This document shows positions 1 through 64,000 of a stretch of DNA of 64,000 nucleotides, piece after piece. Positions within the stretch are counted from its first letter, which is position 1, and every line of letters starts with the position of its first letter. The notes beneath the pieces are model-generated. The model was not told the DNA's origin, did no database searches, and was given only the letters and a program-made list of their open reading frames with translations. Source of the stretch: Apostichopus japonicus (lineage: Eukaryota; Echinodermata; Holothuroidea; Aspidochirotida; Stichopodidae); contig NC_092563.1 in the NCBI RefSeq assembly GCF_037975245.1, positions 22,476,960 to 22,540,959 on the forward strand, read 5' to 3'. The translations under genes and the position numbers were made by a program.

Positions 1-2350
1 TACGAGAACTTCTTCGAAGTGGTCTACCAGAGCTTTCTTCTTCTTCTGCCACATCTTCAGCAGCATTACCTATAGACTCTCTCTGTAGTTCTAACAATCG
101 ACTCAACGACCCTCTTGGGCTACCTTTCTTCGATGGTGATTTCAGAGGAGAATCTTCAACTTCAGTCTTCTCCTCACTGCTCTCCTTCTTACTTTCTTCG
201 CTGGAAATTTTTGTGGCAGGTGCAATTGGTTCATCCTTTTTTGAACCATCCGGCTTATTTTCCTCAACAATCTTTTTCACTTTCTGGTTTCCAGAATCAG
301 ACGATGAATCCTTTCCTAAACTACCCTTTTCTGCAGAGTTGGAAGCCTGTTCAGACTTATCACCTGCATGTTCTGTTGAGGCCTTATCATCCTTCACAGC
401 TGTGTTTTTATTATCTTTCTTGTCATCCACTTGAGCTACAGTTTGCTTCGCTTTGCTTGCAGTGGCAGTAGCAGTGGTAGAAGCAGTAGTAGTAGCAGGA
501 GGCTGTAGTTTTGATAACATTCCCTGAGTGACTGGTGGAGGAACTAGGGGTTCTGCTGGAGGTTTTTGAGATGCTAATAAATCTGTGACACTCTGAATGA
601 GAGCAGGTATATCATCTAAAGCACCTTTTACAGCGATGGTTTGAACTTTGTGACGAGCAATGGGATGAGTGAAAGGAATAGAAAGGATCTTGTCCTTCCC
701 ATCATGGGCTAATTTGACCAAAGCATAATTTGGAGACTTGGATATATTCAGTTGACCTTTAAACAGTGTAATAAGTTGCTCTCCTTTGCCAGCTACAGAT
801 TTGGGTTTTGGTGGTTGAGGTATTGATTGCTTGGTGACTGGTCTCTGGGGAGGAATTGCAGGTCTACTAACAACCTGCCCTGAATTTGGTGCCACCTTTG
901 ATTTCTTATGCATTAACTGGAAATGGTTCAAAACTTCAGAAAATTTCAGGTCTTTGTTGCACTCATTGCATGTGACAAATAAAGCACCAGTGATACCTGT
1001 CGGCAATGTGGTTTTACTTGGTTCTGCTCCCTTGTCATGGTCTTTAGATAAAAAAGTAAGCTTCATGGCCCTTTCAATTACTTTTTCATCTACCTTATGT
1101 ACAGACTTAAAATGTGAAGAGATAGATCGTACGTCAGTTCCCTCCTTGCACCAAATACAAGTAACTTTCATATTTTCATAGTCTACCCTGGCAGGAACAG
1201 TTTTTGCTTTAGTGGTACTGTTTTTGACAATACTCCACTTGTGTTTCACTTGTGCATGATCAACAAAGTTACTCCAAGTAAAAAATTCTTCACAAACTTT
1301 GCACTCTATGCTGGCATTCCCTTTCACAATCAGCTTACTGTGTAAACTGTTTACATGGAGCCCCAATGTACTAAGCCTGACCATGTCTCCACAGAGGATA
1401 CACTTGCAAAGTGCTGCCTGAGAGGACTTTTTACGAACGGGCTTTGGTCGAACAGCTGCAGGTTCATCATCGTCATCATCAATAACAATAACATCATCAT
1501 CTGGTGTTGGTTTTCCTTTTTCTATGGTCTTGCTTGAGTTCCTCGGTACAGCTTTGACTGCTTTGTCTTTTGAGGTTTGGTCACTGCTATTATTTTCAGC
1601 AAGGCTTTGATTGATTTCTTTATCCCCACTTTTAAGGGCTTGTCCATCCCTGGATTTGCCACTTTCTTCCTGAGCTGTTGCGTTACTGTCTTGTGATTCC
1701 ACTTCTAACACCTCCGAAATGGAATTATCAACATCTTGGTTGATCTGAGATTGATGTTCACTTTTGGTTTCGTTCTCTACAGCAATGGCGTTACCATCAT
1801 CCAATATTGCTTTGCTAAGAGAACCACTATCGTCATTGGAAGACAACGTCTCAGAAACCTTAGACAATTCCTTTCGTGGAGGCTCACTTTCCTCAGAATC
1901 TACGGGCACTAAATTTGTATAAGCGTCTTCATGAATGATGGCATGATCCATGTTGGAAACTGTTTGAACATCATTCTCTGTAATGGTAACACCATCTGTC
2001 TCAACATTTAAGTTTTTGTCTTTATCAATACTCTGGCTTGCACTTTGCCCTTGCAAGTGGTCTGCATCAAGAACTCCCTTCTGCTGGCCAGACAAACCCC
2101 CAGAAGAGGGTTGATGTTCAGAGATATCCACATCCATCACCTCGTCTATACTCTCTGTTGCATCTTCATCTTTGTCATGAGACAACCCATTAATGTAAAC
2201 AGACTGGCCTGTCTTCCCACCTCTTTTGCCTTCAGAGTCTGCCTCCAAAACACTTTTGACTTCTGCTTTTCCTGGCATCAGTGACCCCTCATGGTCTGTT
2301 TCCATCTTTTCATCTGGTGGTCCCAGCACCTGGACATCTTCCTCAGACAT
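1..2350 (-). CDS. Four-zinc-finger acidic protein, first coding exon, 3' end beyond window
   Basis: One open frame runs from an ATG at 2350-2348 to the window edge without a stop: 783 codons, so the gene is partial. A TGA lies in frame four codons upstream, which supports this start. Four zinc fingers share the spacing C-x2-C-x11-H-x4-H: C317/C320/H332/H337, C350/C353/H365/H370, C398/C401/H413/H418 and C461/C464/H476/H481. Residues 1-300 are acidic and Ser/Asp/Glu-rich. Near residue 287 the stretch DDDVIVIDDDDDE looks like a SUMO-interacting motif. After the fingers comes a short ordered-looking block (about 510-590, KGEQLITLFKG onward), a Thr/Ala run, then a Lys/Glu/Ser-rich disordered tail. 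A nuclear, possibly SUMO-linked regulatory role is inference; I do not recognise the orthologue. Forward-strand ORFs at 115-471, 831-1181 and 2045-2523 are shadows of it. Confidence 0.85.
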   Translation of the reverse strand, partial: MSEEDVQVLGPPDEKMETDHEGSLMPGKAEVKSVLEADSEGKRGGKTGQSVYINGLSHDKDEDATESIDEVMDVDISEHQPSSGGLSGQQKGVLDADHLQGQSASQSIDKDKNLNVETDGVTITENDVQTVSNMDHAIIHEDAYTNLVPVDSEESEPPRKELSKVSETLSSNDDSGSLSKAILDDGNAIAVENETKSEHQSQINQDVDNSISEVLEVESQDSNATAQEESGKSRDGQALKSGDKEINQSLAENNSSDQTSKDKAVKAVPRNSSKTIEKGKPTPDDDVIVIDDDDDEPAAVRPKPVRKKSSQAALCKCILCGDMVRLSTLGLHVNSLHSKLIVKGNASIECKVCEEFFTWSNFVDHAQVKHKWSIVKNSTTKAKTVPARVDYENMKVTCIWCKEGTDVRSISSHFKSVHKVDEKVIERAMKLTFLSKDHDKGAEPSKTTLPTGITGALFVTCNECNKDLKFSEVLNHFQLMHKKSKVAPNSGQVVSRPAIPPQRPVTKQSIPQPPKPKSVAGKGEQLITLFKGQLNISKSPNYALVKLAHDGKDKILSIPFTHPIARHKVQTIAVKGALDDIPALIQSVTDLLASQKPPAEPLVPPPVTQGMLSKLQPPATTTASTTATATASKAKQTVAQVDDKKDNKNTAVKDDKASTEHAGDKSEQASNSAEKGSLGKDSSSDSGNQKVKKIVEENKPDGSKKDEPIAPATKISSEESKKESSEEKTEVEDSPLKSPSKKGSPRGSLSRLLELQRESIGNAAEDVAEEEESSGRPLRRSSR

Positions 2351-4990
2351 TGTATGGGATCAACATTACTAACATAATATGTTCACTTTCATTGAGTACA
2401 TCATATGGTACTCGGCTATTGGATGCTGACTGTTGTATCTACACGATATCATACCCAAGTAGACCTGCTATGCATTGTAGACGTGTGTGTACCAATACCT
2501 CTGGTTTCTTTTTCTCTCTTTAGTAGTAAGTTTCTTCCAGGAGGTACAAATCTAGGGAGGGAAAAAAAATAGAAACAAAAAATATTAAATCAGGAATTGG
2601 ATCCATAATGAAGCAAAAAAAATCAGCAGGCATTTACAATCTGATTGAAAATTCCTGCCAGGTATACCAATCTTGAGCTTTAATTAATCACTCAGTTCTA
2701 CCTCTATGACCCTTGACTGTCAGTAACAAATCAAGCTAAATTTGACATTCTTTTTATTCTATGGGAAATTTAAAATTCCTAAGTTCACTCCAATTTAAAT
2801 GCAAATCAACACAGTCAGTTCATAGGCTCAATGACACCTTGCCAGTTGCCACATTTCATATGAAATCATTTATTGTAACACTGTATACACAGGATTTCCA
2901 AGGTTTGACCATAAATGAACTTTGACCTCCACAAGGTAGAGTTCTGGTGTTCACTTTATGGCAATTCTACACTCCAACCTCAAGTCAGCCATTTTAACTT
3001 TAAAAATATTGTATAATTTTTTTTCAGAAGTTGGTAATTACAAGAATTTGACTTTCAAACACAGCAACTACAGTGTCTATCAGTGTAGCTACAACTTAAA
3101 CACAGTATGTGATGTCAGGTCATATTTTGTCAAAGTCACACAAAGTGCCAGTTTTGATACAAATTATTTCCAAAAGTGAGTGGTATATATGGCTCTTGTA
3201 TTTAAGAAAAGCTTTTAACCCTTATAGGCTGGTTGTATCCTGAAAGCTTTGCCTCTATAGGAAGTTCTGTTTACTGGTAGTAAAGATGAAACCAAAAATG
3301 GCCCAGCAAATATGGAGATTTTTGAGGCATTATATATATCTAGAGCTACACATAACAGTTATATACTCCAATCATCTTTTAGACTTCATTTCTGAAATCT
3401 ATGACCACAACTTGGCCTACACAGTAGACAGCTATTTTCAGGACTCTATCATGATTTATCAACAATTCATGAGGACTCAAATTGGTACCTGTGTACGACC
3501 CTGTGTCACACATACTGTAAGTACTGTAACATGTATGCAAATTTATGTATACACACACATGTGCCAACTGGACTACATACTGTATGTAGATTTAAACTTG
3601 TCTACCAAAGGCAAGTACAGTATAAACCTAAATACTGTAAGTTTAACTTTGAAAAACTACAACATACTCAAATTTGAAGTTCAATCTGATGTATGTCAGC
3701 TATACAGTGTCATATAAACAGTTACAAACTTTAAGCAACCAAACACACACTTACTTCATGTAAGTTATTAATCACTCTCTATAGCTACTGTACACAGTAC
3801 TGAACAATTCTCATTGTCAGTGATGTTTGATCATGTTACAACATCTAGATTCAAACCTTTGCCAGGTCTTTATTTTACAAATTATTCCTACAGTAACTTA
3901 TTTTGTACCTACACTAAAGGGTGACCTGAATCTTATCCAAGTTTCCTAGTCTGTGTTTAAGAGTCCACCTGCAGATAAAAACTGACCACCTGGGCAAAAG
4001 TCAGTGAATACAGAAGTTTGAATCATGTAGCAATTTTGACATCCTGCATTCTTATTATCATTATAATATAATTAAAAATAGATTCTACTTTAAAGATCTA
4101 TGTATCTGCAATTATTCATGCAAATTTTGTAAATTATCCATAATATCTTGCTATACAATACAGTACAAGATAAATTATTCCCTGCATTTGATGTTATAGT
4201 GCAAACCTACTACACTTGTAATGTACTATCAACAGATTACTGTGCCACACAATTTTAATGAAGCATACATATACAGTAGACCTACAGTATGAACTACTAT
4301 ACTACAAGGTACAAAACTACCTGAACTGTACTATTATACTCTTGCTAAAAAAACACCAACTTCTGAATTTAAAAGATGTTGAGAAACAGCAATTAATATG
4401 GGTCAACAACCTAATCCACACTGCACCACAGTGGACATTGAGCAGGACTTCTATGAAAATACTCAAAATAGTGCACAATACTGTACCGCACACTGCAATT
4501 CACTTTGTATAACAGTCAGTGCCTTTGTACAGCATGCCTGTTTCCTACTAGACACTTCCATTACCAGCAGCAGCTACACACACATTTAATTGGCTTGAAC
4601 TATGGATGTGAGGTAGAGAGAGTGCAGAGTCCCTGCACACAGTAATACTGTAGTTGTGGTATATAGTGTAAAAATGTAAAAATAAGTACAGGGTGATTGT
4701 GTAAGTCTAATTGGGGCCATCTACTGTAAATTTTGTTTTCAATCCCTCTTTCTACTTTGCACATGTATACATGTACATTTACATTACAGTGTTCAGGGCA
4801 TGTTTAAGAGTATTCTAGAGGCTGAAGTCGATTGCTTGACAATAATGAAGGATATATGTTCTGCATCATTATGTCAAAACCACAAATACCTAAATGCATA
4901 TTGTAGGACGAATACATTGTGAATGCAGCTGGTAACAGCAGAGTGAATGATGTTATCACTGCAATAATGCTGAAAAGACTTATTTCTAAT
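2351..4990. other. Upstream flank or 5' UTR/intron of the zinc-finger gene
   Basis: AT-rich DNA with stop-rich frames on both strands and no exon that I can support. A 5' noncoding exon and the promoter of the minus-strand zinc-finger gene should lie here or further right. The words TACTGTA and TACAGTA recur often. I see no RNA gene. Confidence 0.4.
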
Positions 4991-4999
4991 ATCCAGGGT

Positions 5000-5130
5000 T
5001 CGGTTTCTTCCGGAAGAAACCTATTTCTTCCGGGGACGTGGAAGAAACTGGAAGAAACCTGTTTCTTCCAGGTTTCTTCCAGTTTCTTCCGGAAGAAACT
5101 GGAAGAAACCGGAAGAAACTGGAAGAAACT
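5000..5130. repeat. Palindromic GGAAGAAAC / GTTTCTTCC repeat block
   Basis: The 9-mer GGAAGAAAC and its reverse complement GTTTCTTCC alternate about a dozen times, so the block can fold into several alternative hairpins. A related block lies at 6347-6455, and both have a GGGTTCG or CGAACCC word at the outer end. The apparent ORFs across it (4804-5223 minus, 4919-5134 plus) are caused by the repeat. Confidence 0.8.
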
Positions 5131-6346
5131 GTGAAAATTGGCATATACTGTACGCAGCACAGCCCACATACATGATAAAGAGACAAATAGTTTACCATCA
5201 ATGCATACCATTGAAACCATCAAAATATTATATTTTTGTTTTGATTATAATTTTGGGTTGTTTTTCTACACCAAAAGATGTTTGCTTATAAATCACAATA
5301 TTGAAGGACTACTTATCATCTCGCGGTCCCCCCATCAACCAGAATTGCATAACTGGCCATACTGTATGAATGATTAACCTGGATTGGCCCATGCACTGAG
5401 GATTTAATACAATGAACACCAAGAAAATAGCCGAACAATATCTGTTAGATTTAGGCAACAGTTTAATTTCTGCAACTCCCTAAATTACAGCTTGTAGTTA
5501 ACAGGACTTGTCATCCCAACAGCAAAAAGAACAAACATCCACAATTAAAGGCATGGAAGACTCGCCCCAAACGGTGTGTGGCCATCTGAAAAAGTTAACT
5601 TTCCGTTGCTTGCAAGTGACGTTTAGTTCGTGTCGCTACAAAATGCAGACAGTACAGTAATGAAACGTGGTACCTTGTTATCTTTAGCTGGACCTGAGAT
5701 GTCCATCGCTGCTATGTACACTGTTGTGGGTATTGACCGCAGCTGTATACTAGTGTATAATTACTGATGGTAGCAAGCTGTGTGTGTATTTTCTGCGATC
5801 ATTGGTGGTGTCTAACACTTGTTACACCTCATTCGAAACTAGGTCAGATTACCGGCATTAGACGTTTCTTTTTGCGCGAGTCTTCACACCCTTTAAACAC
5901 AGCTGGCCATGAGCCAGCCCTCATTTCACACTACCACTTCCAGTCGAATCTGTAACCCTCATGTCTTGAGTTCAATCTCCACAAAATATGGCCATAGTGG
6001 TCAATGTAATCGTAGTAATGAGTGTGCATTTTAGTAGGCCTACACTAGTTTCCAGGGAACACTTGCTCCTCCACTCAGAAACTAGTTTTTAACTAAGAAC
6101 TGGGCTATAATGAGGACCATTCTGGTTTGCAAAATATTGCTTGCCCATAGTTTTGTTGAATTGTCCGATGCTAGTAGCCTAGTATCATATTGTGTACAGT
6201 ATATATGCCGGAAACAGGTCATGTGCTCCAAACCTAGATATAGACTACCTAGATGACACTATAGTGCTTCTTGTCCATTTATTACATAGTTAGAAATCAT
6301 TGCATGAAACTTATGAAACTTTATCAACAGTTTTTCCCCAAAAAAT

Positions 6347-6455
6347 GAGTTTCTTCCATTTTGTCCGGAAGAAACTGGAAGAAACCTATTTCTTCCGAGT
6401 GGAAAAAACCGCGGTTTATTCCGCGTTTTTTTCCACCCCCGGAAGAAACCTGCGA
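6347..6455. repeat. Second GGAAGAAAC palindromic block
   Basis: Shares GGAAGAAACTGGAAGAAACC with the 5.0-kb block. It contains a central GC hairpin (AACCGCGGTT then CCGCG) and ends CGAACCCTGCTAATAT, the reverse complement of the ATAT..GGGTTCG start of the first block. The two blocks are therefore inverted copies of one repeat family. Confidence 0.75.
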
Positions 6456-7140
6456 ACCCTGCTAATATCTGTATATTACTACACAGTGTTACTGGTTATC
6501 CACAAAAGAAATATTATTATTTCTACGAAAATTCATTTTCCCGAAAAACTTAGTACTGTACCTGTAGAAAGCATTGGCAAGCTAAGCAAACATTCCAAAT
6601 TTATTACATTTCAAGGATAAATCAACAAGAATAATAAACTACAGCTTTTGAAAAGCATCAATCGAAATGACATCACAGACCACCTCTGCACTGCGATACA
6701 CTCCTTGTCCTTGAAGAATCAAAAAATAGTTCACATTGAATCAACCGTATCTAGAGATAACTGCAAGATGTTGAGATGGGGTTTTGAACTACCAGCACTT
6801 GTGGAATAAAATTCTTTTTAAGTTCAGAGTGACAATATCTGCTAAATGGAGAAACCCTTTAAAGCACTATTAACTCTCCAGTAAAAATTATGCACTTTGT
6901 TACTTGCCATGATGGCTAAAATGACTGAATACTTGTACAATACTTCAATGAAGGTGAACTTAAATGGTGAAAAAGATTGCACATTTTAAGTAACAAGAGG
7001 ATTTACATACTTTTGTATCCTGTAATTGTTAGAACTGACAAACTTGTGCTACACAATTTCAAGTAGACACTAGAAACTAGAATGCTTATAAGTTATAAAT
7101 TTCTACAGGTCTGAATTTAGGACATCAAAGGGAGAAAAAG

Positions 7141-7400
7141 ACTGTTAGCAAGTTGCATATCTCTTGCAAAGAGTCTGTATAGCCAGCCTATAGGTAAATA
7201 TATGTTAAAGCTCTTATTTCTACAGGTCTAAAAGGTCAAAGGAAGTCAAAGAAAGCAAGACTCTGTCACTAAACTGCTTATCTACTGCAAAAAGCCTGTG
7301 TAGGTAAATATGTTATTTAAAGTTAGAGGGCCTGATGTTTTGCTCTCTGCAGAAGGTCCTGCTGGGATCGAAGCACCAGGCCCTCTTATTTAAATATGAA
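7141..7400. repeat. Dispersed repeat with GGCCTGA..TCAGGCC-type hairpin end
   Basis: Two diverged tandem units (about 7141-7230 and 7255-7320) share 'aactgcttatct..gcaaa.agcctgt'. The right part ends in a hairpin whose arms carry AGAGGGCCTGATG and CACCAGGCCCTCT around GATCCTGC-like words. The same order of words is seen at 58750-58913 in the olfactomedin gene, so this is a dispersed family. Confidence 0.55.
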
Positions 7401-10400
7401 ATTAGGAAGGTAAAAAGTATTTCAGTAACATTCAATACTTTCAAGTTATTTTTTCTTTTCCACTACTCTTGTGTGTGTGTGTTTACAGTACTCATTTGAA
7501 TCATTTCTAGATCATGTGATCTGGTATCTTCCATTAATGTTTCAATTCAAAATACATACTACATACTGTACAGAGTTGATCATATCTCCTGCAAAATACT
7601 TGTGTGCAGAGCTTGTGCTCGCTCAAGGGTGTGATTTGTGTACACAATCATATACATGCAGTACTGTGGTAACCTTTTCATCCGGGAATTAAAAAATTGT
7701 AACACCAGTTGTTTACATTTTACAGACTTACTGTAGCATTCACAATTGTGCAGATTGTATAGATCAGTAAATACTGAGGATGATTAGGTTATTTAATGTA
7801 CAAATATGTGAACACAACTCTTCCAATCCTAATGGACACTGAAAACACACTGTCTGCTATCTGACCTATACAGGTATTTCTATTTATCAATATTTGGTGA
7901 AAACCCCTTGAAATCTATACCACGTACAACAATTATTTTCTTCTAGTTTTTGATGCAAGTATCAAAGTAAGTTTTTTTTCCATAAATGTAATACAGGTCT
8001 GAAAGTGTTGACTTTATATGATGCTAACAGACATGTTCTATGACTGTACTGTGGTACAACGGAGAACAATGTTCGAGTTCACTTTCATTGTTGTGGAATC
8101 TATACACATAAATTACCACTTTCTGAATAGAAAATAGATCACCTAGTGACCGCGCAAAATGAATACTACAATATGATTGCTGTGATATACCATTGCAATG
8201 GAAAATATGATGTAAATTGCCTGGTATATATGGTACCTTAATATAACTATTGTTTCATATAGCTGTACTGACAGACACTGTAGAGCTCCTGTCATACAGT
8301 TCAACCAAGTTGTCTATTGATCGCAATTTTGAACCATATCTACATGATGCCTCAATGAAAACAGCTAGCATATTGACAGAAAAAAGGGAGGGCAAACTCA
8401 AACTTGTATTCTACGGTACTTTCAAGAATGGTTTCTCACATTGTTTCACAATTGTACACAATTATACAACGACTTGGTGTTGGTTTTTTAAAAGATACTT
8501 TGCACTGACATAATCTTTATTTTACAGGTAAATCAATCTTCATAATGTTAACACAGCTCTAACTGTGACAGCTAAGTTGATAGTTTATACAACAACAATG
8601 AAGCCAACAACAGAAACGACAATCACAGATGTAATTAAAATAAATTGTCTAGCACTGTAATAACCAGTTTAGGAGGACCAAGCAAAACACTACAAGGAGC
8701 CTGATAAACGTTCTCACCTTGTGTGCTATAGGCCTAGTACAGTATGCTCACACTGTTTGTGGCTTGTGTTCCTACGGTCAGTAAGACCTTTACTAAATTG
8801 TATTTGAGACTTTGGATAATCTAAAGTATTTGAACACTGTCATCTTCATCTTACAGTGATAATATTTTGCACCTTCCTTTCTTCTCTTCATTTCTTCACT
8901 AAACAAACAAACAATAGGCCTACACACTATATATTGCTCATGAATACAGGCCTTTATAGTCACCATGCTGAACGACTGTACAGTCAGTATACACATGCAC
9001 TCATAACATGCAGTTAATGCAATCATTGACAACACATGTGTATACACACACAATACACCCACACAATGGAATTCACTAGAGAGTACAGTACAGTACTGTA
9101 TATATATGGCACATCTTATAAGCAAACTGGCACAACACATACTGAGAGCAACTCAGTACTAAATAAATCTGAAAATCTGTATTTGGTCTCTGCTTTTCTG
9201 CTGTGATGTGGCTGTGATGGAAATCACCTTTCAATTTAATTGGTCATTGAATTTAACAAGTTGTTGCACTAGATTTGAGGAAACAGTATTCACACAACAG
9301 AAATAATGATAGGAAATAACTGTGCTTACTCAACATCATAATGTTATTACAATCATCACAATAACTGGAAATTGTTTTGACACCGATTTTTACTGTTGAA
9401 AAGGTTAAAAAACACCCACGGCTACCCTCCCACCTTTTGTTATCTTATATCTATTGAACCTTATCAAATAAGGGCTGATATCCATTTTAGAAAATTCTAC
9501 TGCAACAGCCAACTTCTCTCCCCCCCCCCCCCCTACATTTTATTTTTGGATTTAGCACTGAACAATGCAGAAGTTCCTCTTTCTCCATAAATAAAATTCA
9601 ATATGTTACATAAATGATTTCGTTTCATAAACTACATTTTTTTTCTTAAGAGCACACCTGTGGAAGCTACGAACCTTCAACACTAATTTACTGTAAGAAT
9701 GATTACAGAAACATTTGTCGTTACTTAAAAAAAAATATAAAGAATACTGGATGAGGTGTCCTCATATTGCTAATGAAATAAAAGAAACCCATATTTTTAA
9801 TGTTGTTCCGATAGTAGTGTAGCAATTTCACATGTTACCTTAATTTTATGTACTGTTACATGGAATGATACTGTAGTTTAAAAGTCAACTTGTAACCAAC
9901 CTCGCACAACTTTTAGTCTAGGCCTACACAAACAACCTTAACAAAACAGCTATTAAACTTGTTATAGAGAAGCATCAATTTTGCATTCTATAGTAAATTC
10001 ATGAAATATTTCATCTACGTAGCAGGATTATACAACAAAATTTGAGACATACACAAAATTATCCTTGCTTACTTTACATTGATTGGACCTTTGTGAGTAA
10101 TTAAACTACCTCATTCTGGCAAAGTATGATCAACTAAACCACACATAAAAATCAGTGGGAATCACTGCTATGCTTGGGCTCTTACCATATAGCACCGTAC
10201 AGTTGCACTTTCTCGAAATTGTCATTAAATGGTACTAGCGTGTTCACTCCAACAACATATAAGATGCCTAATAAGTGAAAAGATCAAATCACAACAGCCT
10301 GGGCCAATTCACCTATTTCCATATTCACTCCTGAATTTTCAATCTTAACATTAATTGCTACAGTCCCCTCCTTGAGAAACCAAGACAGTTCAGCATGGCT

Positions 10401-10619
10401 TTCGGATTGTAAATGGGGCAGTGGGAAATAAGAGCATAGTGGGTGTAGGCCCAACATGTCAAAGGACACAGTCCTGTATTATCACTAGCAATTGCCAGAG
10501 TATTAACTTTATGAGAGAGCAATCTTACTTGATAAATTCTTCATCAAGAGCTAATCCAGAGATGCAATACTGTAGCAACAAACATGTCTTTGTTAAAGGG
10601 AGACTCATCTAGTATAAAT
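7401..10619. other. Intergenic, no gene seen
   Basis: AT-rich sequence with only short ORFs lacking splice context or family motifs. It includes a C homopolymer near 9520 and several ACAGTACTGTA words near 9090. I find nothing further that I can support. Confidence 0.5.
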
Positions 10620-11660
10620 GTGCCTAACACTCTTAGCCCCGGCTGCACTGCTTTGTATGTGCCAGATGCCAGACTTGAACCCTGTGGGCGGAGCTTCGGG
10701 ATCTGTGCATGTAAATCAGGTTCTGTAAGCTAATACTCTAATTTCATTGGTTCGTACTGGTCATGTGGGTCCTATATTCACACCCAGATTTCCAAAATGG
10801 CTTCCCTCAAACCGATACAATATCTACAAACTAACGATCAAACTTTGCGTAAAAACTTTTTCAGGAAACATTTGACACAACAGCCGCGGCGATACATGAT
10901 CTAACAGCGGCACTTAGAATATTTTCAACATAATATGAAAAAAAGTTATTGACGGAGTGATATGTACGTAGCTTCGTTTGCTACAACCATCTCCAACGTT
11001 CAATCCCACGTTAGTATCGCCGTATTTACATATTGTGTTTACGAGCCATATAGAAACGTACGAACGTTAGTACGTACATAACATACTGTGAAAGAAGACA
11101 AAACAACGCGCAGCACTACGTAATTGTTATGCGTGTCTAAAATGCGCGGTTGACCCGGTCTGGACCCGGTTTTGGACCCGGGAACCCGCTAAACTGTTAA
11201 AAAAGTTACTTACCAACAATTAACAGGACTAAGTAGGCGGAATTAATCCAATGTCAATACAGAATGACTTCTTTAATTTTAGACGAGTTGCCCATTCCCA
11301 ACCAAACCAAGATGGCGACTGAAATATAGACAGCAAAGAAGCTGAGGGGTACTGACAAATGGTAGGCGGAGTCAATGAGCTAAAATATTACGTCATGAGA
11401 ACTGACGAATCACGTTTGTTTTTCCAACGTGACCAACGAAGTTACTACTTGCAGCAAGTTTAAGAATATATGGGGGACCGGTATATCATTTGTTGAACGT
11501 CATAAATTTTCGACTGAATCGAGAGAAGACGCTTTTAACATTCGTCCAAAATCGACCGGAAAGCAATACAACTATTAAGACCTAAATTTATCCGTAAGTA
11601 GCACTTTGAAATAATGTGGTGGACATTGACCCATGAAATACGACTAATATGGTCGAAATG
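10620..11660. promoter_or_regulatory. CpG-richer promoter-like patch
   Basis: This kilobase has clearly more CpG than its surroundings. It holds a YY1-like CAAGATGGCGAC at 11308-11319, a CRE-like TTACGTCA at 11388-11395, and three GACCCGG words at 11151-11182. No TATA box stands out. It could drive the minus-strand zinc-finger gene or a 5' noncoding exon of raftlin (GTAAGTAG at 11593 is donor-like). Direction and function are inference. Confidence 0.35.
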
Positions 11661-11999
11661 TGAGTGGGCGTAGAAGATTCAGTTACAACAGAAGAAATTA
11701 TGCAGAAGATTATGGTATGAAAATTGTCTGATGTTTAAACCAAGGGAATATCGATAAGGTGACACCACTAATACCCGCTCTCTCCCGGCCATACCCTCAC
11801 GCCTCCCTTATCCCTATCAAACCCTTCATCTTGCACTCCCACCCAAACAAAAACACAACATTGAAATTTTGTTTTGGATCTCGCACCCAACATGGTTGCG
11901 GGCATATGACCTGATTACACTAACCTAGAATCATATACTGGCTAAACTACCTCCAGTGAGGGACCCCAGAGGGTGGGGTCAACAAAAAATTCTTTGTGG

Positions 12000-12023
12000 G
12001 GAAACAAAGAATTCTTTGTTTCC
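12000..12023. repeat. 24-bp perfect palindrome
   Basis: Arms GGAAACAAAGAA and TTCTTTGTTTCC meet at GAATTC. A partial copy of one arm (AAAAAATTCTTTGT) sits just upstream at 11984-11997. It may be the end of a small transposon or a cruciform. Confidence 0.8.
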
Positions 12024-12324
12024 TTTACGAATAACGTTCGATGAAAATAGTCACGAAAACAATAACTTACATGTATATGTCAAAATAGTATGGAACACTG
12101 GGTTGGAATAGACTTTTAAAAGAACAATCAAATGAGAGCCGTTATATTTTGTCAATTTTAATGAATTAAGCTATATGGGATTATACTCGCCAGGGGCGGA
12201 ATTTGATGTGTGAAAGTGGGTGAACCTGAGGGAGGGGTCAAATGGGAGTGGGTGAAATGTTTGGATTTTATAACGCCCCTATAGATGTATAGGTTATTTC
12301 CCAGTAGCCTACTAGTTACATATC

Positions 12325-12976
12325 TCTAATGTTATCCGTTCATCCTCATTACACATTCGGAACATTGGTAGGATTCGAAAGTACTTAAATCGTGTTGCTG
12401 CTGAACAAATCGTTCATTCATTTATCACTTCTCGTCTGGATAATGGAAATGCCTTACTCTTTGGTTTACCACAATCTCAGCTCTCCCGACTTCAACGTCT
12501 TCAGAATACTGCAGCTAGAGTTGTAACTTTGTCAAGAAAATCGTCTTATATAACACCTATACTACGAGATCTACACTGGCTACCTATTTCTTATAGGATT
12601 ATCTACAAAATTCTACTCATTGTTTTTAAATCACTTAATAACATGGCTCCTATGTATGTTTCAGAATTACTCCAATTGTACTCTCCATCACGGAATCTTC
12701 GTTCAAGCAGCACGCTTAACCTCCAGGAACACAGGTCTAAACATTTGTGGGGTGACAGGTCTTTCAGGGTTGCCGCCCCACGCCTTTGGAACACTTTACC
12801 ATATGAACTGAAGTCATGCACCAGTATTGCAGCTTTCAAGAAACACCTTAAAACTCACCTTATGCGTGAAGCTTTCCAGTAGTTCTATTTGACTTTTTTC
12901 CATGTTGCGCCTTGAGCACCCTGTAGGGTGGATATGTGCGCATTATAAATCTCTGTTATTATTATTATTATTATTA
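12325..12976 (+). mobile_element. 5'-truncated LINE: reverse-transcriptase C-terminus and 3' tail
   Basis: An open frame from about 12329 to the stop near 12880 encodes the C-terminal end of a CR1/L2/jockey-type reverse transcriptase. Recognisable blocks in order are SRLDNGNALLFGLP, LQRLQNTAARVV, ITPILRDLHWLPI, YKILLIVFKSLNNMAP and a closing FKKHLKTHL. This region normally lies after the catalytic core, so the fragment cannot reverse transcribe. A 3' tail follows: TGCGCCTTGAGCAC, then ATTATAAATC, then (TTA)n at 12956-12976. The ORF starting at the Met at 12529 is an arbitrary internal start. Typical target-primed 5' truncation. Confidence 0.85.
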
Positions 12977-13856
12977 GTTGTGTCTTGAAAATGTAATTTG
13001 CATTAAAGTGTTGCCAGATTGCGAAAAACGTAACAAGTGAATTTCGTCACAATGGTTCGATCTTTCTCATAGTCTGTGTAATGACATGAATAAGTATAAA
13101 AGTATCGCAGTGTTGTCATTACTGCTATGGCATACTCCAACCAAACTACCGACCGAATTGGATAGAAAAGGAAGCCAACTCAAGGTCTGGGAAAGTGGGG
13201 GAGCACCCCTCCTGAAACCCCCCTATGATACTAGTTAACCATTGTTTACATGAATTTACAGAACTTCATGCCTGGTGAGCAAAGATAGGAGAGGGCAACA
13301 CATGGACCTGACAATTTTATCAGAGACCATAAAAGGAAAAAAATAAGAAGAAAAAGAAGAAGAATCAACAAAAGATGCGGTAAGGTTGGTATGATCAACG
13401 ACACAATTCAACAAATTACTCATGAGCATGTATAAAGAAATGGTGAACAGGCGTATAGCATAATGCCATTCAAATCGACAATATACGTAGCAGCGCCTGC
13501 ACTTAACGAAAGAAAAAATAACCACTGTCATCACTTATTTATCGCCTGAGAGTCATTTAGCATAGATTATACTGTAAGGAAAAATGAAATGCGGCATCGA
13601 AACCAGATTATGTACTGCGCTTGTTGACAGAGGGACATAATATTTACATACAGTAACATTTCGGGTGATTGTAATTTGCACACATACAAGCTCTAATTTA
13701 CATCAATATGCAAACCACAAAATTTCGCGTTGGTGTTAAATATACCATCTCACTAGTCATCTTATGTTTCTACTGAATGACAATTGATACGGGAGTGTCC
13801 GCACATAATGACAGATTTGCATTTATTTCTCTAGGTTATAACCGACAAAAGTATTT

Positions 13857-13930
13857 CCTCCTCCTCCTCCTCCTCCTCCTCCTCCTCCTCCTCCTCCTCC
13901 TCCTCCTCCTCCTCCTCCTCCTCCTCCTCC
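13857..13930. repeat. (CTC)n microsatellite
   Basis: About 25 uninterrupted CTC triplets. Reverse-strand ORFs reading poly-Gly or poly-Arg through it (13823-14036) are artefacts. Confidence 0.97.
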
Positions 13931-14199
13931 CGAACCGCCCACGCTGATGAAAAGTGAGTGTGCAGACCGGTCCAATGGCACGGGGACTGGGAAGGGATAA
14001 AACCTGGTCAGCCCATGGAGGTACATAAATATTCAAATATCACTACACCATTAGCAAAATTTTATGTTCAGTTTTGCTGGAGGGAGTTTCTCCAATACTA
14101 CGCCCCTACACGTTGATCGGCCCACCGACCCCAGGGCCACACTCCATTCTTTATAAAATCCAACGACCGTCCTTCCCGGTACCTTCGTTTGTGTGTATA

Positions 14200-15380
14200 T
14201 GTGCAGAAGGAAGGGGGGGGGGGGGGCTGAACGGTATCCACTGGGTATAATCATCTCCATGCATATACTTATTCCTCAAAACTTTTACCTAAATAAAACA
14301 AATAAAAATCCCCCCCCCCCCCGAGGAATATCGAATGTTTTATACATAATACATAATGGAGCGACCATGCAGCTCACCCTCTTCAAATTTGGGCAAATAT
14401 TTTGGGTTCGTATATGTAAGTTCAACACACCTTGGGTATAAAGAAACAGTACGAGAGTTTAGTCAATTTCATTACCAAAAAGTGATCAATTGATCAAACT
14501 TGTTTGCCATTATACGTATTTTGGGGAAAACTTTACACACATGTAACTGTGGTATGTTTTCTATTGTATTCATGTTGAACCTTATATATATATTGTCAGG
14601 CTGGATGCATGACGAAGTGGAGTTAATATATAATAGGGCAACACTGGGGTAACGAAGATACCCCCCCCCCTCCATGCTTCAACTGTAATGGTCTATCCAT
14701 ATCGATATTGCTGATAATGATCAATGTAAAATGACTGTTGACCTTTCTGTTTCTGCTGGGTCAGTGGGTGAAGTATATTTTGTGGGGTTTTCTATAGGGA
14801 GACGGTAGCTTGTTACGCTGTGGCTTTCATATAGTTCTTTTATGGTCCTTACCGGGGAGACATATATGTGTTTTAATTGAAAATGTTTCCATACCATGAA
14901 TGGGATTGTGTATTAACTTCAGCAGGGGAAATTAGCAGGTATCAAAGTAAACGCAAGAAGCTTGGGACTGAATATATAGCTATAATCGTTTTTTCAAAGA
15001 ATATCCTAAAATAACCAAGCATTCCTTCTCCCCCTAATACGTCACTGAGGTAAACAAAAGTGATGAAACAGTATATAGGTATAGGATACATATTCATAAG
15101 GTGGGCCACAAATTATGACTCTGGAATTGGGAGACATTTTGCAGGGTAAATATAAGGTTCGAAGAATTTGAGGAGTAGGGATATGGGGGGGGGGGTGTAG
15201 GCGGAGGTTTGGTTCTCAATTTTTACCTGACAAACTTTTCCCGACAAGCCGAGCGATCGTGAATATATTTGAGAGCTTCCTCGATGGATCATTATGCCAA
15301 AAGGATTTGATCTACTTACCCGGCAACTGTGAGATTTTTCCTGACATATGTGATTCCCCCCCCCCCCCCCTGACAAACCG
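14200..15380. repeat. Cluster of long G and C homopolymers
   Basis: Runs of about ten or more G or C occur near 14213, 14311, 14661, 15185 and 15358 in otherwise AT-rich DNA. In this window such runs are often found inside or at the ends of hAT-like repeats, so some may mark decayed copies. No gene is seen between 13.0 and 16.1 kb. Confidence 0.6.
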
Positions 15381-16128
15381 CAAGTTTTACCTCTCAACCG
15401 TTTATTCTGCCCCGATCTTACCATCATAATATTTTGGAAATTATTCGGAACGGGTGTATCGACCGGTTCCAGACATTATTGGTGTTTATCTTTTTCGTGG
15501 TGGGGGTGCTGACATCCCCTCCCCAGCGATTGTATACTTGTTTTACGGTATGTTATTTGAAGAGATTAAATACGAAATCAAGAGGATTTAATAACGATTT
15601 TTCTCGTGCAGTAAAGGTTTCATGGTAAAAAAAACCAATTTAGAAACCCACAGTAGACACTTGAGTATTATAATCAAAACTACAGAATGAAATGTTTCCC
15701 CGAAAAGAGGTAAATGCGGTATTGAAGTACTTATATTATCAATATAACTAATTTATTAGTACCAAGTACAATTTTAATGTTCATTTGCTAATTTTATTTT
15801 ACATGTTGAATGTTTTTTCTTAACATTGACAAACAGTTTAGACCCTATACGATTTCAGCAATATCAACCTTTCTGAGAAATGACGGTCTCCCGGTCTAAA
15901 ACATTTTGGTTTAATGCAAGCAGTGTACATCTGATAATGATATCCGTGGACTATTTTCGATATCTGGTTTACAATACATATTTGTTGACTTCAAGCATAT
16001 GTAGTATTATATGTATGTTCGCTGTTCTTAATATTTGTTGTTGCCTTTGGTGTATGCCTATTATATAGTTGGAAGTATCGTTAACAAGGTCTAAAAACAT
16101 TTGCTTTAACTTTGCAAGCAGTGTCTGA

Positions 16129-16500
16129 CAGTGGCGTAGGAAGGTACTTTTGAGTGGGGGGGGGGGGGCTGAAGACTGATGGCCAGCCTGGGGGAGGGGT
16201 CTAAGGGGAGGGGGTGTCCCCCTCCCCTTTGGAATTTTTTGCATTTCCAGGTGGCCTCATATGCAATTTGGTGCAATATAGCACACTTCAACACCCACTC
16301 CATTTTGTAAACTTAATTTTGTATTTTCACCTGGCCTTAGATGCAATTTGGTGATCCAAATGAGATTTTTTTCTCATTTGGAAATGAAAAAGGGGTTTTC
16401 TGACTTGCGAACCGGTGGGGCGGAATGATACTTCCGCCCCTCCACATTTTTCACTGGGGGGCTGGCGCCCCCCAGCCCCCCTCCGGTTCCTACGCCCTTG
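16129..16500. mobile_element. hAT-like MITE (372 bp)
   Basis: Terminal inverted repeats CAGTGGCGTAGGAA (left) and TTCCTACGCCCTTG (right; complement CAAGGGCGTAGGAA). Flanks GTGTCTGA (16121-16128) and GTGTGTGA (16501-16508) form an 8-bp target-site duplication with one mismatch, as expected of hAT transposons. No coding capacity. Internal words GGGGAGGGGTCTAAGGGGAG and GCAATTTGGTGC recur at 63.3 kb, so it has relatives. Confidence 0.8.
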
Positions 16501-17611
16501 GTGTGTGATATATGCCTCAACGATTTTCGATATCTGGTATGTACGGTATTTTTTCATACAGCATACCGTTAACAGTTTATGCACCCAGTGTATGGTATCG
16601 AATCTGAATGCAGGGTTCATGCATGGAGTTTCCATAACAACTCCCTGGTTTATGTATGTATTTTTGTATGCAGGTAATACAATCACCTATTGTCGTGTTG
16701 GTAGCAGTATTCTGCGTTTCATGTGCATCATCTGCGGCTATATATATTCTATTGTTAAAGTAAAATTGGAGTTAAAACCGTACTCCATTACTTCATTCTA
16801 ACATAACTCATATCAGAATCTATGTAATGTTTTAAAAATTACGGAAGGAGGAGGTCGGGGTCGGACAGTTAGCGACTGTTTATTGTGTAATGCATTCTTC
16901 AAAACAAAATTATTAGTTCAAGGGTTGCAAATATCTGTCTCAAATGGGAACATGAGCGTTGTCTTATATAGGTGCGGATTCTGTTGTCCCCACCCCCCCC
17001 CCCCGCCCTTAATATGCAGACTTACCGGTCATACATACCTTGACACTGAAGCCAAGTTAAGTCTTTCAGGTAGATAATTAATTTACATTGATAAAAAAGC
17101 AAGTACTCCTGTCCCCTCCCCTCCCCCCTCCCGCCCATGACCGTCTATAGCTTTATTTTTGCGAATTGCATCTAAAATTAGATAACTTATCAACTCTGTC
17201 CATGTATCCAAGTCTTTACTAATTTGGAGGTTATGTATGGGCATGAAAACCAGGGAGGGTACAGGAAGGAAATGGTCACAGATGTGATTTCCCGGTGGGG
17301 TAGGTAAACACCAGTGACATTGGTAAGACTCCTGTCCCACCATTAATCTGAATCCTGCAATTGTCGGGTTCCCTGTGGAATGCATTAAAGTACCACTAAC
17401 CAAAAAATAAAGAAACTTCTGAAAACAAAAACACATTACTCATATCGTGAAATCATGAATTTTCTTGCAGGGGGAGTGGGAGTGAGAGGTTTTGGGCTGC
17501 TTTGTTAGATCAGGGAGTCCATAACAACTCCCTGGTTAGATATTACGACCGTCAGGCATAGGCGTACGAGGCGGGGGGCAGGGGGCAGACTGCCCCCCCA
17601 AATTTCCAGAG

Positions 17612-17740
17612 GACAAGAAATTCGGGCAAAAGTCCTGAAAAATTCGGGCAGCCTAAGAGGAGAAAAAAATATATATATATATATATATTTTTTTTTTAGG
17701 CTGCCCGAATTTTTCAGGACTTTTGCCCGAATTTCTTGTC
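17612..17740. repeat. Perfect 44-bp inverted repeat around an (AT)n loop
   Basis: Arm 17612-17655 (GACAAGAAATTCGGGC...) is the exact reverse complement of 17697-17740. The 41-bp loop contains an (AT)n tract. The CCAGA words outside extend the pairing imperfectly. It lies in the 1.6-kb hAT-like element. The words TTCGGGCA and TGCCCGAAT occur again to 17835. Confidence 0.95.
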
Positions 17741-17935
17741 ATCTGGAATATAAATATGCAGTAGCTTGCCCGAATGTTTTTCAAATTTTTGCCCGACAAT
17801 GCATGATTTTCTTTATTCAGTATCATTATGCCCGAATATTTCCGTGTAACACCACCGTAAGCGCAGTTCATCTGGGCTACCACGCTTTTTGCAAGATCAT
17901 TTTTTTTTCTAACTAGTCAATTGTTTACCTGGACC

Positions 17936-18586
17936 CAAGGGCGGCGGAACCGGGGGGCACAGGGGCACGTGACCCCCCCCACTTTTCCTCAGGATAAAAA
18001 TGTGCCTTTTTTCTATATAAAAATTGAGGTGCCTCAAGTTAGCAAGAGGCCAGGGAACCATAATGAACACTCGGGAAGGGCCGTTTCCGGCCATCTGAGG
18101 GTTTGTAAAACCAAAAATTTTTATAGTACGCTCCGCGCCAACCGATGGTGGCGCTCCGCTCAGATAGTCGTGCATACAACTTTGCAAATCCTGGCTAAGC
18201 CCGTGACTTTTAATGAATTTCTGTGGGTCAAACTTACAACTATTTCGAATGGAAAATTTGTTAAGATATTAACAAGAAAAAACCAGTCTAATTCGGAAGA
18301 TTCCTACATTAGCAACTAGTATGATTTCACCTCATTTTGTCTCTAGAGAAAACTTGTTCCTTGTTTCCCAATTTGCGTATTGGATATTGCAGTGCTAGTA
18401 TGCATATTTTCCTTTAGGGGGGGGGGGGCATTGATGGAGTGATGTGTATACACAAATAAGATAATACAATAAGAGTTATAAAGGGTACTAAATATAGGGC
18501 TGCATCAGTCCAATCGAATTTCTGCAATGTGCCCTTTGATGTATCATGTAGGTGCCCCCAGATTAAAAGTGCTTCCGCCGCCCTTG
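17936..18586. mobile_element. hAT-like MITE, family A copy 1 (651 bp), nested
   Basis: Terminal inverted repeats CAAGGGCGGCGGAA and TTCCGCCGCCCTTG match exactly. Flanks ACCTGGAC and ACCTGGAT form an approximate 8-bp duplication. The body is nearly the same as 60484-61137. The element is inserted inside the larger hAT-like element 17557-19150. No coding capacity; ORFs on both strands here are chance. Confidence 0.85.
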
Positions 18587-19150
18587 ACCTGGATATCCCC
18601 AACATGAGTGTATATAGAAGAAACATTTTCTTTTTCATGGATGGTGGGGGGGGGGGTGCCTACAAGCATAGAAGTACAGGTTTATCATATTCTTTGTTAT
18701 ATTTTATACTTTTTTTGTTAGACAAATTGCAGTCTCATCCGACACAGCGACATTATCCCGCTTACGTGTCGTTGAACAATGTATGTTTTTCTGGAGGTAG
18801 CTGAGTACTGTGTTAAAATAATAAATAAGGTAACTAAATAGGAGCTTAAAAAATATTCTGTCCCATTTTTCCCCTTCAAAGTGATGTTACCATTTTTTCT
18901 TCTTCTAATATACCAAATTTTTGGGGAAGTGTAAATTTCTAAAACGTGAGATTATACAATAAAGAATGTTTAGATGCAACTTGCAAGGCCTCAGAAGTGC
19001 CGTTTCCGGCAATCTGAGAGGCATTGTGTGCCCAAAATTTTCTTGTACGCTACGCGCCAACTGATGGTGGCGCTCCGCTTAGATAGTGTCACGGGAACTT
19101 TCGGGCACAAAAGTTCTGCCCCCAAACTGAAATGGTCCCGTACGCCTATG

Positions 19151-20838
19151 CCGTCAGGTACATTAATTAAGCCACAAGAGATTTGCCCAGGTCTTCCCTC
19201 CTTCACTGTAAAAGAAGAAACAAAAACAGAAGTCCGCCCTCTTGTATTTTGGATATGCCAGTTTTAAAGTGATCCAACCACTGATAACTCAACACAGTAC
19301 AGAGATATGATATCAATGGATCCAACCCCTTATCTGGAATACTGCTTGCAATGTATGTACTAGTACCATTACTGTATGCCTTTAGTACTAGTACAGCCAA
19401 CCGTTCTACTGGATAACTGTAGGCGTAAATGGTCTTTGGTATGTATTTTGTAAAGACAGGATTCGCGAAAAGTTTCTGTTATTTAAATACAAGGTACGAT
19501 TTTATCCTGAGCGGTCTGAAGGGTATCGATCACTAACTGTTAGTTTTAAAACGAGGAATGTATAGAGCAAGCCTGCAGCATTGATAATGATAGTATTTAG
19601 TACTGTTCGCATGATATCCCACAGTACAGGCTACGGACAGTTGTTATTCTTATTACTATACTACTATGTAAGCTTATTAACGTTATTCATTCGCATGTTA
19701 AACATTATTAACGTTAGCCTAGTCTACATGTACAAACACTAGTTCTCACATAGGGTAGGCTTAACTTAGACTAGTACAGTACTTACTAGGTTTAAGTACG
19801 AACTTAGGCTAGTTTTAAATCAGGATCTGGCTAGCCTTAGTAAGAGTAGACTAGGAGTGGTAGCATGGTGGGCGGGAGCCATGTCATTCCACCATCAGTA
19901 CTTTCTGCCATAGGAATTGTGCTCTTTCCGCCATAGAAAAAGTGCCATTCCTCCATGTTACCGCCATGGTGGTAAAGCACTTTTTGTATGGGGGTAATGG
20001 CACATGATTGTGGGTGCACTGTATGTATATACACTGTATATTGCTTCGCTTCACTCTACCTAGGCACGCAGAATCCACAAAATTGGTATTTTAAATTGAC
20101 AATCGTAATCGGTCCTTTAATAAACAATCAGTCTAATTTAATTTGATTTATTAAACCAAGAAGTATTACATATTATTTTTGAAGACAGTGTATCCACTCT
20201 CACCAACTTACAAATAAAACTATTCAATCAACCCGTACATTAAAATGTGTATCAATTCCCCAGTCTTGTCTTAACTGGCACTAGATCTATGGTGGGTTCA
20301 TAATTGATGCACTTAAGGATTTGATCAACGATGTCTATCAAGGTAAAATGCAAATTACTTAACTGTATGCGTTTTCCATAGCCAGATGTGTAGTTCCTCA
20401 GAAATGTAATGATCTCAAAATATTTATTGTTCTGTGCTTACGCAATCTACAATTGAGCAGAATTTGACCACAAATGTCTGCCATGTCAAGTTCTTTTATA
20501 CCCTGAAATTGACACATTCATCAAGAAGCAAACTGTAGTCTGTAAGTATACATCCATTGACTCTGGATGCTGTTTGCTATGCTCTGGGCCTCTAAGCTCA
20601 GACAGGTCAGGTCCCAGAGAGTACTGGTATCATGTTGATGTAATTTTGGTTATTTTTAGGGAGTAATATTTCCAAATGCCAAAAGTACGAGCAAACGGGA
20701 AAGTTGCAAATATGTACCTATTCTAAGTGCATAGTGTAAGTTGATATGAAAAATGGACTTATAATGTTGCTCTTTAATCCTTACAGTACAGGCATTGAAA
20801 GATTTATAGTTAAAACCTCCAGCTGAAATGGATAAGTA
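19151..20838. other. Flank upstream of raftlin start
   Basis: No gene recognised. A stretch at about 19700-19860 is rich in CTAG/TAGGCTA words. Any 5' noncoding exon and the promoter of raftlin could lie here; a CTCCAG acceptor-like sequence stands about 20 bases before the start codon. Confidence 0.35.
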
Positions 20839-20971
20839 ATGGGCCAATCTCATACTCACTATGACAACCTCCCGGCAGGGGAACATTCCGTTTTACCGGT
20901 AGACGGCCATAGTCATTCACCAAAGGGCTTGGAATATAGTCTCCTCGTGACAGAATCATCTGTTAATACAG
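20839..20971 (+). CDS. RFTN-like: Raftlin exon 1 (start codon exon)
   Basis: Codes MGQSHTHY...LEYSLLVTESSVNT plus one base; donor GTACAG at 20972. TAA is in frame six bases before the ATG. Its phase matches exon 2, which supplies AG to complete a Glu codon. Gly2 with Thr6 suits N-myristoylation. Confidence 0.75.
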
Positions 20972-23900
20972 GTACAGTATGGTAATGAAGATTAAAGACC
21001 TAGGGTGCAGGGAAAACATTTTGTGGACAATATTGGAATGAAAAGAAAGGTCATTCTGTTATGCTAGTGTTTGCATATTTTCAAATGATGGTAGCGTAGA
21101 ATGAGAATGTACTGTGTCTAATAGTGGTACCACTTAGCTATACTTCTCATGTCTTCATGTCATGAGCAGTATGATCTTTACTGTAGCTGGTACCCTGAAT
21201 GCACCTGCTGGAATCAATGTAGTATATATGTAATATACAGATCGCAAATGTGTCACTCTTGAGTTAAGTAACCAAACACAAAATTTTTATTTTTCTCGCC
21301 AGACCTGTTTTTCCCATTCTCTTTTCACATAATTCTCTCTTCAGAGTTATTATCCAGGCAAAGAAACAAGTGTGTGACCTAAGTTATAACCAAACACAAA
21401 TTTATTTGATTTTTCACACCAGACCTGTTATACCATTCTGTTTCACATAATTCTCTCTACAGAGTTATTATCAATGCAAAGAAACAAGTGTGTCACTTAA
21501 GTTATATTACCAAACACAAATCTAGTTTAATTTTTCTCACCAGACCTATTTTTCCCTTTCTGTTCTCACATAATTCTCTCTACAGAGTTATTATGCAGGC
21601 AAAGAAACAAGTGTGTCACTTACGTTATAACCAAACACAAATCTAGTTTAATTTTACTCAACAGACCTGTTTTTCCCTTTCTGTTTTCACATAATTCTCT
21701 CTACAAAGTTATTATGCAGGCATAGAAACAAGTGTGTCCCTGAAGTTATAACCAAACACAAATCTAGTTTAATTTTACTCAACAGACCTGTTTTTCCCTT
21801 TCTGTTTTCACATAATTCTCTCTATACAGAGTTATTATCAAGGCAAAGAAACAAGTGTGTCACTTAAGTTATATAACCAAACACAAATTTATTTGATTTT
21901 TTTCACCAGACCTGTTATACCATTCTGTTTCATAAAATTCTCTCTACAGAGATATTATCAAGGCAAAGAAACAAGTGTGTCACTTAAAGGATTGGTTCAG
22001 GTGTTTGACATGTCTAATATGTATGAAAGAGCACAAAAAGACAAAAAGAACAGTGAAGAAACTACCATGGTAGCATGCTCTGTTAAGGAATTATGACACT
22101 TTGAAGATATCAACATTTCTTTGAAAACGACTGGTGTAGAAAGACTTACTGTGAGGGTGTGACGTCACATCCTCACTTCCTTAACATTTGTGAATATATA
22201 TATTTTTTTTAATTATTTACATTTTTTAACACATTTGAAAATAATATAAACAAAAATTTTCAGGTGTTTAATCTCAATACTTCCTTTGACAAATATGAGA
22301 TCTCCTGACATATATTTTGGTTGAAAGTCATGAAATCTCACAAAATATTTAGAGAAAAAAACAAAGACTTTTCAGGAATGTGAGGATGTGACATCACAGC
22401 TAGTCAGATTTCAGCAGTTTCTACACAATCTGATAAAACTTTACACTTGAATATCTCTTTAACTGAAAAAGATATTTGAACAGTTTTTTCACCATTGTGT
22501 TTCATTTATTGTCCTGTTTCATATAACATAAACATGTATGACAACTGAACCAATCCTTTAAGTTATAACCAAACCCAAACTTTTGATTTTTCTCACCAGA
22601 CCTGTTTTACCTTTTCTGTTTTCACATACTTCTCTCTACAGAGTTATTATCCAGGCAAAGGAATAATCTCCAAGCAGTTTATCCTCTGGTGGCAAAGTTT
22701 TACAACGACGGTTACACCTTGAACCAACTGAAAAGAATTCCTTGCGTCAAGTTCGACAACAAAACTCTCTTTCAAGTTATTTTATCCAAATCGGCGGATC
22801 TTCTGTAAGTGTTACCTCTTTCGTTGCCCAGGTTTTACATCTTGGGTGACTTTTCTTATAATGTATCTTCCGGTGTAATTTCCAGTGGCACTTATATGAA
22901 AAAGAAAAATATTCCACGCTGTTAGTTGAAAACACCTAAGTTCTGATATCCTGTTGAGATATGGATGATTGAATGTAATCAATTTGAACCAGCTAAACCA
23001 TTCATTCTTCCAGGGAGTTGATCAATGTAGATGATCTTTGATGTCATCACAGCAGTTGCTAAAATAAAAGCTTTACTTTCCCATTATAATAACCTTGTTG
23101 TTGATTCATCCTTGAAATTGTGGATACATTTTGGAATGTTTGCTTAGATATCATGGTTCTCTGCATTCAGAACTTTATCAACATGCAACTTGTTTTATAA
23201 ACATTCTATTTTGCTCTGTGAATAAGTGAGTCAAATATTACAAAGGAAAAACATCTTCGGCCGATTTTTGCTGTGACTACACAATCCACTCTGCCAGACG
23301 AATTAACAATATTACAGCTAAAGTTAAGAAGTTAAAAAGTTGTATCTCTGATATACAGTACCAACTGCTACAAGGATGTGGTTTTGACCTTAAAGATGCA
23401 GAAAACTTTAAACAGCATTATTATGAAGCAGTCAACTTCAACCAATGGAATATATCTCTTCAAAAAGGCGACAAAAACCCAACAATCATCAAGCAATATG
23501 ACATACTTTCTGAAGAACAACTTCCCCAGACAACTAAGAACAAATCTTTGTATTGAGGGATACTATAGTTTAGTAGTTAAGTAGTTAACTAGTTAATTAG
23601 ACTGTGTCTGGGGCTGTCATTTTGTAAATCTGTGATGTCATATGATGCCACTCTGATATGAAACCTCTTAGTTTCTCTCTTTTTTTTTTTAATCATTATG
23701 TCATCTGAATAGCTTCAATATTTCATATTCAGTATGATTTGCAGCACCCATCAATATAAAACATTTCCAAAAATAAGGAAGAACACAAAAAATAACAAGG
23801 TAGAAGCTGATCCAACTTGATGATGTCATATTTCGACTTGATCAAGTCTTCAGCCTTATGTGAAATGACGAAACATTTAATCGGTGATAGATCTACTAAA

Positions 23901-26900
23901 TAGAATAAAAAATTTCTTAGCTATGTGGGGAAGTTGTTCTTGGCAGTAATCAATATAACATAGATGAATAATGATGGTTGAGTTTTTGTCTCCTTAAACA
24001 ACGAAATCGCTTATAGTAATACTAAAAGGGTATGAAATATTTGTTTTGCTTCCCCAACTAACTATCTCTTCACAACCTATACACTCAAGTTGCCGTATCC
24101 TGTCTAGAATGTTTTATGAACCTATTCAGCTTTGCCCACTATGGAGTCTAGTCCGTTTCATACTCCTCCCCCCTCCCCAATACACCTCCCTCATCCTCCC
24201 CTACCTCATTCCACGATCCAGGCATGGCAGAAAATGAGTACCTTCTGTTCAGGCACATATCCTCCATCTAATTCGACAGCACAGTGTTTTGAACAATTTT
24301 ATCCAATCAGTGGATTTATTGTACGTTGATGCTTGGTATGTTAGTTTATTTGTAAATGTACAAAAGATTTACCGCTGGGTAAATTTGCAATCCATCAAGA
24401 AACACAAAGGATGTTTTTCTAACCCTTTTGAATTGAGTGCAGCTGTTAGATTTAGTAGACAGCGATGTTTTTTAGTATTTTCAATTAAGTGTACTGTAGA
24501 AGGTTTTTTCATATTTTGTTTCTCATAAAATACTAACAGCACCAAGTTTCTGTTCAAAAAGTCTTGCATTTAAATTTATTTGTGTAGTAATTTGCACATC
24601 ATGTTCCACGATTTGCTATGCGATACCTGAATGTAGTGTGCAGTTCCAGTGCAGTCTTTTTCCCAGGATAGTGCCGATAGTCTCATTTAGGGGTAAACAA
24701 AAAATATATATAAAGGGGGGTGGAAATTTCAGAGATATTGCAAACAACTTTGTTTATTTCTGATGTTTCTCACATAACAATGAATACATAGTTTCATAAT
24801 TAACATTGTTAAATTTTTATTAAATTTGCCTTCACCCCCGCCCCCCCCCCTGTGTGCTTGCTGTCCATTCCATTAACTTTGTATTGTTCGGTAAAAATGC
24901 CACTGTACTTTTAAGAAGCATATATACCTCCCCAAACAGTCTTGGTCAGCTAATAATTTTAGGGTAATCAAGTTAGTCTGATCAAAATTCACAATTTCAG
25001 CCCAGATGAACAGAATGTGAATAATTTGACTATCCTATGTATGTTGTATGTGCTGAAATGTAGACCTTGGCAAAACTGTGCGACATAAGTATTGAAAAGG
25101 GATTTCTATGTTCCCGCATATATGATCTGAGATGTAAGAATTAATTAGCAACAATCTGTTGGTGTATTTTATGCTCACGATGTAATTTTGAAATAACAAT
25201 GTAAATGCTTTGGTGGTGAAGTATAATATCTGGTCAGGTATGTGTGTACTTGTATGCTCTGACATTGTTGTATCTAAATTGATTGTTACTGAGTATGTGC
25301 CCAGTATCGATCCAGTCGCTTGGAAATTTAAATTGTAAAATCATCGATTTTGCGAATACCGATATGTACAGTTGATGCACAGATGCAGTATCCACTGTTC
25401 TGTCACAGAAATAAGTGCTACCCATATTGCTACCAAGGGCAAAGTTTCCTCTGGTTGTCCCTCGGACAACCAGGCCTTAAAAGTTTGGTACTGTAGGCAC
25501 TAGGCGGAATAATTGTAGCAAAATAGCAGTGACCAATATGTGTAGGTTTATGAATAGAAACCAGCCTTAGGAGTGATAACCAATTTATCATTTTACCTAC
25601 AGTATTTGGTTATATTTAGTAACAACGCAATCTGAATTTGATGTAAACAAGTTAAACAACTAGTCGATAACCTCCATAGCGGATTTAGGTGGTCGGAACA
25701 GAATCTCGGACGACTGGACGGCCAATTCTGCTACCAATTGTGAAAAATGCATTGTTTTAAATCACACTCCTTAATTAGGTTGTGCAGCCAGTTGCAGAGA
25801 AACTGTAGAATCAAAGGAATGCCATATTTCATAAAGCTGTGCATTACAAAGTAGGTAGTTTATACACTGTGATCTGTTTCCATTTTCAAAACCACTGAAT
25901 TTCCGTACCAGTTTATTCCTCTCGTCCGTTCCGTTGATTAGTGTTTGGTGTATGGTCATGCTGGTATGTAGGATAATTTCTCGGTGATATCTATTGGTCG
26001 TCATATACAGTCCTACGCAAACCCTTATAAATTGTATTGTGAATACTTATATGGTTAATATTTTGTTTGATTTCAAAAGTCTTCATATATGAACTATACA
26101 TATCAATAATTAGCTACTTGTCACTCTTTTATGTTCTGTTTGGACAGTAGGATATATTTTTTACTCCATGGATAATAGTCTACATTTTGCAGACTTTTGT
26201 AATTTGTGAGACTGTTTTCAGTCCACTCGTCGTCAATGACATTCTGAAGGTCGTGTCAAGGAGAGCACAATGTAATGACGGTATCAGACCCTCAATGCGA
26301 TGACCGTCGGAGATTGCGCCCTCGCATCAGATAACAAATATATTCACACATCAGACTGGAGAAATAGAATTCTCCGTCCGACAGTATGTACTGTACACTA
26401 AAATGAGCCAAACAAGAGATCTGCCCTTAAGATCATCAACAGTTTCATGGTCAATTCCATGATAAGGTCAACATCATACCAAAAAATTTAAAATCATTGT
26501 ACATTAAAATTGTATAAGTTTCCAATAAATAGAATACTTGTAGTTACTAAAAATAATTTTTTCACCCCCGAAACATCATTTGTTTGATTATGGGGTCAGT
26601 TATAACAAATGGTTCCCGTTGTAACTAAATTATGAAAAATACAGTGAAATTTCATTTTGTGCAGATTTGTACATAGTAATCATAGATATCATCAGTTTTT
26701 TGGACTAATTATATTTGCTATAGCATAGTGCTCACTTAATAGCTTCAATTTTTTTTCGACATCAAGGCATTAGACAATAGTGGTGAATTGAAAACACCCT
26801 CCATTTACTGTCACGCGAGTCACAAAATTTACTGTTTTTGTTTTTTTTCTCCTTGCCTGCACAATAGTTTTACCCCGTATAATGAATATCAAGTCTTCAC

Positions 26901-29900
26901 ATAGATACCAAAAGGATTACTGAATTTTCCTTTCCAGAAGATATTCAAATTTTACGGAAAATCACCCTTTATGAATGTCACGCGAGTCACGTCACGCGAG
27001 TCACGTCAAATCAAGATAGTGTTTCTACCTATTTACTGTGTGTTGGACTAATTATATTTGCTATAGCATAGTGCTCACTTAATAGCTTCAATTTTATTTT
27101 GATATCAAGGCATTAGACAACAGTGGTAAATAGAAAACAGTAAACACCCTCGATTTACTGTCACAGAGTCACAAAATTGACTGTTTTTGCTTTTTTTCTC
27201 CTTGCCTGCACAATAGTTTTACTCCAAAATAATGAATATCAAGTCTTCACATAGATACCAAAAGGATTACTGAATTTTCCTTTTCAGAAGATATTCAAAT
27301 TTTGCAGAAAATCACCCTTTATGAATGTCACGCGAGTCACGTCACGCGAGTCACGTCAAATCAAGATAGTGTTTCTACCTATTTACTGTGTGAAAATTAC
27401 AGGGATGTTATCTAGTTTGATGAATGAATCACTGATTAAAGATATCATGTGCATTCCCCTTTAATTAGGCAACTTGAATAATATGGGCACACATAATGCA
27501 ACTAATTATCATAATTTCATTTGAAATATCAGAATTTAAAATCATGAATATTTATTCGCAATATAATGCCTATTTTATCACCACATTTGGAAAGTTAGCA
27601 CATGTCATTGATTTTTTAGTATTATACTAAAACATAATCTACATTTGTATCTGGCAATGCCATGTGCTATGACTTGACAACCTTAAGGTCTTAACTGCTC
27701 AATCATTCCCAAAATCCTATGAGCAAATGTATCTTCTCAAATATTACACTTTTGGTTTATTCAAATATGACAAATGAGAATGGTAATTTGAATCACATTT
27801 TGATAGATCTGTTTCTTCTATAACTTTCAAATGAGTGACTTCAACAGACTAAATATTGTTATAAATATTAATTGACAAAATATATTGCCTGAACAACTGT
27901 ACTACCCGTACAGTATATTACCTACTGTCTGCAGTCATGAAGGTAACTCCGGGACATTAATATCATCTGGAAATTCCCAAGGGAAGTACCTTTTGGACAC
28001 TTTCTAGACCAATGAATGTTATATTTCACTATGCAAGATCTGTACCCTCAATTCACTACTGCATTTGGTCTAGAACTATCCGAAAAGTGAACTTGTCACG
28101 CGAGTCACGTTTTCTTGTCACGCGAGTCACAATACATCTTCATCGTTATTTTCATGCGTTACAACTTTTTTTCAAAGTTGCATAGCAATTGAGGTAGAGT
28201 TATTTTTCAACTTCGGTATGATTATAAAAAGTGATTGGAAAAATTTTAATAAGACATAAGAAATCGAACATTTGTGTGTGCATTCTGTAACTGTCACGCG
28301 AGTCACGTTTAGTTTTTCGCCAATTTCACCCCCAATACTTGAGGTATAAATATTTTTTCTCTACTGTTGTAAGCATTAAGGCGTACATTCACTGCTACAT
28401 TAATGCTTTTCTCCCAGGTAATTTTTTTATTTGTTAAATGATATCAAATAGAGAGGAATTTGAGTAAAAATGTCACGCGAGTCACCATGGAATTGACCAT
28501 ATACAGAAACATGAGTGAATGATGAGGAATGGTGGAGGGGAGGAAGGGAGGGAGGGAGGGAGAGAGGGTGGGCAGAGGGAGGGGTGGAGAGAGGGAGGGA
28601 GGAGGTAGACTGAAGAAAGTGAATGAGCAAATAATGACCCCGGCTGTTGTTCATAGTAATCAGTAAATATATCATATCTATGCAAATTCAAAAGTGGAAA
28701 GTATGAAAAATTTAATCTTTAACATAACTATTGGGAATGAAATTTGACTTATCAACTAATGTCCTACATTGTTATGAGATTTTAGTGTATATAGGATACC
28801 ATTGATATTTATATGTCAAAATCCCCCTCCCCCACCCATCCAAAATTTTCTTGACAAGTATGAGGGTATCCAATAAAAGTGTAATCAAAGCGTACCTGAT
28901 GTTTGTGTACACTGTCTTTATGTCAGCCTGGTGTGTTGATCAAAACCAAGCATGTGTTGATACTAGCTCTGCATCCTATATGTGTACTGTAAGTTAATTA
29001 ACATACCTGATGGGCTGTGTGGGCAGTTGAATTTGATGATGGAGCACTGATAACAAGTGAATTTCACCAATGGGCTTGTTATTGCACAAAATGTTAATAA
29101 ATGCCAAATATCTAGAGGTAATTTAATTTATAATTCAGATAGTCATATTAAAGAATGAGTACTGTTACTTTCTATGTTTTTGGTATTTTCTGTATATTGT
29201 TTTAAAAAGGCCATTGTGATGTAAATAGCTCTATTTCTGTTTCTTGTTCTCCCCTTCCTAGTGGTTATGTAATAGGTACGCCTATTCTCTTCCACAACCT
29301 GTGCTCATTTTCCCCTGTATAATTAGTAGTGAGCCAGTGGCAACAGTACTTTCTTTGTTCTGCCAAGTTGCTGGTTTTTAGTAAACATCTTCTCTTCTTA
29401 CTTTCTTTTCTTAGATAAGGGATGCCTTGTCTTAGTTGTTTCAGTTTTAGTGTAAGCATTTGTATGCAGATTAGTCTGTGTAATCAGCTCTGATTGGTTC
29501 TAAGTGTTACTCTTGGTATCTAGGGTGTTTATAGCCAATCAGAGGTGTTAAAAGGGTCACATGTTGTTACCCTGTGGTTTAGGAGCTTCCTCCAAGGTGT
29601 TTTAGGAGAGAGAGGCAGTTTGGTTGTCAGCCAGTCAACAGGGCCTGTTTGTATATTAGCCACCCTTGATATCATAGTCTGTACACTACAGTATACATAT
29701 ATATAAAAATAGTTAGAGAAGTTGTCTTTCTTGTGCTTAAAGAATACATATATATCTACATAAATATAACTTTACTGGAGGATTTAATTGTTAATTATTG
29801 ATTTGCTGTACGTTTGTGAACATTATTTCATCGTTTTATTGGATTCAATGGAACTGAGAGTTGTGTTCTAGCTGCTAGTTGCCATTTTGTACTTACATAT

Positions 29901-32900
29901 CTTTACTGGGACTTCACCTATTCTTTAACTTATCTTTTACCGGGACTTCACCTACTCTTTTACCTGGACGTCACCTAGTCTTCTACCTACCGTATCTTGT
30001 ACCTGGACTTTATACCTACTCTCCTTGGGAAGAACATTTCTTTGAACATATATATTATTTATTGGAGTATTCCTGGAACTCTCACTCATATCTATTTTCA
30101 CTGTCCAAGTATATTCATGGAACTCTTACTACTCACCTTATATTTCGTACTATCGGACATTTACTGTATTAAACCTTTCAACACCGTCCTCTCCGTTACT
30201 TCCCGCTATCGGACATTCATCTATCCTATTAAACCTTTGATCACCGTGCCAGTCATTCAACTACATTGCTGTGCCGTGCTGCTGGACTATACAGACCCGC
30301 CCGCCAGATAAGCTCTATCTTTTTTATTAATGTGCACATACATGTATTAGTCTTGTGGCCACTTGACACCCCTAGTTGTTTATATTCAATATCTCTAGTT
30401 TTCATTGTTGATACAAGTGTATTTGTGTAACAGTAAAGAATACTTTACCAAGATTCCTTATGTTGCACACATGTGTGACCGAGCAATATAACTATTTTCT
30501 ATACCTAACAGCCAGTCTTATTCTTGTTTTTAGCCTGTTGTATTTGTTATACAGTGGTCAGCTGTCTTCACACCTCGTGACCACTAGGGGGATTCCCAAT
30601 AATCCTGTTGTACAGCTAGCTGCTGTCAAGAACCCCATATCCCGCAACTCTTACAGTATAACTGTAAAAGTGTGTAAGGTGATATGTAGGTGGACAACAA
30701 CAGACCTGTTAGTTGTGCTGTGTGTTTTATACTTGAATATAAATAAGTAATCTTAGCATAATCTGCATACTTGAACTACACCATAAATCACAGCAAAGAA
30801 GAAGAAAAAGGTGGTTATGGGGGATGGGGGGGGGGGAGAGATGAGGATTTGGAAGAGATGTTTAAGGGTGGATGCAAGATTTCCTTCCTTGATTTACAGT
30901 ATTTTGCTGTAAACTATAAATCTTAGTTCAAGCCTGATCAGATGTTGTGACAGTAAACAGACAGCCTACTGTTGATATTTAGCAAGATTATTTAAATTAC
31001 ATCAAAATAAAACAAGAAAAGGAAACTGCAATCAATCTGTTATTTAAACTTAAAATAAGAAAAGAAAAACAAAAACAGTTTTGTTTTAAGTTTCTTTGAG
31101 TGCATACTTTGTATTTTCTGTAGTTATATATATGACACGCAGATATTTATAGTATTTTGCTGTTATTGTTTCATCTTTGGCAAGGTCAAACCATTTGGTT
31201 GGTTATTACTACTATTATAACAGGGGATGCATAATAAACACAACACAAGTAGAGTAAGATTTCCAGTAATATTATTATTGTAGAGATCCAACCCTATTAT
31301 TATGTATTCCGAATAGATGAATAACAGTACAGTACTGTGTAAAATGCAAAGTAATGAAGTAAAGTACAGTATCAGAGTAAAATGTAAAGCAAGTATATCA
31401 TGAAGAGGAAGCTGTAGTAACTCTGTGGAGAAAGCTTCCTTGCAAACAAAATTTAAAAGATAAATCCCTGACCACACAAAACAGCCAACAAAAGATGTAC
31501 CTGTGGGAAAAAGCTAAAGTAGTGATTCTGGCCAGCTGAACCTGAACTCTATCCCCAAGACCAGATAAACAGGAAGGACATACCCTATTGTGTTGATAGT
31601 TTATGTCAGCTAAATGAAGATGACCAGGAGTATAAAAGAGTGGTCTGAATCTATGTGATACTACACTGCAGACCATTGGGTCGGTGTTACTTTACACTGT
31701 ACAACACAGACTGGTGGAGGTTGTTGACACCCTACAAGGTGTGACCCATTATTGTTTGTTTGATGGGTCAACAAGTTTTCTTTGTAGTTTTGTATTTTGT
31801 GTTGCATCTGACTAATAATTCATGTTGACTGTTGAGTCGTTGCAAAGATGAGATTGTATCGTAGACCGATGGCAAATACCCACCTGTAGTATTATATGCA
31901 TGGGATAGTCTTTTTAGTAAAAGGTTTAAAATTTAACCCTAGATACAGACTGTAGAGGAGTTAAAAAATGCGACAGACGCCGTTATGTAAGATTTAAGGA
32001 AACTTGAAAAAATTTTGATCAGTATTTGAGGGAATAACTTGCTTTCCTTTGTGTAAAATGTCCGAATCCAAATTTGCCGTCATGCTGTATTGCTATCCCT
32101 AAATAATTTGAGTGAGTGGCTTAAAAAAGTGTGTTAATGTACAACCACAGCTTTTTGGGTCAAAGTTGGTGAAACATGTTGTTAATGTTTGATGGCAAGT
32201 TAATACAGTAATAATAATAATAAATGCAAATTCATATAGCGCCAATATCCAGAGGAAAACCAATGCTCAGTGGCGCTAGTGCTCAGGGAAGGCAGTCAAA
32301 AATAGATAAGTTTTGAGTCTGTTTGTGAAAATGTTAATGTTGGGTGCCAACTTGATGTGCAGTGGAAGTGAGTTCTAAAGAGTAGGAGCAGCATTAGAAA
32401 ACGATTGTTGACCAAATGACTTGAGCTTCCACTTAGGTACATGGAGCAGTAGCTGATTTGAGGATCGGAGAGAGCGGTTGGTGGTCTTCCGACTGATTAT
32501 GCTACTAATGTATTCTGGTGCTAATCCATGCAGGGCTTTATATGTGAGCAGGATGATCTTGAAGTTTATCCTGTAGGATTATCCTGTTTATCCTGTATGT
32601 TGGGTGCGGTCTTGATGATTGACTCAATTTTACTCAAATATACTGGTATTGTCTCAAGATTCATTGCAAATACAGTCTCAGTATATAGTCAGAGAATCTT
32701 AATTGTTGTTTTTTGATGTGATTAATACTGAAGAGAGTGTCCTGATAGCAAACCACTGAAATTTAATTCAAATTCAAAATAACTCACTCATGAACCTTGA
32801 TTTAGTGGAAAAAAAAAAAAAACTAGGAGGGCCTCATGGGGGGTATCAATTGCAATATTTTTTTTCTTAAATTATGTGTCTACTTTCTAGGGTTGGAAAG

Positions 32901-35900
32901 AAAATGTTGACCAAAGTCAAATTCATTTTATTGAACCAATTTATTAACTAAATAAAACACCTCAAAATATCTTAGAATCCCAATGGGGACTAGGAAAGCT
33001 ATATTATTATTAATTCTCCATATTTTAAAAACATTATGATTGTATACTAAATCATGTAGGTTTGACTTGATATAGATGTTTATTAGCCTAGAATAGTTTG
33101 GAGTGTTACAAAATTGTTAAGCATTGCATACATCCTATATAATATTATATGTCAATGTGTTTACAAGATGCAATGAGTTTGGAAAATAATATATTTTTTG
33201 TTATAGTTTTGTTTGCTAATTCCCAGGTTTGCAGGTTGGGTGTACAGCCTGGTAAAATCCATAAAGCCTTTGACATGTAAAAATACAATCATTGGGGTAC
33301 GGCACATTTCAATGGTTCAGACAAGCCACAAAAAAAAAAAAAAAAAAAAAAATTAGCCACACCGTAGGAGTTCCAGAATTGTCTACAAAATCAAGTAAAC
33401 TTGGCTATATTGCTGTTTCTTTTCGAAATTTGACCTACATGCATTGTATGCTCATTGACACATGTGTATTAAGAATTTAAGAGACACTGTCAATTCAAGT
33501 AGGCTATACATGCATACTGTAGCAGTGCACTAGAAGTACAACACTTTTCTTTCTAAAGTGTTAAGACTGGAGTGTAAGATGTAAAATTGGTTCATTCTGT
33601 TCAATACGATAGGGACTATTATTATTAAATTTGCACCTGATGTGCATATGTTATTTGCAGAACAGTACGCTATTCAGGGAATACTTTAGTGTACAGAGTT
33701 TGTATAACAGAAGCATTTTTGTAAGGCTTTGAAAATTGTCTCTCATAAAATCCGGGACAAATTTTTAAGGAATTATTTTCCGGTTGTCGGAACAGTAAAA
33801 TTTCCCAAAAAAAAGTCAGAAAAAAAAGCAATGATCAATATTAACACTGTATGGAGAGATTGTGTAAGTTTCTGTATGGCACATAAACCTTTGGGGATAC
33901 CAGTTTACCATTTCACATCTTTGGGATATTTAGTATGACAGTGCCATCTGAATTTGATATCAAGAACAGGTCGTCCGACAGACGATAACTCCACAGACAG
34001 GTGATGTTGGATGTCCGAACTGAAATTTGGTCATCTGTGACGACTGGCCTACTGTACCATTTAAACCTTTGCAATATATATATACTATGGTTCCTGTGTT
34101 AACAACTGCTAAACTGTACATCTTTGGACTTGTAAAGCTGCAATTTAACCATTTTGTATAGCATTTTGCGATAGATAATGTAGCTTACTCTCTGCTACCC
34201 TGTATTACAGTATATATTTGCTATCCAAAACATTACAATGATTAATGGTATCTCATTGAAAGGAGCTGCTATCATTCCAGATATCAACTATTTTGGCAGT
34301 GGTGATAGAAAATAAAATAAAATCCTTTAGTATGAAAGGCTGAGTCATGCAAATATATGTATTATATTTTTGAATATGATTTATGTAGGAATTGTATATT
34401 GCTGTTCATAGACAGTGCGCATGGATAGGTACAGTATCAAGTCGACATAGAAAGTGCATAATTTATATTCAGAGCTGAGTATGTTACAAGGCAGAATTGA
34501 AAAATTTAACAGAACTTCACTGTAGCCCTATGTTAGTTCACCATTCCTGTTAACAATACTCCATGAGGTGGGTGGAATGAATGGCAGTGAAGAGGTGGAA
34601 AACGTGTTCACAGTGAATGATTTACAATAAGAGACTCATACAATTAATACCTTACTGTGTATACTCTATATTATTGTTTGTGTGTACACATTTGAGGATC
34701 TCGCCCAATATTGTTAGTTTTGGAAAGATCTTATATAGTACAGCTCATTCAAGGGTGACTTTTATGATGCTTAACACAGCTCAGGTTCAACAGTTAAAAT
34801 GACTGAACTATACAGCCTTATGCAAAAAAAAACTATTTTGGAAAAACATCTACCTGGACTTTAGTAGCCTCAAGTGTGATATTTTGATATATTTATTGTG
34901 TTTAGTTAATACATTTGTCTAGGACAAATCGTATTGACAGTCACCAAAGGATGCTCTCTTCTCTCCTTTGTATGAATTAAAAGAACATTTTAAACTCAAT
35001 GGCCTGCACTGAGGAGCCGACATCATCGTTAGTTTAGCCTCAAAGCATCGTTCCAGAGAATTCACATGATTTAGCTCTAGGTGAATATCTTAAAAACCTA
35101 AATAGCTATAGAAACATTACTAGTCAGTCCAATTTTTTGTTTTCCTTTGATTAAGAAATTATAACCAAGACTAAGTCTGTATAAAGTCAAACCTTTAAAC
35201 CATTTAAACTGACTGAAATGTCTGTGGTGACAAGTAAAGTAACCTCAGCAGCTCCTACAGTAGGGCACTGAATATTCACTACATCATTACATCTGGGTGT
35301 GAATATTCATTACATCATGACATCTGGGCATGTACCTACATAACCTCCGTGTGGCAAAGGAATGAATGTACCGTAGTGACCATAAACTACCGTAACCCTA
35401 CAGTTTGCAATATACTGAACAAACATGAATGTATGTGCACTATAATGTTATTTTTTTTTTAATGATACTATAGCACCACTTGTATCTATTAAGTCATTTT
35501 ACTTGTAGAAACCTTCCATAAGGGGAGGGATCACCCTTTCCTTTAGACCCTCCCCCATATCAGTGATATATTTTTTGCCCCCCCAAATATACACCTTGCT
35601 CCCTAGTTGTACCCCCCCCCCCTCAATTGCCTAGGCTGGAGCCACCGCTGACTGTATCCAACTAATACGAAACCTGGTAATATCATTGCAAGTGGCTTGT
35701 ACCTCTAGGGTTACTGCCCAATATCTATCTTTCTGCAATTCTTCTGGTAGGATTCTGTTGCATTTTTGTTAATTTAGAGACTTACAGTAATACCAAATTT
35801 ACAGTTAATCATAGCCTACTATGTTGATGCTGAGATGAACAGTACTCTTCACACTTTGGTTATATTTTATATACCACTTTGCTATGTAATTGAAATATTC

Positions 35901-38900
35901 TCTTAGATTTATAAAGGTATTTATAACGTTCCTTAACGGTTCCTATAGATGTTACTGTATGCACTTTCTCATCTACAGTTTCTAACCTGCAAAACTTGGT
36001 AACAGTTAACACTACCCCTTTCCCTCGCCCCTCCTTCCACTGACCCACTGGCAGATCACTACCCACATTCTTTTCAAGGTTTTTGGTACTAATGTGACAT
36101 GTATGTTATTCACTCTGTGATAATATATATATTAAAGTCTACATGTGGTTCCGCTCATGCTCGTGTATTTGGTACAACTGTATGTGAGAACATTCTGGTC
36201 AAGTGGTTAAGGTAGTGGACTTACAGTAAGGCTTACAGGTTCAAGTCCTGGCCAGATCATTACTGTACGTTGTGTCCTTGGGCAACACACTTTATCTCCA
36301 TTGCCTCTCTTCACAAAGGTGTATAATTGGGGACCTGTGAGATAAACTGTCAGTTTGGTGCTGTTTCTCTGCTATCATGTGGATGGATTTGTCTCTGACA
36401 GGTTATCATATGACCAGGGTAATATTGTTATGCGCCTTGAGCACTGTTATCAGTGTATATGTCTGCGGTTTTATAAATCCTCAATAGTATTATAAATTGT
36501 TATGCCGTGCAGTGGAGACTAGTGTAATATATTTCTCGTTCTGCTGTTGTCATTTCCACAGAGGACCAAGTCTGACAAACAAATGGCAGTTACATGTGAA
36601 GAGAAGCTTTATCAGCACAGAACACTCCAACAGTACTATAACTACACACGTTACAGAACTATGGAGAGATGTGAGTATTTACAGTGCATTACCTCTATTA
36701 TAACATACAGTTTGGTAATCTGTAAGATATTTTGTTTCACAATAACACCAGTTCCAAAGTACAGTACTTATATATCTAATTTTGTATTGACTATGTCCCT
36801 CCCCTACTGTACCCATCTACAGTACTCTTTTATTTCTAAAGTTTTCCACTTAAACTGTGTACCAATTGTGTACCAAACATTGCAAATATTAACAAGAACC
36901 ACCCACTTGAACATTACGTTTGCAGGTGAACCTGACATAAAGGACTCTAGGTAACCACTCAGAAATTACGCAACAACTTCCTCCTTCATATTTTAACACC
37001 TTTAATATGGATGTTCCCTTTTTAGCTCAGGGGACCGTAACTGCTGCAGCTCCTTAATGTAATCTTGCTCATCACTTCAACCAAAACCCGTTTTGCAGTT
37101 TTTGCTGGACTAGAGATTGATGATACATTACTGTACAGACATGGTGAAGTTTTAATAATAGATTTACTGTTTGTCTGCCAATACCTGTCTCCCCGTACCC
37201 ACGCAGTTTATGTTTCAACACAAACCATCAATCAATTTTCCCTCCTGTTTAAATTATGCAAATTATTTTCCAGAATCGAAGCTAAGAAAGGAGCTTCGGA
37301 ATCAAAGTTGTCATTAAGAAAACTGTGCAAATGAATGTTGACATTGTGTCAAAGTTCACCTGCATACATGCAAGGACAAGATTCGATGTAATTAACTTAT
37401 ACATTATTGTTTCATCATCAGATTCAAGAGGAGGCTTCTCGTGGGGCTAGATTGGTCTCTATAGAACCCACCATTCCGGCAGCGCATCACCAAGGTGAGA
37501 TTGATATTTAATCAAAGAGATTTGATTGGTCTGGTTAATATTCATTAGCAATAAGTCGTAAATACTAGCTTTGTGCGGTAGTCGGATTTCACACAACCGG
37601 TAGTGTTGCAACATGAATCCCGGTATCGTAACTACAACCGGTATTTTCTTCAACTTTCATCTACGGTTCAAAGCACTTAGTTACGAGACTGTCAATGTCA
37701 TACATTCAATATACATAGCATATAGGTTATGTACATACTCGTACACGCACGTTCTAAAAAAAAATTAAAAAAATAACACGCTATATTAGGGCCTTTGTTT
37801 TTTAACATACACTTCCAAAAAGAAAAGCACAAACCTTGGAAAAAAGCAACCCACACCATCCTTCATTCATACTCGACGTACAATATTAGATTAACACGTT
37901 CGCACGTGGATTAAACTTGTAATCCGTACACAAACATAAATTGGGAGTTCCCCACTAATCCATGATATTGGAATAGGGCAACCCCTTCAAGTTCAAAAGT
38001 TCACAATGAAAAGTTTTTAACTATCAACAAGTCACCACGTGTTTGGAACTTCAGACAATAAGAATGTTACATAGGGGCTACGTAAATACGGGATTATAAA
38101 CTACATACATAAGAATAGTACAGATTTATTTATATCGTTAATCGGCTTTTGTTCACTCCAGAAAATATACTTTCAATACGTACAATATCAATCTTTCGTA
38201 CAAAAGATCTTAAAAATTAAAAAAGTAGCGAAAAATAAATATAAATGACATCGTGGAACCCCCCGCATTAATAAACGAATCCATTTCATTACATCATCAA
38301 ATCTCAAGAACTGCTGTGTGTACCTGTATCGTACCCTAGGCTATAATAATATACAGTCCCGTGCGAAGATGGATTTAAACTGGATATACTCCCTGCGGTT
38401 TTGGCTCAAAATTTATTAAATCGTTATAATAATTATAACAAAATGAGGTGAAATGCATAAGAGTAAGATTTGGTACATGGGAACTTTGACAATCATCGTT
38501 TGAAGGAAGAATAAATAACGAAAATTTCAGAGTAACTTTGAGGTCCCGTAACATGCTGAGCGCAAGTAACGTTCGATATTTGGTGTAGCCTAGGTGCAAA
38601 TTACTACGTGAAAAGTTGATTCGTTAATATATAGGTCTAGGCCAGTACGTAAATTGGTCAGATATTATTCAAACTAAGAACACAGGAACCAGAAAAAATT
38701 GTGTTTTGTTTTCTTTATTTCAAATAGTAACACGTAGATATTTTTATTATGTCCGGGATTCCCGGGAATTATACCGAAACGAATGTAATAACCGGTTGTT
38801 TTCCCACTACCGGTAGTATTTACACATTGCTTTGTGATCGGGATTAGTCAATACCGGGATCGGGATCCCGGGATTCACTTGACTATCGGGATCCCGCACA

Positions 38901-41900
38901 ACCCTAGTAAATACTGGTCCTATGATATTTGTACCCAATTTTTTTTCCATTCACGTACCTTACATGTATAGTATTCCTAAATTCCTACCTTTGTTTATTA
39001 AAATGTGTACAAGCATATCATTCACATTTTTCTCCGTTGATATGCGCATCATTATTGGTCCTGATCAAGCGACCACCACTTCCAGTGGTAACAAAAAGTA
39101 GGAAAAGACCATTTAAAACCTGTGTTGACTAGTTTTTGTTCGATATCGAGTGTGTATTCAAATTGATAACAAAATTATCAGTTACATTTGTTTTATTTCA
39201 GGTGTGGGGGGGGCGGTGGGTGAGGGTAGGGGGAGCTGGTTGTAGGCAATTTCAAGACTTGATATGTGTGGTCATAGTATTACAAACTAACGCCTTAAAG
39301 CTTGTGGGTTTATATGTAGCTTTAAGGGTGATTTTGTGTACTCAAATTAATGTGTTCTAAACTACATAGTTGTTTACTTTTACATATTTTTTCCCTATTC
39401 CTGAAGATGATCTAGAGAAAGGCAGTTGGGGAATTGGTAGGCCTCTGCCTGCGTGAGTTTGCATGGTATGCATGGTGGCATGCGGTGTTAAGAGGCTCAT
39501 CCAGGTCAAAAAATAGTTCTATATAAATAATAAAACTGACATAATGACACAAATTCTTGTTGAGTTCTATGCTTCTACATCGTCGTGAAAATTTGTTAAA
39601 AATATATATTATTTACACAACAGAGTTGATTCAGATGCAAGCTTTGTGAAATTTTTACTTTCTGTAGCGAATATTATTAGTCCTTGAATGGTATTTATTC
39701 TCATGTAACGTTTTGGTTACAGTCACCAAAACTTCAAAGTCTTGCTATTTTTTTTGTATCTGCAAATCTGCATTAACTTTTCTTCTTTCCACCAAAAATT
39801 TGGAGTAACATTTGATTAGATTTGGTAACACTGGCCACCAAATGCAAACACATGGTTACAAGAAATGGAGGAACTTTTTCATAAACTTTTTAATGTCAAA
39901 CTGCAGTTTGCACTCAGTCTCTACATACTTGATTCTACTCAGTAATTTGGATCAATTTTGGCTATATATGTTTAGCTACATACAGTACTGTGTCAAAATA
40001 TTCAATTATGCCTGTCACAGGAGAGGACATAGCCAGAGTTTGATGCTTATGGCTTATTTAGTAAGCATGTATATTGTATCATATTTACATCTATGGATAT
40101 CCATTCCATGCATTATCATTATTGAGAAATTGAAACATATGATGTTAATTGCTAGTGGCATATTGAAAGGTGTTTAATGAATGGTTTTTATACTATGGAA
40201 TGGTAAAGTTACATCTAAACTTATCAGAAGTTGGTATGGTGAAGGGGAAAAAGGGGGTGCATGGATGGGAAATGGAAGGGGAAAGAAAGGGTAAGGGGAT
40301 GTGGGATGGGACTGGTGGACAGGGAGATACAGTACCTTATGTCCACCCAATCCCTGTTCTAGGTATTGCATGTTATTGTTATTACAGTATAACCGAAATG
40401 ACTTTAGCAGAGTAAGAGAAAATGTTATTTAAAATCTTTATTGAAAGCAGCTGGATTTTGTTTACAGTTTAACATCTCTAGTCATCTTATAAGGGTTAGC
40501 AGATTTGAATGGTTCCTTTTTTGGCTTGAAAAACAAATCCTTATGAGATGGAAAGTCATCAGGGTTTAGGCCTTCACAGTAGACATACTGTTTTCTGTCA
40601 TTTTAAGTGTTGAGCACAATTACAACCTAATTTACAGGTTTTATTAAACAAAACAAAAACTTTGTAGAGATTGAAGAACAGATGTTGTATTAGAAAACAT
40701 GAGGGACTCCAGTGAGAAATGAAATTTGAATATGAAATGCAACCAGTTGTTTTATCAGGCTTCCTCAGAGCTCTACAGTATCAGACTTCAAAGTCACATT
40801 TAAAGGAGTCACAAACCCTCCATCATTAATAGTGTATGTGAAAGATATTAGTGTCATGGGCAACTCACCCACCTCACCCTCCTCACCTAACCCCACCCTC
40901 CTCACACTCCACAGCCAGGAGACACAAACCCCCCTTTGTAAAATGGTCTATTTGATTGAAATAATTGTCTCGAACAACTCACGCGCCCCACCCCACCCTC
41001 CTCATCCACTCCACCCTCCACAGCCAGGAGTAGCAAACCTACCATCAATAATGGGCAATGTGATAGATATAGCTGCCATGAACATCTCTCCATATAACTC
41101 ATGTTATATCCCTTAAATAATATTTAAAAGTCACTATAAGCCATCCTGCTCTTTCCAGACCCAAGCAGGTATTAAATTTACTTTCCAAAACAACATTCAA
41201 TAGAAATAACTGTCATTCACAACTTCCCCTAGACACATAAGAAAACCTTTGTTTTCCACGTGGGAGTTGTCACAAATTTAATGTTTTTTTACCCACAGAA
41301 GACTTGATCAAGCTTAAATATTATGACATCATCAAGCCACTTATTCTTCATATTTGTTTATGTCTTTCTTTAGTGATTACAATGTTAATGCTTTGTAACT
41401 GAGATTGGTGTTTCATATTATATGCTGAATCTTAAATATAGACCCTCTTAAACATAACCTACAGTAATTATGACATTGGTTTCAGTGTCATTACTGTTAA
41501 CATTCTACCTTGAACATTTGAAAAGCAAAACAAAGAGAAAACTAAGAGGTTTCACATCCCAGTGGCATTGTAACATCATAGATTTACAAAATGACAGCTC
41601 CCCAGAAATGACTTTGAATTTCGAAACAACATTTCTTTTTTAGCTATTTAGCAGAGTTGTTTTTTGCAACGATCTCTGCCATATAAGCTCAAGTTGACGA
41701 CTAGGGTTCGTGCCCCCCTTTAAAGGTCAACATTTTGCTGGTACAGTTTTTTTGAAAAGGATAGTTAAATCTGGGGGGATAAGTTAAAGTACACTTTTTT
41801 TGTGCCCCTTCAATGAGATTTTTACAATTTTGTTTATCAGAAATTTGTGTAACATAACAATTCAGGGTATAAAACCTACTGCAATATATACATCTTTTTC

Positions 41901-44900
41901 CTTATGGTCATTTTACATAGCATTTTGCAATGGGATACAAGATGTTATTCCCTGTGTTATGAAAGTTAATATATGATGTAATCTCTGATGGCAAGGCTGC
42001 ATGGATATGCATGCTTTAGTTTCGTTCATCGGAGATAGTTTTATCCTTAAGAATGCCGTATCAGTACATTGCATCTTTTGATTTAGGTGTGGTACCTGCT
42101 ATTTGTCGGGTAATTATGTGATTCAACCCGCCTACATATTACCCAGTATTAAACCGTCATAGTTCAGTGAAGGACAAACAAAAGCTTCTGTGATTTAAAG
42201 CACTCTGGCCTCGAGATATGAAATTTGTTTTCTGTTATCAGAGAGACTTTGTTACTCTTATCTCATAATTGCTTATATGGCAGAATCCCTCACATATTGT
42301 CTCTTCTCACGATAAGAACTACTGTAGTAAGTGATTTTAGCAAGAGGACTATGTTTGATGAGATCTTTCATTTCAAAGGGGAGGTGATTAGCGTAGGTTA
42401 CTGTAGGCTTACTTTTCTGTGTGTGGACATCTGGAGCAGCATATTGGTTATGAATTAACTTAGATTTTTATGGTAATTTACATACTTAATTTACATAAGT
42501 TATTTACATAAAGCACCATAACTTTATTAAGGACCACTTACACTAAGTACCATTAAGTAGATGCCATAACGTCAAAAGTAACTTCAAACTCCCTGTCAGT
42601 TTTCCATTGTTTATCTAATTTAATTAAATGGTTAAGAAAATACAGCTGTTGAAAACTTCCAGTTTTACTGTGCAACATATTCTGTATTATATGAAAGGAA
42701 AGCAATTGTATACACTGCTTTATTATTTTCTATCCTCAGTTCAAGAAGTAGATGTCTTCTTCGATGTACCCCTTCACTTCAACCCTTCGTTTTTCATCTA
42801 CCAGGCAATTAGTGTGCCTGTTCTCTGGCATAGAGAGACACACCCTAGCGGAGACGCCCTGGAGTGCGATTGGTTCTCACATTTTATAACCTTCCTCAGC
42901 GAGGGATGGAAGCTAGTTGAGATACTGTTTGATAGCTCTGTCAGACATAGAGGTGAGAGACATTTATGGAATGGAATCATAGAAGGGAGAATAGAGAGAG
43001 AGAGAGAAGAGGGTGGGGGTGGGGGGAGATCCAGTCTTAAAATTCATTAATCCTCTTCAAAAAGGCTTACGGAAAAGTGCATTTAATGTAGGCAGCAGTG
43101 TTATTACCTGTGAACTCACAAACCTAGGAAGTGAGTTGTGTGAAGGTGAAAGAGATAAAACCGACTCGTTATGTATTTTATGAGCTAGAATGTTACAAAG
43201 GCCCTGGTGTATGTACTGACAAACCTGTTTTGCCAGAGGGAGCCATGTTTTGATTGTGTCAATAAAGTGCAGCATGTTTGATGTTTTATTCTGTCTTATT
43301 GTCATTCTAGTGACAGTCCCTTCCCGTACCCTTACCATGAACTCTGTGTGGGTGTTTGAGAAGAGAGCAGAGGACGAGAGCAATCCCTCACCGAGATGGG
43401 AGGGAGTCATCATACGTTACATGCACAAATCATACGTAAGTGTATTGTCTCGTAATTACCAACTGTTCAGTTTGATTCCTTCCTCACTTACATATGTCTC
43501 ATCTCAGCTATCATCCATGATACATTATACTCTATATTGTAGTTCGTTGCTCTGAACACTGACCTTAAACTCTGGAATTAAATACAGCATTTCATTTGAC
43601 TTTGATTTCTTTATGACTACTACACTACTGCATCTTTTATGAAAAATGTTAAAGTCAGGAAAGGTTTAAGTAAGGGAGGTGCTTGTCTCAGCTGAGGAAA
43701 GACTTAATGTGCAGATCACTAATGTGAATATTAATGAAATTGTTTTATCGCTGATTTGTGATTTTCAAAGATATGTCAAGACTGCCCTTCTCTGTTTCTT
43801 AAAACAGACTGCATACATTTTCACAAATCATCCTTATAGTTTATGGTGAAGATCCTTTACATGAGTCAGTTGGTGACAATCTAGACAATGTACAAGCCTA
43901 TCTATCAATTTTAAAAACTTAATCATTATAAAAAAATATAAAAAAAATCTTTTTTTGGAATTAACCCCTAAGAGAATGTTTTCAGACTATCTTCTTTCTC
44001 TAATTTTCCAGACTCGATTTGAAGATTTCAGAGAATGCTATGCCAAGACCTCATGGAACAAAGTGATCCACACAATGGGTAAACGTGGATGGGAGCTTGC
44101 CTGCATTGTGACTACCCCACCCAGTATTCAAAAGGGATCCTTGGTAACATCCATCAACTGTAAAATACTAATGTTCTTTCAGCGTCCTTTCACTGGCAAC
44201 AAACCTCTCCGCAGGATGAGTTCAAATACCCAAGGAACGGTAATAAGCCCTATAAGGGTAGACGGTAATGCGTTTCCTGAGTGGAGCATTCTTGGGGAAA
44301 GTCACCTAGAGGAGGGAAGACCTGTGATTTTACCTCCTTACTCAGAGCGAGGGGTAGACATCGGCCCCCTGGAATCCACCCCCGACAGATCTATAGCCCC
44401 AGTACCACTTCCAGCAGAGCCCCCACCGACCTACGCAGAGGCGGTGGCTGGTGACGTTACAGTTTTATTTAGTACCAGTGTAACAGAGGCATCATTGCCG
44501 ACTGGGAATGCTGGACCCACCAACCCACTCACCACCGTTCATGCAGCTGTGGAACATGCTGCCCCTCTGCCTCCTACCACTGTAACAGCAGATAGGACCC
44601 ACAGTGCTCCAGGAATGGTACCTAGAAATGTCCAAACAGCAGCTAATACTGCCAACGCGAATTCTGTGCCTTACCAGGGTGGTAGCGCCAACACGGTACC
44701 ACCCGCAAGTGATCGTATTGTGCCAACCATCTCCAACAGTGTAGTCAATGCATCAACTAGTGTCGTCACTAATGCTTCAATTCCATCAAGTACAAGGAGA
44801 ACCACTGATAGCTCTGCTTCTGCTCAAGGTACAGCAGATCCATCAGCCCAGAGGAACGGGAATCGTGGTAACCAACATGCTTCAAATCATGACGGCAATG

Positions 44901-47317
44901 TTTCTGCCAGACCACCACCTAAACCTCCAAGGACCTTGGTTGAACCAGGAAATAGAGCCACAAGACCATTATCAGGCACTCTGCCAGCAAACTCTACCCA
45001 TACAGGAAGTGGTAGGAGGAGAGAAAGATCGGAGGTGACTCATCCGAAGCATGGTATGCATGTAAGACATGGCAGTGCTACGGTTGGATCCTCTGCACCA
45101 TCCAGTCATAAAAGAGCTAACCATCCTACTCCTGCCAACCGTACAGCCTCAAATGGTTTTCAAGCGCCACCAAAACCTGCAAATCGACCCGAGAATAGGA
45201 AAGAAAGAGAGAGAATAAATACGGAGAGAGGAATGGGAGGAAATAACTTATCCGCCAGAGGAGAAAATCCGAGAGAGAAATCTTTAGAACAAAACCATGG
45301 AAAGCATGTACATCCTCCTTCGAGGCAAGGACGACAACCTCCCGAAGGAAGATATCATGCAACGTATAGAAGACCCGAGGAAAACAGAGCGAGGAAGGCA
45401 GAGAGAGAAAACCACGGAGATCATCAAACCTCAGCTACAACAAGGATGACTAGGTATGAAAAGAATAGGCCTGTAAGAAGGGAAGCCTCAAAGGAGAGAA
45501 GTAACCATTTCAGCGTTGTTAAAGGAAAGGACCCTGTGCCAAAGCCAAAAGACTTGCCCGACCACTGGTCTCATCAATCGAAATTTGATGGCCCGCAGCC
45601 TGCAGCGTTGGAGAGTGGTCGTAAAGACCTTGCCTTCAACCCAGCAATGGTGCAGAAGAGGCGGGATCGGGATTATGAAAGGGTCCCCGGTCGAAATGGT
45701 GAGAACGTTGGAATGAAAAGATCAAAGGATGACCTGAACTTTCATCATCATCAAGTAAGGCGTAAAAATGATGAGATAACAAGAGCAAAATTTGCAGAAA
45801 TAACTAACAATAGGCCAGTGAGCGGACCATCAGCCCAGGTGAAGACATTTCCGCAAGAGAATACCAGATTTGATCAGGAGCCACATGGGGAAAATAAGCA
45901 CCCTGTAATATCTAAGACTAGGCAAGTGCAAGGGGGTCCAGATGGTGTCAGGAAAGAGGTGAAAGAGGCAACAGTAAGAACTTTAAGAACTGCAGAGCAA
46001 TCTAGACCTCAGATGGACCAAGGCAAAAGAATCCCACCGACATACGACCAGGCTCTGATGAGAAAAAGCCGCACCCACAGTGACGATGAAACAAACCCCA
46101 AGACGAGATCCACTCCTCACAATCTTCCCGATTTAATTAGAGATAAGAGAAGCGGGGATGCCAGACAGTGGGTGGTGAAAGATCTGGATGTTGATGAAGT
46201 GTTCATCAGTAGTCAGGTGAAACCTGAATCTCAGCCCCAGAGGGGTGGACACAGCCCAAAGGTGAGACGGAACGCTAGCAGAAACGATGGCAGAACGGAA
46301 CAAAGCGTCGGCAGGATGTTCGAAGCGAGTCAAGTTTCTCAGAGACTAGAACTAGACATGTCTGACCGACGTAGTTTAGACAGTCTCCAATCTTTCATGG
46401 ATGATCAGAAGAGAAAGCCACCCGAGTACGAGACAGTTCTGGCTAAGAGAGTCGTCAAGCCCAAGCCGTTGAAGCAGAGTCATAATTATGCAGGTCCAGA
46501 TATAATCGAGCATACCTCTCAGAAGGGTCTTCCGCTCCAGCAAAGCCTGCCACTGCAAGCTTCCAACCTGCCTGCAAAATCAAAGGCCCCTCTCCCGTCA
46601 TATCAGCAGGTCATCTATTCAAGATCAGGAGCCAGGCCTAAACTGAAGCCGAGTAAAAGTGACCAGTGGTCAACGGACGATGTGTCCAGAAGGCCAGAGG
46701 TGCAACGACGCCAAGAGGAGAAGAGGCATCTAGGCCCGTATGGGAGGAAGACGAACGAACACGACAGATCAAAGAACAGACAAGAAATTCCAGTGTTGAG
46801 AACAACACAAACTGTTGACTCTTACAATCAATCAGAGAAGCAAAAGTCTATGTTGGCGCCGCCACCACTGGAAAGAGTGTCAAGAAGTTCAGTCTCACCG
46901 ATCGGCAGCGTGGACTCCTTTGATCTGATCTCACAGTGGAGTCAGGATGATGTTGAGCCACCGCCATCTAGATTGAGCAAAGATCTCTCGGGTAGGGTTA
47001 TTACGGGTGAATCAACCTCATCACAGGCTGATTCGGTGAGAGGAGATTATGCCTTGGTTAATGACAAAAGAAGTTATCCAGTTCACAGCTGGGATCCAGG
47101 TTCCGCAGTAGGTCCGGACACCGAAGAGAGTGTAATGGGTGTTAAGTCTTCCTACTGGGCCGATGGTGGAGTGAGGAATAGTGCCTTAGATAACAGATAC
47201 AGTAAACCAGCCCCAGGCACAAGTTTGAACTGTAGTCAGGAGAAGATCATTAAGAGCCCTTCCCGGACACCGTCAGTCTCTCAGCGACATGTCTACATCG
47301 GTAAGGAAATCTTATGA
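20839..47317 (+). CDS. RFTN-like: Raftlin-family protein with giant disordered C-terminal tail (7 exons, 1373 aa)
   Basis: Exons: 20839-20971, 22642-22804, 36562-36670, 37422-37494, 42740-42952, 43311-43435, 44012-47317. All junctions are GT-AG, the phases join, and the total is 4122 nt. Raftlins are acylated proteins of the inner plasma membrane that organise lipid rafts and receptor signalling. Family-like blocks in order: LEYSLL; AKFYNDGYTLNQL..LFQVIL (vertebrate LYQQGFSLAAL..IFRAIL); IQEEASRGARLVSI; LECDWFSHFITFLSEGWKLVE; GKRGWELACIVTTP; ILMFFQRP. The protein starts MGQSHTHY, a good myristoylation signal, but lacks the Cys3 of vertebrate MGC. An in-frame TAA lies two codons upstream of the start. 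After about residue 340 the final exon encodes roughly 1000 low-complexity residues rich in Arg, Lys, Pro, Ser, Asn and Gln, with PPTY 410-413, PPTY 947-950, PPEY 1075-1078, LPSY 1133-1136 and a proline-rich RPPPKPPR. Vertebrate raftlins total about 500-580 residues. A further phase-neutral exon in the 13.8-kb intron cannot be excluded. Confidence 0.88.
21246..22641 (+). repeat. Tandem array (about 119-bp unit) that copies the exon 2 splice acceptor
   Basis: Six to seven units, each holding ACCAGACCTGTT, a pyrimidine tract, CTCTCTACAG, AGTTATTATCCAGGCAAAG and AACCAAACACAAA. The last unit's CTCTCTACAG is the true acceptor of raftlin exon 2, and AGTTATTATCCAGGCAAAG is the first coding bases of that exon. 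Upstream copies at 21344, 21462, 21585, 21829 and 21949 keep an AG acceptor; the copy near 21705 has lost it (ACAAAG). The last unit is split by a TTAA-flanked MITE (21988-22557). Confidence 0.85.
21988..22557. mobile_element. TTAA-flanked MITE (570 bp)
   Basis: Terminal inverted repeats AGGATTGGTTCAGGTGT and (complement of right end) AGGATTGGTTCAGTTGT match 16 of 17. Both ends abut TTAA (21984-21987 and 22558-22561). The empty site is preserved in neighbouring array units as CACTTAAGTTATA, which confirms insertion into TTAA with its duplication. TTAA targets are used by piggyBac and Kolobok superfamilies; which one is unknown. No coding capacity. Confidence 0.9.
22642..22804 (+). CDS. RFTN-like: Raftlin exon 2
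   Basis: Frame LLSRQRNNLQAVYPL, then AKFYNDGYTLNQL and KTLFQVILSKSADLL, bounded by CTACAG and GTAAGT. Two bases enter and two leave. Corresponds to the vertebrate block ending IFRAILIKK. Its 5' edge is the template of the upstream tandem array. Confidence 0.88.
23605..23858 (+). repeat. Dispersed repeat, copy 1 (inverted relative to 41.3-41.6 kb)
   Basis: Begins CTGGGGCTGTCATTTTGTAA, includes GAAACCTCTTAGTTT and ends GATGTCATA..CTTGATCAAGTCTTC. The same blocks occur in reverse complement at 41298-41605. Both copies sit in raftlin introns. Confidence 0.7.
26447..28500. mobile_element. 2.05-kb non-coding element with 15-bp terminal inverted repeats and nine GTCACGCGAGTCAC motifs
   Basis: The left end ATGGTCAATTCCATG (26447-26461) is the exact complement of the right end CATGGAATTGACCAT (28486-28500). 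Inside, GTCACGCGAGTCAC occurs nine times in the same orientation, starting at 26810, 26977, 26991, 27327, 27341, 28095, 28117, 28293 and 28472, with one decayed copy near 27160. The last abuts the right terminal repeat. Two units of about 345 bp (from about 26697 and 27042) are tandem duplicates. No ORF of note. No clear target-site duplication was seen, so the superfamily is unknown. Confidence 0.65.
28533..28612. repeat. Purine-rich (GGGA)n tract
   Basis: Irregular GGGA/GGAG repeats on the plus strand. The Pro/Ser-rich reverse ORFs across it are artefacts. Confidence 0.85.
29500..30660. repeat. Repetitive block, possible LTR remnant
   Basis: Contains three to four copies of GGGACTTCACCTA-like words (29908-29970), paired CTATCGGACATT and TATTAAACCTTT words (30150-30240), and a downstream AGTAAAG..TTACCAAG..GTTGCACACA segment that resembles an LTR R/U5 end. 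I could not define LTR ends or a target duplication. No gag-pol frame is present. Low confidence. Confidence 0.25.
32209..32582 (-). mobile_element. LINE fragment (reverse-transcriptase C-terminus), minus strand
   Basis: On the minus strand the frame reads YRINFKIILLTYKALHGLAP, then NRSLRSSNQLLL, then NSLPLHIKLAP and FTNRLKTYLF. These are the C-terminal reverse-transcriptase blocks of CR1/L2-type LINEs. A TAG replaces the Trp usually found before NSLP. It ends with a (TTA)n tail at 32209-32223. Dead, 5'-truncated copy of a family different from the 12.3-kb one. Confidence 0.75.
36190..36490 (+). mobile_element. tRNA-derived SINE
   Basis: The head has a pol III A box TGGTCAAGTGG (36196-36206) and B box GGTTCAAGTCC (36238-36248), spaced as in tRNA. 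The body includes CCTTGGGCAACACACTTTAT, a wording common in invertebrate SINEs. The tail, from 36431, is TGCGCCTTGAGCAC..ATATGT..ATAAATC, the same 3' words as the LINE fragment at 12.9 kb, which suggests mobilisation by that LINE. The tRNA head is not a functional tRNA gene. Confidence 0.75.
36562..36670 (+). CDS. RFTN-like: Raftlin exon 3
   Basis: Frame GPSLTNKWQLHVKRSFIS and onward to TTHVTELWRD between CCACAG and GTGAGT. One base completes a Leu codon with exon 2; it ends in phase 0. The other two frames are also open over this exon, but only this one joins both neighbours. Confidence 0.8.
37422..37494 (+). CDS. RFTN-like: Raftlin exon 4
   Basis: IQEEASRGARLVSIEPTI then PAAHHQ plus one base, between CATCAG and GTGAGA. 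It matches the vertebrate block IQEAASQGLKFVGVIPQ closely. No ORF over it passes a length cut because stops flank it. Confidence 0.88.
37566..38906. mobile_element. hAT-like non-autonomous element (1.34 kb)
   Basis: A perfect 8-bp duplication GTAAATAC lies at 37558-37565 and 38907-38914. The ends TAGCTTTGTGCGG and (complement of right end) TAGGGTTGTGCGG are inverted repeats. The right end carries several GGGATCCCG/CCCGGGA words, the left end ACCGGTAG and CCCGGTATCG. No transposase frame. It lies 71 bases downstream of raftlin exon 4, inside intron 4. Confidence 0.85.
40850..41060. repeat. Short tandem units, C-rich
   Basis: Two to three diverged units share CAACTCAC, CCCACCCTCCTCA, CTCCACAGCCAGGAG and ACAAACC..CCATCA. 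Non-coding and inside raftlin intron 4. The rest of intron 4 (38915-42739) shows no exon that I can support. Confidence 0.6.
41298..41605 (-). repeat. Dispersed repeat, copy 2 (inverted relative to 23.6-23.9 kb)
   Basis: Reverse-complement copy of the repeat at 23605-23858: GAAGACTTGATCAAG at one end, AACTAAGAGGTTTC inside, and TTACAAAATGACAGCTCCCC at the other. Confidence 0.7.
42740..42952 (+). CDS. RFTN-like: Raftlin exon 5
   Basis: QEVDVFFDVPLHFNPSF then LECDWFSHFITFLSEGWKLV, between CCTCAG and GTGAGA. It corresponds to the vertebrate LDANWLEHMSDHFRKGGMLV region. Phase 2 bases in, 1 out. Confidence 0.9.
43311..43435 (+). CDS. RFTN-like: Raftlin exon 6
   Basis: VPSRTLTMNSVWVFEKRA then RWEGVIIRYMHKSY, between TTCTAG and GTAAGT. 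It matches the FIFEAV-like strand of vertebrate raftlin. Ends in phase 0. Confidence 0.88.
44012..47317 (+). CDS. RFTN-like: Raftlin exon 7 (terminal, 3.3 kb, disordered tail)
   Basis: Starts TRFEDFRECYAKTSW after TTCCAG, finishes the raftlin core at ILMFFQRPFTGN, and continues unbroken for about 1000 residues of disordered tail to TGA at 47315-47317. A donor-like TCG|GTAAGG at 47300 lies just before the stop, so a spliced variant with a different C-terminus is possible. Confidence 0.9.
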   Translation, partial: TRFEDFRECYAKTSWNKVIHTMGKRGWELACIVTTPPSIQKGSLVTSINCKILMFFQRPFTGNKPLRRMSSNTQGTVISPIRVDGNAFPEWSILGESHLEEGRPVILPPYSERGVDIGPLESTPDRSIAPVPLPAEPPPTYAEAVAGDVTVLFSTSVTEASLPTGNAGPTNPLTTVHAAVEHAAPLPPTTVTADRTHSAPGMVPRNVQTAANTANANSVPYQGGSANTVPPASDRIVPTISNSVVNASTSVVTNASIPSSTRRTTDSSASAQGTADPSAQRNGNRGNQHASNHDGNVSARPPPKPPRTLVEPGNRATRPLSGTLPANSTHTGSGRRRERSEVTHPKHGMHVRHGSATVGSSAPSSHKRANHPTPANRTASNGFQAPPKPANRPENRKERERINTERGMGGNNLSARGENPREKSLEQNHGKHVHPPSRQGRQPPEGRYHATYRRPEENRARKAERENHGDHQTSATTRMTRYEKNRPVRREASKERSNHFSVVKGKDPVPKPKDLPDHWSHQSKFDGPQPAALESGRKDLAFNPAMVQKRRDRDYERVPGRNGENVGMKRSKDDLNFHHHQVRRKNDEITRAKFAEITNNRPVSGPSAQVKTFPQENTRFDQEPHGENKHPVISKTRQVQGGPDGVRKEVKEATVRTLRTAEQSRPQMDQGKRIPPTYDQALMRKSRTHSDDETNPKTRSTPHNLPDLIRDKRSGDARQWVVKDLDVDEVFISSQVKPESQPQRGGHSPKVRRNASRNDGRTEQSVGRMFEASQVSQRLELDMSDRRSLDSLQSFMDDQKRKPPEYETVLAKRVVKPKPLKQSHNYAGPDIIEHTSQKGLPLQQSLPLQASNLPAKSKAPLPSYQQVIYSRSGARPKLKPSKSDQWSTDDVSRRPEVQRRQEEKRHLGPYGRKTNEHDRSKNRQEIPVLRTTQTVDSYNQSEKQKSMLAPPPLERVSRSSVSPIGSVDSFDLISQWSQDDVEPPPSRLSKDLSGRVITGESTSSQADSVRGDYALVNDKRSYPVHSWDPGSAVGPDTEESVMGVKSSYWADGGVRNSALDNRYSKPAPGTSLNCSQEKIIKSPSRTPSVSQRHVYIGKEIL

Positions 47318-50040
47318 TGAACAACGTAGATTGGTAAACCTCTTTAAAGGGGGTATAGAGTTAAAAGGTCTCCGAGGTAGAACTATGAAATATATGTAAA
47401 GACAAATCGAGAATGTTAACAGTAAGTCGTTGGTACAACTTCTGTTCACATGATTTGTTTACATTGGTGAGGTATGAAATATTCAAATTCTTCCCTTTTA
47501 TTGGTGGAACCAAAAGTTGCGCAATAGTATGTTATGTAATACAGAGCCCTGTTTCTCAAATGTCTTCTCCACTGCAAGCCACTGTTTGAGAGCTAATCCC
47601 AAGTAGAGACAACCATAGTAGAACATATAACAAATGACGAAAGACAATTTCAATTTTATTTGAGGGGGAATTTGGCTTGTGAACCAACCCCAAACTTTGA
47701 TAAGAGAAAACGTGGTTTATGATATTGGAGTTTTATATTTGATCCAAGAAGCAAGCTATGGATATCATATCTTGTCCAATCAGTAATCTTTTTATACCAT
47801 GATAGGTGTGGAGCCTTCAGCATCCCTGGTTTGGTTTTGCTATATATATATTTTTTTTTGGTGATAATTTTGTTTAGTTTATTATATAAGTATATCAATA
47901 TTCATGATGCATTTTGTTTATGTATATCAGCTACATTGCCTGGTGCTAATTATGCAGCTGTTTCCATAAAAGGGGGCTAATGAGCTAAAGTTATTCAACA
48001 TTGAGGTGACATCAATACATAATTTGTACGTATTCATTCTACGTCGTATTCACTGGCAAATGTTTCATATGCACTTACATTCATATTTATGAAAGTGGGT
48101 GACTTGTCAGGAAATTCATTGTTTTCATGCATGGCTTAATAAGCAGAAGAAACTCTTCCATTTTGGAATTGGCTTCAAACATCCATTGTAACCACCGGGC
48201 CAGTTTTAAGCCATGTATTCAAATTGTATCCCTGTTTCGTTGTTGTCATTTTCATGAAAATGTATTACTCAAAAGGCAGTAGAAGAAGAGCAAACCTTAT
48301 TCCTTCTTTTTATTGGTTGATATAAATCTTGTCAAACTTTAACGAGTCAGTATGGTTATAGCTGGAAGCAGGGTCTGACTAGACTGCAATAATCTCATGA
48401 GGCAGGAATATACTCTATATTAATTTGTATCAATAACAGAAATGGGAAATGACTTTGAGAATAAGTTATGAAAATGTTGTGTATAGACATTAAGTTATGA
48501 AAATGTTGTGTATAGACATTGCAGAAATATATATGAAATTATTTTATTCCTGACTTTCATTCCAGAAACAAAAATTCTCTCTGAAGTAAAATCAGCAATA
48601 GCATGGTCATATGTTAACCTGCCAAATATTAAAAAGGTTTTGCTGTATTCCTAACTTATTCCTAAGTATAAAAAAAAACGATATAACTTAAGTTAAATGA
48701 GCAATACTGATATTGGTTGTTTTGTTTGATCTCCCCAGATAAAGCAGAGGAACTGACTAATCATTAGAAAATTTAGAATCATATCTTGCTTTCTATTTTT
48801 GGATTAGTTTTACTCTACAAAATCATGTTCATCTAATTAATACATGACGATAGGAGATGTAAGCATGATAAATGGATTGCAACTTTCATTTGAGTGGACA
48901 TTTTATAAATATATATATACTTTTTTAAGGGAAACCAATATAATTCTGAGCTATGATGATTACAGTTGCCACTGGTTAGCACATCTAGGTTCCTCTCTTT
49001 AAACAAAACTGAGATTGTGCATGATAATTAGGTTCATTTTTTTTCTGGCAGGAAAAGTTGTGAGATAGTGAGGCTGCATCTAATATCTAGCTAGTATGGT
49101 GCTATATCAGCAAGACTGGTTTAAGAAGAAAATTAGGAAGTTACAGACTTTCGAGTAGTTTTGGGTTCAAGGTCCCGAGTACGATTGCTAGTGGAGCCCA
49201 AAGCCATGAGTTGAGTACATGATTATTTAATACATTTGCTGAGTATGAGTACAAAGGCATTTGTCTTGAGTGTAAGCACACGGCCATTATTTTTACTGAG
49301 TAGATGTATGAGCTACGAGTACAGAGCAGTGAGTACAAGTATGATTACTTTAATGTTAAGTTTACTGCTGAGTGTGAGTACAATTTAAGCACAGAGTTGA
49401 TAACTACAAAGTTAATAGGAAGTTTTTGTTTGTGTAAAGCTAAATTTTGAGAGAGTATAGTGAGTTCAATTGAGACATTACTGATGTCATTCATGTACAA
49501 TTATTCATCTCAAAAACAATGTGGCAGAATAACTGTCAAGATCAAGGTAATATTACCATTACCAGACAATTACTGATTCTTGTATAGTTAAAATTATCTC
49601 AGGTAACTTGTATCCAAGAAACACCTTTTACATAGAGTTTTTGTTTTTTATAGTGAGTTAGAACTTACAGTAGAAGTATATGGCTGAAGTGGTGGGGGAG
49701 GGGAGAGGAGGGCATGTAACAAGGAGGTGGGATGGTCACCATTTTATATTCAGCTATTTTACCTTGATGATGAAGATATTTTACACTTTGTTTATATACC
49801 ATGCATGTATCAGAGTGTCTATAGGTTGTACATTGTATATAAGGCATTAGCTTTTGTATGGTGTACTATCCTTGTAAACTTGCAAGTGGGAGGAAAGGGG
49901 GGGGGGACTGGGTGGGGAGGACTGGGTGGGGAGGGAGTAAGTGAGGTATATAACAGTGTTTCAATAATAGCATTGTCCTTATGTTGCTACTCTGTATAAA
50001 TACACTTCAACCTCTGAACTTGTCTGAAATAAAATAATGT
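47318..50040 (+). other. Probable raftlin 3' UTR and flank
   Basis: No ORF of note. A candidate polyadenylation signal AATAAA lies at 50028-50033; a second candidate is near 53257. A 29-bp unit (AAGTTATGAAAATGTTGTG...) is exactly duplicated at about 48462-48520. From 49150 to 49400 GAGTACAAGTAT/GAGTATGAGTAC words recur. Confidence 0.35.
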
Positions 50041-50152
50041 AGATAGTAATGTTTTATCCAAATACCAGCAGCAAGCACCACCACCACTAAGCTAAAAAGG
50101 TGTTGATAGTTTGTCAAGGTAACTGCCAAAATGATTAACATATATACATATT

Positions 50153-50153
<1 letters not shown>

Positions 50154-50221
<68 letters not shown>

Positions 50222-50222
50222 T
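50154..50222. repeat. (TA)n microsatellite
   Basis: About 70 bp of alternating AT, nearly uninterrupted. Confidence 0.95.
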
Positions 50223-53200
50223 ATATAGATATTATAGAAAGCGCTTCACATGTTTTTTTATATCCAGTGAATGCTCTAAGGCAGTGGGTTTGTATTTTCC
50301 TCCTTCAATATTTCTGCACATAACTGTATTTCTGTACCTGATTTATTTGCAGTAAGTTAACTACTTTAATTTCAAGAGTTTACTCAAGGGATTGTCGTAT
50401 ATCCTGTATCATAACTTGAATGAACGTGAGAAAAGGAAAAGGGTAATATTTCATCATATTTTTTTAACATTCCTAAGAAGAAAGAAACTAATGATTCAAT
50501 TCTATTTTTATAAGCAAGACTAAAAAGAGATCATTCCTGTATCCAAAATTAGTATAGCATTAATATGTTTAAGGAAATAACTTTTTTATAAATGTTGCAT
50601 TTATTTTGTCAGTGTGTGTTCCTACAGTGGGTGTAATATTTCAAAATGTAAACAAGAAAAGCAGGATTTGAATTGGAACAAGATGACCACTCTTTTAATT
50701 AGTGATTTAAGGGAGGGGTGGTGGGGAGAGGGAGAAAATTGAAGACATTTGTCTAAAGTAACTGATTGATATTTATCAACTGTAATCAATTAATTTATTG
50801 AAAATGTTTATTAGCATTTGTTGGATGATCTGGAAGCTGTTGAAGACTTGCGCAAACGGTGAAAACTTTTGCAAGTCATAAAATTATGGCGATAGTACCG
50901 TAAAACACATTGACCAAAGTTTACAAGGGTTGCTTTGAAGCTCAGGCACTGGACAGGATCAGTATAATTTTATAACAACTCTTATTATCATAACTCACAG
51001 GTTAAATTTTTAGAAATCTGAAGGAATCCAGCATTGCAGTGGGGGGGGGGGGGGGTACCGTGGAGTAAGTTAAGTGCTGGAATTTGTTTCATCATTCATG
51101 GTATAAAATTATCAAATCACATTTTCTTTTCAGTCTCTCTACCTCTAATTTTGTTTAGACAATCATTTCATTGATTCCCCCTTTTCTTCTGTTCTTAAAC
51201 CAATGCTGCTGAGTATACAGACAGGACCCAAAATTTGCAAATTAAATGACCTTATCTTCATTTAAAATCCGTGTTCTCAAACTTTAACCTTTTTTTTACT
51301 TCAATCTGTCAACAAAAGTTGTGCAATGTATGTTATGCTGTCTGGATACACTGGTTTAATGAGGATTATGCTATGCAGTGGTCTGTATGCACCTGTACAG
51401 CTTCTGTCTACAGCCATGACTCCACATACAAAATGATTGCACGACTGTTATACATGGGAGGCTTTCTAAAGTTTTTCCACTTGAGGTGCTCCATTGGAGG
51501 AAATGTCTTACAGGATCGTATGGCAGACATTCACTCACTGTTATGGAGAGTGAAAGAGATTTTTACTATTCTTACATATAGTGTTGAATTCTTTTTTCTT
51601 TTTTTTTTGGTAAATTGGGCTGGGGGGGGGAGGGGTATGGAAATAAAAATCGATGTCCCTCAGCTGTCTTGTTGCACATAATACATACTGCATTTTTCCC
51701 TCATTTTATTCTCCTTCATATGCAACTCATCTCTGAGAATAAAGTGAATAATTCATTATTACAAATCTTTGAATAGTTTATGTATTCAAAGTGGAAATGG
51801 AGTTCTTGCTAATACTATTTTCTATTATATAGTACATTCTGATCGGCAAATGCATGAATTTTGATTTTTTTTTTCCATTGGGTGATTGTTTTGATACTTT
51901 AATATTATGTTGATTAAAAAACCAAGAGTTGCTTGAATATCATTCTGTACAGGTCAAAATAAAAGATACAAAATGTTTTACTTCTCGTTCCGGAAATAAT
52001 TCTGGAATGTATATGTCCAGAATGGTTAAGGTAGTAAAGGGCATGGTGTGAGGCATGGTGGTAAACTTTCATTGGTTGTTTTACAACTCATAATGATGTA
52101 GAATATGGCCAGTCTTTCATGACTGTTCCCCCACCCCCCCCCCAAAAAAAATTACACAGCAAAGACAAGAGTGGAATAGTCAAGAGTTGATTACATTCTG
52201 ATTAACTCATCACCAAAGTTACCAGCGTTCATCCAGTCCCATGTTTTTGTCCTCGTTTGTTACACAACCATCTGATCCATTTTGAAGATGGAGAGAAGGA
52301 AGTATCGCAGCTTCTCAATATTGATAAGTTAGGTAACTGAAATATCACATGAATAATTTTGTTTGTTTTCTTGGTTATGTTGTGTCAAACAGAAGTACAG
52401 TTATTTCATACATCAAGATCCACACTTAGTAGGCCGAGAAAAAGTTCATTTGTTTATTTTGCAATGGTTGTTTGTTAAAGATAATATATACCAATACAGT
52501 ACTATGCATGTTAAGTCAATGTTGAGAAGGGGAAGATGGGGCTGTGTCACTGTTAAAGTAGTCTGTAATTTAAAATCATTTTAATATCACATTCTGCGGT
52601 TTCAGATGTCAGAATGTAGACATTATATATATCTATATTTAATTTTCATTTTGTACTTCCCAGACCCCCACCTCCCACCCTCCAAACATCCCTAGGACTG
52701 CTCCTGTGTTGCTGAAGCATTAAGAGTTAATTTTAATATGGATATGTCTCACATTCATGTTGTATTTCTGGTGTAGTATCATTTTATGACATGTGTAAAG
52801 TTTACTTACTTATATTCTGGTGGGGTCGGTATCCTGTCTTCTGTGTTACATATTCATACCCTTCCCCCCTCCCTTTAATAAAAAATTTAGTCTGCTAAAC
52901 ATTACTTTAAAGTATTCAGAAACTGTATTTTCATGGTTGTTCTGACCTCCAAATTATTCCTCGACAATTGAGTTTGCAATTAGACCAATATATTGTTGAT
53001 CCCCCTCCCCCAATGAAAAAGGGAGGTGGAGGGAGTGGGGGTCTGATGGGGTGTAGGTGTAATACAGCACATTTTGGAGTGATTTTGAAGACCTCATTGG
53101 GAATGTTTTTAATCCAGATGTTGAATACTATATAGTAAAGGTATACTTTACAGGACTCTTATATCAATTAATTTTTGTACATAGTACTCAACAGTATTTT

Positions 53201-54180
53201 GTATACTTCATCAATCCGTAAGTAGCAGATGTAATCAATAATTTATACAGTTATGTAAATAAATTATAAAGGGCAATCAAGTGAATGCATGTGTTTATGT
53301 ATTTCTTTCTGCAGAAATGTTGTGTTTTACAATTTTGAAGTAGTTAGACAAGGCCAAAAAAGTTGATAAATAATGGTTATTTTTTTATATATATAATGGA
53401 ATTGGGTATATTTTATTGACTCTAAAGGACTGGCTGATAATGTAGGCTTTTTGAAGGAACTCTGTAGGCATTAGACTTGATATGTATTAGTCTAAGAATA
53501 AGCAAACAAAGTTAACTGCGCTAGTATCGTTCCTATAGTTATTACAGTTTTCAAGGTATTCAGCAATTCAAAATATGAAGTATAGGTGGAATGCTCCATT
53601 AAGGCTAACATGTCAACATATCCACTCTATTCTCTCTTATGTCGCAGCATGGGAAAACCAGCAGCACCATGGACGACATTCAACACCTTTTACACTTTAT
53701 ATTTGCAGTACATTTTAAAGGAATTGTCTGGTGGAAGATTTTGATACATTGTCCTTGTAGTTATTATTTTTCTCTTTCTAACCATGTAAAAATTGTCCCC
53801 ATTCGACATTTTCTTCTTGTAGAAATCTAGTTTTCAAATTCACCAGTTTCTCACCAAAAGTACCGTTTGTTCGAACGCTTCAATATGGTGTTTGACGTAG
53901 TGCTTGCAGATAGGCAAAACAGGCGACTTGAAGTTAGCACTCCCAATTCCGCAGCAAATTAACTCACGTGTAAGTACATTGAATTGCCTCATATATATAA
54001 CGTACATACTCGCGAACGTATATACTACGATGCTCAGTTGGTGTACTTGTATAGCGTTACACATAGTACACTCACACTCAAACCACAGTTCATTAACTGT
54101 TCTTCGAACTCGCTGAAATAAAATTCACGGATCAAATTAACAGTAAAAGGAAACTTATAAAGTATTCGTTAAACCGAAAG
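50223..54180. other. Intergenic, no gene seen
   Basis: AT-rich DNA with a G run at 51040-51052 and short ORFs without homology or splice context. I find no exon, RNA gene or defined transposon. Confidence 0.45.
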
Positions 54181-54206
54181 ATGAAACTTGGCGGGATCGA
54201 TGTCAT

Positions 54207-54715
54207 CGCAGAACTGTCCGATTGTAAACGTTACAGTAGCCTATACACGCGAACATTCTTCGCGCTGGAGCTGGATACCGCGATGTATAAACAACGAAGA
54301 GCCTGCTGTTAAAACTTATCTTGTGTTACACAAAGACCACGAAACCACCGATCTACTAAATATATTGCGGCTTAAGGAGTTTTTTAAATCATATCTAATT
54401 TATAAGAAATTTCACCGGAAATTATTGAAGAAATTGATCGAATCGTTGTCAGAGCAGAATATAGCGCTGAAAAGCTTAGGCTTCGCAGAACTGTCCGATT
54501 GTCAACGTTTGAGTACAGCCTACATGCGAACATTTTTCGCGTTGGAGCTGGATAGCGCGATGCATAGCCTGAACAACTCAGAGTCTGCTGTTAAAATTTA
54601 CCTTGTGTTACACAAAGACCACGGAACCACCGCTCAAGTACATGGTGGCTTAAGGAGTTTTTGAAAACATATCTAATTTTTAAGAAATTTCACCGGAAAT
54701 TAAGGAAGAAATTTA
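54207..54715. repeat. Two-copy tandem duplication (about 277 bp) with coding-like frames
   Basis: Copy 1 from 54207 and copy 2 from 54484 both start CGCAGAACTGTCCGATTGT and share CTTGTGTTACACAAAGACCA and AAGAAATTTCACCGGAAAT. In the second copy the frame AELSDCQRLSTAYMRTFFA is open; in the first the equivalent frame AELSDCKRYSSLYTRTFFA stops shortly after. A 158-codon ORF (54188-54664) crosses both but changes frame relative to the repeat. Unknown family; possibly a gene relic or a repeat. Confidence 0.5.
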
Positions 54716-56121
54716 TCTGTATACACACGCTGTTTTTGTTGTGATTACCGTATAGGTACTGTGCGGAGGGTGGGTTATGACGCAATCTGCTATGGCAGAG
54801 CTGACGTCACGTATTGTACTGTTCAAATCATATTTGAAGTGTCTATCCATAACGATTAAAAAATCGTTTCTCTGTCAAACGCAACATTAGCGTTCTCATA
54901 CTTTGACAACATGTTTGGAAAATTATTTACTATTTTTTAAGGTAACTTCTTTGGGCCACCAGACAATCCTTTTAAAGGTATGCTGTATTTGCCCCGAATA
55001 TGCTAGATATTCAAAGATGGTCACCATTGGTCATAATTCTTGAACTGTTTTTATTGCAACCATCGAGGCAATTTTCCTCACTGGGACATTCAGTCACCTT
55101 ATGTGTACCTTAAAAATGTCTGAAAACAATTTAGAGAGTAAAGACCACCAGGAAAGTACTTTTTGAAAACTAGCAATTATAGCATGCTATAATTTGGGGC
55201 CTATACTTGACAACCTTTATCATGTTTAGGCCAAGAAACGTCTGATGTTGTCCTGTTGCACATGAGGAACCGACCTTATGATCTGTGTCAGAGATCAACG
55301 GCGCTGGTCTGTGTGCTAGACTTATTAGTCCAGCCAATTTAATTGATGATCCACAGAAGGGTCATTTCTCAGAAATTAAATAGAGAAATACAAACTGGAC
55401 TCTGTAAAGAGTTTTAAAGCTTTGTTGAAATACATGATAGACAGTCATGTTTACGGTCAAAGCACAATTCAACGGTCTAAGCACAACAAATCAAAATTAA
55501 GGTTTTGCCGAAAAGTTATCGACAACACTGTGGTTACTTCAGTATTTGAGAAAGTGGTCAGATGCTGGGGCATACACTCTCATCCGGCGGATGGGGACGT
55601 TAAATGGCGGTCCGGGAGCAGGAATGGGAGTTAATTCACACCCTAGCCTCGCTATCTTCTGAACACTTATCGAAAAGAGAAGGCTTGAAATAAGCCGGTG
55701 TTCATCCACGATCTAACACGAATAGGGTCTGAAATAAAGCTACTGTAAAGACTTCCTGATCCTTGGGTCTCTAAACTAAAGTAAGTTAAATCCCCTTTAT
55801 GTATTTCTTTATAAACACGAATTTACCGATTCGTCGTCACACAAGCATAACGGTGTTCCCAAACACTTTGGCCCATTCGCAGAGAGCGAGTGAAGGAAAA
55901 ACTCAAACCAAAACAAAAGGTCTAGATGAAAGCAATGTAAAGGGGAAGATGATGAAAAAAAGAAGGTTACTTCAAGTAGGTAAAGTTAAGACCGTTATAA
56001 CTTGCCAATGGTTAACCTTTTAGGCTGATTTATACTACTCAAGTTAATAATGGTATGATACCAGTTATTCCCTCCACCCGTACTTGATATTCCTAATTGT
56101 CACACGTTGCGACAAGAATCT

Positions 56122-56770
56122 TTAAACTGTAGGAGCTTCATTTCTGAAGATGAGATCGTATATCATTTGATGGCCGTTATCCCATCCGTATAACTTCTGA
56201 TCACGCGCATTGTAATTCAACGAATATGTCTTTAAAAATTTGTTGTCGAACGGAATGTTCAAGAACTCCTCTTTTTCCGATTTTGTGTCAAATTTGTAAT
56301 TGATCTTGTTAATGTGAGAGTCAAAGCCATTGGTACAGTACACGACGCCGCAAGCGACGAAGCAATTTCCCGCGGCACTCTTCGGGTAATTTGTACGCCA
56401 AGTCTCGATAATTTCGAGCGTGTCCTGATCGAGTTTGCTGATGAGGATGAATCCGTTGGCTGCCGTACTAGAGTAGATTGCCCACAGTCCCAGTTGGTCG
56501 GCGAGAAGGTCGATATCGGAGTAGGCTGCGGACCGGTACGGTAGAGCATTGTTGTAGCCTGCGTCATCTAGTGCTTTGAATACTAGCTTTTGATTAGAAA
56601 CTACATCAAATTTGGCGACATTTCTACTGTTGTAAGGGTTGTAGTAGATGGAACCGTTAAATGCTACCAGTCCAGTCCCCTGTGAGCTTTCGGTAAGACG
56701 TATTTCTACGGCATCGTTACCGTCATGGTAATCCTTCAGGGACCCGTAATATTTGACAAGGTTGGAGTAT
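56122..56770 (-). CDS. Olfactomedin gene exon 8 (OLF domain, stop)
   Basis: YSNLVKYYGSLKDYHDGND to FRNEAPTV and TAA (56124-56122), acceptor TACAG. Most of the propeller, including the DIDLL, CFVACG and GWDNGHQ motifs. Confidence 0.95.
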
Positions 56771-59700
56771 CTGTATATATAGTATGGGAGAAGAATCAAA
56801 GCTACAGCATGAAATGTTTCCTCGAAAATGAGGGCGGTATTGAAAAACTTCGCATGTATAGACTCTGGATGCGTAGACCTGATTAATTCACTTTGGTCTC
56901 GGCTTTGAGTACAACGTTTCTGTATGCTGCCGTGTTTAAAGAATCAAACCGTAATGGTAATTACCGACTTTGCAACCCGCGGTTCACCCTCACAATTTAG
57001 CAAGGTCGGTTGGAGTGAACTCTATATAGTTTTCCCTTCCGGTGAACCAAAAAGAAAAGGACATACACAAAACCATAGGTGAATTATGTATATCCTATAT
57101 AATCTGTGGTAATTTATCCAGTACAAACAGTGGATATTACCTGCGCTGATGGGCAGCCTATACTGACTGTGTGGAACGTTTCTTTTGAACACCGTCCATG
57201 CGTAAGCTGGAGATCGAATCATACTTCACTTGTCAATTTAGGAATGCAAGTACTTTTCAAAGGACTACTATAGACACAGTTTTGATAACTTAAAGTCCGT
57301 TAAACATTAATGCCCAGTAACAATAACCTGCAGGTTTTACTTTGTTATTTTTGTTTTGTTTTTGAGAAATGAAGCTTTAAGCATCTAAGATTAATCAATT
57401 AAAGTGAAGAGACTTTTAAAAACCACACAGTGGCAATTAGGTCAGTTCCACAGATGCATCTACAAAATTCATGATTTTTGGTGCCTTGTTCTTTATAAGA
57501 AGTTGAAAATCATGTCTTTATTGAGATATTAGATAATGAAAGGCATAAACATTTGCATTTCACGCCTACACCGAAGGGTGAATGTGGTCAATCTTATAGG
57601 AGCATTAGACATGAATATTTTTTTGAAACTCAACGTCTTGAAACTGGAATTAAGCTACAGAAAAATTAAAACATTATCAGAAGGGGTAGGGGGATAGGGG
57701 AAGGGGGTGGCTCCAGCCATCTAAGACAATTTGACCAAGATAAGTGCCTACATATACAACGTGCCATCTTATATTGTAAGTAATAACTACTAACCTTCCA
57801 TTGGGCATTTCATAAGAGTAAACCCTTCTGGGGAACTTCACCGGATCGCGGAACCAAGCCCCGTAGAGCGATCGGAGCCCCGTAACGGTGTAGGGAAGAG
57901 AAACCGCTACCAAATTAGCACAGGAATCTGTTAAAAGAGTAAGAACTTCGTTTTGGCAAGATCTGTGTATTGATTGCATAATTTTAATTAGACTTATCTA
58001 TAAGGATATTCATTCATGGCTACATATATTTCAACTTCTACCCCCAACTTCTCCCTCAAAATTCAATCTCATATAATGAGTTGAAAAATATAGTCACTGG
58101 CCACTTGAAATGATACTTTCCCATGATTACTATCCCGTGCCCAAAAGGGAAATAGCGAGAAATTTGAAAGAGGGAAGAGCGATCGCTCCAATTGCCCCCC
58201 CCCCCGTCATGGCTACGTCCCTGGTGACCAGCCCCTCCCGTCCGACAGAAAAGAGCGTTAACGTTAAAGGTCATTAAGCAAAAATTACGCCGAAATTTTA
58301 CTTTCGTCACTTTACATTATTGTTAAAAAATTAACCTCTGAAAAACATAAATAAGTAAGTATATAATTTACTCACCCTGTGTGCCATCTTCCTCCCACAA
58401 ATCATAAAGTGATGAGGGGATTTCTGCATTCTTACACTCGTCAACTTTAGCTCTAAGATTTTTAATCTGTTCCAGAAGGTCAGACGTATCGGTGTTCTCG
58501 TTCAATTCCAGTTCATTCAGTAACGTTGTGACGTTAAAAATCTGATATCAAGAAAATACAAAAGTCTGGGTAATTGTTATACCAACGTATATGTAAACCG
58601 CGTGTATACATGTACCAGACATTGATATGAACAGATGGAAGAGGGTATAGAATGGTATTGTAGATGGTTGTGAGATTCTAGAGTTATACCAGATATTTAC
58701 ACCCCCCACTCTTAACAACAAAGTTGCATATATCTCAAGTTAAAATAAAATAAAACTGTTAGTAAACTGCTTATCCACTAGAGAGCCTGTGTAAGAGAAT
58801 GTGTAAAAGTAAGTTGGCCTGACGTTTCGATCCTAGCAGGATATTCTTCAAAGGCTTAAAAAAAAGCCTTTATAGAAGATCCTGCTAGGATCGAAACGTC
58901 AGGCCAACTTACTTATATTTCAAGTTGAGAGATGTACAGAGCAGGAAGGAAGATATTGCATATGTGTATTTATTTAAAGTTGCAGATGTTTTTAAAATGT
59001 AAAGCGATAAAGTAGTCAAGTTAAAGTATATGGGATGAGCTCGTTTAGATAACTCACCTCGATATGATAAACTTCTTGTTTTAGATCTAAAATCGCCATG
59101 TCTTTTATAGCCATCACGAAGAACTTAAATTATGAGATGTTATAGATGAAAGAAAACCTCGACAAGAACATCTAAATGGCAAGGAACTATACGTAGGAAT
59201 GTCAACATATTGATATTTGTTAAAGGATCTTTCTGAAAGTGAAATATTACAAGTTTAAATTATAGAGTGAATTAAAAAAAAATATTCACTATAGTACCTT
59301 GAGTGTATTTGCACGTGATGTAACTCCGTCCTTAACAACGTGAGATTCAGAGGCTATATATTCTGGTGCCATCTATGCCGGAAAACCCTCAAATAATGAT
59401 GTCAATCACTTTGTAAATTTAAAAATAAGAGAGTATATGCACAAGATATTTTAATAAGTCCCTTATATGCTCACCTCTGCCTGTAGTCTGCCGATCACCA
59501 AGGTCGATGTACGGTTGCTCTGTAGAGTAACTAACAGCGCCTCCATATCCTGAATTTCTTTGCGTATTTGGATGAGTTCAGGTCGAGAAACGACCATAGT
59601 TCCCGCCTCAATTCTCTGCAGAGTTGCAAGTGACGTTGCCAAGGTAACACTTACGCTGTCAATCGTAGCTGTCTGAGCTTGGATGGCTGTGACTTGGTTG

Positions 59701-62093
59701 TCAAGTCGCAGACTGACTCGAGAAACCTAAAGATGCATGACTTGATATTAACAATCTTATCTTGTATCATGTATCCATTGCCTGACATAAAATGCGCTTA
59801 TATAAAACATCGTATGTCTATATTTTATATAACATTCCTTCATCAATAATGTCGACAAAGGGATTTGGAATCACTTGCCTGAGAAGACGTAAATCTGACT
59901 TATATTATCGAGCGTGCTTTATTCATCCGATTGATGAATTCTTGGAGTTGAGAGTATTTCCCAACAGTATACCGTAACGTTATTATGTATACAACGTACA
60001 TAAGTTTCGGTCAACGCATTATATCTTTTCTGTCAAGTTGAAATTCTAAATGGTTGGGACACTGTATAATGAATCGGTCCTAATGCCTTTGTTAATGATT
60101 TACATGTATAGAGTGTTGTCGTAATCATATGCATGTTATTAAAACTCGGTCACTTCTAAACTTACCTCATTTTGTAGATCATTGATCTGCACTATAGTTG
60201 CTGGGTTTGTCACCTTTGCGCATTGAATGGTGTCTGGAACATGCACGCGACAAATGCATTGGTCAGTTAACGGGTTACGTGATCCATCAACAGCGAAACC
60301 GACGTCAGTTTCCTGAGCGTACGAAATCTTAAAAATAAAACATATAAGTGTGGATAATGGTTTCTATGATGTGAAGTGAGGATTAATCTTTTTACAAAAG
60401 TTCTTAATGTAATTTGTTTGCTTAGTATTCAATCAAATTCCTATTGATGTTATTGACTTATACATATAAGTCAAATGTAGGCTCAAGGGCGGCGGAACCG
60501 GGGGGCATAGGGGGCACGTGCCCCCCCCCACTTTTCCTCAGGTTAAAAATGTGCCCTTTTTCTCCATAAAAATTGAGGTGTCTCATCTCAAGTTAGCAAG
60601 AGGCCAGGGAACCAGAATGAACACTCGGGAAGGGCCGTTTCCGGCCTTCTGAGGGGTTTGTAAACCAAAAATTTTCTTGTACGCTCCGCGCCAACCGATG
60701 GTGGCGCTCCGCTCAGATAGTCGTGCATACAACTTTTCACATCCTGGCTACGCCCCTGACTTTTAATGAATTTCTGTGGGTCAAACTCAAAGCTATTTCG
60801 AATGGAATAACTTTTGTTAAGATAATAACAAGAAATAAACTCTAATTCGGAAGATTCCTACATTAGCGACTAGCATGATTTCACCTCATTTTGTCTCAAA
60901 AGAAAACTTGTTCCTTGTTTCCCAATTTGCACATTTGATATTGCAGTGCTAGTATGCATATTTTCCTTGAGGGGGGGGGGGGGGGCGTTGATGGAGTGAT
61001 GTGTATACGCAAATAAGATTATACAATAAGAGTCATAAAGGGTACTAAATATAAGGCTGCATCAGTCCAATCGAATTTCTGCAAAGTGCCCTTTGATGTC
61101 GGTGCCCCCCAGATTAAAAGTGCTCCCCCCGCCCTTGTGTAGGCTATATATGTTATGAGTTTGTAGTACTCATATTCTAGAATTCATCTCTGCTCATAGT
61201 CATAGATTTGTACTCATATTCTAGCATTCATTTCTGTAATCGTACTCATAGATTTGTACTCATATTCTAGAACTCATACTCATAGATTTGTAGTCATATT
61301 CTCGCATTCATTTCTGTACTCATACTTATAAATTTGTACTCATATTCTAGCATTCAATTCTGTAATCGTACTCATAGATTTGTAATCATATTCTATCATT
61401 CATTTATGTACTCATACTCATATAGCCTATTTGCACTCATATTCTAGCATTCATTTCTGTACTCATACCCATAGATTTGTACTCATATTCTAGCATTCAT
61501 TTCTGTACTCATACCCATAGATTTGTACTCATATTCTAGCATTCATTTCTGTACTCATACTCATAGAGTTTTACTCATATTCTCGCATTAATTTTTGTAC
61601 TCCGCATACTAATAGACTTGTAGTCATATTCTCGCATTCATTTATACTTATAGATTTGTACTCATACTCTAACATTCATTTCTGTAATCGTTGTCATAGA
61701 TTTGTAGTCATATCCTATCATTCATTCGTGACCGGTTTGTATCGTCGGTGACATTTTTATTAAATAAAAAATATGTTAAAATAATTTTAGCCTCAATAAC
61801 ACGGTGAATTTCTTTCAGAAAGTGATCCATTATGTTTTTGCTTCTATATAATGCTTCTATATAAATTATTGAAGCGACATAAATATTGTGATATAACAGA
61901 CATAAATGGATGATTGACTTCACAAGAAATTACAAATAGACAAACAATGTCTTAACGAATACTATTTTTCATAGATATACATAAAATATACATATGAATA
62001 TATAGGATAAGACTGAAAATGTCAACTTACGTGCAAGTTTGTTGTTAAAACAAACAAAAGGAACATCTTCTCCAATTGTGATGAAAAAGCCAT
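56122..62093 (-). CDS. Olfactomedin-family secreted protein, noelin-like (8 exons, 521 aa)
   Basis: Exons 5' to 3': 62093-62031, 60327-60166, 59726-59475, 59372-59298, 59123-59058, 58541-58376, 57927-57795, 56770-56122. All have GT-AG junctions and matching phases, summing to 1566 nt with stop. Residues 1-25 are a signal peptide (MFLLFVLTT core, cleavage likely after SYA). A Cys-rich start follows (C45, C47, C57; CICRVHVP is noelin-like). Residues about 65-205 are a heptad-rich coiled coil. The OLF domain spans about 264-517: CANLVAVSLP, GAWFRDP, SDIDLLADQLGLWAIYSS, AGNCFVACGVVYC, YNARDQKLYGWDNGHQM. C264 and C442 sit at the positions of the conserved OLF disulfide. Such proteins oligomerise through the coiled coil and act in extracellular matrix, adhesion or neural signalling. 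In the last calcium-ligand region the usual Asp of MxDYNP appears as Asn (SLNYNA). The exact orthologue is not assigned. Confidence 0.92.
57795..57927 (-). CDS. Olfactomedin gene exon 7 (OLF start)
   Basis: DSCANLVAVSLPYTVTG and GAWFRDPVKFPRRVYSY, between AACAG and GTTAGT. Opens the OLF beta-propeller with its conserved Cys. Confidence 0.92.
58376..58541 (-). CDS. Olfactomedin gene exon 6
   Basis: 55 codons plus one base, IFNVTTLLNELELNENTD to WEEDGTQ, acceptor TATCAG, donor GTGAGT. Linker between coiled coil and OLF domain. Confidence 0.88.
58808..58913. repeat. Long hairpin, about 48-bp arms
   Basis: Left arm AGTAAGTTGGCCTGACGTTT.. through AAAGGCTT pairs with right arm AAGCCTTT..AAACGTCAGGCCAACTTACT, with a few mismatches near GATCTTC. 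Preceded by CTGCTTATCCACTAGAGAGC, as in the related 7.1-7.4 kb repeat. Lies in an olfactomedin intron. Confidence 0.85.
59058..59123 (-). CDS. Olfactomedin gene exon 5
   Basis: 22 codons, FFVMAIKDMAILDLKQEV to YHIE, phase 0, acceptor TTTAAG, donor GTGAGT. Continues the coiled coil. Confidence 0.8.
59298..59372 (-). CDS. Olfactomedin gene exon 4
   Basis: 25 codons, MAPEYIASESHVVKDG to NTLK, phase 0, acceptor CATAG, donor GTACTA. Confidence 0.8.
59475..59726 (-). CDS. Olfactomedin gene exon 3 (coiled coil)
   Basis: 84 codons in phase 0, from VSRVSLRLDNQVTAIQ to RLQAE. Hydrophobic heptads throughout; NRTS is a possible N-glycosylation site. Confidence 0.9.
60166..60327 (-). CDS. Olfactomedin gene exon 2 (Cys-rich N-terminus)
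   Basis: ISYAQETDVGFAVD, then DQCICRVHVPDTIQC and VQINDLQNE, 54 codons, phase 0 at both ends. Contains the predicted signal cleavage site and three Cys that may link subunits. Confidence 0.9.
60484..61137. mobile_element. hAT-like MITE, family A copy 2 (654 bp)
   Basis: Left end CAAGGGCGGCGGAACC, right end CCGCCCTTG with a decayed right repeat. A perfect 8-bp duplication TGTAGGCT lies at 60476-60483 and 61138-61145. The body is nearly identical to 17936-18586. It sits in olfactomedin intron 1. Confidence 0.9.
61160..61725. repeat. Minisatellite, unit about 46 bp
   Basis: About a dozen diverged units of ATAGATTTGTACTCATATTC followed by TAGCATTCATTTCTGTACTC in olfactomedin intron 1. It begins just after the TSD of the hAT-like copy. 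Confidence 0.9.
62031..62093 (-). CDS. Olfactomedin gene exon 1 (signal peptide)
   Basis: MAFSSQLEKMFLLFVLTTNL then His, donor GTAAGT, phase 0. An overlapping upstream ATG (62100) reads MNHGFF in another frame and ends out of phase, so it is rejected as the start. Confidence 0.85.
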
Positions 62094-63200
62094 GATTCAT
62101 TAAGATGGGAAGGGGTAAACGACAAACGTGTCAGAATATTCAATTCTCTGTTGATGTCTCTTGCTTTATAGCTTAGTAATTGCAGTAAAGAGTTTAATGG
62201 AGGACAGTGATATATGATATATCTAGACAGCGAAATAAATCTACGGTTTACATTATCTGATGGTATATTGGTTTCGTCAGAGATAATCTTACACGTCCGG
62301 TACACTTCCTCTATCGTCTTCCGAGTTGAGGTTCAAACGCGTGACCTGTGTAGCAAACTCTTCTCATTTACAGATGGCGACAAAGTAAAACATGTCACGT
62401 GACTAAATAGCCTACAACATCACAAAATAAGCCATCGTGGTGTGAGGGGCGAAGACCAATTTTCTATTTTACCCCATTCTGTAAGAGTCAGGGTATTTAC
62501 GATGTAATTAACGGTTGTATTGATATGAATTTTCATGACAAAGATAGACTGTACCTGCTGTTACGAATTCAAGTTTACGGGGAGGGGATGGTTGATGCAG
62601 GCAAAAAAAAGTTAGATGGTGTCCGTTCTGGGATTGAGTCTAATGGGAGGGATGTACACTTCCCTATACGAGATTTGTATTCAGTAAGAGTGCAAAGATG
62701 AATTTTGCTATCCTTTCCATCATTATAACTATACATTCAAGTCGACTTTGCGGCCGTGTGTTATAAATTGTAAGCCATTGGAAGACAGTTTGTAGGAGGG
62801 GAATAAGGGGAGGAGGCATGTGTCCCCATGCTTCGAGTGGATACGTCCCTGAATATGTAAAGTTGTCAAACATCAATAAGACATAAATTACTTGTTGGTA
62901 TACATATACGCATGTTTTTCAAATCTCTATATATTGACACAAATGGAGATGGTGTGTTTCTATTAAAGACCACAATAAAAAAAGTAAGTACAACCCATAC
63001 ACAGTATCATATATATTACCGCCCCCCCCCCTTTCTTGTCTTCCCTGTATCGTCTCTGAAATTTCAGTGGAGGAGGCAGGGAGGGGCACTTGCCCATGCC
63101 CTTATGGACTCATGTCGCATTTGCTATTCCGTACTATCCGGTGGTCCATAAGTACGTGGTTCTGTATGAAAGAAATATCTCCTGCAGTTACAGCGATTGC
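62094..63200. other. Upstream flank of olfactomedin gene
   Basis: No exon recognised. The promoter of the minus-strand olfactomedin gene should lie in the first part, but no TATA box or other element is clear. G-rich words near 62580 and 62795 look like decayed repeat pieces. Confidence 0.35.
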
Positions 63201-63202
63201 TT

Positions 63203-63305
63203 TACTTTTGGGGCGCCTTCTTCTTCTTCTTCAGCCGTTGTCGATCCACTGCTGGATGAAGGCCTCAGCATGATGTCTCCAACTCTCTCTCTCCCTTGCA
63301 TGTGT
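63203..63305 (-). mobile_element. Possible LINE 3' end fragment
   Basis: On the minus strand the frame reads AREREWRHHAEAFIQQWIDNG-like residues, then TGA and (GAA)n. This resembles the short basic C-terminus of non-LTR polyproteins. The fragment is too short to assign. Confidence 0.3.
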
Positions 63306-63309
63306 GTAC

Positions 63310-63800
63310 CAACACTGGCGGATCCAGAGCCTTTGTTTGGGAGGGGCCAAAGTGGCATTAGAGTGATATGGGGAGGGGTCTAAGGGGAGGGGGTGCCCCC
63401 CTCCCCTTTGGAAAATTTTCTATTGCTGAATGCCCTCAGATGCAATTTGGTGCGACAAAAGTGGACAATGGTGATGTTAATTTACTTCTAAAAAAATTTT
63501 TTCCCAGGTGTAATTTTCTAAAATATCTATAAAACAAAGTTGGGATCATCTTTCTCAAGAAATTTTATTTCTCATAGGTTATAAATTTCTTATAACCAGC
63601 CTGTAACTGCAAAATGGTGTTAAACTGTAAATCCTCATACATTTACATAGCTCCGAACTCTTGAGAAGGCAAATGCTGGTTCATGCCACGAATCGCAGTC
63701 CTGGGGGAGGGGTATAAGGGGAGGCGGTGTCCCCCTCCCCTTTTGAATTTTTTTGGAATCCTGGTGATGCCTACATGTAAAATGGTGGCACTTAGAAAGG
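63310..63800. repeat. Relatives of the 16.1-kb hAT-like MITE
   Basis: Two pieces: 63310-63540 has GGGGAGGGGTCTAAGGGGAG, CCCCCTCCCCTTTGGAA and GCAATTTGGTGC as in 16190-16275; 63695-63800 has GGGGGAGGGGTATAAGGGGA and CCCCCTCCCCTTTTGAATTT. Ends and target duplications are not clear. Confidence 0.6.
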
Positions 63801-64000
63801 CTTTTGTCACCCAAAATTTTCTGAGAATTATGCATTATTTTGTGTGTAACATCAATAAATTGAATAGTAGGTGATAATTCATTCTTTCCCGTGGCATGAA
63901 AATGTTCGCTGCTCGCCCCAATGAAAAGAAATATAGGCTAATTTGAGGTTCAAATGATGCTGTAAAGGAGGTTTTATACTCTATTATGCTAAATGCCAAA

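Follow-up and report, generated by a model that had tools for sequence, protein, structure and literature searches.

Does the long exon at 44012-47317 carry the last part of a raftlin-like domain together with a long tail in a single gene, and what might such a protein do? The question was raised by a first-pass annotation of the 64,000-nucleotide window (the whole stretch of DNA analysed here), which had proposed a raftlin core and a disordered tail of about 1000 residues fused in one exon. The plus-strand frame at 43877-47317 is open from stop to stop over 1,146 codons, and from the acceptor of this exon, hereafter exon C (TTTTCCAG/ACT at 44012; 6.4 bits with a simple matrix made for this analysis), to its stop codon it runs through 1,101 codons with zero in-frame stops. 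The other frames of exon C contain 55 and 81 stops in the forward and 45, 46, and 48 in the reverse orientation, and among 2,000 mononucleotide-shuffled versions of the exon no open run exceeded 237 codons. G+C content is 48% at 44001-46000 versus 35-37% in three 2-kb steps of 38001-44000. A whole-genome search (671.6 Mb; 671,581,487 bases in 35 contigs) with exon C, in which four candidates were scored, returned the exon itself as its one match, and this uniqueness makes a repeat or a mobile element less likely. The proposed fusion in one uninterrupted exon was thus borne out, as was the claim of about 1000 residues beyond the FLQRP block, since 1,042 were counted after FQRP. The core was placed in this exon only partly correctly: about 60 domain residues (profile positions 371-428 of 459) do lie there, whereas the other recognisable part sits in upstream exons (Table 1).

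Table 1. Features of the locus, and WW and HECT coding stretches lying close together elsewhere in the genome. Positions are those of the window unless a contig (C3, C13, C18, C19) is given.
Feature	Position	Strand	Basis or remark
Window	C3:22476960-22540959		contig C3 of the genome searched
Probable further exon, IQEEASRGARLVSIEPTIPAAHHQ	37422-37494	+	resembles raftlin segment IQEAASQGLKFVGVIP; colinear
Exon A, raftlin domain (from profile position 300)	42805-42952	+	acceptor 8.9, donor 6.6 bits; phase 0 to 1
Exon B, raftlin domain	43311-43435	+	phase 1 to 0; splice scores weak, 1.0 and 2.0
Exon C 5' end, about 60 raftlin-domain residues ending FFQRP	44012-44188	+	Pfam PF15250
Tail of 1,042 residues, rich in S, P and R, with predicted disorder	44189-47314	+	composition, disorder measures, model
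LPPY, PY-like, not extended	44330-44341	+	motif scan
Extended PY motif 1, PPTYAEAV (exon residue 138)	44423-44446	+	motif scan
SH3-ligand-like RPPPKPPR	44909-44932	+	PxxPx[KR] not above shuffles
Extended PY motif 2, PPTYDQAL (exon residue 675)	46034-46057	+	motif scan
Possible retained intron ("exitron"), 345 nt, frame-keeping	46262-46606	+	donor 6.7, acceptor 7.5 bits
Extended PY motif 3, PPEYETVL (exon residue 803)	46418-46441	+	motif scan
Extended PY motif 4, LPSYQQVI (exon residue 861)	46592-46615	+	motif scan
Stop codon of exon C	47315-47317	+	frame reading
WW + HECT pair	C3:1.700-1.710 Mb		4 WW
WW + HECT pair	C13:2.405-2.418 Mb		2 WW
WW + HECT pair	C18:4.868-4.881 Mb		1 WW
WW + HECT pair	C19:23.533-23.544 Mb		3 WW

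The head of exon C matched the Raftlin family (PF15250) with 20.4 bits (E 2.3e-4, profile 371-428). Exons A, B, and C have agreeing phases that keep the reading frame across both junctions, and they are predicted to be spliced into one transcript. Against PF15250, B+C scored 19.8 bits, A+C 21.0 bits, and A+B+C 27.9 bits (E 1.2e-6 against the library); A+B alone matched no Pfam family. The match is colinear, covering profile positions 300-428 in order over the three exons, and it extends to position 300 only when both A and B are included, an indication that the exons have been put together in the right order. With the 37422 exon placed in front, the score was 28.7 bits (E 7.2e-7), so that both values, obtained with an incomplete gene model, stay under the curated PF15250 cut-off of 29.4 bits. 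Full exon C including the tail scored 13.5 bits, a lower figure that we put down to length and composition. DUF4177 (PF13783) gave a 24-residue match overlapping that of Raftlin, with 15.1 to 26.8 bits by construct; its cut-off of 25 was passed in two constructs (26.4 and 26.8 bits), both carrying the 37422 piece, and in A+C it scored 22.0 bits versus 21.0 for Raftlin. By E-value, Raftlin was the top family in five of six constructs, the sixth being A+B. NCBIfam yielded zero matches, and the best hit of the joined core to solved structures (E 0.37) was not considered meaningful. Raftlin-1 has an LLNSL motif (PMC10435467; this and all papers below are cited from excerpts), which aligns with VIHTM in this gene. 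On this evidence the gene appears to be a raftlin relative scoring short of formal family membership; the annotation, which had called it raftlin outright, was right about the similarity to the end of the domain, yet the 27.9 bits lie below the cut-off and neither an MGC start nor the amino-terminal block was found in the searches described below.

Vertebrate raftlins start with an MGC acylation site and an amino-terminal block. A tblastn search with a raftlin sequence led to the stretch at 37422 (E 5.2 in the window), a probable exon of this gene with a donor AAG/GTGAGA of 6.7 bits and an acceptor of 3.2 bits (same simple matrix); its phase does not fit exon A directly, and therefore at least one exon between them is missing. 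Splice-bounded ORFs, together with tblastn and HMM searches using raftlin sequences, revealed nothing convincing as amino-terminal exons in the window. A raw-frame Pfam scan of 29.0-44.0 kb likewise showed none, although it is insensitive and missed exons A and B too (37.4-44.0 kb). No LKRP or HP block occurred in a plausible exon in a motif scan of 2.5-43 kb, and unsplit MGC codons on the plus strand are found only at 29010 and 53046, neither of them exon-like, in a scan that an intron-split MGC would escape. The 20 kb upstream of the window contained no convincing amino-terminal exon by tblastn with raftlin sequences or by the MGC pattern. Since neither such an exon nor an MGC start was found, membrane anchoring is unsupported in this gene. 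The ORFs at 20285 (IYGGFIIDALKDLINDVYQG) and 42317-42383 were considered as gene parts and left as unsupported.

Elsewhere in the genome, PF15250 gave three further matches with E-values of 0.2 to 2.3 among 33 candidates scored (contigs C8, C22, and C16). All three have stops inside and were taken as chance rather than as raftlin genes, that on C8 sitting in a serine-coding repeat. A tblastn search with raftlin sequences showed no raftlin exons near the C22 match, over 3 kb preceding and 33 kb following it, or within about 10 kb on each side of the C16 match. Short likenesses to the amino-terminal LKRPQ block and the LDADWLE block of raftlin at L002:3055-3138 (C22) and L006:2176-2292 (C16) are probably chance. 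Among viral contigs, two pattern stretches turned up as possible relatives and none was confirmed.

The tail is rich in serine (10.9%), proline (9.9%), and arginine (9.7%), and no Pfam family matched 44210-47314 at E<=10. With TOP-IDP (cut 0.04, 21-residue windows), 99% of the tail windows fell on the disordered side versus 62% in the 59-residue head. Charge-hydropathy placed five of seven tail blocks on the disordered side; the two terminal blocks, of 150 residues at the start and 142 at the end of the tail, fell on the folded side. An AlphaFold single-sequence model of exon C (mean pLDDT 33.7) showed a helix-helix-strand-strand arrangement in residues 1-56 and, in the 1,045 residues beyond, two short helices (580-592 and 786-801); such a model is consistent with a disordered tail rather than proof of it. 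The tail is therefore probably disordered, as first proposed, with the reservation that charge-hydropathy sets its two ends apart. The best hit of exon C to solved structures, a "surface protein" chain within the tail (E 0.011), was likewise not considered meaningful. The tail terminates in KEIL (47303-47314), which would presumably fit a class III PDZ ligand.

Within this tail we noted four extended PY motifs, an observation added by this analysis, three of which fall within about 195 residues. The extended form, [LP]PxYxx[AV][LIV], was chosen after the sequence had been seen; none of 20,000 shuffles of the tail reached four copies (mean 0.005). Plain PPxY occurs three times versus a mean of 0.17, a count that 5 of 5,000 shuffles attained, and [PL]PxY five times versus 0.25, which none of 5,000 attained. 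Lysines directly precede three of the four extended motifs, as judged by eye. Other short motifs stayed near or below their shuffled frequencies: PxxPx[KR] and [RK]xxPxxP (1 versus 1.5 each), YxxPhi (4 versus 3.2), dileucine-type (1 versus 0.4), and RxxSxP (2 versus 1.1). SP/TP sites were rarer than in shuffles (8 versus 17.9), and the loosely defined PP.?KP was enriched (3 versus 0.11, overlaps counted; 3 of 5,000 shuffles reach 3). The motif scan found no clathrin box, NPF, DP[WF], or P[TS]AP in the tail. With several PPxY/LPxY motifs in a region that simple measures predict to be disordered, the tail has the makings of a multi-PY adaptor, and the "large scaffold" of the first-pass annotation may be sharpened to a multivalent docking tail for WW domains.

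We give about an even chance to the reading that this single gene encodes a raftlin-like adaptor whose tail brings Nedd4-family ubiquitin ligases to membrane receptors. The carboxy-terminal raftlin-like part and the 1,042-residue tail after it would be encoded by at least three exons (42805-42952, 43311-43435, and 44012-47317), the tail being a flexible arm whose four extended PY motifs would dock WW domains, likeliest those of Nedd4-family HECT ligases. The raftlin part would bring the protein to receptors of the plasma membrane or of endocytic pits; the ligase recruited by the tail would ubiquitinate the receptor (or the adaptor itself), which would then be sent to endosomes. Candidate partners are encoded in the genome: of 70 WW candidates scored, 29 matched at E<=0.01, and of 122 HECT candidates scored, 96 matched at E<=0.001. 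At four places, by eye, WW and HECT matches share a stretch of about 10-14 kb, the arrangement expected for Nedd4-type genes. Ligands of Nedd4-family WW domains include PPxY and LPxY (PMC8509885). Clathrin heavy chain and AP-2 are interaction partners of vertebrate raftlin, and less TLR4 is internalised when raftlin is silenced (PMC7904555). Raftlin also regulates surface neuropilin-1 (Nrp1) and VEGFR2 trafficking, but in endothelial cells it inhibits rather than promotes VEGFR2 endocytosis (PMC7311514), so the effect of raftlin on uptake is not uniform.

The substrate-adaptor role is proposed by analogy with Drosophila Commissureless (Comm), whose GLPSYDEAL binds Nedd4 (PMC5578492) and whose PY motifs recruit Nedd4 for Robo1 ubiquitination (PMC12101832), although earlier work disputed whether Comm needs Nedd4 for Robo control (PMC5578492). 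Like our protein, Commissureless and PRRG4 carry an extended PY of the LPSYDEAL form and more than one PY motif, and the Nedd4 adaptor role is theirs (PMC12101832, PMC5578492). Unlike it, with its raftlin-like domain and 1,042-residue tail, Comm is a short transmembrane protein (PMC5578492). In ENaC subunits the extended PY PPxYxxL is likewise a Nedd4 site (PMC2582799); these are channel subunits, however, and their leucine stands at Y+3, whereas here A/V occupies Y+3 and L/V/I Y+4. Angiomotin has several PY motifs docking Nedd4-family WW domains (PMC8368996). Several of the points given above count against the adaptor reading, namely the Raftlin score below the cut-off, the competing DUF4177 match, the failure to find an amino-terminal exon, the weak splice scores of exon B, the post hoc form of the motif, a tail devoid of clathrin box, NPF, and DP[WF], VIHTM in place of LLNSL, the inhibition of VEGFR2 endocytosis by raftlin, and the disputed need of Comm for Nedd4. 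ARRDC proteins and NDFIP1/2 also dock Nedd4-family WW domains through several PY motifs; their folded domains, like that of angiomotin, are unrelated to the one found here.

The vertebrate raftlins RFTN1 and RFTN2 (PF15250) share with this gene profile positions 300-428, present here in three colinear exons ending in [FL]QRP. Beyond FLQRP, vertebrate raftlin tails measure about 100-150 residues (146 and 101 in the human sequences), against 1,042 here; those human tails lack any [LP]PxY, whereas four extended PY motifs are present here, and the amino-terminal half of the vertebrate proteins was not found at this locus. Long tails may be the rule among invertebrate raftlins, in which case the short vertebrate form could be derived. 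To our knowledge, how raftlin acts in vertebrate receptor trafficking is little understood. If real, a raftlin relative that docks a ligase would connect raftlin with receptor sorting along a direct route open to experiment, and it would illustrate how the recruitment of a ligase can be acquired or lost by a raft-linked adaptor during evolution. At title and abstract level, part of the raftlin literature contained no echinoderm, long-tailed, or PY-tailed raftlin, and the same level of text contained no link of raftlins to Nedd4 or PPxY. Raftlin1 is mentioned in connection with RORgammat in an excerpt of PMC12355048, and in what was available of PMC11524855 raftlin appears in the reference list only.

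The tail might also be subject to splicing. Use of a donor at 46262 with an acceptor preceding 46607 (or 46610) would shorten the tail by 115 (or 116) residues without a frame shift; PY motif 3 and most of motif 4 would be lost as well. Codon shuffles produced such a donor-acceptor pair in 105 of 1,000 cases, 43 of them keeping the frame, so the pair is within chance and this possible exitron is a lead only. Fifteen weaker donors (2.1 to 4.8 bits) lie inside exon C, acceptors above 7 bits in 44012-49000 are limited to the two next to 46607, and one AATAAA occurs within the tail, at 45214. A raftlin module combined with a Commissureless-like PY array could act as a built-in receptor-to-ligase adaptor, possibly tuned by this removable 115-residue segment with two of the four docking sites, a version that we consider conceivable if doubtful.

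These same signals bear on whether the tail belongs to the protein at all. Were it a separate downstream gene, or mostly removed or cut off in real transcripts, the internal AATAAA and the strong donor at 46262 would find an explanation, and the 15 weaker donors cannot be dismissed because exon B's own donor scores 2.0. Against this, the 1,042 codons continue from the raftlin part with no stop, the strong pair is within chance, and acceptors above 7 bits are confined to the two next to 46607; no test run on exon C and the genome gave any sign of a separate gene, and we hold this account to be highly improbable. A tail that belongs to the protein may still be a fast-evolving disordered spacer or general scaffold, its PY motifs being incidental or serving non-ligase WW proteins, such as those of YAP and MAGI type. 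Its S/P/R-rich composition on the disordered side and the absence of Pfam families would suit a spacer, whereas four extended PY motifs, when shuffles average 0.005, and the lysines seen by eye just ahead of three of them, would not, and we rate this explanation as rather unlikely.

The identity of the domain has been weighed in the same manner. The protein may not be a raftlin proper, carrying only the carboxy-terminal raftlin module (overlapping DUF4177) with a different or absent amino-terminal half. This would agree with the failure to find an MGC or LKRP block in the window on the plus strand, with the sub-threshold Raftlin score, and with DUF4177 exceeding its own cut-off in two constructs. 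The neighbourhood also differs: vertebrate raftlins have PLC-X and SF3b1 genes as neighbours, and the genome matches to these (24 and 2, respectively) include none near the window. Set against it are the leading E-value of Raftlin in five of six constructs, a match spanning 129 profile positions and three exons versus 24 residues for DUF4177, and the probable amino-side exon at 37422; moreover, the amino-terminal search was insensitive, its Pfam scan, which covered 29.0-44.0 kb, having missed exons A and B. We deem this alternative unlikely. It overlaps the other readings of the tail, and under it the adaptor role would work without raft anchoring.

The remainder of the window yielded minor observations. 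On the minus strand, 1-2300 contains open frames of low complexity, rich in acidic residues and serine, which perhaps run on into L003 and probably represent a neighbouring gene in the opposite direction; zf-Di19 matched there weakly (22.9 bits versus a cut-off of 27.5). A 188-codon plus-strand frame at 12316-12879 had no Pfam match at E<=0.1 and resembles the last part of a LINE-type reverse transcriptase ORF. A tandem array of period 121 with about six copies occupies 21269-21987 and contains open frames of 60-107 codons, and two long tandem duplications, one of 350 and one of about 278 bases, lie at 26700-27392 and 54206-54717, respectively.
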